Assembly (NCBI RefSeq): GCF_000002425.4
Contig: NC_037275.1
Coordinates: 13,559,987 to 13,623,986 of the forward strand
Source of the DNA: Physcomitrium patens
Taxonomy: Eukaryota; Streptophyta; Bryopsida; Funariales; Funariaceae
Direction of reading: 5' to 3'
Length of the DNA stretch: 64,000 nt
Below the pieces are notes generated by a model that was not told the origin of the DNA, did no database searches, and saw nothing but the letters and a program-made list of their open reading frames with translations. This document shows positions 1 through 64,000 of this stretch, one piece after another. How positions within the stretch are numbered: the first letter of the stretch is position 1; the number at the start of each line of letters is the position of its first letter. A program made the translations under genes and the position numbers.

Positions 1-325
1 TTATCTCCGGTATCATGGCAAGTCCAAATAGTGCAACCATTTTCTTCTCAGAAACCCGATTTAATTCCATTTCACGAACATAACATCTTAAATACCTTGA
101 AATATTCCTCCCATCAAATTGATCAATTTTATTGACCATTGCTTGCAATGCTTTGGTTGCTTAAGCTTCCTTTCGATCATTGCTTTGCTGTTGCTGCATT
201 GACAATGAGAAGGCTTGAAACATACTAGCAATAGACGGATCCATGTGCATACCTTGTCCTTTAAAAGAATCCCCACCAGAAACTCCTCCCAAAAATCCTT
301 CAAAATTTTTATTTTTGTTTTCCAT
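1..325 (-). pseudogene. Ty3-type retrotransposon gag, N-terminal part (cut by window edge)
   Basis: Reading the minus strand from the ATG at 325 gives a Gag-like protein. It has a Met/Gln-rich start, then a segment containing KIDQFDGRNISRYLRCY and VREMELNRVSEKK, typical of the helical N-terminal part of plant Ty3 Gag proteins. One in-frame TAA lies after RKEA; the frame is open on both sides, so this is a decayed copy or one lesion. It sits about 50 bp inside the LTR and primer site at 374-1732, in the right order and orientation to be the gag of that element. The rest of gag and all of pol lie beyond base 1. Assignment to Gag rests on motif style and position, not on a search. Confidence 0.6.
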
Positions 326-373
326 AAAATAAAGATAAAATCAACCGAAATCCAATACCTTCCACCTCAAGCT

Positions 374-391
374 TTCACGTCGGGTTCACCA
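374..391 (-). other. Primer-binding site matching plant tRNA-Trp
   Basis: On the minus strand the 18 bases begin TGGTGAACCCGACG and are complementary to the 3' end of plant nuclear tRNA-Trp (ending CGGGTTCACCA), as I recall that tRNA. It lies 4 bp inside the LTR that ends at 396, which is the usual place for an LTR-retrotransposon primer site. Only the tRNA 3' end is present, so this is not a tRNA gene. Confidence 0.65.
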
Positions 392-395
392 CTTT

Positions 396-1732
396 TGTCG
401 TATTACGTGTTTCCTACTCGAGAACGTGCTGGGCGTCTAGCTGTAGAAGGTAGTATGGAGATTTGCCAATAGTCAAGCAATCTATCAGTTTTTGACTGTT
501 GGAATATAAACGACTGCAAGAATATACCGTAAATCTATATGGATGCCCTTCGACTGCTTATCAAAGTCATTTTTGCTCCAGTCGGTAGATCTTTAGATGT
601 TACAGAGAACCCCGAACAATTCAATCTGCTAATCTCCGATACCGCTTTGTACTTACGATCATGTATCCACTGACTGTCTTGTTAGATTAACCCAATAAAT
701 TTCATTCACTCTGCATACTCAATCCTATAGACATCTTTTTAATCCTTCAATCACAGACGTAACTCGATTTCACAAAACAGTCAAGAGTAATCAAACCTAC
801 TTCATTAAAAAATCCCGATTTGCCATTACAACACTGACTTTAGCAACGATTGCCTTAGTCTGCCCAAAACTCTATGAAGAAGAAAAATCCAATTCTCCGT
901 CTTTTCTTCCCCGACCCAAAGCATGAAGCTCCTCTCCAATCCCCTTGATCTTCAAAAACCTCCAATGAAACCAAACTAGTAACCTTGAAAAGAGCTTGAA
1001 GTTAGTTCTTCGATCCAAAAGAAACCCCCCGATCTCCCCCTAACCTTATTCTCTGAATTTCTTCAATCTTTCGTCTTAGATCCGGAATTGGCTCCCATCG
1101 TTAGAGCTTAGATCCGAAATTGGCTCCCGCCGTCAGAGCTTCTTCCTCCGTTTTTACCTTTGAGAGATTCATTTACCAAAAACAACGTTCCCTAAAACGG
1201 CACAGAGAATAGGATAGCTTGAAATAGAATCGAAACCCCGTACTCAGGTCCACATTGAATCGCCCGACCAATTCAGGTCTCATATTGGGTAAGATGCCCG
1301 TAATAAGACCCGGATTTCCTTGTAATTAGAGTGCATTGGGTTGCCCGACCAATTCAGGTCTCATATTGGATAAGAGTCTAGTAGTAAGATCCGGATTTCC
1401 CCGTAATTAGACTGCATTGGGTTGCCCGATCAATTCAAGTCTCATATTGGGTAAGAGGACCCGGATTGGATTCTCAAAATTGGATCCAATTGGCTCTTCG
1501 AACCAAGCTCACCCGTCGCATGAATTGGTCCTTTCCCTTCCTGCTGACTCCCGTTATTGGAATCGAATGGAGTATTTCGGTATGCCCCGGCTGACTGTAA
1601 CGGGGTGACTGAACCTGGCCACTCAGTATTTGCACTGGAGTTGGTCATTGCTCCCAATATTCGAGGTAACTGAAATTAATAAAAGTCCCCTTTCTTTATA
1701 TTTTCACGGTATACTCGTGTTACAATACGACA
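396..1732 (-). mobile_element. 5' LTR (1.34 kb) of a Ty3-type element
   Basis: The block starts TGTCGTATTACG and ends GTTACAATACGACA, so its ends form an imperfect inverted repeat with TG...CA termini. A primer site and gag follow on the minus strand, which makes it the 5' LTR. Two AT-decayed relatives of nearly the same length lie at 10288-11640 and 15142-16479. It interrupts the reverse transcriptase reading frame at 1733, so it inserted after the chromovirus on its right. It contains an 81-bp tandem repeat (1254-1475). It is clearly GC-richer than the decayed copies, which suggests a younger insertion. Confidence 0.75.
1254..1475. repeat. 81-bp tandem repeat inside the LTR, about 2.7 units
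   Basis: Units begin at 1254, 1335 and 1416, each opening with ATTG(AA/GG)TYGCCCGA and containing TCTCATATTGG and GACCCGGATT-like blocks. The spacing is exactly 81 bp. Tandem units of this kind in an LTR often lie in the upstream regulatory part, but no function can be shown here. Confidence 0.8.
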
Positions 1733-2300
1733 ACGTAGTTTCTCTAAGACCAAACGAACGTGCTTTTTATGCTCTTCCTCATTTTTGGAGAATATCAAAA
1801 TATCATCCAAATAGATGACAACAAAATCATCAAGGTGCTCTCAAAAAATATCATTCATCATATGTTGAAAGACCGCTGGAGCATTGGTAAGACCAAAGGA
1901 CATTACATTATACTCAAAATGGCCATACCTTGTACAGAACGCTATCTTCCACTCATCTCCTTCCTTGATTCGTATGAGGTTGTAAGCTCCCCTTAGATCA
2001 ATTTTTGTAAAGATCCTTACATGTCCAAGTTATTCTAAGAGACCAAAAATCAAGGATAACGGATATCGATTCTTCTTTGTTACCTTGTTGAGGCCTCGAT
2101 AGTCCATGCACATCCGCAATGAGCCATCTTTCTTCTTCACAAATAAGATGGGTGCTCTAGTTGACGATTTTGAATGGCAGATGAAGTTCTTGGCTAGATT
2201 CTCATTGATGTATTTCCGCAACTCTGCCAACTCCATCTGCGATAGATTGTAGATTGGGCCAAAAGGCGGTTGTGCTCCTTCCTGCAAGTCTATGGCTCAA
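1733..2300 (-). pseudogene. Chromovirus reverse transcriptase, N-terminal half (truncated)
   Basis: The minus strand encodes Ty3 reverse transcriptase: [17 protein letters not shown], then [20 protein letters not shown] (palm and fingers), and further on [11 protein letters not shown] and the catalytic YLDD, which is intact here. A frame change near 2030 and a stop after NDIF break it. The frame stops at 1733, where the 1.34-kb LTR was inserted; the rest of pol should lie left of the window. It belongs to the element whose LTR is 4259-4555. Confidence 0.8.
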
Positions 2301-2900
2301 TCATATGGTCAGTGTTCCGGTAGCATGCCACCATTTTTTTTTTGAAATACGTCTTTAAAATCCTTATATTGCTCAGGTATACTTGTTGTCGAGATCTTCT
2401 CCTCGGTAGTTGGAGCCGCATAAATGACAAACGATGTACCTTCCTTGGACGATCTTATAAATGCTCTTGCTCTAATGAATAAGGATTTTTTTAATTGGGG
2501 TTTTCTACTAGGCTTACTTTTGGGTGGTTTTGTAAAAAAGGTCATCTTTCGCAACCTCCAATCTATGGATGGGTTATGCTTTTCCAACCAGAAAAGACCA
2601 AGAATAACAAGATTTGATGGGATTCTAATAATATTGAAAATGATATGACTACTATGGCCTTTAAACATCACTTCTATAGGTTTTGATTCATGGGTGACAC
2701 TACCAGACAATAAAGATCGCTCATCTATGACCTCAATGTGAACAGATTTGGATTTTTGTACTAAAGGGATCTTATGACACTTCGCCAATTCTTCATCTAA
2801 GAAACAAGCAGATGCTTCTGAATCTAATAATGCTAAGGTTCTCAATTTTTGAGGGCCAATAAGTAAAGGGATTGTAAAGCAAAGGGCAGGTTGAGCGGAA
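2301..2900 (-). pseudogene. Chromovirus aspartic protease region
   Basis: The minus-strand frame contains LLDSEASACFLDEEL, where related copies have LDSGASAYFLDEEF. The conserved Gly of the catalytic D-S/T-G is changed to Glu, so the protease should be inactive. The later NLVILGLFWLEKHNPSIDW block matches the flap-to-C-terminal part seen in the sister copy at 23080-23553. It lies between gag and reverse transcriptase, as in other Ty3 polyproteins. Confidence 0.75.
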
Positions 2901-2929
2901 AGAAAGGAACTTGGTTGTTATTGCAATAT

Positions 2930-3978
2930 TTCACTGTCCAGCCGCACAGTTCCTATTGTGGCTGGGCATCGTCGTTTTCTTGAACAAATGTGCCTCTAGT
3001 CCTGACAATACGTCGATTTTGCTTCTTGAGGTAGTTTCCAACTTTGTGGCCTTCTTCACCATAATATAAGCATAGACCTTCCTCCATACGCCACTTTTTT
3101 TCTTCTAAGATAAGGGATTTGACACATATTACATCAATTTGTATGTCTTCTACCTCTAAATGTGAATTCACGCTACTTGCCGACATAGTTGGGGCGTCGC
3201 AAATCGTATGTTGTCTTGAACGTTGGTCTTGGCGGCGTTGAAATATGTCATTATCACACTTCACAGCTTGGCTAATAGCTTCGTTGAGCATTTGTGGATC
3301 AGAAAGAGTTAACAGTAAATCCTTCACATCATCCCTTAAATCCCAATAGAATTGACTCATCAATGCTTCTTTGTCCCAATTGATGTCGCATGCTAATTGC
3401 CTATAGTCCTATGCATAGATTGATGTAGAGCGCATCCCTTGTCAGAGTGATCGGATCTTTGTTGTAGCCCATCTAACCTTGTCGTGTTTACCAAATGCTT
3501 CCACAAATGCCTCCAAAAATATTTCAAAGTTGTTTAGTATAGATGATCGTTTTTCAAACAAAGGAGCAAACCATGATAGAACTTGCCCTGTAAGTAAGGT
3601 TCTAACAAGTCCAATACGTGACTCCTCTATTGGATAGCGTTTGGATTGTAAAATTGTTATCAATCTGATTTGATTGAAGAATCCTCGAAACTTGGAATGC
3701 GTACCATCGAACTTGTCCGGAAGGCTAACTCGGGGCTCCTTATGTTTTTGAACCAGTGGTGCTTATCAAACCTGAGGTAAAGTTGTTTCTCCAAGTGTAG
3801 AAGTTTGAGGCTGGTGCAACTTAGATTGTGCCATTCTAGATGCTCCATCATTATGAAGCCTTGCCACGACTCCTTCAATCTCTGCACTTCTTTCCAATAA
3901 CGTAGCAAGGGCATTCATGATAGTATCCAACTTGGACTCTGAACTTTTCGTCATACTAATGTCTTGACCTCCGGCCAT
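2930..3978 (-). pseudogene. Chromovirus gag with degraded zinc knuckle
   Basis: The frame starts at the ATG at 3978 (MAGGQDISMTKSSESKL) with a short predicted coiled coil. It continues through a capsid-like region with two frame breaks (near 3660 and 3400) to a zinc-knuckle region, LCLYYGEEGHKVGNYLKKQ. The family CCHC knuckle has lost two cysteines to Tyr (TGT to TAT), which are G-to-A changes. This fits methylation-driven decay rather than selection. It is the gag of the HSE-bearing chromovirus. Confidence 0.75.
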
Positions 3979-4245
3979 TCTAAGAGAAGGACAGAAATGA
4001 CTCTACAAGAAGACAATATTGGTTTAGAGGAGGGTACTCCGCAACCTCTAAAATGCCTTAAGAGCTTCAAGAAAAGGGATAATCCACTCTCTCCAAGAAG
4101 AATAAGACTCGAATATTGTAACAAAAAAAGTATCAATTTAGAGGAGGGTAATCCGCAACCTCTAAAATGCTAGTACACTTCTAAGCACAGGGGTAATCCG
4201 CACTCTAACGAGGAAGAAACTAACTCTGATATTTGAGGTGAATGA

Positions 4246-4256
4246 AGTCTCGACAA
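4246..4256 (-). other. Putative self-priming site of HSE-type chromovirus
   Basis: On the minus strand the 11 bases TTGTCGAGACT start two bases after the LTR end (4259). They pair at 9 of 11 positions with AGTCTTCACAA, which begins 32 nt after the first T of the TATA box in this LTR (minus strand, 4396 to 4386). That is where transcription should start. See the matching, different-sequence pair in the 24894-25454 element. Confidence 0.5.
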
Positions 4257-4258
4257 AT

Positions 4259-4555
4259 TATCACGCATACAAAAATACAGGCTCGAGATCTAACAAGAAG
4301 TTCAAGAAGAACTGGCAAGAATTAAATTAATCAGATGAATACAAGAATAACACCAGAGAGGTGAACTAGAGCTCCAAGAAATATGTTGTGAAGACTGAAG
4401 AATTCTTCAGCCTCGATTCCAATATATACTCCTATTTAGGAAGCTTCTCAAGCAACTTCTACTAACTAAGAAGCTTCTAGAAGGTTCCAGAGACTTACTT
4501 CTAGAAGGTTCTAGAAACTTGTCTCTAGAAGGTTCTAAGGACTATGTCCCTAACA
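4259..4555 (-). mobile_element. 297-bp chromovirus 5' LTR
   Basis: On the minus strand it starts TGTTAGGGACATAG (compare TGTCACGGA-type starts of the related LTRs) and ends GTGATA, a decayed TGACA. Its promoter has a TATATATT box (4428 to 4421), a CTGAAGAATTCTTCAG palindrome just downstream, and heat-shock-element-like repeats 47-107 bp upstream. Gag follows on the same strand. Its outer edge abuts another LTR fragment at 4556, into which it seems to have inserted. Confidence 0.65.
4475..4537. promoter_or_regulatory. Heat-shock-element-like TTCnnGAA array in LTR
   Basis: Three clusters are visible: TTCtaGAAggTTCcaGAG (4475-4492), TTCtaGAAggTTCtaGAA (4499-4516, four perfect alternating units), and a weaker TCTctaGAAggTTC (near 4522-4535). 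Contiguous inverted nGAAn units are what heat-shock factors bind. They lie upstream of the TATA box in the transcription direction of this LTR. The site type is known; its use in this element is inferred. Confidence 0.65.
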
Positions 4556-5010
4556 ATACCTTCTAAAAAAGCTTCTTAGAAGCTTCATAGACACTACTTT
4601 GATTTAACATGTGTTTGTAGTAGATTGGTAGGTTAGAAACTTGGTCAATAAGTTAACCACCTATTGGAAGCTTATGAAATAAGCTAACTATATAGCATAT
4701 ATATATAGATAACTTGCCTTACAAGTTAAGATATGCATGATGCAAAGTCAATACATTTTAGGAGTCCTATAAGACATTGTCATATAATTCTTAGTTAAGA
4801 ATATATATGGAGGCAAGAGTGAAGCCTTCTTCACTGTTGTCAATGTCTTTTTAGTCTTTAGTCTTATTTCAAGTCTTTCTAAACTTTTTGTTTTTAGCAA
4901 TAGTCATTCTAATTCAATATTATATCAACTTTGATTAACTTTTTAGTTCTTTTTAGTAACACAAGAATGTATTTAGGATTTCTTTCTTCAAGATTCATGT
5001 CTTTGATATA
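4556..5010 (+). mobile_element. Family-1 chromovirus LTR fragment
   Basis: The sequence follows the plus-orientation family-1 LTR seen at 42386-42949: an AAGCTTCTTAGAAGCTTC block, a CTTGGTCAATAAGTTA block, then a TATATATG box near 4806, the GAAGCCTTCTTCAC palindrome, and a TTTGATA end (decayed TTGACA) at 5010. Its 5' end is missing where the 297-bp LTR abuts. No coding content. Confidence 0.6.
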
Positions 5011-5220
5011 TAGTTGAAAGAAGAAAGAGATTAATCTTAAAGAAATTATGATACATGTTGCTCTTTGAAAAACTATCAAATTATTTTTAGCCTGAAGTAG
5101 CAAAGATTTTTGTATATCTATTAACATATTATTTTTAAAGATAAATAACTTCAATATATCACCAAATGAAGCTTTTTTAGGAAGTACTTCAAAATTATTT
5201 CATTTAAGGACTTTTAGATG
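5011..5220. other. AT-rich stretch, no gene seen
   Basis: This resembles decayed leader sequence downstream of the preceding LTR. An 81-codon minus-strand frame here has low-complexity composition and no recognisable motif. Confidence 0.4.
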
Positions 5221-7070
5221 TCTATTATATATACATGTATGACATCAACTGAAGAACAAATTAAAATTTTAATCCATTATTGGTAGTTTTATAGACTATG
5301 ATGAACAAACAAAAGAAAATTGGATTTGTTTACATCATCTTAAGAAAATTATAGTATCTTGAGATGTAAAATTTGAAAAAATAAAATTCATAGAATATGA
5401 CAAATTATAAGATGACAATTTGGTAAATATCAAAATAGATACTATTACAAAAAGAGACATAATAAAAAAAATAGAAGTAATTTAAGGTCATATAGAAATA
5501 CAAATATAAGAGTTTAGTTTTTAAAATCTTCTAATAAGCAATAGGTTGCATATTAAAATCACTTTAGTTCATAATACTTAAAAATATACTTAAAATATTG
5601 ACATAAAAATAATAAATAATAAAATAGAAGACTCTCCATATAGAGAATCACCTTCTATGTCACATATAGCTTCACACCAAGAATAATAATAGATGAACAA
5701 CTTGTTATTAAAATCTATGATGATATTTTTTTGTAAATTAAAAAAAATACTGTATGATTTAAGACAAGTACATAGAGCCTAATATGAAAAGATAGATTCA
5801 TATTTAAAAAAAATCAAGTTTCAATAAGATACAAATAATCACAATTTATATTCAAGATTATCAAAAAATCATATTATATTCTTTGCACTATATGTTGAAG
5901 ATCTTTTTATGATAGGAAATTATACAAAAAATACGACTAAATTCAAAAAAAAAATACATGATTTTTTTAAAATGCCTAAACTACCTAGAAGTAAAGTCAC
6001 ACTTTATTTAAAGTAGAATGCATTTAAGGGAAGTATTTTTTATAATATAAAAAGCTTATGAAAAAAATATATTAACAATCTTTGGTATAGAAAATTATAT
6101 ATTTGCAACAACTTCAATGGAGGAAAAAATAAAATTCAAAATTGATATAAAAAAAAAAAGAAGTAGATCCTACATACTATTCTAGTATTTTAAAAAAAAT
6201 ATCTATATTTGATTCAAATCCATTCAGATATATAATTTCTTGCAAAAGTGGTTTATCAATTCATGGCTAAACTTCAAAAATCACATTTATTAGAAACAAA
6301 AAAGATATTGCAATACGTAAAAAATACCTAAGATTATAGAATATTATATAAAAAAATCAAATTCAACTCATTAGATATATAAATTTAAATTAAGTAAATG
6401 ATCTAAAATAAACATGATTTAATAAAAGATTTATTTTTAACATTGAAAAAATACCTATCTCATGGCTATTCAAGAAACAATCAATTGTAGCTCTATTTTC
6501 ATCCAAAGTAGAATACAAAATACTAGAGAATGCTTCTAAAAAAGCCTTTTGGTTCAACATACTACTTTAGGACTTATATATAGAAATGAAGCATTCAACA
6601 ATTATTCATTATGACAATATAGGAAATATAATCATAGAAACAAATCTAGGGATTAATCCTAAAATAAGACATATACAAACACATTATCAATTTGTTTAGT
6701 CTTATAAAAATTATGAAGCCAAATAAAATATTTACAATTTATAAAAATGATTCATGTGAGCTTATTCAAATAAAAAATCTTGTTATCATAAGCAAAATAT
6801 TATAAGATTTATACATTTAAAAAAAATCTTTTTCCTTAAGCAATTGTTTAATATACAACTTCATATGGAAAGACTTCTATCTCTCTCAAGCTCTAAGATA
6901 TACAAACCTAGCACTTACAATTTAATTACTTACATTATAATATAATTAAACATATGGAAATTAATGAATTTATTACTAAAATTTTATTCAAATATATACA
7001 TCTATATGGCATTTATTTTGAATATATATTTGACAAAATTCATTTCACATGTTTTTTTTTAAAATTTTTA
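5221..7070 (+). pseudogene. Ty1/copia pol remnant: integrase end, reverse transcriptase, RNase H
   Basis: Conceptual translation with many stops shows integrase C-terminal text (DEQTKENWICLHHLKK, then SXDVKFEKIKF), the reverse transcriptase block LYDLRQVHRA-stop-YEKIDSYL, the catalytic region ALYVEDLFMIGN (family YVDD, so an Asp is changed to Glu), and RNase H text such as KILQYVKNT and KPFGSTYY. Almost every Gln or Trp codon expected has become a stop. It is a deeply decayed, non-functional copy. Confidence 0.65.
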
Positions 7071-8765
7071 ATGGGATTCAAGCTCCACTTCTTCATAAGA
7101 TAATACATAGTGACATATGCAGCCCTATGAACGCACCTTCATATAAAGACTCCTTATATTATATTTTCTTTCAAGATGATTGTATTAAATATTGATTTAT
7201 ATATTACGTACCTTATAAATTTGATGCTCTCACATGTTTTTAGAAAGGATACAAAACTATACTCTATGAGACAAGTTACAAGATACTTACATTACAAATA
7301 GATAATACCAATAAATATTGCAATCAATGATTCAATGACTACCTATATACCAAAGATATCAATTAAAAATTAATAATTCCATACACACTCAAACATAATG
7401 TCGATATTTTATAATAATTGAATAATTATGAATGTAATTTATGATAATTGAATAATTAGAAATGTAACATATTATGATAATTAAATAATTATGAATATAA
7501 TTTATAGCTTAATATATTATTTATAATTATCTAATTATCATAATATTTAAAAGATAGAATTGAATAATTATAAAAGTAGTTTATAGCTTAATATATCATG
7601 TTGACTTAGATTCTATATTTTGGATAAATGTGGTTGGCAATATTTTTTATATTCTTAATTAAATTTATTCACAAATTCTCTCAATTATAATATTTTTTAA
7701 AGCTTGTGCCAGATAGAAGCCTTCTTAAATTTATATGCAATTTTTTTATTTTTTAATATTTATTCATTTATAGTCTTGATAAATTATATAAAAAATTTTA
7801 TCCAAAGAATTAATGCGGCTAATTTCTTGGTTATTTTAACAAGTCTAAAAACTACCAAATTTAAGACATATAGCAAAAATATGTTATATTAAGCTATGAT
7901 GTTTTGTTTAATTAAAGCACTTTTAAATTCATACTAAATTATATTTTTAACATCAAATAATACACAAGAAACTAAGAATTATATTCATCTACAAGGCAGC
8001 TCAAATATATTACAAATACCTGATTCTTCTATTTTTTTCATTTATAAAATTACTGATGATTTTGACTTATATCATTTTTAAAGTCATTTTTATAGTGATT
8101 TAAAATAATCAAAAAAATCTCTTGAACATTCAAAAACTTTGATTATAGATTTCCATTACAATTGCAAACCATCTAAATGATATGATTACTCTAATAATAA
8201 TTGGTGATATACCTCGACTAATTGCATTTTAATTTTATCTTCAACTTTATCTTTGTCTTCTTATGACTTATCAACTACAATTATACCAACTTACCTTTTG
8301 CTTATAAAGCTATCTACTATAAATAAATATATATTTTAAATACAAAATTTGATGGAATCATTAAAATATTTAAAGTTCAATTAGTTATTAAGTGATTTCA
8401 CAAAAAAATTGGAATCAACTTCAAAGAAATCTACTCACTAATACTGAAATATAATTCTATTCATTTAGTTTTAGCTATTATTGTGAAGAAAGACATGCAT
8501 ATTAGATAATTTGATATTAAAATTGCTTTCTTATATAATCAACTTAAAGAAACTTATATGTAACAAGCTCTTGGTTTTTAACATTTTTATTATCTACATA
8601 AAGTCTACAAGCTTCAAAAGGCCTTACATAGCTTACAAGAAGCCAACTGAGCTTAATACAAATATATAAATGAGTTTCTTATAACTCATCAACTTAAACA
8701 AAATTATGCCAATGGATGCATTTATAACTTTGATACATAAAATAAGCTCATAATTCTTGTATTTG
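7071..8765 (+). pseudogene. Second Ty1/copia remnant: integrase core to reverse transcriptase start
   Basis: LQAPLLHKIIHSDICSPM near 7080 is the copia integrase core (first catalytic Asp in HSDIC). Near 8400-8580 the text FKEIYSLILKYNSIHLVLAI and FDIKIAFLYNQLKETYM matches the start of copia reverse transcriptase. The order integrase then reverse transcriptase is correct for copia, but it starts again after the previous remnant, so this is a second element. It is cut at 8766 by a chromovirus LTR. The middle (7400-8150) holds no recognisable motif. Confidence 0.55.
7405..7600. repeat. AT-rich repeats of GATAATTGAATAATTATGAATG type
   Basis: Several imperfect, partly inverted copies of a ~36-bp ATAATTGAATAATTA unit occur head to tail. 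They are capable of forming cruciforms. No coding content. Confidence 0.5.
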
Positions 8766-8910
8766 TATCACGGTCATATATATTTATTTCAATAATTATA
8801 TATATGATTACTTAGAAGTAGGTAAAAATATATTAATTTCATAATATCGTCTAAGAAAGCTTTTTAGAAGCTTCATTGGTGCGGTGTCGTGTTGTCGTTT
8901 GGCTACCATG

Positions 8911-10210
8911 TGAAAATAATGTATTTATATATTTAATACACAACATACTAGACAACATGGTGAGAACCATGTTAGTGGATTTTTTTTGGTTATAAGATGT
9001 GGATAGATTACTACCTCAAAAAGAGATTGTTTAAAAGGAATTCTATTAGAATTTAGTTAACTTTATTTTCTTTTGGTAGTGACTTTGAAGTTAATCTTAT
9101 TAATAGTAATTTTTAAATATTTAGAATCACCTTTGTTAGATATCGGTGATCCTTAAAGTCTTATTTTTTTTTTCTTTTATTTGGTATTTAGGGCATATAT
9201 TATGTAAATCTTATAAGAAAAAGGATTGGAGAAGGATCTTGGTAGCAAAAAAGAAAGAGAAGTTAGGACATCCATATGGATGAATAGAGATGGATGATAA
9301 AAATCTCTATTCTTATTGGTCAAAAAACCATAACCAATAGGCTTCAAGGAAGCTGCCTGAGGCCATATTAGGAATTAGGATTAGTCTTTTAGGGGCATTT
9401 GATCTTTGAAGACTAGGATCAGCAATTTTAGGATTTTGGCTATGGTTTTGGTGCAAATTTTGAGTCATATGGAGTTTTTATGAAGGAGTTATAGATGCTT
9501 AAAGTCAAGGTGTTGATTTTGTACCTACTATCACTATTTTGAATATAACTCATGTGTATAGAAAGCAACATAAGATCGGCAATAAGGGATTGAAGAGAAC
9601 ACTTTTTCAGCTACACTTTTGACATATTTTTTGATGGATTTCAAGTTTTAATGAAGGAGATATTAGAGATTGAAGTCAACACTTGCAAATCTAAAGGTAG
9701 TAAGTTACTTGAATTGCTAGTGGTTGTGTTTTGAGCTATATCTTGTGCAATTTGACAAGATTTTGGCTCAAAATTTCTAAGAATGTGTATTTTTATATAA
9801 AAAAATTTGTATATAATTTTTGTAGCATTTGAATTCTATGTTTTTGAGATATAAAGAAAACAGTTTTTAGGTGCTTATAGATTAGGGTTTAGAGCACCTG
9901 TTAGGGTTTCTAAGATATCAGAAGATTGGAAATAGATTTATAGTTCATTTTTTTGTAATAAAGCTAAAAGATAGAATCTATGTTAAATAAAAAATTTAAG
10001 AAAAAATTAAAAAATTGGATCAAGAGATATGAATTTTCAAAGTTTAGGAAAAAAATATCCTTTGTAAGAAGAAAACATTTTGAAGGATTTTGTTATATTT
10101 GAACTTTTGTACAAATAAAAGGATTTTTGGGAGCTAAGACATCATATATTAGCCAAAGCTAAACTTTCTACAACTAGATACTCTCTGTATTTTTAAATTA
10201 TAAATCATGC
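8911..10210 (+). repeat. ~1.3-kb non-coding repeat inserted in LTR (boundaries approximate)
   Basis: This stretch has no gene. It shares ordered blocks with 25858-27115 (same orientation) and 46385-47840 (opposite orientation), for example text on CATATGGATGAATAGAGATGG, CCAATAGGCTTCAAGG and TAGGGTTT..ATATC. All three copies lie inside family-1 LTRs. It may be a solo LTR of another retrotransposon family, since the ends in the third copy read TGTTG...ATGACA, but target duplications could not be confirmed. Confidence 0.45.
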
Positions 10211-10287
10211 CACACCACAACGGTTTTCACTTTACACATATTTGTAGCTTAGAAAATTACTCAGTAAGTTAGCCACATGTGACATGT

Positions 10288-11640
10288 TGTCATATTATGT
10301 GTATTCTTGCTTTAAAATGCACTAGCCACTTAGTTGTAGAAGGTAAAGTTGTATTTTTTGCAAGTATCTAGGAAAGCCTAATAGATTTCAATCATCTAAA
10401 TACAAATTAATTTAAATTTTAATGCAAAAGCTTAGCTAATAAAAAGTATTCAAAAATATTTTTTTTATTAATCTTAAGCAAGTACAAACCTGATTTCTTT
10501 GTTACTATCATTCTTTTGCAACTTTCAATATTCTTTCAAAAAACTTAACTCTAACCTTCGATTCAAACAATGAGCTTTAATAAGATATAATTCTTAATTT
10601 AATTTTCTAATTGGTAAAAAATTTTAACTACTAGTGTTATTAAAAGTTTTTTATATACTAAAGAAGTTTCAATCCAATCCAACTTATAGATTGTAAGAAA
10701 TTGCTATTAAATCACACTGCTATTTTTTAGATACCACCTTAAAAATTGATGATAAACTTCAAAATAGTAAATTCTCCTGCTTCAACCATTAATTCCTTCT
10801 ACTAATTTATTTTTAACTTTACTTTTAATTCTTTTAATATCATATAAAATTCTATCTTACTCTAATTAGTAGATCTTTAGATATTGCAAAAATCCTAAGC
10901 TATCATAAATTGTTAATTTCTAGTACCTCTTTGTATTAATAATAAAATATTTTTTAATTGTACTATTATATTGATAAAAAAAATTCTACACACTTAACAC
11001 ACTTAATCAATTAAAAATTGACAAATTTTAAATCATAGATATTATACCAATTATTCAAATCAATAAATAGTATTAATCCTATTTGTATTGCATAAATTCC
11101 AAATCACCAATACAAACCTTGACTTTGAATGATGATTTCAAGATCATTCTAAAACCTATAAAAATAAGCTTTGTGCTTTTAGAAAAAACTTGAAGTTAAC
11201 TCTATGATCCAACTTGTTGATCTTTTAATGATTTTTTACTTTGTCCTTGACCACCATTTTAGTTGCTAGAGGACTTATTTTGACCTTGACCTACAAATGG
11301 TCCTTCCTTGGATATTAATTGAACCTAATCTAGGGATTTTTAAACACAATCCTAACATCATTTTTATCTTAATATTAATCATATTAATGTTTTTTCATCT
11401 ATATTATTTTTATCAATTTATGGCCATTCTAAAGTAGTGAAATAATTTCTACAACCTACAAGAAAAAAGTTCTAACCAATCTTTAATCTAGTAGCTATTA
11501 AGACAAAAAATAAACTAACATGCTTTTATAAAAACCTTGTTTTAATGTCTTGAATTATTATTGAATCAAGATGATAAAATAAGAATCATAATATCATTTT
11601 TGTTCATATTTTCATCATATAGTTGTGTTACAACATGACA
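10288..11640 (+). mobile_element. Solo LTR (1353 bp), decayed relative of the LTR at 396-1732
   Basis: Starts TGTCATATTATG and ends GTTACAACATGACA, matching the ends of the 396-1732 LTR after C-to-T decay. An internal landmark GCACTAGCCACTTAGTTGTAGAAGG aligns with the GCTGGGCGTCTAGCTGTAGAAGG of the younger copy. No gag or pol is attached on either side, so recombination between LTRs probably removed the body. The flanks are both family-1 LTR sequence. Confidence 0.7.
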
Positions 11641-11992
11641 ACGTATTGATATCTTATGGAACAAGCTAATTATATGGTGTATATATAAAAAAAACTTTTC
11701 TTTCAAGTTAAAATATGTGTTTTATAATTTTGACATACATTTGAGATTCTATAGAATGTCACAATGTAGCTCTTAGATAGATAGTATATATAGATGTCAG
11801 AATGAAGCCTTCTTTACTCTTGTCAATACCATTCTTATTTATAGTCTAATTTCAAGAAACTATATTCTTCTTGTCTTTAACAATAACTATTCTAGTCTTA
11901 ATATTATATTATTTTTGAAGTAAATATTTATTCTTCTTTAGCTACATAAGAATATTTTGATGTTCTTCTTGCTTTGATTCATATCATTGATA

Positions 11993-14900
11993 GTTTGATA
12001 AGATTTTTAATTTATTATTCTTATCTTTTTTTAGAAGTGAATATATTACTTCACTTCTATTCTTATATTTTTGAAGGTTGTGAATTATCTTTCTTTAAAA
12101 TAAATACTTTAGTTTTTTCACATTATTTTTTTTTAAAAAAGAGCGGATCATCTTTTTTTTTAAAAAAAAAATATTTGATATTAGAGGTTGTTGATTATCT
12201 TTTTTTAATTTGACTTGTGGATTTATCAAGTTGTTTGAAATAGAAGAAAAAATTATATATACTACATGTAGAAAAAGTTAGAATATATTTGCAACTATTG
12301 CATATCTTTAGGAGCTTGTTAACACTTTTAGGATAGAAATTTCATACATTATCAATATCAATGACAGAAGCACTATTCTTATATTTATGAAAAAAGTATA
12401 GAGTCTATGCAAAGAAATTTTGTAATTAACAAAAGTAAGTAGATTAGCCTCACAACCAAATTCAACAAGTCTTAGTTCTATAAGCATGTAAGACAAGGAT
12501 TAATATGCCCAAGAAGTTAAATGGAATAAGATCAAAATTTTGAATATTTTTCAAATAAATTAAGTTATATTTAAGGTTGCATATTTTCCAATATCTCTAT
12601 GGATTTATTCAAGCTGAATTTATAGACACACTTTTATCTAGAAGTACTTTCTTTTGGTTTGCACCTTTGATGGCAAAGGATTCATGACTCTTTTATAATT
12701 TGAATTCATTCTTAGAAGTGTTTATGGTGACATTTGGAGAAAGTAATTGACAAAGAGGAGCAAAGATTAAGCTCTTATCTTTACAACAAAGATCACAATT
12801 AGCCACCATATATGTTGCTAAATTCCAAAACCTTGCTTACAATATGAGTTGTAATAAATAAGTCCTTATCAATCAATTTTGATACATATTAAAGAATAAA
12901 ATCAAAGATTTTTTATTAAAAATATCAAAACTAGATTCTTTAGAATAATTTATTACTTAAGCGATTGTATGCAATAATTGATTATTTGAAAGGTATCAAA
13001 AATAAAGATTTGGTTAAAGAGAAAAAAATTTAAATAATGACAATAGTTCTTAAGTTTTTAGAAATTTATTCACCAAAGCAAAAACCAATGTAAATTGATA
13101 CAATATGCTTTAAATCTCTCACTAAGAAAAAATAACTTGATATCACAAGAAAATTTGGCCTTATATTATCGAAAAACTAAGCATATTGCACAATATTATC
13201 CAAAAAATCAACGCAATCACAAAATGAAGAGCATGGTTGCCAAAAAAGATAATGTGTCAAAAAAAAAGTTTTTCTAATTACAATAGGAACCATGTAGCTA
13301 AAATTATATACAATACCTATTAAAGGTCCTATTTTTTTTTCAAATCCTTTATCTTATTTTATAATAGATATATATTTTAGGACCTAAAAATTACAAAGTC
13401 TTTATCTTATTAGATTCAAGAGCCTCGACTAATTTTTTAGACAAAGAATTTGTCAAAAAATAAATATCTTTAGTCAAGAAAATTGAACCCATATATGTAA
13501 AAGTCATATATGATCATTTATTGTCTTTTGGAGATGTTATCCATAAGACTATTCTTTTAGATGTAATAATTAAAGATCATACTAGCATAGTAATATTAAA
13601 TGTGATAAGATCTCTTTTCAATTTGATTATTTTAGAATTATTGTGGTTAGAAAAATATAATCCTCAAATAGATTAAATTTCTTATAACCTTAAATTTTCT
13701 TATAGTTTAATCCAAAATTCTATTATTTAAGTAAAAATATATTATTAATACATCTAAATTCTTACCAGTAAGTACAAAAGCTTTCTTATATATAGCAAAA
13801 TAAGAATCATCTTTTTTTATATATATTATGTATATTTCAGATAATAGAAAGATATTAAGTAATATTTATAGTTAGTATCAAGATTTCTAAGATATTTTTG
13901 AATAAAAGAATATAAATATTTTTTTAGAATATTAATCCTATAATTTTTCAATTGATTTGTTAGAAGTTCAATTGCCATTTGGATCAATCTACAACTTATT
14001 GCAAATAAGTTGGTTACATTAAAAAAATATATTGACAAGAATATGGCTATAAACTTTGTATGCTATTCAAAATCTCCACTAAGAATTCTTATCTTATTTC
14101 TAAAGAAAAAAGATAGATCTCTACAAATGTGTAAAGACTATTGAGGACTTAACAAGATCACCATTATTATTAGATATCTTTTGTGTTTGATTTTAAGAAT
14201 TCTTGACCAATTTAATCAAGCAAAGATCTATATAAAAATAGATCTACAAAGAGCATATAATCTAATCGACATCAAAAAAAAGAAATGGATAAAAGACTAC
14301 TTTTTAAATTAGGTATGGATATTTTGAATATAATGTCATTCCTTTCAGACTCAAAAATACACAAGCCACTTTTCAACATCTTATGAATAACATATTTTGT
14401 GAGTTTTTAGATGATTTTTTAATCTATTCTTAAAATAAAGATATGTATTACAAAAACTAAGAATTACAAAGATTATATGTTAAGATAAAAAAGTGTATAT
14501 TCTATACTACTTAAGTTGACTTTTTAAGATACATTATTTCTAATAAAGGCCTTATGATGGATCTTAAGATGTTTAAACTTTTATGCATTGAAAGATTCCA
14601 AAAACAATAAGAATCAAGCAATATTTTTGAGCTTTACTAATTATTACTTGATTTTCATTAAGAACTTTTCTAAAGTTGCTTCTCTTCTTACACATTTGAC
14701 TTGTAAAGACATACTTAAATAGAGCAAAGAAGCTAAAGTATCTTTTGAAGCTTTGAAGGTAACATTTATTTTTGTACCTTTTTATATTATATTGGTTCTT
14801 TAATACATTCATCATAGGAATAGATGCATTAGACTTTGCTATGGATGTAATTTTTATATAAATAGGAGCAAATGATAAGCTCCACTTAATAGCTTGCATT

Positions 14901-15141
14901 CTAAAAAAAATTCAGCAATCAAGATTAACTACAAAATCTACAATAAAGAGCTTCTTGTAATCATGGATTTATTTCAAGAATAGTATCATTACCAAAAAGG
15001 TGCTTGAAGTCTAATCACCATGTATATGCATTATAAGAACCTTGAATACTTTGTGTTAGCATATATTTTGAATCAATGTCAAATTTATTGAAGCATGTTT
15101 TCATCAAGATTTGATTTCAAGTTCAATTATCAATCTGGTAT
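11993..15141 (+). pseudogene. Family-1 chromovirus leader, gag, protease, reverse transcriptase (decayed)
   Basis: The leader is followed by gag text at about 12850-13290, with the zinc-knuckle region ALYYRKTKHIAQYYPKNQ (Cys lost). Protease text comes next (LLDSRASTNFLDKEF near 13410), then reverse transcriptase from about 14080 (FLKKKDRSLQMCKDY) to FDFKFNYQSG at 15141. In the catalytic region the text reads [10 protein letters not shown] at 14401-14432. The eight residues that include YLDD in sister copies are missing through a small deletion, so the polymerase is dead. Stops are frequent. Confidence 0.7.
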
Positions 15142-16479
15142 TGTAGTATGTGGTGTCTTGCTTAGAAATGCACTAGGCACGTAGCTATCGAAGGTAAAGT
15201 TGTATTTTATAAATATCTAAGAAATCCTAATAGGTTTCATATATATAAGAAAAATATAATTCGAATTTTAATTCAAAAGTACTTAAAGCCAATACAAAGT
15301 GCTCAAAAATATTCTTCTTAATAATCTTAATTATACATAAACTCCAATTGCCTTATTACTTTTAAAATTAGGCAATTTTTATTTCTCTTTGTAAGCCCTA
15401 ATTCTAGTTAGTAAACTTTGGCAAGTTGTAACTTTTAATCTTACTATCCACTCAATGTAAAATTTTGAAAAAAAATGCCATTATAAGTCTTTTATATGCT
15501 TAGAAATATTTAGACCAATCCAATTTATAGATTATTAGAAAAAATCCAAAACCACCTTCATATTATTTGGTCGCCAATTTAAAAGTTGATGCAGATATTC
15601 TAGTAGCATTTTTTTTTCCAACTATTAACTTCAACTCAAAATCAGTGTATAGTTTAATCTTAAAGTGTTCAAACACCATGCCAAATTTCACCTTGATTCA
15701 ATCAGTAGATCTTGAAATACCATAGAAATCCTATGTGATCCTAAACTATCAATTTTTTATATCTTTTTGTATTAAAACTCAAATATCTTTCAACTATATC
15801 ATTAGATTAATGAAAAAAATTTATATACACTTAGCACACTTAATCAACTAAGTACTATGAAATTTTGAATTGTAGATGTGACCAATTCACAAACTAGCCG
15901 AGAATACTAGCCTTAATTGTATTATACAAATTTTAAGTCATCGACAAAAATCTTGACTTTGAACCACAATTGCAAAGTCTTTCCAAATCTTTTGAAAATA
16001 AGCCATACACTTTTAGAATAAGCTTGAAGCTAACTCAAAAATTCCAATTGCTAATCTTTAAATGCCTCCCTACTTTGCCTTAGGTAGCCATTTTAGTAGG
16101 TGGAGGTTTGATTTCGACCCTATTCTACAAATAGTTGATCCTAAAGTATCAATCCAATCTATCCAGGGGAATTTTTTAGTCCAATACTATCCTCAATTTA
16201 ATTCTAGTATCAACCATATTAATTATTTATCTCTTTTATTCTATTTTTATTAATTTATAGTCCTTATAAGGCAATGAAAAAAATTTCTAAAATCTAGAAG
16301 ATAAAATTACTAACCAACTTCTAATCCATTACCTATTAAGACAAGAAAATAAACTAAGATATTTTTATAAATGCTATGTTTAAATATATTAAATTATTAT
16401 TGAATCAAGATGATTAAATATTAATTAAAAAATAATTTTTGATTATATATTTACTATATAATTGTGTTATAACATGACA
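15142..16479 (+). mobile_element. Solo LTR (1338 bp) inserted between RNase H and integrase
   Basis: Starts TGTAGTATGTGG and ends GTTATAACATGACA, and carries the GCACTAGGCACGTAGCTATCGAAGG landmark of this LTR family. Upstream text ends FNYQSG and downstream resumes with the KQQGL-like codons of the RNase H/integrase junction, as in the intact order of the sister copy at 21757. It is therefore a later insertion into the chromovirus. Confidence 0.7.
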
Positions 16480-17960
16480 CAAAAAAACAACAAGGATTAC
16501 TAGATATCATTTTTAGATATTTTTATCTTATATCAAAAGAAAAAGATGCAACTTTTGATTGATAAAAAATAATTCTCTTCAAGCCAAAGTATTTTCATCT
16601 TTGAGCAATATAATCAAAAATAATTATTGATTGAACCTTTTTGAAAGAAGCTCAATTGAATATATTCTTTAGTCTTTTTATTCATGATATTAACAAAAAA
16701 AAAAAAAAAAAAAAAAAAAATTATGATATTTCTAAGTTTGAATTTAAAAAATATTTATTCTATTTCAAAGGATGATTATAAATTTCTAAAGATAAAATAT
16801 AATTAAGTGATCTTTAAGTTCGTTATGACTTTTCAATAGTTGGACATTTTGGATGCAATAAGACTTTTGAACTAATATCTAGAGATTTTTGGTGGCCTCA
16901 AATGTAGAAGGCAGTGAAAGACTTTGTATAATCATGTGATATTTGTTCAAGATCAAAAACTCTTAATCATCAATCTTATAAACTTCTTCAATCATTACCT
17001 ATTTTAGAACAACCATGGTATTTTATTTCTATCGATTTTATCATAGATCTTCCTTTTCTAAGCTTTTTCTTGACAACATTTATTGCTATCATGGATTGCT
17101 GAAAGATATTATAAAAAATAGAAAAATTCGATTTGTATCAAGATTTTAAAGAATCTATTTTTAGATTCTAAAAGTAGATAAAAAAATTCTTTAACTTTTT
17201 ATTTTCGAATTGATAATCAAGAAAAGCATATAAATTAAGTTTTGGAGTAGTATTTGAGATACATTATCAACTACCAATAAGATGATTAGACAACTCTTTT
17301 GCCATTGGCAAAATTTACTTATCATAAAATATTACATTCTTCTAGGTAATAAATACCTTTTTTAACTGATTATGATTATTATCCACAACTTGATGCTTTT
17401 GACTTTTCAAAAGTTGATATTTTTATAATAGAAGATTTGGTCAATTTTTTATCTAAACTTCATATAATAATAAAGGCACAACTAAAAGAAGTTCAAGAAG
17501 AAAAAAACCAATGTGGATGCCTATTGCAAGGAACAACCCCAATTCTATGTTACTAATAAGGTATGATTACTTGTTGCAACATCAAGTTTAGTCACCTTTG
17601 TAACAAGTTGGATTATCATAGTTTTAGACCATTTCTTATATATGAACATATCAGTCATATTGCCTATCAATTACATCTATAAAAGTCTATGAAGATCCAT
17701 CTTGTATTCTATATGTCTCTTTTTAAGTCATATGAGATAATAAAAATCTCAAGAAGAAGATAAATGCCACCTCTTATAGAAGTGGATAATATTAAATAAT
17801 TCAAAGAAGAAGAAATCTTAGACTTAAAATGATGCCAAAATAGGTTAAAATAACTTATTTATTAGCATGAATATAATATTAGTAGATATATACGAAAGCC
17901 AATCAAAAATCTTACAAATATAGCTAAGAAGTTTGATGTTTTTTACCAACAATATCTATC
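16480..17960 (+). pseudogene. Family-1 chromovirus integrase and chromodomain (decayed)
   Basis: Text near 16820-17050 gives the integrase zinc-binding region (GHFGCNKTFELISRDFWWP, then CDICSRSK) and the start of the catalytic core. Near 17240-17480 are FCHWQNLLIIKYYIL-type frames equivalent to LPLAKFAYNN...FANYDYHP. From about 17780 a chromodomain-like segment reads IKXFKEEEILDLKXCQNRLKXLIYWHEY. Many stops and frame changes. A chromodomain after integrase marks the element as a chromovirus; in that group it directs integration to particular chromatin. Confidence 0.65.
16697..16720 (+). repeat. Poly(A) run of about 25 bases or more
   Basis: An uninterrupted A run beside integrase remnant sequence. 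It could be a chance or slippage expansion; no non-LTR element is seen next to it. Confidence 0.8.
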
Positions 17961-18497
17961 AAAAGTAAGATGAAGATTAAAAAATCTTTGTTATAAAAGA
18001 AATAAAATATAAAAAAAATAGCATTCTATCTTCTATCCTTGTTAATAATTTTTATATATTTATAATCTAAAAAAAATAAGAAATCTACAACTAATAGATT
18101 GAACACAAGAGCCATCATTTACTGAGTTATTAAATGAGACATTGCAATTGTCACAACTTTCAAGACAATGTAATCAAGATGAAGGTCCTCAAAAATAACA
18201 TGTTTTTTTTTTCATATAAATAGCAAGATAAAATGCATTTGATATCATAATCTTGAAAGAAAATCCCAATATTTAGTGATTTTATTGGAAGTAAGAACAA
18301 CTCTTAATAATCTTATAAATATATTATTTGAAAGAAGCTACAAAGGCCTTAATAACAATCAACTGACAAGGTGGTGTTCTTTGTTTAGAATTGAATATTA
18401 TCAATGACTAAGAAGACCTATTAACTACTTTTTAAGAAAACAAAGATTAGAATAAATAGCAAATAAAATTCATCATATCTTAGACTTCATCAATATG

Positions 18498-19047
18498 TGT
18501 TATGGATACAAATATTAACTCTAATAAATATTTAGATAATAAGAATAGATAGAAGTATATAAAAATAGATTAATTTCATAATATCTTATAAAAGAGCTTT
18601 TTATAAGCTTTATTGATATAATTTCATCTTTATACATGTCTATAAGTGATTAATAGATGAAAATCTTGGCCAATAAATTAGCCATATATTGCATGTATTG
18701 ATAGCTTATGGTACAAGCTAAGAATGTTGTGCAAATATAAAAAACTCATCTTATAAGTTAAAATATGTGTTTCACAAATTGGATACTTGTCAAAAGTTAT
18801 ATACAAAGTTGCCATGTAGCATTTAGGTAGATAGTATATATGAAGGTAAAAGTTAAGCCTTCTTCATTTTTATCAATTCTTTTTTACTTTCTAGTCTAAT
18901 TTCAAGAATTTTCTAGTTTTATAGTCTTTGGCAATAGTCATTCCAATTTCTTCTTAAATACATTTACTTTCTTATTTCTAATTTTTCATCTCTCTTGATT
19001 CAATTTTTACTTATTTATATATCTTTTTTGAATTATTATCCTTGAAA
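18498..19047 (+). mobile_element. Family-1 chromovirus 3' LTR (550 bp)
   Basis: Starts TGTTATGGATACAAAT, ends CTTGAAA (decayed CTTGACA), and holds a TATATATG box near 18838 with the AAGCCTTCTTCA block. The length matches other family-1 LTRs (558-564 bp). It is in the right place and orientation to close the element that starts at 8766. The region 17961-18497 is its 3' untranslated part, with no gene seen. Confidence 0.65.
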
Positions 19048-19060
19048 ATATATAATCATT

Positions 19061-19065
19061 GCTCT
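19061..19065. repeat. Target-site duplication GCTCT (left copy)
   Basis: GCTCT precedes the element at 19066 and recurs at 25455-25459 immediately after it. A perfect 5-bp duplication is what Ty3 integrase leaves, so it fixes both ends of the element. Confidence 0.8.
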
Positions 19066-19623
19066 TGTCAAGGACAAGAACTCGATGAAAAAAAAATCCA
19101 GACAAGTGAGCCTTCACTCAAAGAAAGGTAACAAAACATAAATAAATAAGTATGTATATTGAAAGAGAAACTAGAATGGCTATTGCCAAAAGATAAGAAA
19201 ACTAAAGACCCTTGAAACTAGACTAGAAGCAAGAAAGGAGTTGACAAGAGTGAAGAAGGCTTCACTCTTGTCTCTATATATACTATCTAACTAGGGGCTA
19301 CATGTCGACGTTCTATAGGACCTCCAATATGTGTTGACTTTGTAGGACACATGCCTTGACTTACAAAGCAAGTTTTTCTACATGTGGACCACATAGTTAG
19401 CTTGATCTTCAAGCTAACATGTGTGGCACATAGCCAACTTGGTGACCACGTTTCTAATCCAAAAAGTCAATTAAAGATACCTATGAAGTCAAAGCAATGT
19501 CTATAAAGCTTCTAGAAAGCTTTTATATTAAATACTATAGAATTAACTTACTTTTACCTACTTTTATTTATTTCTACCTATTTATATTTGTAATTACTAG
19601 CTTACATGAATATGTCTATGAAA
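19066..19623 (-). mobile_element. 3' LTR of the complete chromovirus
   Basis: In plus-strand order it starts TGTCAAGGACAAG and ends CTATGAAA (TGACA decayed to TGAAA). It aligns throughout with 24894-25454. It preserves an exact 11/11 match (TTGACAAGAGT, 19241-19251) to the internal priming site at 24881-24891. A TATATATA box lies 31 nt upstream of that 11-mer in the transcription direction. Confidence 0.85.
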
Positions 19624-19637
19624 TTACCCTCTCTTCT
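19624..19637 (-). other. Polypurine tract
   Basis: On the minus strand AGAAGAGAGGGTAA abuts the 3' LTR start. The plus-strand sister copy has AGAAAAGAGGATAA in the same place at 46186-46199. This is the usual second-strand primer. Confidence 0.75.
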
Positions 19638-20170
19638 AGGGACGAGTTCCATGAAGAGCGGTCATCATATCTTGAAAAAATCTATGATGTGACAAATTAT
19701 ATTTGCCACATACTCTGATCTTTGTTCTCTTCGAAGATGATTGATAGGGCCTCTCAACCATCAATAATGTCCCATACCAAGGCGGAAAGACTATCCAATT
19801 ATTTGATCATTGTTGAGGCCTTCATAACTTCCTTCGAATAGAACATTTGAAAAACCATCAGCAATTGTTCCTACCTCTAGCAAAATCACCAAATATCAAG
19901 AATTTCTTTCCAAATTGTGATACCAAACGCGTTGTATCTCGCCATCTATTTGAAAAAGAACATGTCATTCTTGAAGATCTTCATCTCAATTGCGTTATCT
20001 TGAAGGTTGTGACAATCGTAATGTCTCGTCTGGCAGGTCAACAAATGAAGGCTCTTGAGTCAAATCCACTGGTTGTTGGTTTTCCATCTCCTGAATGTCA
20101 CAACTACAAAGAAGCTATGAACAAGGATTGAAAATAGAATGTTATCTTGCCTATATGTTGTTTCTTTTAT
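19638..20170 (-). other. 3' untranslated part of the chromovirus
   Basis: No sense-strand frame continues past the chromodomain. The stretch carries many stops on the element's sense strand. A 94-codon frame on the opposite strand (19847-20131) has no recognisable domain and its counterpart in the sister copy at 45690-46199 is broken, so it is treated as chance. Confidence 0.5.
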
Positions 20171-20990
20171 AAAAAAGATTTTCATCTTGATTTTGATGGA
20201 TGTCGTCGATAAAAAGTCTCCAATGCCTTTGCTACATTTGTAAGATTTTTTATGGGTTCCCATGTGCATTCACTAATACCATATCTGTGCCAATGGATAA
20301 GATATTCTAATTTATTTCAGCACTGCCTTGAATCTAAGACTTCTTCTACTTCACACTCTTTATTATTATCCACTTCTATAGGAGGAGGTAGAGCTTGTCG
20401 TCTTCTTGGTATATCCACTATCTTGTATGGTTCAAAAAGAGACACATGGAATACTAGATGGATTTCCATTGACTTCGGTAGATGTAAACGATATGCAACT
20501 AGATTGATTTATACAAAAATAAAAATTAGTCCCTGCCTTCGATAGTCCAACTTGTCACAAGGACAAGTAGTCTTAATATTGCGACGAAGTAGCCATACCT
20601 TATCACCCAAGAAGAATGGTGGATGTTCCTTTCGATAGACAATCGCATTGACCTTTTGTTGTTCTTGAGCCTCTTTTAACTGCGCCTTCATCGTTGCATA
20701 TAGCTCTGATAAATAAATCGCCAAATCTTTCACAGCAAGATTATCAACTTTTAAAAAGTCAAAAGTATCAAGTTGTAGATGATAACCATAATTAGCAAAG
20801 AAAGGTGTTTGTTTTGTAGAAGAATATACCATATTATTGTAAGCAAACTCTGCCAATGGCAAAAGAGTTGTCCAATCATCTTGTTGGTAGTTAATGGTAC
20901 ATCTTAAATATTGCTCCATAACTTGATTAACACGCTCCGTTTGTCCATCAGTTTGAGGATGGAATGTCGAAGATAGTTTTATATCCACTT
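20171..20990 (-). pseudogene. Chromovirus integrase C-terminal part and chromodomain
   Basis: The frame holds FHPQTDGQTERVNQVMEQY, with the catalytic Glu of the D,D,E triad. It continues with LLPLAEFAYNNMVYSSTKQ, FFANYGYH and a GPY/F-like region (KVWLLRRNIKT, CDKLDYR). After a frame break near 20505 it reads on into a chromodomain (IEVDNNKECEVEEVLDSRQ ... YLIHWHRYGISECTWEP) ending near 20175. This order defines a chromovirus. One frameshift and one stop are the main lesions. Confidence 0.8.
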
Positions 20991-21756
20991 TTAGAATCTT
21001 GAAAAGAATTCACCAAAATCTTGATACAAATTGAGTTTCCCTATCTAATATAATATCCTTAGATAATCCATGATAGCGATAGATATTGTCAAGAAAGAGC
21101 TAAGCTGTTTCTTCACCTATGATAGATTTTGTAAATGGTACAAAATGTGCCATCTTGGTAAAATAATCTACTATCACGAATATAGAATCATAAGAACCTG
21201 AAATTGGAAGATCCGTCATGAAGTCTATAGAAACAGAAGACCATGGTTGTTTTGGAATGGATAATGGTTGAAGAAGTCCAAAAGGTCGATGACAAGGTGC
21301 TTTTTATCTTGAGCAAACATCACATGATTGTACAAAATCTTTGACTGCCTTCTACATTTGAAGCCATCAAAAATCCCTAGATATCAGCTCCAAAGTCTTA
21401 TTATATCTAAAATGTCCTGCTGTTGGGAAGTCGTGCCAAGCTTGAAGAATACGTAAACGTGCTTCTCCTTCTAGGATATATAGACATCTTTCGAAATAGA
21501 ATAGGTTGTTCTTGAATTCAAATTTACAGAGATCACGAAATTTAGAAGAATTATTCTTGATATCATGAACAAGAGGGTCTGAAGACATACTTAACTGGAC
21601 TTGCTTAAGAAAAGTTAAATCAACAATCAAAGTTGATTTTATTACTCGAAGATGAAATTGCTCCGGCTTCAAGAGAACCGTTCTTTGTTGCTCAAAAGCT
21701 GCATCTCCTTCTTTTGGAGCAAGATAAGAACGTCTACACAAGGCATCGGACAAACC
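20991..21756 (-). pseudogene. Chromovirus integrase: zinc-binding domain and catalytic core
   Basis: From 21753 the frame covers the RNase H end and the integrase N-terminus, including LRILQAWHDFPTAGHFRYNK and TLELISRDF (HHCC region). After a stop at about 21366 the core continues with SIDFMTDLP (first catalytic Asp) and ILDRETQFVSRF (second Asp; the usual Gly after Arg is Glu). It keeps all three catalytic acids when read with the next segment, although three stops interrupt it. Confidence 0.75.
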
Positions 21757-22392
21757 TTATTGTTTTCTTGGCCGATAAGTGATGTTGAACTCGAATCTTG
21801 ATAAAGACATGCTCCAACGAGCTTGACGATAATTTAATACGTGTGTTAATATAAAATATTCAAGGTTCTCGTGATCCGTATACACAGTTACTGGACTAGA
21901 AGTGCCTTCTAAATAATGATGCCATTCTTGAAAAGAATCCACAATTGCAAGAAGTTCTTTGTCATGGATCTCATAATTGATTTCTGCTGCTGAGAATTTT
22001 CTTGAATAAAAGGCTACTGGATGAAGTTTGTCATCTGTTCCCATTTGTGATAAAACCGCACTCAGAGCAAAGTCTGATGCATCTCTTTCCATAAAGAATG
22101 CTTTGGAAAAATCAACACGATACAAGATTGATGTAGAAACAAACGTTGTCTTCAAAGATTCAAAAGCAACTTCTGCTTTCTGATTCCATTAGAGTTTGTC
22201 TTTACAAGTCAAATGTGTAAGTGGAGCTACAACTCAAGAGAAGTCTTTGATGAAGATTCGATAGTAGTTGGCAAATCTCAAAAAACATTGGACATCTCTT
22301 ACCATTTTTGAGATCTTCCAATCTATAATACTTTGAACTTTCTTAGGATCCATCATAAGTCCATTTGAAATGATGTAACCTAAGAAATTGAC
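21757..22392 (-). pseudogene. Chromovirus RNase H
   Basis: Frame 22155-21757 contains KAFFMERDASDFALSAVLSQ (first catalytic acid), YEIHDKELLAIVDSFQEW (the E of the RNase H core) and VYTDHENLEYF (TDH). This is the usual Ty3 arrangement with no stop inside. The text between 22156 and 22392, the reverse transcriptase connection, has stops. Confidence 0.8.
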
Positions 22393-23043
22393 TTATATAG
22401 TGTGGAATACACACTTTTCTATCTTGGCATAGAGTCTTGCATCTCTTAATTTTTGTAACACATGATGAATATGAAGTTTATGTTCTTCTGAATTCTTAGA
22501 ATAGATCAAGATTTTTTCTAGATAACAGACCACAAAATCGTCCAAAAACTCTCCAAAAACATCATTCATTAGATGTTGAAAAGCTGCTAGTGCATTTGTA
22601 AGTCCAAAAGGCATTATGTTGTATTCAAAATATCTATACCTAGTTTGAAACGCAGTCTTCCATTCATCTCCTTTTTTGATGCATACTAGATTGTAGGCTC
22701 TTCGAAGATTTATTTTTGTATAAATCTTAGCTTGATTCAGCTGATCAAGAAGTCTAGATATTAAAGGTAGTGGATACCTGTTCTTGATGGTAATCTTGTT
22801 GAGTCCTCGATAATCAACATACATCCGCAATGATCCATCTTTTTTCTTCACAAATAGAATTGGAGCTCTTACCGGAGATTTAGAATGGCATATGAAATTC
22901 TTGGCTAGATTTTCTTCAATATACTCCTTGAGTTCAGACAACTCATTTTGTGATAAACTATAGATTGGTCCAAATGGCGGTTGTGCTCCTTCTTGAAGGT
23001 CAATTGAGCAATCATAGGAATAATATTTCGGGAGTGTATCCAC
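22393..23043 (-). pseudogene. Chromovirus reverse transcriptase with destroyed active site
   Basis: The 216-codon open frame holds [69 protein letters not shown] and LIYSKNSEEHK. The catalytic YLDD is YLEK, so both metal-binding Asp residues are gone (codons GAA AAA). The enzyme cannot be active as written, even though the frame is open. It must have been mobilised before these changes or in trans. Confidence 0.85.
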
Positions 23044-23571
23044 ATTCTTTTTTTCAAATATATCTTGAAATTCTTGATATTAGCTTAGAATGCTACTTGA
23101 AGTCTTTTCACCAGTAGGAACAAGTGTGGCATAAATAATATATGGTGATTCTTTCATAGCAGCATGCAAGAAAGCTTTTGCACCTATAAATACGGGTTTA
23201 ATTGAATTGGACTTATGACTCTCTACTTGATTAATTATACTATTAATTATACTTTTAGAAAAAGTAAAAGTTTGGAAAATCCAATCTATTTGAGGGTTGT
23301 ATTTTTTTAACCACGATAAACCTAAAATGACTGGATTAGATGGAGATCTAATGATATTAAATACTACAAAACTATTATGACCATTGTATATTACTTCTAT
23401 AGGAAGGATTTCGTGAGTAATATCTCTAGAAGACAATGGACGACTATCTATGACTTCTACATGAATAGGTTTAGTTTTCTTTATTAAAGATATGCTATGT
23501 CTTTTAATAAATTCTTCATCTAAAAAATATGCTGAGGCTCCTGAATCTAACAAGGCACAGACTTTGTAATG
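23044..23571 (-). pseudogene. Chromovirus aspartic protease
   Basis: Open frame of 157 codons starting MLDSGASAYFLDEEFIK, with an intact catalytic D-S-G. It is followed by VILGLSWLKKYNPQIDW. The Gag side is separated by a stop near 23570. It is the best preserved protease among the related copies in the window. Confidence 0.8.
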
Positions 23572-24650
23572 TTAAGGTCCTAAAATAACATTTAATGTAA
23601 AACAAGGAGAGGGCTCTGAGGAGAGAATAGGATCTTTATTAGATGTTATGCAAGGTTCCAGCCGCATAGTCCCTATTGTAGCTGGATAAACTCGTTTTCT
23701 GACATATTGTCTTCTTTCACAGCCATACTCTTCATTTTGTGATTGTGTCGTTTCTTTGGATAATGTTGAATTGTGTGCTTTGGTTTTCCACGATATAAAC
23801 ATAATCCTTCATGACGACGACGAGTCTTTTCTTGCTCAGTAAGAGGTTTGAAACGTACTGCATCAATTTGCATATCCTCTACTTCCGAATGTATATGTTG
23901 AAGAGGTGTTGGTATTGCCATTGAATTATAGTAACGTTGAGGTCCACTTATATGGTTTTCAAATCGGAATTCAAAAAGGCGATTGTCATACTTCACAGCA
24001 AAGTCAATTTCTTGACTCAATGTTTGAGGATCAAGTAAGTTGAGCATTAATTTTTTTACCTCATATTGTAATCCATAGAAAAATTGGCTAATAAGTGCAG
24101 CATCATCTCACTGGATATCAGTTGCAAGTTGTCAAAATTGTGAAGCATACAACGTTACTAATCATTGACCTTATCGTAAAATACGGATCTTATTGGTTGC
24201 AATACAAATTGCATCATGTTCTCCATACATGCATCAAAACTCCGCCAAAAAAGCCTCTAGATTATTCAATATTAGATCTCGCCGTTCAAGAAAAGATGAA
24301 AATCAAGATAGTGCTGAACTTGAAAGAAGCGTACCAATGAATCTAACTTGCGATCCTAGAGTTGGATAGCTTTGGGATTGAAGTTCAATCACAAGTTACA
24401 CTTGATTGATAAATCCTCGAAACTTAGATCTGGTACCATCAAACTTCTCGGGTAGGGCAATTCTTGATTCTGTAACACTTGAAGGATGTTCCACCATAGG
24501 AAAAAGGACATGATTTGGTACAGATGTTGAAGCAGCTCCAACCATTTCTATATCTTCACTTCTTGCCAATTTTGTTGCTCCTTGTGGTGGTAAATTAAGT
24601 TGATGCATCGCAAGTATTAACTCCCTCAATTGCTCTTGCATTTGTGCCAT
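23572..24650 (-). pseudogene. Chromovirus gag
   Basis: Starts at the ATG at 24650 or slightly upstream: MAQMQEQLRELILAMHQL (coiled coil), then a Ser/Thr-rich linker and FDGTRSKFRGFINQ (capsid start). After frame breaks at about 24390-24060 it resumes with LDPQTLSQEIDFAVKYDN and a zinc-knuckle region, GLCLYRGKPKHTIQHYPKK. The knuckle's second Cys is Arg and its last Cys is Tyr. The plus-strand sister gag at 43156 has the same order. Confidence 0.75.
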
Positions 24651-24880
24651 TGCATTCTTTATTTCAACAAGTTCTACTATGATAACACTTAGAAAAGAGA
24701 AGATGTCTAATAACGCTCAAGAAAAATAGAAGAGAGTACTTGAGAACAAAGAAAATACTAAGGATAATATCAGTTTAGAAGAGGGTAATCCGTAACTTCT
24801 AATATGTTTATAACTTATCAAGAAAAAAAGAGTAATCTACTCTTAATCAAGATTAGACAAAGCTCTAATATTGTAGGTGT

Positions 24881-24891
24881 ACTCTTGTCAA
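24881..24891 (-). other. Putative self-priming site (11 nt)
   Basis: On the minus strand TTGACAAGAGT begins two bases (GA) after the 5' LTR end. It is the exact complement of ACTCTTGTCAA, which begins 31 nt downstream of the first T of the TATATATA box in family-1 LTRs (exact in the 3' LTR of this element, 10/11 in its 5' LTR). No full tRNA match is seen at the LTR border. The fission-yeast element Tf1 primes from the first 11 nt of its own mRNA in this geometry. Confidence 0.65.
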
Positions 24892-24893
24892 TC

Positions 24894-25454
24894 TGTCAAG
24901 GACAAGAACTCGATGAATAAACAATCCAGACAAGTCAGCCTTCACACAAAGAAATGTAACAAAATATAAATAAATAAGTATGTATATTGAAAGAGAAACT
25001 AGAATGGCTATTGCCAAAAGACAAGAAAATTAGAGACCCTTGAAACTAGACTAGAAGCAAGAAAGGAGTTCACAAGAGTGAAGAAGGCTTCACTCTTGTC
25101 TCTATATATACTATCTAACTACGCGCTACATGTCAATATTCTATACAACCTCCAATATGTGTTGACTTTGTAGAACATATGCCTTGACTTACAAGGTAAG
25201 TTTTTCTACGTATGGGGCACATAGTTAGCTTGATCTTCAAGCTAACAACATGTCTGGTACATGGCTAACTTGTTGACCACGTTTCTAATCCAAAAAGTTA
25301 ATTAAAGATACCTATGAAGTCAAAACAACGTCTATAAAGCTTCTAAGAAGCTTTCATATTAAATACTATAGAATTAACTTACTTTTACCTACTTTTATTT
25401 ACTTCCACCTATTTGTATTTGTAATTACTAGCTTACATGAGTATGTCCGTGACA
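24894..25454 (-). mobile_element. 5' LTR of the complete chromovirus (561 bp)
   Basis: In plus-strand order it starts TGTCAAGGACAAG and ends TCCGTGACA, so the termini TGTCA/TGACA are perfect inverted repeats. TATA box at 25110-25103 (minus), predicted transcript start at 25079. A 13-bp palindrome with a 4-nt centre (GACAAGAGTGAAG/CTTCACTCTTGTC in the consensus) lies between TATA and start. Flanked on the right by the duplicated GCTCT. Confidence 0.85.
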
Positions 25455-25490
25455 GCTCTTCATAGAACTCGTCTTTAGAAGAAAAGATAA

Positions 25491-27290
25491 TGTCACAAAT
25501 TTACATATTTACTCTAATAATTACTAATATGATTATGTAGAATTAAATAAAAGAAAATCAATTGAATAATATCTTATAGAAAAGCTTCCTGAAAGCTTCA
25601 TAGATATGGCTTTGACTTTATAAATATTTATAGTTAAATTATAGGTTAGAAACTTGATCAACAAGTTAGCCACATGATACACGTGTTGGCAACTTGTAGA
25701 ACAAGCTAACTATATCGCACTCATATAAAAAAAATACCTTGTAACTAAAATATGTACTTTTTAATTTGGACATAAGTCAAAGGTCCTATAAAACATCATT
25801 ACATAGTCCTTGGTTAGATAGTATATATAGAGCTGAGAGTAAAGCCTTCTTTACTTTTTTCAATGCTATTGTAATTTAATTGTTTATAGTATGTAAAAAT
25901 TATCTAAAATTGATAATATATTTATAAATTTTGATTTATTTTAGAATAGTTAGTAGGTTAATTTAAAGAGAGTTGGTGTAAGAAAATTTATTTTGAAGTT
26001 TATCTATGTTAATTATAGTATTTAAAATATATAATATTTAAATATTTAGTATGAAATTTAAGGAAAATATTGGGGCTCAAAGATGAAGATCCAAACTTCT
26101 AAAAAGCTTATTTGGAAGGTTGAAAGTAAGATATGGATGAATGAAGACTAAAAGTAAAGATCTTTATCTCTATTGCTCAAAGGCCATGCCTAATAGGCAT
26201 TCAACATGTTGTCTATGATCATAACAAGGCTTTTGGTAACTTCAAAAGAAGTATTCAAGAATAAAAAGTAAAGGTTGTAATGTTTAGGATTTGAACTACA
26301 ATTTGCGTACAAATTTAGAGGATTTGGAATTAAGCGGATGAAGTTATAGTCATTTAAAGTTAAGGTATTTTCTTAAGATATATTATTCCTATTTTGAAAA
26401 TACAAAAAAATTTATGATAGATTTTGGAGATCGAAAGAAGCAACCGCAAGGATGATTTTAAGATCTAAATCTCTTGTGAAAGAATTTTTGCATTTAGAGT
26501 TTGTATAAAGAAGTTGTAGAGCATTAAAGATAGTATATGTAATTTAAAGGTAGTAGGTGAATCATTTTGTTATTAGTAATGGTTGGAGCCATATCTTGAG
26601 TTTTCAAGTGAATTTTTGGCTCAAAAGTTTTAGAAGTATGTATTATTAGGTTAAAAAGCTATATATCAATTTTTTATGGTATTTGAGTATTTATTTTGTA
26701 AGATGTAAAGAAATTTTTACAAGGGTATATATAAGCAAGGGTTTCAAGCTATTATTAGGATTTGGGCAATATCTCAAGATCCATAATGAATTTGGAGTTG
26801 AAATTTGTTGTTGTACTTGTTAAAAATACATCAATACTTTATGTAAAATCTGGATTTGTTTGGACAATCTAATCATGAGATATGAGCTATTAAAGTTTGG
26901 AAAAAATTGACTTTAAGGATATACAATGTTTTATAATATTTTTATCACATTTTTGGTGATGTTTGGTATTTAAGGCTTATGTATTGATATAATTGCTCCT
27001 ATAGGGAAAATTTCATATATAAACTTGGTGTTTTTTTTTTTTTTTATCTTGAAGTTTGGTTGAACAATTAGTGACAGCCACAAGCCTAACACTTTCTTAA
27101 GGCAAATTCTCTTTACAATGACAATGCATTTCTCATTCTCAATCTAGTTTCAAGAGTCTATACTCTTTTTATCTTTGGCAATAGCTATTCTATTCTTAAT
27201 ATTATATTACTTTTAAAATAAATATTTATTTTTCTTAAGTTACACAAGCATTTTTTAAGGTTCTTCTTATTTTGATTCATATTATTGATA
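25491..27290 (+). mobile_element. Family-1 LTR split by a 1.26-kb insertion
   Basis: Starts TGTCACAAATTTAC, preceded by the polypurine-like AGAAGAAAAGATAA, and ends TTGATA at 27290. LTR text occupies 25491-25857 and 27116-27290 (about 540 bp together) with the TATATATA box near 25829. CAATGC flanks the insertion on both sides (25851 and 27111 regions) and may be its target duplication. The 48 bp before it are the 3' end of an internal region, so most of that element's body is deleted. Confidence 0.6.
25858..27115 (+). repeat. 1.26-kb repeat inserted in LTR (second copy)
   Basis: Begins TATTGTAATTTAATTG and ends CAAATTCTCTTTACAATGA, so its ends are near-inverted (TTGTAA/TTACAA). It is related to 46385-47840 reversed, for example GGCAAATTCTC here against GAGAATTTGC there, and to 8911-10210. 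No open frame of note. It may be a solo LTR or a non-autonomous element; the class is not decided. Confidence 0.5.
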
Positions 27291-28121
27291 GTTTGTCATA
27301 AATGGACTCTATTGTTGTCATGATGCTCTTTGTGTCACTAATAGACTCTATTGTTGTTATGATGCTCTTTACAATGTCTACTTTCTAATGACCATAAATC
27401 TTGTTTCTTTGAGCTCCAACTAAGAAGACTATCATGTAAAAATGCTAATCTCACTATTTCAAAAGTAATATAATATTAAGAATAGAATGGAGATTACACT
27501 ATTGATCTCCATTAAAGTAGGGGTTTTGGTACATGTCATAATGTCAATGAAGTTATTTTTTAGTAGAGGTTTAGTAACTAGTGAGTACCTAGTAAGAAAC
27601 AATGACTTCTCAACAGTGTAAAGAGTGAGTGTTTGAAATTGTATTACAGTGCTATTTTTCTTATAATAAAGAGCGTTAGTTGTTAATTCTCAATCAGTGT
27701 TTAGAGTGCAGTGAAATAAAAGCAGCTACGGGTGAAGCTTGAAACCAAAAAATAGAGAATTCAAAGTGCTCTAAATTGGTAGTTATCGGTTGGATTTGGT
27801 GTATGACAGCACCAACTTCTTAACCAGCCCAATGACTAACACGAAATAACAACAACTAAGGATTTGCTCTTCCACATCATGCTCGCAATCAAAAACAATA
27901 TTGCCATTGCCAGTTTCGTTGCAGTAGTCGGCAGTGAATGAGGCGGCCTCCTTCCGATCATTGAATTAAAAAAAGTTTCGTTATGTTCACACAAGGCATT
28001 TTGTTAGACTAACTACCTAACTAAATTTGCTATGCCACAATCTCCTACTCGAAAGACCAACCATCCACGACAAGCGTCTCCATGTCCACCCGGCGGCCAT
28101 GCACTTCTCCAAAAGACGGAG
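27291..28121. other. No gene seen; boundary between retroelements and gene island
   Basis: A 46-bp unit containing GACTCTATTGTTGT.ATGATGCTCTTT occurs twice (about 27305 and 27346). The base composition rises toward the gene at 28122. From about 28010 the sequence aligns with 37865 onward, so the segmental duplication begins here, just 3' of the gene. Confidence 0.5.
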
Positions 28122-29921
28122 TTACAGAGGTGGGAGCACCTCGAATCGGAACAGTACCGTATCAATGTTGTGGCCAGTGTTCGGCGAGGTCCATCCGAAC
28201 TTACGTACTCGCCGACCCACTCTCCACCCTCGCGGAACACCGAACCCTTCCACGAGCTGTAAGTGGTTCTTAACCTGCAAGAAAGGGAATCCAGCTTTTA
28301 CCCAAGCCTCATTGTGCGAATCCGGAATCTCGTCCACGGAGATGGTCACCGACTTTTGCGCCAGTTGGAACATTCTCACTAGCACTGCACACATTTCCAC
28401 CTCGTCAAGGTACTGGAGGGTCGAGACACACACGACGTGGTCGAACGATGTGGTGGTGTCCATAATCACGTCCTGAAGGGGACCAATCTTCACTTCCTTG
28501 TATGTCTCCGGGATTGGATTCTTCTGAACCATTTGCTCGGATACGTCATTGCCCACGATCGTGCTCAGTTCTATGCCGTCTTTGCGTTTCCTTTGATGCT
28601 CGTGGAGCATGCGACTAAACTTTCCCGTGCCGCTGCCCAATTCAAACATCGTGCCGGAATAATCGTAGTCGGCGATTAGAAATTCGTAGTTCGAGGCCAT
28701 CGTTCCCAAATAACTTTCGTAGGTCGTCGAGAAGGAGTCGAATACCTTGGCCACAGGAGCAGCCTTGATCTTGTGCTTTCCCAGCTGCTGCAGTCTGCTG
28801 TTGATCATCACGTTCACAAGCGCGCGATGACCGCCGGGAAACGTCTCGCGGATCACGATGTCCTCCCACTCGTGCTCCCAGCGGTAGAACACCGCCGGCC
28901 CCGCGTTGACCTCCAGGATGAAGGGCTTACCGTCTGACGCTCGAACCCTAATATCCACATTGCCCCAGCTGTTTCCTGCCATTTGGTTGACGTGCCAGGC
29001 TCTCTCCGCCAGATTGCGCAACATGTCGAAGAGCGTCGGGTCTTTGCAACGCACCAGGAGCTCCTCACGCATCTCCGGGTGGAACTTGATGTCGAAAGTC
29101 ATGAAATCAGCGCCGGCGTTGATTGCGGGGCATCGGTAGGTAGTCGGGTTTAGCGCCACGGGCGTGTTGCCCATCTCGATGAGAATGACGGAGTAATCGC
29201 GCCCAGGTATGTACTCTTGGACGACAATGTCAGTATCACTACCGTCGAAATGAGCAACTCCGTTGACATTAGCACTGTCGTTAACGTGATCACTTCCATC
29301 GACATGGGCGATTCTATTGCCGTTGACGCTCCCGTTATCGTGATCACTTCCGTTGACATGGGCACTCCCGTTTCCGTCAGCGCTCCTATTGCAGTGATTG
29401 GCGATGGTTGCGGCGGCTTCCTTTCGACCGGGAGCAAGATACTCATTGATGCGGGCCAGCTGCTGATCAAGTTCGCTTTGGTTCTTGCACACGGACCTTT
29501 CGTCGATAAACATTGACGCGCACATCTTCGCCGGTTTCACAAACACCGGGAACTTCATGTCAGCACCCCTTGCCGGCACTGGCAATCCAGATTTCTTGGC
29601 CGCGTTGTAGAAGTCGAGCTTCGATCGTCTCAAGACCTTGCTCTGATAACCCACAATTGGAACTCCCAAAGACTCCAAGTATTCAGTAGCCTCTATACCC
29701 GCGACGGTATCCTCGAGTTGGCCCCACATGAAGTTGAGGAACATGTCGAAGCCCTCGGCGACGGCAGCATCGATCTGGGCGTTGGCAGTGGCTTTGTTGA
29801 TGTAACGGTGATGGAATTCGTGTTGGGAGGTGAACATGGCGGGGTCTGGAAAGCTGGGGTCATTGATGGCAAGGGCTTGGGTGGAGTCTGCGTAGGGAGC
29901 CTGGAGAACACAGATCTTCAT
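28122..29921 (-). CDS. ATP-grasp ligase / SAM-methyltransferase fusion protein, copy 1
   Basis: An intronless 599-codon gene. Residues 1-120 resemble the pre-ATP-grasp domain of D-Ala-D-Ala-ligase-type enzymes (NFMWGQLEDTVAGIEATEYL, then SKLDFYNAAKKSGLPVP). The ATP-grasp fold follows: FPVFVKP with Lys129 as likely ATP contact, VVQEYIPGRDYSVILIE (233-249), NSWGNVDIRV (317-326) and FILEVNAGP (334-342) with metal-binding Glu337 and Asn339. The family Pro after Asn is Ala340 here. Residues 184-229 are a Gly/Asn/Ser/His-rich repeat linker. Residues about 395-599 form a class I methyltransferase: FELGSGTGKF (426-435, SAM motif I), VGNDVSEQM (456-464), VVCVSTLQYLDE (496-507). ATP-grasp ligases join a carboxylate to an amine or thiol; the methyltransferase may modify the substrate or product. 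Cytosolic, as no signal or membrane segment is seen. Substrate unknown. GC-richer than all surroundings. The start at 29921 gives the first full N-terminal strand. Confidence 0.85.
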   Translation of the reverse strand: MKICVLQAPYADSTQALAINDPSFPDPAMFTSQHEFHHRYINKATANAQIDAAVAEGFDMFLNFMWGQLEDTVAGIEATEYLESLGVPIVGYQSKVLRRSKLDFYNAAKKSGLPVPARGADMKFPVFVKPAKMCASMFIDERSVCKNQSELDQQLARINEYLAPGRKEAAATIANHCNRSADGNGSAHVNGSDHDNGSVNGNRIAHVDGSDHVNDSANVNGVAHFDGSDTDIVVQEYIPGRDYSVILIEMGNTPVALNPTTYRCPAINAGADFMTFDIKFHPEMREELLVRCKDPTLFDMLRNLAERAWHVNQMAGNSWGNVDIRVRASDGKPFILEVNAGPAVFYRWEHEWEDIVIRETFPGGHRALVNVMINSRLQQLGKHKIKAAPVAKVFDSFSTTYESYLGTMASNYEFLIADYDYSGTMFELGSGTGKFSRMLHEHQRKRKDGIELSTIVGNDVSEQMVQKNPIPETYKEVKIGPLQDVIMDTTTSFDHVVCVSTLQYLDEVEMCAVLVRMFQLAQKSVTISVDEIPDSHNEAWVKAGFPFLQVKNHLQLVEGFGVPRGWRVGRRVRKFGWTSPNTGHNIDTVLFRFEVLPPL

Positions 29922-30240
29922 GGCGAATGGTTTGGTACTAATTCCGCAGCTTGATCAGAAATCGCTGAGGAGGAATACGCCCGTACGAAAGAAGCTGTGC
30001 TTGTTCTCGAAACCTGCAGATGGCCAGGAAAGTCAACAGAATGTCATGCCTGCACATGCATATTACAGTCACATACAAGAGTATAAAAACTCTCGAACGA
30101 ACGAAATTTGTTTTTCCATGTAGCAGCAGTCTGGCTAGTACCGTGGGCAGAAGAAAACATGAAAGGCACGATGATAACTATTCACATCGGATGGGACGTG
30201 ACCGTGAAATCAGACCAGCGTTAGTAGCTCTTATTACAAA
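29922..30240 (-). promoter_or_regulatory. Conserved 5' flank of copy 1
   Basis: About 250 bp upstream of the start codon match 39773-40025 with only about three substitutions, better conserved than the 3' half of the genes. A TTTTTATACTC box (minus strand, near 30088-30078) could serve as a weak TATA about 160 bp upstream of the ATG. The exact transcription start cannot be read from the sequence. Confidence 0.45.
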
Positions 30241-30516
30241 CACCTGAAATTCATGCACCGAGGATTGAGTGTCCAGGACTATGTGACCCCTGAAGCTGGT
30301 CTATCACAACGTGAATTGTATCTTCGAATTGCACCACCTTTGGAAAATTATGACCTAGACTCCCTGCACGAAGTAGACTCTGCGAGTAAACAAGAATAAG
30401 ACGCGGCTTCTGCAACAAGGAGGCCTTCAGACCTTACCGAATATGAAATTGCGGCATGCAGGAACGTCCGCCTCTAAAAGAGTAGAATGGCTGCACGCAT
30501 GTCGAGAGGGATGAGA

Positions 30517-30689
30517 ACGTCAGGTTCCGGCTTATTTATCTCCCCCTCTCTCACATGAACCTCGTGGGGACCTGGCACCATTTCTTCGCGTCTTTCCAGG
30601 ATGGATTGTCAGTGCCCTCTCAAGTACAATTGCTGCATTGACGTCAGGTTCAGTCGTACTTATCTCCCCCTGTCTCACATAGACCTCAT
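30517..30689. repeat. Two 49-bp direct repeats 124 bp apart upstream of copy 1
   Basis: Units at 30517 and 30641 share ACGTCAGGTTC, then CTTATCTCCCCCT-like and CTCACAT.GACCTC blocks. One unit is found upstream of copy 2 (40131-40178), where it contains a perfect CACGTG G-box (40164-40169) in place of CACATG. Possible regulatory module. Confidence 0.5.
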
Positions 30690-30699
30690 CATTCCTTCA

Positions 30700-31390
30700 C
30701 TTGGGCTGTTTTTAACAGAAGCAGCGATCATCGTGAAGTTGCTGTTTTCGATATTTTTCAGTTTGCTGATTGAGTGGAGTGATCTACAACGGAGAGAGAA
30801 AAGTATCTTGAAGGGTATATATTATTATATTCTTATATCATATCAAGACAGAGTAGGTCAAGGTACTCTCTATCACTATCAATAACAAATGACCTTATTC
30901 TCTAGATAAATCTAGTACAAGCGTTACATCTCCTATTCCACAATAGTACATAACACTGTCTTTTTGAAGGACTCAACTTGAAACTTTAATTAAAAATAAT
31001 AAGTTTGTGCAAAGTAAAAAAAATCAGAAATTAAAACAACAGTTCAATAGATTGGAATACGTTGTAAAAACTAAATTGTTATTACTGGTGTATCAAAAGA
31101 TATAGAAGCCATACAATAATAATGATTGAAAAAATAAACTGATGAAAATGAAGAGGGATTTAATGCTGCCATTGTAAAATTTACTCGCAATGTTAAAAGT
31201 TTTTGATATCTTTTCATTCCACCTATAATGATTCTTTAATGATTCTTGGACGTGAACAATTTACAGAAGATAATTTAAATATAGAACAGAAAATACAGAT
31301 ATTTTAGAAATAAATAAATAAAAAACACATTAACATAAAAAAATAAAATGGAATAAAAATTTAAAGTCTCTCTCTCTTTCTCTATAAATA

Positions 31391-31428
<38 letters not shown>

Positions 31429-31605
31429 TATGTATAAAATATGTACTATTTTATTAAGATACAAATTTTTTAAATATTAATACATATAAATATATTTATT
31501 TTTTAATGATAATATTATTATTATTAATTATTTTTATTGCTTCATAATATTTATTAATCAAGATATATGAATTTCTATCACGTTAAATTTGAAATACAAT
31601 GTTTA
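30700..31605. repeat. Segmental duplication, non-coding arm of copy 1
   Basis: From GGGCTGTTTTTAACAGAAGC (30703) onward the sequence aligns with 40274-41150: the GCGATCATCGT, CTTGAAGGGTATATATTA and GACCTTATTCTCTAG blocks are shared. A TA microsatellite lies at 31388-31427. No gene seen. The alignment is interrupted at 31606 by the copia element and resumes at 36162. Confidence 0.7.
31601..31605. repeat. Target-site duplication GTTTA (left copy)
   Basis: GTTTA precedes the 5' LTR and recurs at 36162-36166 directly after the 3' LTR. A perfect 5-bp match fixes the ends of the copia element. Confidence 0.85.
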
Positions 31606-31908
31606 TGTTGAAAATCAACAAGTACTTGCTTAATTACAACTACATAGAGATTAAGCATATTATTTTGCTAATAGTCAAAACACAGCAAAGAATTAAAGGA
31701 AGTTACTATGGTAGCACCTAGGATTTAGTTAGATGAAGTAAAAATGGATATAATATCAAAAGGATGGAAGTGGCCTCGTTGCTTACCAAACCACCACCTA
31801 TAAGTAAAAGGTGTTGGAAGTAAGAATTATCTTACTCCACACTTTTGTTTGTATGCAAACCTTGCTGATACTAAGTGTTTGTAGCTTTTAGACTTCTTTT
31901 CTTCAATA
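31606..31908 (+). mobile_element. Ty1/copia 5' LTR (303 bp)
   Basis: Starts TGTTGAAAATCAACAAG and ends CTTCTTTTCTTCAATA. It aligns without gaps to the 303-bp 3' LTR with about 26 differences by eye (near 8.6%), so the insertion is not recent. The primer site follows at once. Confidence 0.9.
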
Positions 31909-31922
31909 GGTTATGGGCCCAC
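31909..31922 (+). other. Copia primer site complementary to the anticodon arm of initiator tRNA-Met
   Basis: GGTTATGGGCCCAC follows the LTR directly. It is the complement of GTGGGCCCATAACC, the anticodon stem-loop region of plant initiator tRNA-Met, not of the tRNA 3' end. Drosophila copia primes from a 5' half-molecule of the same tRNA, cut in the anticodon loop, using the same GGTTATGGGCCCA core. Inference: this element uses a half-tRNA primer. Confidence 0.75.
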
Positions 31923-32471
31923 TGACATTTGCTTGAGTGTTTTGAAGTTCTTTGAAGTGGTTGTTGATGTGTGGAGTAGATCAAGTTGTTGTTGGTGATG
32001 TTAGGATTTAGAAGTACCTAACTTTTAGATTCAGATCTAGATCTAGATCTTAATTTACTCTTACTTGTAGTTAAGAGCATTTTAGTATTGGTGTTTGGTT
32101 TTTCACCTTAAGGCAAAGTTATACAATACTTTTATTGTGCTATTGCTCAAATAGATCTTTGGTGGTGTAACTTTGTAGTTTCATGTTCTAAAGATGCTGA
32201 TTGTGCTTAAAAGGCCTCTTATGGTGTATAGATATAATTTGTGAATATAAGAGTGATATTTGAGTGGCAAGTCAGATTTGAGACATTAAGATAGGTCATT
32301 AGACTTGTGAGAAGCCTTAGAAGTGAAGTTGAAAGTGTTTTTGAGAGTAAGAACACTAGTTTGTTTACAAAGAAGGATTCTATGATTCTAAAGTAGCAAT
32401 ATTTTTTGCTGATTTTGAGAGCATTAGGACTTCTTCTTTTAATTTTTTTTTGATAAATCTCTCGCTTCGAT

Positions 32472-33235
32472 ATGGCTTCAAGTGAAGGTAAAGGATTGAG
32501 AGTTATTGAGAAGTTTAGAGGTGAGAATTTTTACCATTGGAAGGTAAAAATGGAGCTTTTGTTGGCGTCTTTAGATCTTTAAGATATTGTAGATCAAAGT
32601 GAAGAGGCTCTAAGCATAGATGCTTATATGAAAGAGAAGAAGAAATTCAAATGTCATGAAAAGAAGGTTTTTGGATTGATTGCAACCAATGTGGATGAAG
32701 CTAACTTCTCTCACATTATTTCTTGCAAAGAATTAGCGGAAGCATGAAAGATTCTTTGCAACATCTATGAGAGCAAGAACTTATCTAACATCATCTATAC
32801 AATGAAGAAGTTCTTCACTTGCAAGATGGAAGAAAGTGAAGACCTCATGGCTCATGTCAATAAGGTAAAGGTTCTTACAAACAAACTACCAATTGTTGAT
32901 AAGCCTTTAGAAGAAAGTGATATTGTCATGACCTTGTTGATGACTCTTCCTGAATCCTACAACTACCTTATAATGGCATTGGAATTCATTAAGCTAAAAG
33001 AGCTTATAATGGAATATGTCATAATAAGACTTTCTCATAAAGTAACCAAGAAGAAAGAAAATGAGCCTCAAAGTAAAGATTCAATACTCTAGTCACGTCA
33101 AGGCAAGGACAACTATTCAAATCAACAAGGTAATGTCAAATCTTGCTTCATTTGTCGCAAAGTAGGCCATTTTGCTAGAAATTGCTACAAAGATAAGAAG
33201 ATAGAGAAAGAGAATGCAAATAGTATGCAAGATGA
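32472..33235 (+). pseudogene. Copia gag
   Basis: Starts at the ATG at 32472 (MASSEGKGLRVIEKFRGENF, then WKVKMELLLASLDL). It runs through the copia capsid region (MKKFFTCKMEESEDLMAHVNK, then LPESYNYLIMAL) to a perfect CCHC zinc knuckle, CFICRKVGHFARNC, near 33143. Three or so stops replace Trp or Gln. The reading order and knuckle are intact otherwise. Confidence 0.85.
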
Positions 33236-33630
33236 GTTTGGAGGACAAGATTATATATTCAAGGCAACAAATGGGACCTCTATGGATGCCATGTCAAGAT
33301 GGATTGTGGATTCAGGTTGTTTTAAGTATATGACATCTTATAAGTATTCAGTTGACATTTATGATGCTATTTCAGCATTAAAGGTGGTGTTGACAGATAG
33401 TGGTACATGTGAAGGCATTGGAATTGCCTCTATTATGATAGAAGTGGTTGTGAATAGAAAAACCAATAGGATCAGATTCAAAAACGTCTTTCATGTGCCT
33501 AAGATGAAGCAAAACCTACTTTTGATGAGTAAACTTGTAATAGAAGGTTTTAAAGTTCAATTCGACATGAATGGATGTTTTGTAAAAATATTGAGTTGAA
33601 TTAAGGTCTTCAAAGGCTTTAAAGAGGGAA
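33236..33630 (+). pseudogene. Copia aspartic protease
   Basis: WIVDSGCFKYMTSYK near 33300 is the copia protease active site (D-S-G; the usual next residue, often Ala or Cys, is Cys). FKNVFHVPKMKQNLLLMSKL near 33480 is the conserved tail before the GAG-pre-integrase domain. The frame is open from 33225 to a stop at 33599. Confidence 0.85.
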
Positions 33631-34670
33631 ATTTGTACTATCTCATTTATAAGAAGGTGAATGGAGTGGAGGTAGCTCCATTTGTAGAGTTTACATCAAA
33701 CCAAGACAAGTTGAAAATATGGCATCATCGCCTTGGCTATTTGAATGTGAAGAGCATGAGAGAGCTCAAGTCTATGGTAAGTGGCTTAAATCTTTGCAAT
33801 ACGAGCCAAAATATAAAAGAACTTGTACGTAAAAAATGCATACAAGGCAAACAACAAAAGACCTCATTTCCAAGTAACTTAGCAACATATGCTACCACGT
33901 TGCTAGAGATTGTCCATTCTGATATATGTGGACTTATGAAGAACACAAATAATGGAAGATCAAAGTATTTTTTGACTTTTGTTAATGATTATTCAAGAAA
34001 GATTTGAATTTACATTCTTAAATCCAACAGTGAATGCTTTTAGAGGTTTAAGGAGTTTAAAGCACTTATTGAAAAATAAAATAAATGTAAGATCAAGATG
34101 CTACGTACGGACAATGGAAGTGAGTACATGTCTAAGTAATTTGATATTTATTTGAAGAATGAAAGAATTTCTAGACAAACTACAACTCCGTACACTTCAC
34201 AATAAAATAGTGTTGCTGAAAGGGCAAATCAAACTATTGTAGAGATGGCAAGGAGCATGCTTCATGCTCAACACCTTGGTTATGAGTTTTGGATGGAAAT
34301 TGTGGTGAATGCAGTGTATACAAGAAATTACTGTCCAACAAGTGCTCTTGTATCAATGACACCACAAGAAACTTGGAGTAGAAGACAACCTTGCATTTTC
34401 CATATGAGGACCTTTGGTTGCATTGCATATGCAAAAATACCAAATTATATGAAGTCCAAACTTGATGCAAAAGGTACAAAGTATGTGTTTCTTGGTTGTT
34501 GTGAAGGTACTAAGGCATATAGGCTAATATACTTAAAAAACAAGAAGGTCATCAAAAGTCATGATGTTGATTTTTTGGAGCACAAGAGTGCTTGTAAACA
34601 CTTGGAGATGTATTCAAGTGAGAGTAATGGTATGTTTGTGGACACATCTTTGAATTCAGCAAAGAAATAA
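33631..34670 (+). pseudogene. Copia integrase
   Basis: KIWHHRLGYLNVKSMRELK, then KKCIQGKQQKTSF, form the HHCC zinc domain. The core keeps the catalytic acids: HSDICG (first Asp), RTDNGSEY (second Asp) and AERANQTI (Glu). The C-terminal part has FGCIAYAKIPNYMKSKLD, then FLGCCEGTKAYRL. Stops at about 34004, 34040, 34077, 34137 and 34204 each correspond to a single C-to-T or G-to-A change of Trp or Gln. Confidence 0.9.
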
Positions 34671-35175
34671 GAAGATGAAGACAATAAAATTGATGACGAT
34701 GAAAAGACAAAGAAGGTTGAAAAGATGAAGGCTCCTATAATTGCTAGAAATAGTAATAAAAGAAATGAAGATGTTGAAGATTATGATGATGATGATGATG
34801 ATGAGTACCAACATTAAGTGAGAAATGACAAGGTTTAAGAGAGGAGGTTGAAAAAGAACATAAAAAGCAGCAACGTAAATCTTCTTCTATAAATGAAAGA
34901 AAATATCTTTTAAGAGAAAAAAGACAATGTGGTGAATGGTGGAAGGATCACATCTTTCCTCAAGTAGGTGAAGAACATGCAAATATTGTTCTTCTTGTTG
35001 ATCAGTTATCTTTGTAAGATGCATTAAAGTCCCAAGAAACAATTAAGTGAGAGAAGGCTATGGAAGAAGAGTATCAATCTATTATGGACAATGATACATG
35101 GAAATTGACACCCCTTTTAGCAAATCGATCTAGTATTGGTTGTAAGTAGGTGTTTAGAACTAAAAAAGATGCAAA
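34671..35175 (+). pseudogene. Copia linker and start of reverse transcriptase, then deletion
   Basis: After an Asp/Glu-rich linker (GAT repeat, 34782-34803) the text WKLTPLLANRSSIGCK-stop-VFRTKKD shows the very start of copia reverse transcriptase. It then jumps directly to MQNVPYKVTIGSIMYAM, which lies after the polymerase domain. The whole catalytic core with its YVDD is missing, from family knowledge roughly two hundred codons or more. Confidence 0.8.
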
Positions 35176-35840
35176 ATGTTCCATATAAGGTAACAATAGG
35201 CTCAATCATGTATGCAATGGTAGCCACAAGAGTAGACCTTGCATATGCAGTGAATGTTGCAAGCCAATACATGTCTAAGGCTAGACCATTGCATTTGACA
35301 ACGATAAAGAAGCTATTAAGGTACTTAAAAGGTACAAAAGACTTCAAATTATGCCTTGGTGGTAAGAACATTGATTTGTTAGGTTACTATGATGTGAATT
35401 GGACTGTAGATGCAAATGATAGAAGATCCACAATAAGATTTGTCTTCTTCATTGGAATAGGAGCTATTTCATGGAATTGCAAGAGACAACCTTCCATTGC
35501 AAGATCAACATTGAAGGTAGAGTACATGGCAGCAAGTCATTGTGCAATGGAGGTGTGTTAGATAAAGCAACTCTTAGAAGACATTAGACTAGGGCAATTA
35601 GAAGCAACTCTCATTATCTATGACAATTAAGGATGTCTTGCATTTGCCAAGAATCCAAAATAATATTCAAGGCCCAAGCACATTGATGTTCAACATCGTT
35701 TCATACGAGAGAGGATTGAAGATGGAATAATAGGTATGAAGTATTGTACTACAAATGACATGCTTGTTGATGTGCTTACAAAGGCATTAAAGGATAGATA
35801 TCATGAGTTGATACAGAGATTAGGATTGAAAGCCTTTTGA
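35176..35840 (+). pseudogene. Copia RNase H
   Basis: VTIGSIMYAMVATRVDLAYAV, then LLRYLKGTKDFKL and a core with GYYDVNWTVDANDRRST (catalytic Asp), ARSTLKVEYMAAS (Glu) and IYDN-stop-GCLAFAKNP. It ends KHIDVQHRFIRERIEDG and LTKALKDRYHELIQRLGL before TGA at 35838. Stops at Trp and Gln codons only. Confidence 0.85.
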
Positions 35841-35848
35841 ATGTTAAC

Positions 35849-35858
35849 AAAGTGGGAG
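35849..35858 (+). other. Copia polypurine tract
   Basis: AAAGTGGGAG abuts the 3' LTR start TGTTGAAG at 35859. This is the expected place and composition for the plus-strand primer. Confidence 0.8.
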
Positions 35859-36161
35859 TGTTGAAGATTAGCAAGTACTTGCTTAGTTACAACCACATAG
35901 AGATTAAGCATAATATGTTGCTAATAGTCAAAAGGTAGCAAAGAGTTAAAGGAAGTTACTATGGTAGCACCTAGGGTTTGGTTGGATGAAGTAAAAATGG
36001 ATGTAATATCAAAAAGATGGAAGTTGCCTCATTGGTTAGCAAACCACCACCTATAAGTAAAAGGTGTTGGAAGTAAGAATTATCTTACTCCATACTTTTG
36101 TTTATGTGCAAACCTTACTTATGCTAAGTGTTTGTAGCTTTTAGACTTCTTTTCTTCAATA
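35859..36161 (+). mobile_element. Ty1/copia 3' LTR (303 bp)
   Basis: TGTTGAAGATTAGCAAG to CTTCTTTTCTTCAATA, exactly as long as the 5' LTR. It is followed by the duplicated GTTTA at 36162. Confidence 0.9.
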
Positions 36162-37331
36162 GTTTAAAATATTTTTTTTTAATCTAAATGATGTTTAGCA
36201 ACATTCTTTTTCCCACAAAGTAAAAATACACTCCATTAGAACAACCTCTTCAAAAACATTCTTTACAAAGCTATTTCTGTCTTAGTAATATTTACTAAAG
36301 AATGTCAAAATCAAGTACAAAGTTAGTATTGATAATAATTTATCATATTTTTAAATGTTGTTTATTACAATTTGTGCAATTCAAATTGAACAACAAATTA
36401 CAAGATGCTTAGACACAAAAAATTGAACAAGAAAACAAATAATAAACAAACATACACAAGATTGTACATCTGAAAATGTGAACTCACCACATATCAGATA
36501 AAAATAAACCTAATTATAACAAAGCAAGTTGAACAAATGTTTAGAATAACACATAACATAAATGCAATAAGAAAAGAATGAAAACTCACATCTCAATAGG
36601 AACTAGAGATGGCATCGATATGGATAATAGTCTGAACTCTGGCTAGGAAATTTCAACTGCACTTGATGCTCGCTGGTGTCCAAAGAAAAAGTATGGACGT
36701 TAACACGCATGTACAAAAAGAAAGTAAGAAATTGCAAAAAGTGAAATAGGATAAAAAGTTAACAGACAAAGCCAGTCGTGGAAAGATAAGTGAATGCGAG
36801 GATATTGTAGAGCCCTGCGAAGCGAAAGACAGGTTCGTGAGATAAATGTTTTGTGGCTCTTTGAGAACCACGCTTCGACATCTTCGAACTGCGCTGCGTC
36901 TTTTGCCCACAAACCCAAATGTGCGAACCCGTCCAGGATCTACAGCGAAAAAGAACAAACACGAAATACTGGAACACTGGGTCAAAAGCACGACCGAATC
37001 CTGCCACATTTCCACTCCTCGATGTTTTACCTTGCATTGCTTCATGCACCCATGTGCACTGATACTTCAAGTTGCCTTTCACTACTGCCTGCTGGTTTAC
37101 AGGCAAAATTTTCTAATCTCCCTCCTTCACATTATCGTGTGAAGCTGAGTTGGTGTAACGAAAGCCTTGTAGAGGAAAGCGTTTGGTGTGAACGGGTACT
37201 GTGCAAACCTGTTCTTCGTCTGTTTTGAATCAGAAACGGCACACGTTTGGTCATTGTACTAGAAAATTGTTCTTAGATTTTCTGACTGCAAACAGTACGA
37301 TCATTTTCAACATACTACGTTAAGCGTTCCA
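36162..37331. other. Intergenic: duplication tail, then GC-neutral stretch without a clear gene
   Basis: 36162-36240 (AATCTAAATGATGTTTAGCAACATTC) aligns with 41171-41215 and closes the first arm of the duplication. From about 36600 the composition is closer to that of genes and several frames are open on both strands (for example 36794-37228), but no domain or codon bias singles one out. An exon of a spliced gene here is possible. Confidence 0.4.
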
Positions 37332-37652
37332 GTGAAATGCATACATCCTTCTGCGGGTGCAATCGCTACATGCTGCATTGTGTGGTTGTTGGTGTTAGCA
37401 ACATTCATCTTGGTGACGCTGTCTACTGGTCACAAATCCCAGCCGACTCGTTCTGTCTCTCACACAGAATATGCAAAGAAGAACACCGCGACAATTTCCA
37501 CAATTCCTGATTTGGATCAGAGAATATTGCCACAAGAAGCTTGTGTTTTGAAGACAGACGCTTACATTGTGCGGTTACGAGGTCTAGATCTTGCTAACTG
37601 CGTCCAGTACTTTGAGGCTGGTCGCTGGTCAACGATTAAAGGGCAATGTTAA
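37332..37652 (+). other. Possible exon: 106-codon frame with one membrane segment, no ATG
   Basis: The frame is open from 37263 to a TAA at 37650-37652. It encodes a hydrophobic run (IATCCIVWLLVLATFILVTL) followed by a polar, Cys-containing tail ending CVQYFEAGRWSTIKGQC. No ATG occurs in this frame, so it cannot be a complete plant gene. TTCCAG at 37326-37331 could be a splice acceptor. It is either a 3' exon of a small type II membrane protein or a chance frame. Confidence 0.3.
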
Positions 37653-37972
37653 CAGAGAGATCATTGAGGCTGGGAAACGCTCCATTGCAGTGAAATTAGT
37701 ATTAGTGAAAGTAACAATTGTATTTTAGTATTAGCCAAGGCCTAATTAACCCTATCCCCACCCAGCTATGTAATGGTTACTCCCTATTTGAATTATTTCC
37801 ATTTAAGTCAGAAAAAACAATAAAAAAATAATAATAATATAAAAGACGAACAAAAAGAAGCTAATTGGCTAGCTAAATTCGCTATGCTAGGTCTCCTACT
37901 CGAAAATCCAATCATCCTAACAAAGCGTCTCAATGTCCACCCAGCAGCCATGCAATTCTCCATAAGATGGAG
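37653..37972. other. Intergenic; second duplication arm starts near 37865
   Basis: No gene seen. An (AATA)n-like stretch lies near 37822-37840. From about 37865 (GCTAAATTCGCTATGC) the sequence aligns to 28019 onward, downstream of copy 1. Confidence 0.5.
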
Positions 37973-39772
37973 TTAAAGAGGCGGGAGTGCCTCGAATCGG
38001 AACAGTACCGTATCGACGTTGTGGCCAGTGTTCGGCGAGGTCCATCCGAACTTACGTACTCGCCGACCCACTCTCCACCCTCGCGGAACTCCGAATCCTT
38101 CCACCAGCTGTAAGTGGTTCCTGACCCGCATGTAAGGCAATCCGGCTTTGACCAGAAACTCATTGTACGAGTCCGGAATCTCGTCCACGGAGATGGTCAC
38201 CGACTTTTGCGCCAGTTGGAACATTCTCACTAGCACTGCACACATTTCCACCTCGTCAAGGTACTGGAGGGTCGAGACACACACGACGTGGTCGAACGAT
38301 GTGGTGGTGTCCATTATCACGTCCTGAAGGGGACCAATCTTCACTTCCTTGTATGTCTCCGGGATTGGATTCTTCTGAACCATTTGCTCGGATACGTCAT
38401 TGCCCACGATCGTGCTCAGTTCTGAGCCGTCTTTGCGTTTCCTTTGATGCTCGTGGAGCAAGCGACCGAACTTTCCCGTGCCGCTGCCCAATTCAAACAC
38501 CGTGCCGGAATAATCGTAGTCGGCGATTAGAAATTCGTAGTTCGAGGCCATCGTTCCCAAATAACTTTCGTAGCTCGCCGAGAAGGCGTCGAATTCCTTG
38601 GCCACAGGGGCAACCTTGATCTTGTGCTTTCCCAGCTGCTGCAGTCTGCTGTTGACAATCACGTTCACAAGCGCGCGATGACCGCCGGGAAACGTCTCGC
38701 GGATCACGATGTCCTCCCACTCGTGCTCCCAGCGGTAGAACACCGCCGGCCCCGGGTTGACCTCCAGGATGAAGGGCTTACCGTCTGACGCTCGAACCCT
38801 AATATCCACATTGCCCCAGCTGTTTCCTGCCATTTGGTTGACGTGCCAGGCTCTCTCCGCCAGATTGCGCAACATGTCGAAGAGCGCTGGGTCTTTGCAA
38901 CGCACCAGGAGCTCCTCACGCATCTCCGGGTGGCATTTGATGTCGAAAGTCATGAAATCAGCGCCGGCGTTGATTGCGGGGCATCGGTAGGTAGTCGGGT
39001 TTAGCGCCACGGGCGTGTTGCCCATCTCGATGAGAATGACGGAGTAATCGCGCCCAGGTATGTACTCTTGGACGACAATGTCGATATCACTCCCGTCGAA
39101 ATGAGCAACTCCGTTGCCATAAGCACTACCGTTAACGTGATCACTTCCATCGACATGGGCGATTCTATTGCCGTTGACGCTCCCGTTATCGTGATCACTT
39201 CCGTTGACATGGGCACTCCCGTTTCCATCAGCGCTCCTATTGCAATGATTGGCGATGGTTGCGGCGGCTTCCTTTCGACCGGGAGCAAGATACTCATTGA
39301 TGCGGGCCAGCTGCTGATCAAGTTCGCTTTGGTTCTTGCACACGGACCTTTCGTCGATAAACATTGACGCGCACATCTTCGCCGGTTTCACAAACACCGG
39401 GAACTTCATGTCAGCACCCCTTGCCGGCACTGGCAATCCAGATTTCTTGGCCGCGTTGTAGAAGTCGAGCTTCGATCGTCTCAAGACCTTGCTCTGATAA
39501 CCCACAATTGGAACTCCCAAAGACTCCAAGTATTCAGTAGCCTCTATACCCGCGACGGTATCCTCGAGTTGGCCCCACATGAAGTTGAGGAACATGTCGA
39601 AGCCCTCGGCGACGGCAGCATCGATCTGGGCGTTGGCAGTGGCTTTGTTGATGTAACGGTGATGGAATTCGTGTTGGGAGGTGAACATGGCGGGGTCTGG
39701 AAAGCTGGGGTCATTGATGGCAAGGGCTTGGGTGGAGTCTGCGTAGGGAGCCTGGAGAACACAGATCTTCAT
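37973..39772 (-). CDS. ATP-grasp ligase / SAM-methyltransferase fusion protein, copy 2
   Basis: A 599-codon paralogue of the gene at 28122-29921, same strand, same length, about 95% identical by eye. Residues 1-214 are identical; about 27 replacements lie after that. Copy 2 has the more usual ATP-grasp EVNPGP (Pro340), where copy 1 has EVNAGP, so copy 2 may be closer to the ancestral active site. SAM motif I is FELGSGTGKF, as in copy 1. The densest cluster of changes (residues 536-552: YNEFLVKAGLPYMRVRN against HNEAWVKAGFPFLQVKN) is in the methyltransferase C-terminal region, which often shapes the substrate pocket. The frame has no stop or intron, which argues both copies are under selection or very recent. 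Substrate unknown. Confidence 0.85.
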   Translation of the reverse strand: MKICVLQAPYADSTQALAINDPSFPDPAMFTSQHEFHHRYINKATANAQIDAAVAEGFDMFLNFMWGQLEDTVAGIEATEYLESLGVPIVGYQSKVLRRSKLDFYNAAKKSGLPVPARGADMKFPVFVKPAKMCASMFIDERSVCKNQSELDQQLARINEYLAPGRKEAAATIANHCNRSADGNGSAHVNGSDHDNGSVNGNRIAHVDGSDHVNGSAYGNGVAHFDGSDIDIVVQEYIPGRDYSVILIEMGNTPVALNPTTYRCPAINAGADFMTFDIKCHPEMREELLVRCKDPALFDMLRNLAERAWHVNQMAGNSWGNVDIRVRASDGKPFILEVNPGPAVFYRWEHEWEDIVIRETFPGGHRALVNVIVNSRLQQLGKHKIKVAPVAKEFDAFSASYESYLGTMASNYEFLIADYDYSGTVFELGSGTGKFGRLLHEHQRKRKDGSELSTIVGNDVSEQMVQKNPIPETYKEVKIGPLQDVIMDTTTSFDHVVCVSTLQYLDEVEMCAVLVRMFQLAQKSVTISVDEIPDSYNEFLVKAGLPYMRVRNHLQLVEGFGVPRGWRVGRRVRKFGWTSPNTGHNVDTVLFRFEALPPL

Positions 39773-41046
39773 GGTGAATGGTTTGGTACTAATTCCGCAG
39801 CTTGATCAGAAATCGCTGAGGAGGAATACGCCCGTACGAAAGAAGCTGTGCTTGTTCTCGAAACCGGCAGATGGCCAGGAAAGTCAACAGAATGTCATGC
39901 CTGCACATGCATATTACAGTCACATACAAGAGTATAAAAACTCTCGAACGAACGAAATTTGTTTTTCCATGTAGCAGCAGTCTGGCTAGTACCGTGGGCA
40001 GAAGAAAACATGAAAAGCACGATGATAACTATTCACATGTGATGGGATTTGGCCATGGAACTAGACCAGCGTCAGAAGCTCTTACCTCAAACACCTGAAG
40101 TTAGTGCACCAAGAATAAAGTGTACAGAATGTCCAGGTCTGTCTTATTTATCTCTCCCTTACTCACGTGAACCTTGTGGAGGCCAGTCACAAGGTTTCTC
40201 TGAATGGCTTTTTGGAAGGCACTGAGACCCTAACCTGGAAAGGTGCGCCAAGTTGTCATAGTCCCCCCCGAAAGGGCTGTTTTTAACAGAAGCAGCGATC
40301 ATCGTAAAGTTGCTATTTTCGATATTTTCCAGTTGGCTGATTGAGTGGAGTGATCTACAACGGAGAGAGAAACGGATCTGGGTTAAAACTTCGGATCTAT
40401 TGCGACACTTTTCCAAACGGAGAAGATTGTCCATTCAGGAAAGTCTCGTAAAAGTACATATTGATGGGGTGAATTAGGGAATGATAACTTCTGCACCAAT
40501 CATTATTGAACTAGGTTGAACTCTTTATCAATTTCTTTCAACAAAAACGGACAAATCTTGAAGGGTATATATTATTATATTCTTATATCTTATCAAGACA
40601 GAGTAGATCAAGTTACTCTCTATCACTATCAATAACAAATGACCTTATTCTCTAGATAAATCTAGTACAAGTGTTACGTCTCCTATTCCATAATAGTACA
40701 TAATATTGTCATATAGGAAGGACTTAACTTGAAACTTTAATTTAAAATAATAAGTTTGTGCAAAGTAAAAAAATCAGAAATTAGAAACAAAAGTTGAATA
40801 GATTGGAATATGTTGTAAGAACTAAATTTTTATTAATGATGTATCAAAAGATTTAGAAGCAATAAAATAAGAATGATTGAAAAAATGAATTGATGAAAAT
40901 GAAGATGAATTTATTGCTGCCCTTGTAAAATAAAAATAGAATAAAGATCCACAATATCTTGAAATATATAAATATATTTATGTACATATACATACATAAG
41001 TCTTATAAAATATGTATTAATTTATTAGAATAAAAAATGATTGAAA

Positions 41047-41082
<36 letters not shown>

Positions 41083-41215
41083 AATTTTATTAACGTTAAT
41101 TATTTTTATTGGTTCATAATGTTTATTACTCAAGATTTATTATTTTTTTTTCAAGTAATTTTTTATATATTTTTTTTAATCTAAATGTTGTTTAGTAACA
41201 TTTTTTTTTCAACCA
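39773..41215. repeat. 5' flank of copy 2 and second arm of the segmental duplication
   Basis: 39773-40025 nearly equals the copy 1 flank. 40131-40178 has one 49-bp unit with a G-box (CACGTG, 40164-40169). 40274-41215 aligns with 30703-31605 plus 36162-36240, and so spans the copia insertion point without the insert (near 41150-41175). About 270 bp of copy 1 (30240-30510) have no clear equivalent. A TA microsatellite lies at 41051-41080. No gene seen. Confidence 0.7.
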
Positions 41216-41239
41216 AGGACAAACACATTTTCATAGATA

Positions 41240-42385
41240 AATATATTTAATTTAATATTTTTATTTTTGATTAAATTGAAGTAGATAAAAGTAGATTTAT
41301 TTCATATACCTTTTAGGCAAGCTTCTTAGAAGCTTTATAAACATTGCTTTAACTTTACATGTATTTGTAATTGATTGATAGGTTAGAAACTTGGTCATTA
41401 AATTAACCATGTGTTGATAGCTTAGAAAACAAGCTAATTTATGTTGCTAAATTCAAACCTTGCTTGTAATAAGGACTAGAATGACAAAGCTCTTATCAAT
41501 CAATTTTGATATTCATGAAGGATAATGTCAACGATTTGCTATTGACAATGTCTAAGGCAAAATCTTTGAAATAATTAACCACTTTAGCTATTATATATGA
41601 CAATCGATTATTTGAAAGATGTCAAGAATAAAGATTTTGTTAGAAAAGAACAAGTTAAATAATGACTACACTTCTAAAGTTTTCAAAAACTTATTTATCA
41701 AGGCTAAGCCAATGCAAATCGATATAATACGTTTTAAATCTCCTATAGAATTGAAAAAGACTTAACAATATGATAAAGACTTATATTATGGAGAAGCTAA
41801 ATACACTACTTAATAGTGTCTAAAGAAACAACTCAACTACGAAATGAAAAGCATGGTTGCTAAAAAAGACAATGTGTCGAGAAACAAGTTTTTTCAGCTA
41901 CAATAAAAACCGTGTGACTAGAATCTTGCTTAACTTCTAATAAAGGTCATATTCTCTCCTCAATCTCCTCACCTTGTTTTACAATAAAAGTTTATTTAGG
42001 ATAAAAAAATCACAAAATCATAGCTTTGTTAGATTTAAGAGCCTTAACTTATTTTATATACAAAAATTTTGTCAAAAAATAAGAAATATTATTAGTCAAG
42101 AAAATTAAATCCGTATATGTAGAGGTCACAAATGGTCATTTTTTTATCTTTTAGAGATGTTACACATGAGACAATTCCTTTACATGTAGTAATTAAAGAT
42201 TATAAAAGTATAATAATATTAAATATAATAATATTTTTCTTTAATTTGGTTATTTTAGTATTATCTTAATTAAAAAAGTATAATCCTCAAATAGATTATA
42301 TTTTTCATAACTTTATTTTTTTGGATAATTTAATCTAAAATTCCATTAGTCAAATAAAAATACATAAGTATAATACACTCAAATC
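41240..42385 (+). pseudogene. Chromovirus remnant: LTR piece, gag and protease fragments
   Basis: 41250-41450 is family-1 LTR text (AAGCTTCTTAGAAGC, then CTTGGTCATTAAATTA). It jumps to gag text like that of 12800-13290 and protease-like text near 42020-42150 (KIKSVYVEVTNGHFF). It is cut at 42386 by the next LTR. Heavily stopped. Confidence 0.55.
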
Positions 42386-42949
42386 TATCACGGATGTACA
42401 AATTTACCCTGATAATTATTTAGATAATAAAAATAAGTCAATGTAAGTAAAAGTAGATAAATAGGATAATTTCTTGTGGAAAGCTTCCTAGAAGCTTCAT
42501 AGACACTGCTTTGTATTTATATATGTCTATCAGTAATTGATAGGTTGAAACTTGGTGAATAATGATGCGACATGTCGACATTTTGACTACTTGTATATTT
42601 TGACTACTTGTATATAGTACAAGTTGGATATATGGGGCACACCTAAGAAACTTGTCTTATAAATTAGACATGTATCTTGCAAGTTGGACACATATTAGAG
42701 GTCCTATAGTATGTTGTCACGTAGTTCTTACTTAAGTAGTATATATAGAGGCAAGAGTAAGGCCTTCTTTACTCTTGTCGGCTCTTTTCTTATTTTTAGT
42801 CTAGTTTCAAGAGTCTTATGTTTTCTAGTCTTTGACAATAGCCATTCTAGTTCTTCCTTGAATATACATACTTTCTTCTATTTTGTCATTTTTCTTTTGA
42901 CACAAATTCCACGAGTTTATGCATCTTTTTCTAGTTTGTGTCCTTGACA
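42386..42949 (+). mobile_element. Family-1 chromovirus 5' LTR (564 bp)
   Basis: Starts TATCACGGATG (decayed TGTCACGGA) and ends TCCTTGACA. TATATATA at 42740-42747; predicted transcript start 42771 (ACTCTTGTCGG), again 31 nt downstream. The GCAAGAGTAAGGCCTTCTTTACTCTTG palindrome spans the start. Confidence 0.75.
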
Positions 42950-42951
42950 GA

Positions 42952-42962
42952 TTGATAAGAGT
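42952..42962 (+). other. Putative self-priming site of the plus-strand copy
   Basis: TTGATAAGAGT lies two bases after the LTR. It pairs with the predicted transcript start at 8 of 11 positions; the three mismatches are all of the C/T or G/A kind produced by deamination elsewhere in this element. Confidence 0.5.
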
Positions 42963-43155
42963 ATACATACAATATCAAAGCTTTGTCCTTTCTTGATTAA
43001 GAGTGGTTTACTGCTTTGTCTTAATAAGACATAAGCATATTAGAAGTTACGGATTACCTTCTTTTAAATTGATATTACTTCTAAAAATTCCTTTTCTTAA
43101 TTCTTAAATATTGTATTCTGTGAAAATAGACACCTTTCTTTGTATTATGCTAGTA

Positions 43156-44720
43156 TGGCAAAGCTTACTGAAATGAAGAGTATAATGGCTCAAATGCAAG
43201 AGCAAATGAGAGAGTTAATGCTTGCAATATATTAACTCAATCTACCACCACAAGGAGCAACAAGATTATCAAAGAATGAAGATATAGAAATGATTGGAGT
43301 TGCATCAACATCTACACCAAGCCATACTACTATTCCTACAATGGAACATCGTTCAAGTTTCAAGAAACCAAAAATTGTATTGCTTGAGAAGTTTGATCAT
43401 ACAAGATCTAAGTTTCAAAGATTTATCAATCAAGTACAACTGGTGATTTAACTACAACTTCAAAGTTATTCAATTCAAGGATCACAAGTCAGGTTTATTA
43501 ATAGACTACTTTTAGGTTTTACTTTATCATGGTTTTTATCATTTCTTAAATGACATGATCAAATATTGGATAATTTGAAAGCATTCTTGGCAAAGTTTTG
43601 ATCTTTGTATGGAAAATATGATGCAATCCATGTTACAACCAACAAGATTTATATCTTGCAATAAGACAATTCATTAGTGATATTGTATGCATCACAATTT
43701 TAACAATTGGCAACAAATATCTAGTGGGATGATGTAACACTCATCAGCCAATTTTTCTATGCATTACAAGATGAAGTAAATAAATTGATGTTTAATTTAC
43801 TTGATCCTCAAACATTGAGTAAGTAATTGACTTTGCTGTGAAATGTGATAATCAACTTCTTGAGTTTTGATGTAAAAATTACACAAAGGAACTTCAACGT
43901 TATTATAATTCAATGACAATACCAACAACTTTTCAATCTAAACATTTGGAAGTAGAAGATAGGTAAATTGATGGAGTACATTTTAAACCTCTCATTGAAT
44001 AAGAAAAGATTCATTGTCATCAAGAAGGACTATGTTTATATTGTGGAGAAGCTAAGCACACTCCTCAATATTATCCAAAGAAACGATATAACTACAAAAT
44101 GAGGAGTACTATTGTCAAAGATGAAAACATGTGAAAAAATAAATTTGTCCAGATACAATAGGAATTGTGCGATTGGAATCTTATACCATTTCTAATTAAG
44201 GTCATATTCTCTCCTCGGAACCCTCTCCTTATATTATAATAGATATGTGTTTAGGATCTAATAATCACAAAGCCTCTGCCTTAATAGATTTAGAAGCCTC
44301 AAATTATTTTTTAGATGAAGAATTTATTAAAAGTCATACTATATAATTAATACAAAAAATTAAATCCCTACACATAGAAGTCATAAACGATTGTCCGTTA
44401 TCTTCTAAAGATATTACTCATGAAACACTTCCAATACATGTAGTAATAAATGGTCATAATAGTTGCATAATTTTTAATATAATTAGATCTCCCTTTAATC
44501 TAGTCATTTTAGTTTTATCATGGCTAAAAAAATATAATCTTGTAATAGATTGGATTTCTTGTAAACTTGACTTTTCTTCAAACATCATTAAGAGTTTTTC
44601 TAATCTAGTAGAAAGCCATGAGTCTAATGTAGCCAAACCTATACTTGTAGATGCAAAAGCTTTTTTGCATGCTATAAAAAAGGATTGTCTTTTTTTATTT
44701 GTGCTACACCTATTTTAAAT
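43156..44720 (+). pseudogene. Family-1 chromovirus gag and protease
   Basis: ATG at 43156: MAKLTEMKSIMAQMQEQM (coiled coil), FDHTRSKFQRFINQV, LLDPQTLS, and a zinc-knuckle region GLCLYCGEAKHTPQYYPKK with the first two Cys kept and the last one Tyr. Protease text follows near 44270-44700 (LIDLEASNYFLDEEF; the catalytic D-S-G is D-L-E). Stops replace Gln and Trp codons throughout. Confidence 0.75.
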
Positions 44721-45690
44721 GATGGAAAGATTTGAAGTGAAATTCCTAGTCAATATCAATACTTTTAAGATGTTTTTGAAAAAAAGAATGCAAATATTTT
44801 TCCAAAGCATCATCCATATGATTTTTCAATCGATCTTAAAGAAGGAACTTAGCCACTATTTGGTCCAATCTATAGTTTATCACAAAATGAGTTGGCTAAA
44901 CTCAAGAAGTACATTGATGAGCACTTGGCCAAAAATTCAACTATCACTAAGATGATTGGAAAATTCTTTTGCCATTGGCAAAGTTTGCTTATAATAATTT
45001 GGTACATTTTTCTACTCAACAAACACCTTTTTTTGCCAATTATGATTATCATCCAGGATTTGATACTTTTAACTTTTCAAAGGTTGATAATCCTATGGCG
45101 GAAGATGTGGCAAATCTATTGTCAGAGCTACATGTAACAATGAAGGCATAATTAAAAGAAGCTTAAGAATGACAAAAAGATAACATAGATGTTTATTATA
45201 AGGAACAATCTCAATTCTATATAGAAAATAATATATGGTTACTTCATAATATTAAAACTATTTTTCCTTGTGACAAGCTAGATTATCATAGACTTGGACC
45301 ATTTCATATTTATGAATAAATCAATCTAGTTGCTTATCAATTATACCTATCAGAGTTTGAAAATCCATCATGTATTCCATATATATTTACTTGAACCATA
45401 CAAGATAATGGATATATGAGAAAGGAGACAAATGCCACCATCTCTTATAGAAATAGACGATAATAAAGAATTTGAAGTAGAAGAAGTCTTAGATTCGAGG
45501 TAGTACCAAAATAGGTAAGAATATGTCATACATTGGCATGGATATGACATTAATGAATGTATAAGGAAGCAATCTAGGAATGTAGTAAATACATCAGCCA
45601 AAATTAAAGCTTTTTATCAATGACATCTATCTAAATCAAGATGAAGAGTTAAAAAATTCTTTGCTATAAAGTAAAACAAATCCAATAGAG
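44721..45690 (+). pseudogene. Chromovirus pol with large internal deletion, then chromodomain
   Basis: Text runs from the reverse transcriptase start (LFGPIYSLSQNELAKLKKYIDEHLAKN) straight into integrase C-terminal text (MIGKFFCHWQSLLIII frame, equal to LPLAKFAYNNLVHFSTQQ) near 44937. Most of reverse transcriptase, RNase H and the integrase core are missing. A chromodomain follows (FEVEEVLDSR-stop-YQNR and YVIHWHGYDINE, 45459-45580). Non-autonomous if ever mobile after the deletion. 45691-46199 is 3' untranslated with the polypurine tract AGAAAAGAGGATAA at its end. Confidence 0.75.
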
Positions 45691-46199
45691 ATTTCATTCT
45701 ATCTTGTATCATTATTTCTTTAGATTTTTTTAGTACTTAGGAGATGGAGAACCAAGATTTAATTCAAGAGCTATCAATTGTTGAGTAATCAAATTAAACA
45801 TTATAACTATTAAAACCTTTGAGATGACAAAATTGACATAAAGATCCTCAAGAATGATATGTTCTTTCTTAAATAGATGGCAAGATACAACGCATTTGGT
45901 ACCATGACCTTGGAAGTGACTCCTAGTATTTAGTGATACTTTTGGAGGTAGAACCCACTTATAATGGTATTACTAATATTTTATTTGAAGGAAGTTATGA
46001 AGGCTTCAATAAGGATCAAATATCAGGGTAGTCTTATTGCCTTGGTATGGGACATTATTGATGGTTGAAGGAACATATCAACTACTTTTAAAAGAAAACA
46101 AAGATCAATATATGTAGCAAATACAATTTGGTGCATCTTAGACTTCTTCAACATGTAATCACCGCTTCTTGTAGAACTCGTTCCTAGAAAAGAGGATAA

Positions 46200-46479
46200 T
46201 GTCACAAACATACATATTTATCTTAATAATTATCTAGATAATAATAATAGGTAGAAATAAGTCAAAATAAAAATATGATAATATCTTGTAGAAAGCTTTA
46301 TAGATGCTTCACAGATGCTGCTTTGCCTTTATATATGTCTATAGGTGATTGGTAGGTTAAAAACTTGGCCAACAAGGAGGCCATGTTGTTGAGATAGAGA
46401 GAATTTGCTTCAAGAAAGCAGTGGGCTCCTGACTGCTACTAATTGCTCAATGAAGTCTTGAGATAAGAAGGACCAAGTT

Positions 46480-46522
<43 letters not shown>

Positions 46523-46989
46523 CACTTTTAGATACTATTATACCAAAAATATAAGTCTTAAGTTTCCAAAAATATCCAAAATATGATAAAACCTATAAAT
46601 CCTTAAATATCCTTAAAGGGTATTATTTGTGATTTCAAAAAACTCATATCTTTCACACACACTATTTTATACACACTCTCAAATTATATGAAGAGTTGAT
46701 GTACTTTTAACAACTACCACAACAAATTTCAATTACAAATATCCTTATGGGATATTATTTGTGAACTTCAAAAATTCATATCTTTTAATTGGACTATTCA
46801 AACACATTCAAATTCTATATAAAGTATTGGTATACTTTTAACAACTACCATAACAAATTTCAACTATAAATTCATTGCGGATCTTATGATATCACCAAAA
46901 CCCTAATAGTAGCTTCAAATCCTAATTTTTATATACCTACATGTAATTTTTTTCATATCTCACAAATTAAACAATCAAATGCTACAAAT

Positions 46990-47046
<57 letters not shown>

Positions 47047-48196
47047 CTTTTTAAGACAATATTATATCTTCTTTTAAAGGTTTGAGCTAAAAATTCATCT
47101 AAAAACTTAAGATATGGCTCCAACCATTACTATGAACAAATCACTTACTTATTGCCTTTTATTTGGATGCACTGATTTTAATTCTCTATAACTTCTTCAT
47201 CTGAACTCTAAATTCATAAAGTAATATATAAAAAGTTTAGTCGAGGAATAGCTCTCTTCAATCCTAATCATTGATTCTTTGTTTCTTTCCATAAACATAT
47301 GTTATGCCCCAAAGAGTGATAATAGGTATAAAATTGACACCTTAACTTTGAGCGCCAATAACTCTTTTATAAAAACTCCAAATCACACAAAATTTACATC
47401 CAATCCATATCCAAAAACTTTAAATTTTTGATCCTAGCCTCCAAATTTCGAATGACCTTAAAAGAGAAATCTTAATCCCTAATAAGGCCTCAGGTAGCCT
47501 CGTTGAAGTCCATTGGGTATGGCCATCGATCAATAGGAATGAAGAACTCCATTCTTTGCCTTCATCCACCCATGTCTTGCTTTCATCCTTCTCAATAACC
47601 CTCATACTAGTTAAGATTTTCTTCTTTAGGTTCCAATCTCTTCTCAAGGCTTCATACTAAATATTTAAGTCCTATAATTTTTTTAAATGCTATAATCAAA
47701 ATAAATAAAACTTAAAATAATATTTTTTATATCTAATCTCTTTAAATTAATCTATTAATTATTATAATATACACCAAGACTTATTAACATATTATATATT
47801 CTAATTTATTTTTACACATTATAAGCAATTACAATATGACAGCGTGTTGACATGTCAACCTCTTGTAGTATAAGTTGGACATATGGGACACACCTAAGAA
47901 ACTTGCCTTATAAAATTAGACATGTGCCTTACAAGTTGGATACATATTAGAGGTCTTAAAGCATGTCGCCATGTAGTTCTTACTTAAGTAGTATATATAG
48001 AAGCAAGAACGAGGCCTTCCTCACTCTTGTCAACACTTTTTTTGCTTTTAGTCTAGTTTCAAGAGTCTTATATTTTCTAGTCTTTGGAAATAGCCATTCC
48101 AACTCTTCTTTGAATATACATACTTTCTTCTATTTTGTTACTTTTCTTTTGACACAAATTCTATGAGTTTATGCATCTTCCTCCAATTTGTGTCCT
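46200..48196 (+). mobile_element. Family-1 3' LTR split by a ~1.45-kb insertion
   Basis: Starts TGTCACAAACATAC. LTR text is at 46200-~46384 and ~47842-48196 with the TATATATA box near 47991 and ACTCTTGTCAA 31 nt on. The last few bases (TTGACA) are missing where another chromovirus fragment joins. Confidence 0.65.
46385..47841 (-). repeat. ~1.45-kb repeat inserted in LTR (third copy)
   Basis: Ends read TGTTGTTGAGATAG and TTACAATATGACA, compatible with LTR termini. It carries two TA microsatellites (about 46485-46520 and 46993-47044), which may explain its greater length. Internal blocks match 25858-27115 in reverse. A 75-codon minus-strand frame at 47420-47647 has no recognisable domain. Confidence 0.5.
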
Positions 48197-49143
48197 TCCC
48201 AAAATCCTTATTAGTAGCTGCAAGAGCTTTGATGCATGCCACAAAAAAAGAATCATCTTTTGTTATAAATGCCACGCCTATTTTTGATGGTGGAAAGATG
48301 TCAAATAGTATTTTAAACTAATATCAAGATTTTTTGGATGTATTTTGAAGAAAAGAATGCAGATATTCTTTCAGAGTATCATCCTTATGATTGTTCCATC
48401 AATTCTTAAGATGAGAAGGCATGACAAATTCTATCTAGTAGATTTTTATTTGAAAAAAATTTCAACAGTTGAGATTAATTATGAGATCTACAACAAAGAA
48501 CTTCTAACAATCTTAGATTCATTTTAAGAATGGCATAATTATCCAAAAAGTACCTCGAGTCCAATAAATATATATATATATAAATCACAAAAACCTCAAA
48601 TACTTCATGTGGGCACGTATTTTGAATTGTCGCCAAGTTTATTGGTATATAATTATGTGTTATTTAAACTTATTATGAATTTTTAGCAGTCACATATTTT
48701 GGATACAACAAGACTTTGGAGCTAATATCGAGAGATTTTTGATCGCCTTAAATATAGAAGATAGTAAAAGACTTTGTACAATCATATAATATTTGTTCAA
48801 GATTCAAAACTCGTCATTATTGACCTATGGACTTCTTCATCCATTATATATTCCAAAACAACAATATTTATCCATTTCTATGGATTTTATCAAAGATCTT
48901 TCAATCTTAGGTTTGTATAATTTTATATTCATGATAGTAGATTGTTTTACTAAGATAGCATATTCTATACTATGTACAAAATATATCAGAGATGAAGAAA
49001 TACTAATCTTTTTCTTAAAAATATCTATTGCTATTATGGATTGCTTAAAGATATTATATCAGATAGAGGGACTTAGTTTATATCAAGATTTTAGAGAATC
49101 CTTTTTAAGATTTTAAAGGTGGATATAAAGCTCTCTTTTGCTT
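48197..49143 (+). pseudogene. Chromovirus fragment: protease end, RNase H, integrase start
   Basis: Text: ARALMHATKKESSFVINATP (protease end), DFLDVF, then a jump near 48410 to RNase H text (FYLVDFYLKKISTVEINYEIYNKELLTILDSF), integrase zinc region (TTRLWSXYREIFD) and core start (IHFYGFYQRSF frame, then MIVDCFTKIA). The polymerase domain is deleted. Ends where the next LTR begins. Confidence 0.65.
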
Positions 49144-49150
49144 TGTATCC

Positions 49151-49821
49151 TTAAAGAAACGTGCCTAATCTATCTCAAGTATCCAAGTCTCCTTCTAATT
49201 TACAACAACATAAAACCTCATGACAAAGTAGGACAAACTGGTTCAAAATAAAATTGAATAGGATTAAATAAAATGAGACACAAAATACAAAATTAAACAA
49301 CCAAAATTAGAATAAAATAAAACAAAATTAAATAGGACTAAACAAAATGAGATACAATAGACAAAATTGAGCAACCAAAATTAAAACAAAATAGAATAAA
49401 ATAGAACAAAATATGAAGATATAAAATTCAATTTTATTAAGAGAAAGGTTCAAAGCCATACATGATCAAATATCCCAAAAGGCCCTAGACAGTTCTATTT
49501 ATATTTTATTCTACCACCGTGGATTTTTTAGAATATTCTTAGATAATGGACCCTGCTAAGATAATTGCTTTAAATTCTTTCTAAAAGGTTTTATGATAGG
49601 CTCCACTTAGATAACTGCCCTAAGCCTTTTTTTAAAAGTTCCATCGTAGGCTCTACTTAAAAATCTATCTTAAATTCTTTCTAGAATGTTCTCTAATAGA
49701 TCTTATCTAGTCCACTAACCTAACTCTAATTCTAAAAAACTTCCATAACTTCTCTATGATAATTCTAACTATCTATTTCTATGTATCAATAATACAAATA
49801 TCTTATCTATACCTTGTCACA
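49151..49821 (-). mobile_element. 3' LTR of a third Ty3 family (671 bp)
   Basis: On the minus strand it starts TGTGACAAGGTATAG just after a purine-rich tract, and its text recurs at 53591-53931 and 63903-64000. It has TATAAATAGAAC (minus, near 49507-49496) as TATA box. Loose TTCT..AAGGTT blocks recall the heat-shock-type repeats of the 4259-4555 LTR but are not perfect. Confidence 0.65.
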
Positions 49822-49838
49822 ATTAATCTCCCTCTATT
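49822..49838 (-). other. Polypurine tract of the third Ty3 family
   Basis: Minus strand AATAGAGGGAGATTAAT ends at the LTR start TGTGACA. Confidence 0.65.
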
Positions 49839-52000
49839 AATATCAAACATCTTTATTTTGCTTCCAATATCAGTGATTATCTGCATACTACTTTTGTGAA
49901 TTCTATGTGGTAAAGAGGTGATGTTGTGCCTCTTGTAAGGCCGTTGTAAGCCATTGTATACATTCCTTTGTTGTCAAATTATTGGTGTCGATTGGACGAT
50001 AGAGAGTTGTTAGCAAAATTGGATACTAATTGGTGTTAAAGAAAAATGGTGAATGACCACTACTTGTTTGAATACTATCATTGTAAGCAAACTTTAAGGG
50101 CATTAAGTATTCATCTTAATTATTATAATGAACCACCTTAAATACTCAAAATATATCTTCCAAGGTCCAATTTATATACTTTATTTATCCATCTATTTAA
50201 AAATAGAAGGTTGTAGACATAGTAATTCGTGTACTAAGTAGCTTGAACAAGTCTTGTCAAAAATTTCTTGTAAAGCATGGATCTCAATCTAAAATGATCT
50301 GTTCTAGAGTCTTTGCTCACCTTAAATATCCAGATATTGAGATATCATGTCTCTCTAAAAGTATACATGTCCGGAGTATAGCATTATTGGATACATAAAT
50401 CTACTTCTTCAAATAGAACAAGCCATTATTAAGACTATAATTTGATACTATATATTATCTATCTTCAATCGATCGCTAATCACCTTGAAATAAGCATCCC
50501 AATGTGTAGCTTTCTTCTATTCTGTCTCTTTGGTTAGATTTGAAATGACATTACTAATCGTAGAAACTTCTGTCTATTTTCTTGATTTGTCTTTCATGTA
50601 TGGTCTTTACAATAAGTTGTCTGGCATAGTATATTGTTGGCCTTGCTTATATTCAAGTTACATATCAAAAAGCTACAACTATTCTTCTCAATAATGATAT
50701 TGTGATTTTATATTTTTTAAATAAAAATTATATATTAAAGATCATTGATCAATCCGAACAACCACATGCTTCTCCAATAAATAGTGTCGCCACATCTTTG
50801 TGGCATGTACAATTGCTAATTGGTTTTGATCATATAAAGAGTAATTTTGCTTTGTTCTTTTGAGCTTAGTAGTTCAAATGCCACATATTGAAGGCTCTTA
50901 CTAAAGTTTAGTTAAAAGACCACTCTAATAGCAAAGTTGGAAGCATCAATGTGAAGTGTACAAAGTAGGTTGCGATCATATGATTGCAATATTAGAATAA
51001 TAATGAGTGCTTCTTTCAACATATCAAAGGTACTTTGCTACTCGAGTTTCTATTCAAATAGGACACCCTTCTCCAATAGGTTTGTTAATGAGAGAGCAAT
51101 ATGTACAAATCTCTAAATAAAACGATGATAATATCTAGCAAGGCTTAAAAATGAGTGGCCTTTAGAAGCATCTTTGGAGGTTTGTCAATCTTCTACCACT
51201 TTCACCTTATCTTGTTCTATATGTATGTCTTTGGAAGACACCACATGCCTCAAAAATATCACTTTTGACTTCCAAAGTTTATATTTTGATTGCTTATAAT
51301 AGAAACTTAAATCTTCTAGCCAATGTAATACTTTTTATAGATGTTACTCATACTCTTCAAGGATTTTATTATATACAAAGATATCATCAATAAAAACAAC
51401 TACATACTTATCTAAAAGGTCCCAAAATAATCTATTTATATGACCTATGAAAGAAGCTGGAGCATATTTGAAGCCAAAATGTAAAACCACCCATTCAAAA
51501 TGTCTATAGTGCGTACAAAATTTTATCATTTTTACATCTTTTTTTGTAATAAAAGTTTGCCAATAACTGCTTCAAAGATTTAATTTATTAAAGATGGTCA
51601 CAACTTAAAGTTGATTAAGAAGATCATCCACATGCGAAAGTAGATATGCATTCTCAATAGTCTATTTATTGAGACATCAATAATTGATGCAAAGGCAAAA
51701 TCCACCATCCTTCTAAGGTGCAAAGAATGTAGGTGCTCCTCAGGGTGATGTCCTTTTTCAAATGAGGTCTTTTTTCAAGAATTTATTTAATGTCTTCTAC
51801 AATTCTTTAAGTTCTTTTGGTGTTAGGCAATAAATTTTTCAACTTATTAGTTTGGCTTCAAGCAATAATTCTATTTGAAAGGAAGCACTTCAATCAAGAT
51901 GCATGCCACTAGGTAGGTCAGTTGAAAAGATATTTTGATATTCCCGTATGAGTTGATAAGTCCATTCTATTCCTTCGGCTTTTTCTTCTACCATTGATGC
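49839..52000 (-). pseudogene. Third-family Ty3 pol remnant
   Basis: The clearest part is 51529-51344, reverse transcriptase: HYRHFEWVVLHFGFKYAPASF, then YVVVFIDDIFVYNKILEEY with an intact catalytic IDD. Surrounding text shows the reverse transcriptase start near 51750 and RNase H/integrase-like text toward 49900, with many stops and frame changes. Order and strand match the LTRs at 49151 and 53591. Confidence 0.65.
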
Positions 52001-52014
52001 AAGATTTAAAACCA

Positions 52015-52078
<64 letters not shown>

Positions 52079-53575
52079 TACTTATGTTGTATTTGTTTAT
52101 TTATAAAGGTCATTTCTACAAATAAGACTTGAGTTGTAGATTATCTTTCTTCTTTACTTGATGCAGAGGTATAAAGAATTACTTTGCATCTACCATATTT
52201 AAAGGAGATTGTCTTTACTATCAAACCAAATTACTTATTTTTCATCTTTAGCCATGGTATACCAAAAATAATATCATATCTTAGATTTATCACCTTGAAT
52301 TTCTCTCTTAAGACAAAGGTGTCAGTCAAACTCAAGGTTTTTATTTCACATGTCTCACTCAATACTTTTTCTCAGTCATCTGCAAGGTATATACTTCCTC
52401 CCTTTATTTCCATAGTTTTAATTCCAAGTCAGTTGGTAATTTCACTTCAAATGTAATTTTTTATAGAGCTACAATCTACAAGTATTTAAAATGGTTGTCT
52501 TCTTAGTAGTGCCATTAGATGTACCAGTTGACTCTTTTTATAGTTTTTTGAGGCCATACTATTTATCTTTGAGAGATAGTAGCTATTCCTACTACTAGCC
52601 TTTGGTGTCTTTACTGGGAAGCCTTATTTTCTTACTTTGTCTCATTATTAACTTAGTGAATTTTGAAACTATGAACCAGCCTTATTTTGCTGGTACTTGA
52701 ATTTTGATATTTTAGACAACCTTCAATGTGATGGCTTGGCTCTTGACAACTTTCAATGTAATGTCTTGGCTAACTTTACATAATCTCCATTAATATTGGT
52801 TATTATATCATGGTATTAGATAGTTACATAAGACTTTGTACTATAGGTCATGCTCTATGATTTTTGAAATTTAAAGCATTGATCCTCTTTGTCATCCAAA
52901 TTTTCTTTTTGAACATTTATTGATTCTTTAATTTTACCTCTCGTTAAACTCCACATTTCAAACCTTGTAGAAATCGATCCATCATCTCCCTTCCAAAACA
53001 TTGTCAATTAGGAGACATATAGACTTAAATCTATAGATATAATCTTTGACTAATCTAGATTGTATAAGACTTACCAACTAATCATGTGCTATCTTTTCTA
53101 CATTGATGGGCCAAAAAGTGATTCCTAAACTTGGTCTCAAATTCCTCCCGATCATAAAATCTACCTTGAACTCCCTATCTTTGAATTCAATGTGGCTACT
53201 AAATAGCTATTGCATCTTTCAAATACTTGGCTGCATACATAATTCATTTAGTGGTCTTTTCCTCAAATAGTTGGAGGTATTGTTGTATATTGAAGAGCCA
53301 TTAATTGTCTTCTCTTAGATGCTTCTATTTACTCTTACAAAGTAGCTATTTAGTCTAAGAGGTGTTGTATTTGAGCCTCCATTTGAGATTGCTTTGCTAT
53401 ATCTCTTATGTTGTAATTTGTCCACTGGACTCCATTATTGTAATGCCTTTCTACCTTACAATTGATTTCTTAAGAGTATCTCGTAGTTGCTTTAATATAG
53501 TACCTAGTGTGACTACAACAATTGATCTTGGACTAGATGATATCTATTGACATACTATGAAAGAATAATCTAACA
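52001..53575 (-). pseudogene. Third-family Ty3 gag and protease remnant
   Basis: Minus-strand text shows a protease-like segment (ILVDCSSIKNYIEVKL near 52470, family form probably D-S/C-G-S) and Gag-like text toward 53500 (MEAQIQHLLD coiled coil). A long TA microsatellite (52016-52074) interrupts the protease/reverse transcriptase junction. Heavily stopped; the assignment relies on position. Confidence 0.45.
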
Positions 53576-53590
53576 CTCCCTTTGATATCA
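53576..53590 (-). other. Probable initiator tRNA-Met primer site, decayed
   Basis: Minus strand TGATATCAAAGGGAG is the common plant primer site TGGTATCAGAGC with G-to-A changes. It lies directly inside the LTR that starts at 53591. Confidence 0.5.
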
Positions 53591-53931
53591 ATAAAACAGG
53601 ACCGGTCTATCTCAAATATCAAAGATCCCTTCTAATCTACATCAACATGAAACCTCATCTTAAGATAAGATAAAATAGACCAAAATAAAATTGAATAAAA
53701 CTAAATAAAATAGAATACGAAAGACAAAACTAAGCAACCAAAATTAGAACAAAATTATATAAAATATGAAGATACAAAATCAAATTATATTAAGAAAAAA
53801 GGTCCAAAGCCACACCTGACTAGATGTCATGAAAGGCCTTGGCTAATCCTATTTATATTTTGTTCTATCATCCTAGAATTTTTATAATATTTTAAGATAA
53901 TGGATATTATTTAAATAATTATTGTCGTTAG
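53591..53931 (-). mobile_element. 5' LTR of the third Ty3 family, first part (interrupted)
   Basis: Aligns with 49151-49540 (GTCTATCTCAA.TATC, GACAAAACTAAGCAACCAAA and CCTATTTATATTTTGTTCTA blocks). It breaks at 53932, where a ~10-kb element is inserted, and continues at 63903 (CACCTTAAACTTCTTCTAGAAGG). Confidence 0.7.
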
Positions 53932-54698
53932 ATGTTTTACTTACTCCAAACTAATTTAATGGGAATAAACCCATATAGGAGGATTTGAACATGAGAAATG
54001 ACTAGTTGCTTAAGCGTTCACATTAGGGTCACACAATCAACTACCTCCTAAACGTATTGTCTCTATTTTCTATATCCAAATACACAAGGATACTATAATC
54101 TCTTCCTTCACTCAATCGGTCTCTTCCTTACAGTAATTTAGTCATACTAATAACTGCTATTTCCACCAATATATATTCACTCTCATAATCTCCAATCATA
54201 ATACTACACCATCACCACTTTCAGCACACAATTACCTTCATTCTAATTCTTGGAAATCCTCACTTTGAACTATTACTCTCAATGTTGTGCTTCTCACACC
54301 CACACACTGATTTTTTTTGCTAAACTACAATCAGATTTCACCATTCAGTCTTTCTTTTTTTTATTCAATAATATATAATCCCAATCACACTTTTATTTCA
54401 TAATTCACTTGACAATATTCAGAAACTCTCAATCCTCTTATTCAAAGAAAACAAACAAAAAAAAAGAGGTAGCACTAAGCTTACCTCGGCTCACAACTAT
54501 CACAGTAATGGCATTTACTTCCTCTCTCTCATCCTCTTTATGCTACTCCAAGATACCCACTGCTACATTTGTAATGAAAACTACTTCTGCTAACTATTCA
54601 TCTATTTTACTTGCTGAACTACCTTTTCAGTAGTCATCTATTCGTGTTTATACTATACACTAGATATCTACATTCTTAAAATAACTACTTATTGTACA
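53932..54698 (-). mobile_element. 3' LTR of an Athila/Tat-like element (767 bp)
   Basis: Starts (plus order) GTTAGATGTTTTACTTAC and ends ACTTATTGTACA. It aligns nearly base for base with 63138-63902, including the same A-rich AACAAACAAAAAAAAAGAGG block. The low divergence makes this one of the younger insertions in the window. Confidence 0.8.
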
Positions 54699-54756
54699 TA
54701 GCTCCATTCCTAACTGTGCAGCATTCTTACAAACATCTAAGATAAAGCCAAACTGG

Positions 54757-56420
54757 TTACTCCCCAGCATTACCCAAACTTCGATCCACTGATTCTAATT
54801 TCAAAGGTCCATCGTCATCCTCCTCATCTCATACATTTATTGGTACTATGTTCAATCTGGCGGTTAAATCTTCATTAAGTGCACCCAATTCTCGTGCTTG
54901 GCTTTCCAATTGCACAATTTAGGTATCCTTTGCTTATAATTGATGTTGCTGTTGCTTCACCTTTTTTTTCAATTCACCAATTGAACCTTCTATTGGAGTA
55001 GATATTTGTGACTACCGAACGCAGGTCAATTCTTCCTCCAATTTCTTTGCAACCTCCTTCAGAGTGTTGATTTTCTCTTACATCTCCTTTGTTTTCACTC
55101 TGTATTGGTCACTCATCACCCTCTTTTTTTGCTCCAAAGTCGCCATCTTCTTTTGGTTCAATTCCAATTGATGCTGCATTTTTTCAAATTCCAGTTTTGC
55201 TTTATTGCGAGACTTGAAGAGTTCTTATTTCTGGGGCTCCATTCCTTGGTAAAGGCATTTTTTTTTTTTTTTTCCCATGCTTGCTATTTTACTCCAAATG
55301 CATGCTTCAGATTCAAATTGACTTCTTTGGTGGCCTTGATCACCCGATCTAGTTCCAACAATCTTTGACATTGTTCTACCATTTCCTTCTTACACATGAG
55401 CAATTGTTGCTTTAATGCTACATTGTCAACCAATTCGTTTATCTTCAACTATAATTGAAATATTTGTGCCAATAATATCTCCTTTAAACTATTACCCTCC
55501 AATGTTCGATATTGGATATCTACTAGCCTCCTGTCCCTCTACCACATTGAGATTTTTCTTGCGGTTTCGTCTCTCTGAGCTATTGGAGCCCGCTCTTGAA
55601 TACTGCTTGGTTCCCTTGCCTGCTGGCTGCTTTCTCTCGGTACCCATGGAAGTGCCAATAGATTGCTCCTCGGTTGTGCTAGTGCTAGATCTGCTATCAT
55701 CTTTCTTTTCTCCGGCAACGATTGATTCATCTCATATACAATTGCAGAATGTATATAATTGGAACACAGAAGCGTCACAATTCTCTTTGTCTTGTGCTTT
55801 ACTCCCAACTCTGCGTGAATTCTGGTGGCCACGTACACTGCCCAATTGAACACCATATCTTAGAAGGATCCTATTGTCACAAATAATAATCTTTTGGCCA
55901 TTTATATTGTATGTCTATTTAATTCCAACCATTTCTAAATGAAGCGCATCAACTCCATCAATTTTGGTGTAAGTGCCTCCGTCGTCCGCCATCCTTGATT
56001 TGTTTTTAGCAACGTCATACCTCCTTTGAAGTAATTCCCTAGATTGAAGTGTGAAGACTCATCGATTCTAATCGTGAGCTCTCCTATTGGTAGATGCAAT
56101 GCCTTATACAAGATATTCTCATCAATTCCAATAGTCCTCTCTTTTACGACACTCGAACCATCCTCAGGGTCATAGTTTGTCAAGTATTCTTCTAATAATT
56201 TTATATCGATTGATAGTAAATTATCGATCGCTCGTAGAAAGAGATATAACTATACACTTCTAAAGTCCTTCTGCCGTGCTGCGTTCCAACAAATTTCTAA
56301 CCTCATGAGTTCCATGTTTGTGAGAATACATGAAGAAAGATCATCCATATTACTCTTCAACTTCATTCTTCTACCATCTTTTTCCTTCTCCAAGACTCTC
56401 TTCACTTTCTCCCTCGACAT
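54757..56420 (-). pseudogene. Extra ORF between integrase and 3' LTR, with C-terminal coiled coil
   Basis: From the ATG at 56420 (MSREKVKRVLEKEKDGRRMK) the sense strand encodes about 550 codons, with a TAG after KDFRSV and a few other stops. One frameshift is probably at the poly(T) tract near 55258-55273. The N-terminal part has YLTNYDPEDGSSVVKERTIG, LHLPIGELTI and NYFKGGMTLL; the middle has VFNWAVYVATRIHAELG; then a Pro/Ser/Gln-rich linker. The C-terminal 200 residues are rich in Leu/Lys/Glu heptads (KKEMVEQCQRLLELDRVIK; KINTLKEVAKKLEEELTCV), ending in an acidic EEDDDGPLKLES. No transmembrane segment is seen, so it is unlike a classical env. Function unknown. It may be element-borne or a captured host gene. 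Confidence 0.6.
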
Positions 56421-56599
56421 TATGAAACATTACGTAACACTCCTCACTCCCACTACTACTGCGTTTAAGATTATCGTTGTAGACTTTCTACTACCGAAAC
56501 TATGCTCCAAAAAAAAAAACTCTAAACAAAATACTAAAAATAGCCAACATGGAGTGTCCTTTTCTTTACTGTTTATTCGGTTATGGATCAAGAATCCGT

Positions 56600-57960
56600 A
56601 ATCTTGATTATTGATGTTCTAATCCACTAATCAACCACCACCTTTCGCCTCTCATTATACACTTGTGATTGCGGCAAGTCATCATGAACGGGTACGTCTT
56701 TCTCTCTTCCAATATTGATAAATTCACCCCCAAATTTATATATAATACATGCATAGTCATTTGCCATTGATACGGGTTGTGAATTGGTTTCCTATGAAGT
56801 CTTCTAATTGGACTAAACCATTGGGAAAGCCTTCCAATATGCAATAGGGTCCATGCCACCAAATTTAAAATTTTCTTAGAAAATTGTAAAAATGGCTGTC
56901 ATACAACATTACTAGATCACTTGGCATAAATACTTTTGGGTGGAGTTTACTATCGTAATAGCTCTTCTAGTGGCACTGAATAGCTTCCATTGTCACCAAA
57001 GCTGAAGCCCTAATCTCATCTAATTTTTCCAAATCTATCAACCGATATTCGAGAGATTTAGTGTCACCCAATCGTTCATCCAATGTAATTCATAAACTTT
57101 GAACCTCCAATTCTATTGGTAATAATGCCTCTTATCCATATACCAATTGAAAAGGTGTAGAATTAGTTGACACTTTATACGCAGTACAATAGGCCCACAA
57201 TGCAGTAAATAATTTACTGTTGCAATTGATTTCCACTCCTGAAATAGCCTTGGTTAAGATCTTATATAGGATACTATCGATCTTTTCTGTCTATCCATTG
57301 GCTTGTGGATGATAAGGCGTGGTTTTGCGATGCTTGATCTCATACTTTGCTGTTAATGCTGCAATTGTTGCATTAATAAAATGTGTTCCGTGATCACTTA
57401 CCAATTCTTTCGGACAACCAAAACGAGTGATAATACTCTCATATAAAAATATTGCTATGATCATGGCATTATCAATTTTTGTTGTCATTGCCTCCGCTCA
57501 TTTGGTGGCATAATCGGTGGCTACTAGAATATATCGTTTCTGTCCATTTTGAGAAGCAGGTGCAATTGGTCCTACAAAATCAATACCCCATTTTTCGAAT
57601 AGTGCCTGTGCCAAAATTGGTACCAATGGCATTGCAAAAGTTTCAGTAGGGCGATCAATTCATTGGCAAGGATCACAACCACGAACATATTGGTGTGCAT
57701 CTAAAAACATTGTTGGCAAGCAATATCCAGCCATTAAAGCTTTACGCGCGGTACTATTACCTGCAAAATGTCCTCCACAGTTGTTCACGTGATATCCTTT
57801 TAATATTGTACAAACTTTACTTTGAAATGTGCAATGGCATAAAATTCCATCCCGTCCTTGTATGTACAAGGCATCACCAATCATGGTATATGATGCACTT
57901 TTTAAAATCAAACGCTTCTTTAATTTTTCACGATAGGATGTCAAAAAAGTCTAAAACGTG
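56600..57960 (-). pseudogene. Athila/Tat-like integrase
   Basis: Zinc domain GYHVNNCGGHFAGNSTARKAL ... YVRGCDPCQ (H-H-C-C). Core: WGIDFVGPIAPAS (first Asp), LVSDHGTHFINATI (second Asp), HPQANGQTEKID (Glu). C-terminal part: LLPIELEVQSL, then WWHGPYCILEGFP toward 56650. Stops at about 57657, 57497 and a few later ones are the only lesions, and the three catalytic acids are kept. Confidence 0.8.
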
Positions 57961-59520
57961 AGATATTGGATCAATTCACCATATTCGGATGTAATGACAT
58001 CTATAGCGAATAATTGTGCATTTGAAAGGGCATCGTTTATCGACTCATTACCTAGTATATTAGATAAGCAGGACAAGTAATCCGCATTAGCATGTTTCTT
58101 GTGAGGTCAAACATTAATCATAAAGTTAAATTTCTAGAGAAGTAACACCCATCGAGAAATTTGGCTACTCAATTGAGGTTTATATATCATATATTTAAGT
58201 GCATCATGATCAACGTGAAATACAAATGGATATCCGAGTAGATAGTGGTAGAATTTTTGTACAAAGTATATCATTTCGAGGGCTTCTCGTTTGATAGTAT
58301 TATAGTTGTGTTATGCCATAACCAATTGTCGACTCTCAAAATATATTGGATGATCACGATTATTTTTATCTTTCAGACTCAATATCGATCCAATCGCTAC
58401 ATTGGATGTATCGACATAAACCTGAAATGGTTTTGTCCAGTACGGGGCAATCAGTATTGGTACAAATACCAATTTTTGTTTTAACACCTCAAAGGCAACA
58501 CTACATTCTGCCATCCAAATGGGGCTAGATCCATCCAATTGTGGTTTCTTTAGCAGATTTGTCAATGGCTGACATAGCACCACAAATGAATGAATGAGTC
58601 GCCAATAATAATTAACATGGCCTACAAAATTACGTACTTCTAATACCGTTTTTGGCTTTGATAAAGCCAATATTCAAGTTACTTTATCGGGGTCTGTAGC
58701 AATACCACGTCTAAAAACTATGTGTTTCAAGAATTTTTTCGAGGGTATCCCAAATTAACACTTCTCCAAATTCAAAGATATCTCATACTTATCGCATTAG
58801 TCCAGACATTGTTCTAAAGAGTCCAAATGATCAACTATAGTACTGAACCTGCAAAAATCATCTAAAAATATTTCCATTGACACTCGTAAGTAATCTTGAA
58901 ATGTTTGTGTCATAACCCGTTGGAATGTAGCTACTACGTTGTATAATTCAAATAGCATCACTTTGTAAGCAAATGTGCCCCAATCTGTTGTAAATGTAGA
59001 CTAGGACTGGTCTTCCTTGGCAATTTTGACTTGATTGTAACCTGAAAAACCATCCAAAAATGAATAACATTCGTGTCTAGCTATGGCATCCAATATACTG
59101 TCTGTAAAAGGTAGAAGAAAGTAGTCCTTCTTGGTAGCAGCATTGAATTTCCAAAAGTCTTAACAGATTTTGATTTTGCCATTTTTTTGAGGTACCATTA
59201 TCATTGATAAAACTCATTTGCTATACGAAACTGGATAAATAAAAGCCACGCGTAATAGTTTATCCAATTCTTCTTTCACCATCAAAGAATATTTTGGGTT
59301 GAGACGGTGCTATCTTTCACAAACTGGTGTAACATCCTTAACCAATGTAATGCGATGTTCACACATGCTTACTGGAATACCTTTCAAAACTACATACGTC
59401 CAAGCAAACGACGATTTATGCTTGAGAAAGAATTCTTTCCACTTATTCAACTCATTACCTTGAATACCCTCATACATCTTTACATTCTGGGGCGCTTCAT
59501 GGATTCCTAAGTTTATAACC
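57961..59520 (-). pseudogene. Athila/Tat-like reverse transcriptase and RNase H
   Basis: Text: HRLNPKYSLMVKEELDKLL, VPQKNGKIKICXDFWKFN, YSFLDGFSGYNQVKIA, FQDYLRVSMEIFLDDFCRF (catalytic FLDD kept). RNase H begins FQVYVDTSNVAIGSIL (Asp) with REALEMIYFVQKFYHYL (Glu) and FHVDHDALKY (Asp). This is the usual order for the Athila/Tat branch of Ty3. Only one RNase H is seen, so the second RNase H of Tat members is not supported. Confidence 0.8.
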
Positions 59521-60300
59521 TAGAAAGTAGATTCCTCCCTAGCTTCTGATTTAAAATTACCTGCTGACCCATCATCTTGCGTAGGAGACAACAACTGCTC
59601 GTGGCTCATTTCTGACCTCATTCCACTCACATAATTGACAACATATCTGATCATCCATTCGGTAAAAACATCATCCGAGTTAGTTGCATCCTCCTGATGT
59701 AGTAGATATTTGTTGGGATCTCCACATTGGTAAACTCCTCTCTTTGCTATTGAAGTATTTTGTCCTCCCTTAAATTGCGGTGAACCTATAGCATCATTGT
59801 CTTCCTCAATCGATTGACTCTTGTTGTTTGATGTAAACTCTGATTCTGGTACTTGAGATTCTCTGTGATATTGTACCGAGTATATCTGTAGAACAATCTG
59901 GTTACGACCTTTTCTAATTATCAAGGTGCCTCGGCCCCAATCGTTCTTAGCTTTGGCTTGATAAAGCTAAGGTCTGCCCAATAAAATTGGATATGATAAT
60001 GTAGAACTCTGTAATTGGAATACAATATAATCAATTTTGTATATCAATCCCATGATTACAGTGGCAATATTGCGTAAAATTTCTATTGGCTTTATCCAAT
60101 TATGATCTGCCATTTGGAAGACCAATGTCGTAGGTAGCAATTGCTTTAGATCCAAATCCTCTATTATATCCGCCTTCATTAAATTCACATTCGAGCCACC
60201 ATCGACTTGTACCTCTAGAATTAAAACTCCATCGATTGATATATCGATTGTTGATGCTCCCGGATTTGGATTTAAGCTAACTTCATGAATTTTTCTAGTG
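59521..60300 (-). pseudogene. Athila/Tat-like protease and linker
   Basis: VQVDGGSNVNLMKADIIEDL near 60215-60150 is a retroviral-type protease start (D-G-G here, family form D-S/T-G), followed by YPILLGRP near 59975. The 134-codon frame 59924-59520 is an acidic linker before reverse transcriptase, with no known domain. Confidence 0.7.
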
Positions 60301-60429
60301 CAGGGATCTTCATCATATTAACACTGAGTTCAATGTAGATCAACATTCTGGTGCTATAGCCAAAAGTTGCTTCATTGTAATTGAAGGTTGAATAACATCC
60401 AAATCTTTTAGAATGTCATAGGGTTCCAT

Positions 60430-62628
60430 ATTGAGAGTAATTCCTCATACTCTTTTGCGTTTCATTGGTTTTGATTTTACTCCGTTTGGCAACAATTCTT
60501 TCTTGACAATTGGAATTGCCGCTAGTAACTTTGCCAACATTTCTAGTACTAAAGATTCTTTTAATGCATAAGATCTTTTATTGGGCTGTACAAGTTTTAG
60601 TACTTGGTTAGTTGGGATCGTTCTTGATGGTCCCGGTAAATTGGCACGTGGAACCGAATTGAGTTCCTCGGTCTGCTGAGGTCTCAATATTGGGGTACGT
60701 CCCAATACTGATATTGGTTCATTTAGCCCCATAGATGATGCTACTTGCTCTTCTGTGATTGGTTCATCTAGATCCTGAATTAAATTCTTGTCTTTTTGTT
60801 GGCCTTTGATAAGCATTGCGTTCACTACCTCGACACAATGTATTTGTGAATCCCGTTGAACAGGATTTTTGTCCTCCGCTGGTTGGCTTATTTGCATGTG
60901 TTGGTCCCGATTACTATAATTAAAGGACGCATTGCACTACTGAGAAGTGTGATCGGACTGCTTATAATTTCCACATACTGAAACATAGTCATCACTTGCT
61001 CTTGGATTAGGACATTTACTTGTATAATATCTGACTTGTCTGCAACGATAGCAATAAAGTGGTCTCTTGCCTGCTCTTTCAAGGATATTGGGTGTCTCTA
61101 TTAGTATATAATGGCTAGGTCTGTTCCATGTTGAATGAGTAAAGGACCCTGGTTGATCCATTGGTACTGTAGGCTCTGACATTAGCTTCGTCATGGATAG
61201 ATATTAGTGGTATCTTTGTTGGTTCATCACCAATCCATGAGTATTGGATATACCTTCTTGATAAAATTCAGAGTTTAAGAAATTGGAATCATTTTTATTT
61301 TGTTTATTCGTTCGATTTCCATTCCAGCCAAATCTATTATTCGTTTGTACTTGATTGACATTCTACGAAGTTGGTTGAATCATGGTCTGTTTTCCAACTT
61401 ATTGTTGCTTCCTTAAATTCCAACAATTGATAGTCGTATGCTTATCTCCACAAAATGTACATTGGACCGTCATTTGGGGTGGTGAAGAACATTCAGTTTT
61501 CAAATGACCTTATCCTCTATAATTGTTGCACCAAACATTGGGTTGCATATTGGTTGGTTTATGCCGTTTTTCTTTAACCTTAGCCAGATTCACAGCCAAT
61601 TCATCCATTTTTTTCATCAATGATAACAGTAATGATTCATAGGGATCTCTTGATACTAATTCATTTGACAATTCTTTTATAGGTATTGGTTTTTGATATG
61701 CGGAATAAGGCGCATACGAGTGTGATGATGAAGGTGGTACAACTGACAATAGGATGACGTTCTCTATTTCCTATGGAATTGTACCATAATCATTCCTTCC
61801 CAAATAACTGTCTGATGCGTCATTCCAATTATTCATTTAATAACCTCCTTGAGATGGAATCATCGTGGCTCCTACGATTAAGTTCTTATCATAGTGACAT
61901 TCCTTCCATACTTTTGCTCGATCAAGAGATGATGCAATGGTGGCTAATTGGGCCTCCTTTACAAACATCTTCAACTTTGGTGGGTGTAGTCCATTAACCA
62001 ATATGGACAACACAAACGATTTTGGGATTTGGATATTTGGCCATTTTCAAAGTATATTTCCTACACGACTATAATATGACTGTATCGCTTTCTCTGGTAC
62101 CATTTTGTTGTTCATTAATTTTTTTCTAAGACGTTCTTTAAAACCAATTGATCGAAAATGGACTAAAAATGTATTTTTTAATGCCTCCTAATTGATAAAT
62201 TGTCCCACATGTTCGTGGTTATATCACTCAAACTCTGTATCTTTCAATGTTGTTGGCAGCCATCTCAGCCAAATACCTTTTGTTTTTCTATTATTGGCTA
62301 CACACGCTGTCAAGAATTGAGACAAATATTGATCTGGGTCCGCACTTGATAATCCCTAAAAAGTAGATAGTGGCATGACACTAGTCATACGATCGCTTAC
62401 TACACCCATTTGAATTGCAATCGAAATGACTGGTGCTCCTAATGCCATTGAATTTCTTGTTTCACTAAACTTTGTTTTAAAATAAACACTACTTTTCTTT
62501 ATTCTAATTTTTGAGCTCTCAGTGCTCCTCGATTTACTATTATTTTCTGCAAATAGTTTTATTGATTGAATTACGGGTGAAAATATCAGATTTTGAAATA
62601 TAATATATTTATCTTTATTGGCAACCAA
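60430..62628 (-). pseudogene. Athila/Tat-like gag with three zinc knuckles
   Basis: Starts near the ATG at 62628. The capsid-like part has GLSSADPDQYLSQFLTACVA, then GIWLRWLPTTL and LKNTFLVHFRSIGFKERL. Then come three knuckle-like motifs: WCNNYRG-stop-GHLKTEC, CTFCGDKHTTINC and CYRCRQVRYYTSKC. The first and third have lost a Cys or the Gly-His pair to single base changes. A Gln/Pro-rich tail ends with a Lys/Arg-rich KSKPMKRKRV near 60450. About ten stops in 730 codons. Confidence 0.75.
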
Positions 62629-63113
62629 TTTGTGCCAATCTTAAGAGTCACTATTGCTCGGTTCGACAGTACCCACCATTGAAAAAATACCCAATGGAGT
62701 ACCCAACTCTTCTACGCCTTCTTCACTTTCAGTTAACAGCCTCAAGATTTCTGCTGGAATGTCAACAAAGTTTTCCGCGAGTGTTCTTGGCAGTTTTTTA
62801 AATAATACATACGACTATAGAATTAACAGTTTGTCCGATTTTCTGATATGTTCGAATGCACCAACAAGCTTGCAACCACAGTTTAATCCAACTCTATTGA
62901 TGCTTTCTTTTAAAATTACATTCTTTCTCCTCTCTAAGCAAGTTCCTTCCTTGTGCTCTTTCCTCCCTTTCTCTCAATTGATGTATTTTCTTCGATGCAA
63001 AGCTGTCGTTCTTATTAACCATAATCTTGTTTCAAACACTACTAAAATCGTCTTCTATTATTCATTTTATCACACATTCAGTAATTAATTCCTAACACTC
63101 AAAGCCATTATCA
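62629..63113 (-). other. 5' leader of the Athila/Tat-like element
   Basis: No sense-strand gene seen between the primer site and gag. A 144-codon frame at 62654-63088 is on the opposite strand, Ser/Phe-rich and without a domain, and is treated as chance. Confidence 0.5.
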
Positions 63114-63131
63114 ATCCTGGCAACGGCGCCA
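63114..63131 (-). other. Primer site matching tRNA-Asp
   Basis: On the minus strand TGGCGCCGTTGCCAGGA is complementary to the 3' end of plant tRNA-Asp (TCCCCGGCAACGGCGCCA), with one mismatch. It lies 6 bp from the LTR. This primer is common in Athila/Tat-branch elements, which supports the classification. Confidence 0.8.
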
Positions 63132-63137
63132 AAATCT

Positions 63138-63902
63138 GGTTAGACGTTTTACTTATTTCAAACTAATCTAATGGAAATAAATCAGTATAGGAGGATTCAA
63201 ACACGGAGAATGACTAGTTGCTTAAGCGTTCACGTTAGGGTCACACAATCAACAACCTCTTGAATGTATTGTCTCTATTTTTTATATTCAAATACACAAG
63301 GATACTATAATCTCTTCCTTCACTCAATTGGTCTCTTCTTTACAGTAATTTAGTCATACTAATAACTGCTATTTCCACCAATATATATTCACTCTCATAA
63401 TCTCCAATCATAATACTGCACCATCACCACTTTCAGATCACAATTACCTTCATTCTAATTCTTGGAAATCCTCACTTCGAACTGTCACTGTCAATGTTGT
63501 GCTTCTTACATCCTCACACTGATTCTTTCAACTAAACTACAATCAGATTTCAGCATTCAATCTTTCATTCAATAACATATAATCCCAATCACACTTTCAT
63601 TTCATAATTCACTTGACAATATTCAGAAACTCTCAATCCTCTTATTCAAAGAAAACAAACAAAAAAAAAGAGGTAGCACCAAGCTTACCTCGGCTCACAA
63701 CTATCACAGTAATGGCATTTACTTCTTCTCTCTCATCCTCCTTATGCTACTCCAAGATATCCACTGCTACATCTATGATGAAAACTACTTCTGCTAACTA
63801 TTCATCTATTTTACTTGCTGAACTATCTTTTCAGCAGTCATCTATTCGTGTTTATACCATACACTAGGTATCTACATTCTAAAAATAATTACTTATTCTA
63901 CA
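63138..63902 (-). mobile_element. 5' LTR of the Athila/Tat-like element (765 bp)
   Basis: Plus-order start TGGTTAGACGTTTTAC and end ACTTATTCTACA, near-identical with 53932-54698. It precedes the tRNA-Asp site and gag on the minus strand. Confidence 0.8.
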
Positions 63903-64000
63903 TTCACCTTAAACTTCTTCTAGAAGGTTCTATAGTAGATTCCACCTAGATAATCACCTTAAATTCTTTCTAAAATATTCCTTCGTAAATCCTATATAGT
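63903..64000 (-). mobile_element. 5' LTR of the third Ty3 family, second part (runs out of window)
   Basis: CACCTTAAACTTCTTCTAGAAGGTTC and CCACCTAGATAATCACCTTAAATTC continue the LTR interrupted at 53931, as judged from 49555-49650. A TTCtaGAAggTTC heat-shock-type triplet is perfect here (63914-63926 region). Confidence 0.65.

What the first reader, a model, noticed from the sequence alone, without database searches (positions are those of the whole stretch)
24881..25110. Chromoviruses appear to self-prime: 11 nt inside the LTR pair with the 5' end of their own transcript
Seen: in the element 19066-25454 the 11-mer TTGACAAGAGT begins 2 nt inside the 5' LTR. Its complement ACTCTTGTCAA begins 31 nt after the first T of TATATATA in the LTR (exact in the 3' LTR at 19251-19241, 10/11 in the 5' LTR). 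The same offset recurs in plus-strand copies (TATA 42740, 11-mer 42771; near 47991 and 11786). In the 4259-4555 LTR the sequence differs (AGTCTTCACAA with TTGTCGAGACT, 9/11) but the position (32 nt from TATA) and the 2-nt spacer are kept, so the pairing has changed on both sides. Known: Tf1 of fission yeast primes from the first 11 nt of its mRNA. Inferred: these plant elements use the same mechanism; I know of no established plant example.
Basis: partly seen in the sequence, partly recalled or inferred. Interest (0 to 1): 0.92.

Follow-up and report, generated by a model that had tools for sequence, protein, structure and literature searches.

The report
Moss retrotransposons that prime themselves
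An abundant moss jumping gene, and relatives probably from other non-seed plants, appear to start copying themselves by folding back the first 11 letters of their own RNA instead of borrowing a transfer RNA, and several carry a hairpin at the point where that RNA should begin.

Summary
In element 25454-19066 (minus strand) the 11 nt beginning 2 nt inside the 5' LTR are complementary to the LTR 31 nt after TATA. The element is a chromodomain Ty3/gypsy element of the Tf1/sushi-Tcn1 group in a 470-Mb genome, very probably Physcomitrium patens. Self-priming is strongly supported: the 11-mer differs between families, yet LTR and primer site agree within each (full Watson-Crick in 16 of 30, 9 of 29 and 9 of 20 moss copies read; also in 7 copies from other organisms, picked by exact match). 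The match starts mostly at a C|A step 31-33 nt after TATA and usually stops after 11-12 nt. The idea is not new: Neumann et al. 2019 predicted self-priming for plant Tcn1 elements from complementarity. Not seen in the papers I could search: a 12-13-bp hairpin across the U3/R border whose 3' arm contains the first 9 primer nt and differs with them (one family lacks it), and the same layout in contigs probably from the fern Azolla. I propose that the hairpin masks the primer sequence wherever U3 is attached, leaving only the true RNA 5' end to prime; that is inference. No transcript ends were available.

The parts
19066..25454 (-). chromodomain Ty3/gypsy LTR retrotransposon (element A), decayed copy, TSD AGAGC
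24894..25454 (-). 5' LTR
19066..19623 (-). 3' LTR (about 92% identical to the 5' LTR)
25103..25110 (-). TATATATA of the 5' LTR
25069..25079 (-). inferred transcript start and self-primer (R 1-11), ACTCTTGTGAA in this copy
19241..19251 (-). same 11-mer in the 3' LTR, exact ACTCTTGTCAA
24881..24891 (-). primer-binding site TTGACAAGAGT, 2 nt (GA) after the LTR
25071..25100 (-). U3/R hairpin of the 5' LTR (12 of 13 bp in this copy, loop 4); 3' arm includes R 1-9
19243..19272 (-). U3/R hairpin of the 3' LTR, 13 of 13 bp
42740..42962 (+). family B copy: TATA, R (42771), primer-binding site TTGATAAGAGT (42952-42962)
47992..48033 (+). family B LTR piece: TATA and exact 11-mer (48023-48033)
11785..11826 (+). 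older LTR copy: TATA and exact 11-mer (11816-11826)
4247..4428 (-). family M copy: TATA (4428), R AGTCTTCACAA, primer-binding site TTGTCGAGACT (4257-4247)
22396..23079 (-). reverse transcriptase piece
21760..22188 (-). RNase H domain piece

Best explanation
These are Tcn1-branch chromoviruses of the Tf1/sushi group that prime their own reverse transcription. Transcription starts at the A of a C|A step about 31 nt after TATA (inferred). The first 11 nt of the RNA pair with the site 2 nt inside the 5' LTR; RNase H cuts after nt 11 and the released 11-mer primes minus-strand DNA (inferred from Tf1). Because the plus strand copies the primer, new elements can rewrite the site from their own RNA 5' end, which would explain why both differ together between families. 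Second, weaker part: a hairpin straddling U3/R masks the primer sequence in molecules that also carry U3 (the 3' end of the RNA, plus-strand DNA), leaving the true 5' end free to prime.
For: R:PBS pairing: full Watson-Crick A 16/30, B 9/29, M 9/20; with G.U 21/30, 18/29, 13/20. Seven copies of other origin pair fully (L061, four F1, F2, F3), but six of them were picked by an exact match, so only their other features are independent: site 2 nt after ...CA, hairpin, C|A. Cross-table: own-family pairing 11 of 11 (B's representative 9), unrelated families 3-8. Start context: C|A in A 30/30, M 20/20, L061, F1 4/4, F2, F3; in B, -1 is C or T in 27/29 and +1 is A in 27/29. TATA 31 nt away in A 29/30, B 28/29; 32 in M 20/20, L061, F1 4/4, F2; 33 in F3. 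The pairing usually does not extend past its ends (A 28/30 and 29/30, M 18/20 and 20/20, F1 4/4 and 4/4). One M copy (L128) has a change on both sides that keeps 11/11. RT tree: the nine self-primed rows lie on one side of a 100/99 branch from the three rows with iMet-type motifs. Hairpin.
Against: No transcript 5' end was seen. Many copies no longer pair fully. B's representative pairs better with A's site (10) than with its own (9), and in B pairing can extend past the ends in 10 and 11 of 29 copies, in L061 by one. In M copies CpG decay hits R and PBS independently (L114, L119). Some PBS variants are shared by several A copies without a matching R change (L010/L016/L017, still G.U; L004/L021/L023). 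Folding gives R:PBS pairing above 0.5 probability in 35 of 59 A and B copies (four rows mis-anchored). L062, in the plant clade, has a damaged pair. The hairpin is absent in F3 (L067) and L079/L082, only 7 bp in L083, and in F2, F3 and L083 not stronger than the R:PBS duplex; F3's R pairs 7 of 9 with A's U3 arm, so arms are not strictly private to a family.
Confidence: 0.9

Rival explanations
1. A tRNA or tRNA fragment is the primer and the LTR match is a by-product.
For: Most plant LTR elements use tRNAs (PMC6317226); other elements here seem to: 53927-63903 shows TGGCGCCGTTGCC after its LTR and 31606-36166 a stretch like the complement of the iMet anticodon arm (tRNA identities recalled); L090, L095, L096 hold an iMet-type motif, L095 with one mismatch, next to a shown LTR end only in L096.
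Against: No TGG at the site in the self-priming families read; the site differs between families while tRNAs are conserved; it matches the element's own R. A direct tRNA scan of the host did not complete.
Confidence: 0.04
2. The U3/R hairpin is a DNA-level promoter dyad (protein binding or cruciform), unrelated to priming.
For: It sits between TATA and the inferred start in the families that have it.
Against: Its sequence differs between families while its arms still pair; a G.U pair is present in M and L061; in the representatives the arm covers R 1-9 and not the AA of R 10-11, except L066, where R 10 can also pair.
Confidence: 0.3
3. The hairpin is kept by mutation (template switching that corrects quasi-palindromes), not by function.
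For: Near-perfect arms with a 4-nt loop are typical substrates (recalled); arms track R between families.
Against: Does not explain why it straddles the start; the window holds no other perfect 12-bp hairpin with a loop of 3-8 outside AT repeats.
Confidence: 0.25
4. The hairpin in the 3' LTR serves RNA 3'-end processing, giving the two R copies different fates.
For: It can form only where U3 is attached; retroviral R hairpins regulate polyadenylation (recalled).
Against: Not tested; no poly(A) site was mapped.
Confidence: 0.15
5. Chance complementarity in an AT-rich repeat.
For: With one mismatch allowed the 11-mer occurs 12 times in the window, 2.2 expected; the 42771 copy alone is weak.
Against: 5 of 5000 shuffles reach 11/11 anywhere, none in the start slot; separate families agree.
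Confidence: 0.01

Closest known systems
Tf1/sushi group: Tf1, Tf2 of Schizosaccharomyces pombe, Tj1, Tosmo elements
   Same: chromodomain Ty3/gypsy elements; SH3_Tf2-1 domain in L065, L067 and L083; primer-binding site complementary to the inferred RNA 5' end; 11 nt as in Tf1 (Tf1 length recalled and from the finding); a second duplex next to the primer site in the fern-like elements, as in the three-duplex 'pretzel' described in PMC10085805 (passages read)
   Different: a 12-13-bp hairpin across U3/R (whether Tf1 has one was not checked); the second duplex is not evident in the moss families; cleavage and priming not shown
Tcn1 clade of mosses and club-mosses (Novikova 2010, PMC2864245; Neumann 2019, PMC6317226)
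   Same: host range, chromodomain, RT placement beside fungal elements, self-priming predicted in 2019
   Different: the earlier prediction used complementarity of at least 10 bp starting 0-5 bp after the LTR; the passages I read mention no start position, co-change or hairpin; PMC2864245 found evidence of neither tRNA- nor self-priming in the Selaginella element and no Tcn1 clones in ferns
RLG1 of Physcomitrium patens (PMC7466625, passages read)
   Same: chromodomain gypsy family, most abundant element, expressed in protonema, polymorphic between accessions; probably families A and/or B
   Different: identity with RLG1 inferred, not tested; that paper's main text has no occurrence of PBS, self-prim or transcription start
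TAR lineage of Ty1/copia (Houba, Osr-1)
   Same: self-priming predicted in plants
   Different: copia, not gypsy

Membership tests
Tf1/sushi-Tcn1 chromoviruses | Ty3/gypsy domains: protease, RT, RNase H, integrase | tested here: met
   RVP_2, RVT_1, RT_RNaseH; Integrase_H2C2 just under its cutoff (24.7 of 25.5 bits); a Ty3 chain among the two best PDB matches
Tf1/sushi-Tcn1 chromoviruses | chromodomain at the integrase C-terminus | tested here: met
   PF00385 in one of two pieces of element A (E 2.4e-10), in L065, L067, L083
Tf1/sushi-Tcn1 chromoviruses | group I chromodomain aromatic residues (Y24, W45, Y48; PMC3350952 passages) | tested here: inconclusive
   read by eye: C at the first position in this decayed copy, W and Y at the other two
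Tf1/sushi-Tcn1 chromoviruses | RT groups with non-seed-plant and fungal members, apart from tRNA-primed chromoviruses | tested here: met
   12-row plant clade 98/94, fungal rows beside it; Tanacetum and iMet-motif rows beyond a 100/99 branch; only three named references
[quoted passage not shown]
   by sequence; that R 1 is the 5' end is inferred from TATA distance and C|A
Tf1/sushi-Tcn1 chromoviruses | second duplex beside the primer site ('pretzel') | tested here: inconclusive
   8 of 8 pairs (with G.U) in 5 of 6 fern-like rows, 7 in L069, but 5-8 also between rows; not evident in moss A, B, M or L061
Tf1/sushi-Tcn1 chromoviruses | RNase H cleavage after nt 11 and priming from it | not testable with these tools
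   needs RNA or cDNA
tRNA-primed chromoviruses (CRM, Tekay, Reina, Galadriel) | TGG-initial tRNA 3'-end site 0-5 bp from the 5' LTR | tested here: not met
   criterion from PMC6317226
TAR Ty1/copia | copia domains | tested here: not met

The most novel reading that the evidence does not exclude
Self-primed retrotransposons of non-seed plants carry a U3/R lock hairpin: the primer sequence is present three times (U3 arm, R start, primer site) and the three evolve together, so that a copy of R attached to U3 cannot act as primer or target and only the authentic RNA 5' end can. This would solve how a self-primed element with two identical R copies tells its 5' end from its 3' end.
Probability: 0.3. 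Interest if true: 0.72.

Novelty: new variant of a known kind. Interest (0 to 1): 0.52.

Why it matters
In the passages I read, self-priming is demonstrated for Tf1 and implicated elsewhere (PMC4600332); in plants it is a prediction from complementarity. Agreement of primer and site within families that differ from one another is stronger evidence, in an element type expressed in a laboratory moss, so the mechanism becomes directly testable in a plant. The U3/R hairpin, if it is a lock, is a new part of the mechanism and a marker for finding further self-primed families. Probable fern elements extend the range.

Tried and rejected
Tried without gain: viral-contig scans with the RT piece and with its alignment found no relative. 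A loose three-copy scan (7-mer arm within 40 nt) did not separate real from shuffled contigs clearly (22 of 43 contigs; 42 of 215 shuffles) and is not used. A de novo scan of 268,412 moss bases for CA + 2 nt + site + upstream complement gave 148 hits, 60 with TATA, against 66 and 10 in a reversed control; among the 60 commonest combinations printed I saw no start-type family beyond A, B and M, the rest was not shown; some TATA-flagged hits are an inverted match inside the element. The L072 hairpin lies in the stretch before its RT that I take for gag and was dropped. L083's 14-nt match (circular contig, no clear TATA) and L079/L082's 9-nt match are probable but left out of the pairing counts; L083 is counted as self in the tree. 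In one search, TATA-flagged pairs in L072, L084 and L098 were not at LTR ends and were dropped. An earlier count said 7 of 13 hairpins at starts; recounting one search gives 6 of 12. Rows dropped: L037 (motif not found); L101, L102, L097, L098 and the family B fragment from the tree. For 30 of the 42 contigs no primer type was assigned, many lacking a 5' LTR; L062 among them has a damaged pair.

Full report
WHAT IS THERE. Element A occupies 25454-19066 on the minus strand, with a 5-bp target duplication AGAGC and LTRs about 92% identical. Pieces match retroviral aspartyl protease, RT, RNase H and, just under the cutoff, the integrase zinc domain, Ty3 among solved structures, and a chromodomain. 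It is decayed by stops and frame changes. The window lies in an unnamed 470-Mb genome of 101 contigs. I take it to be Physcomitrium patens from size and base composition (recalled) and retrotransposon content; that is inference. The dominant chromodomain gypsy family of that moss is RLG1, with 5092 complete copies, expressed in protonema and polymorphic between accessions (PMC7466625, passages); A and/or B are probably RLG1. PMC6911290 (passages) names Tcn1 elements in P. patens.

See the observation check for coordinates, copies and chance levels.

FAMILY COPIES. Genome searches returned 40 scored matches each for A (2824 first-look candidates), B (6201) and M (1960). I read 30 of 40, 30 of 40 (29 usable) and 20 of 40, the best-scoring ones. 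Full Watson-Crick R:PBS pairing: A 16/30, B 9/29, M 9/20; with G.U 21/30, 18/29, 13/20. R lies 31 nt after TATA in A (29/30) and B (28/29), 32 in M (20/20).

OTHER ORGANISMS. A scan of prokaryote genome contigs with the RT alignment found 42 loci that look like eukaryotic retrotransposon contigs in bacterial or archaeal records. Six carry an exact 11-12-mer pair at an LTR end with TATA upstream: L061 (bin AVDCRST_MAG81, by its label perhaps a soil crust; primer site identical to moss M), L064, L065, L069 (TTGTTCGCCTT), L066 (TTGTTCACCTT), L067 (TTGATCAAGAGT); another, L106, came by similarity. They were chosen by exact match, so their full pairing is by construction; the 2-nt spacer after CA, the C|A start and the hairpin were not asked for. 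L062-L069 are from a bin labelled Trichormus, the genus of Azolla's cyanobiont (recalled; listing), so a fern source is likely but unproven; among named hits of L065's RT, Adiantum has the highest identity (76%), though a frog protein has the best E-value. L083, which groups with Penicillium, has a 14-nt match. Three contigs (L090, L095, L096) hold an iMet-type motif. In the RT tree the plant self-primed rows fall in a 12-row clade with Adiantum (98/94), beside fungal rows; the iMet-motif rows and Tanacetum lie beyond a 100/99 branch. Many rows on the self-primed side have no known primer type.

CO-CHANGE. Six kinds of primer (A/B, M/L061, F1, F2, F3, L083) keep the geometry but not the sequence. 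In the cross-table of seven representatives (L083 not in it), R pairs 11 of 11 with its own site (B's representative 9, and 10 with A's) and 3-8 with sites of unrelated families; near relatives A/B and F1/F2 reach 10. The match begins at C|A and ends at nt 11 (12 in F3), with few extensions outside B. This is what a site copied from an 11-nt RNA primer should look like. Against it: CpG decay unbalances R and PBS in several M copies, and a few PBS variants are shared by several A copies without a matching R change.

SECOND DUPLEX. In fern-like rows the LTR end next to the site can pair with U5 just after the primer: 8 of 8 positions (with G.U) in 5 of 6 rows, 7 in L069, with bases differing on both sides between F1 and F3; but pairing between rows is 5-8, so the control is weak. 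It resembles the Tf1 'pretzel' (PMC10085805, passages). The moss families show no such duplex.

THE U3/R HAIRPIN. Between TATA and R 9 lies a hairpin with a 4-nt loop: mean 12.6 Watson-Crick of 13 in A, 12 + 1 G.U in L061, mean 11.5 + 0.5 of 12 in four F1 copies, 11 of 12 in F2, weaker in B (9.7 + 1.8 of 13) and M (10.3 + 1.4), absent in F3 (3 + 1 of 12). Its 3' arm is 3-4 nt of U3 plus R 1-9; R 10 can also pair in L066. Cross-pairing of R 1-9 with U3 arms of other families is 1-8 of 9: 8 between A and B and 7-8 between F1 and F2, 6 for M with A, 7 for F3 with A, own 7-9 except F3 with 1. In the window the only perfect 12-bp hairpins with loop 4 outside AT repeats are element A's two; in 233,814 bases of L061-L102, 6 of 12 hairpins of 11 or more pairs lie at such starts, one of them in a 3' LTR piece of L062. 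Predicted energies favour the hairpin over R:PBS in A, B, M, L061, F1, not in F2, F3, L083. The part upstream of R (GAAG/CTTC in A, GAGG/CCTC in some B copies, GGT/ACC and GAT/ATC in F1) shows paired changes, though many B copies carry G.U or mismatches.

MECHANISM. Shown by sequence: complementarity, position, agreement within and difference between families, hairpin. Inferred: start site, cleavage, priming, rewriting of the site, masking. R occurs twice in the RNA and again in plus-strand DNA; where U3 is attached the hairpin can form; only the true RNA 5' end lacks the U3 arm. Such a lock would stop the 3' copy from competing and the plus strand from folding onto itself. Exceptions (F3, L083, L079/L082) mean it cannot be required in the whole group.

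WHAT IS KNOWN. Neumann et al. 2019 (PMC6317226, passages) predicted self-priming for the majority of plant Tcn1 elements by complementarity. PMC2864245 (passages) found neither primer type in the Selaginella element and no Tcn1 clones in ferns. PMC3601003 (passages) mentions 5' hairpin priming in chromoviruses. Searches with self-priming, chromovirus, moss, Tcn1 with fern, self-primer, inverted repeat and hairpin/palindrome terms showed no U3/R hairpin in the listings or passages I saw. The library holds open-licence papers only; three of Levin's original papers were not held, so a description there cannot be excluded.

Noticed in passing
28009-30276 and 37861-40127: A 2.3-kb direct repeat (95.6% identical) holding a 610-residue open frame on the minus strand in both copies, with D-Ala-D-Ala ligase C-terminal/ATP-grasp and methyltransferase matches, some under their cutoffs; a duplicated gene with a copia element between the copies.
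   Followed up: partly
31606-36166: Copia element whose likely primer site (GGTTATGGGCCCACTG) looks like the complement of the iMet anticodon arm, i.e. half-tRNA priming (tRNA identity recalled).
   Followed up: partly
53927-63903: Element with about 770-bp LTRs and a TGGCGCCGTTGCC site after the LTR on the minus strand: a tRNA-type site in the same window.
   Followed up: no
L061-L102: Bacterial and archaeal records (Trichormus, rumen and soil bins, even named Streptomyces and Mycobacterium) hold contigs that look like eukaryotic retrotransposons: probable contamination.
   Followed up: partly
L065, L067, L083: Contigs with a 55-base end overlap, so probably circular collapsed assemblies of repeats, with long open frames.
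   Followed up: no
L079, L082: Relatives beside Penicillium in the tree, with a 9-nt match between the likely primer site and the LTR about 44 nt after TATA, without the hairpin.
   Followed up: partly
19061-19071: The 3' LTR end TTGACA plus the target duplication AGAGC reads like the primer site by coincidence.
   Followed up: yes
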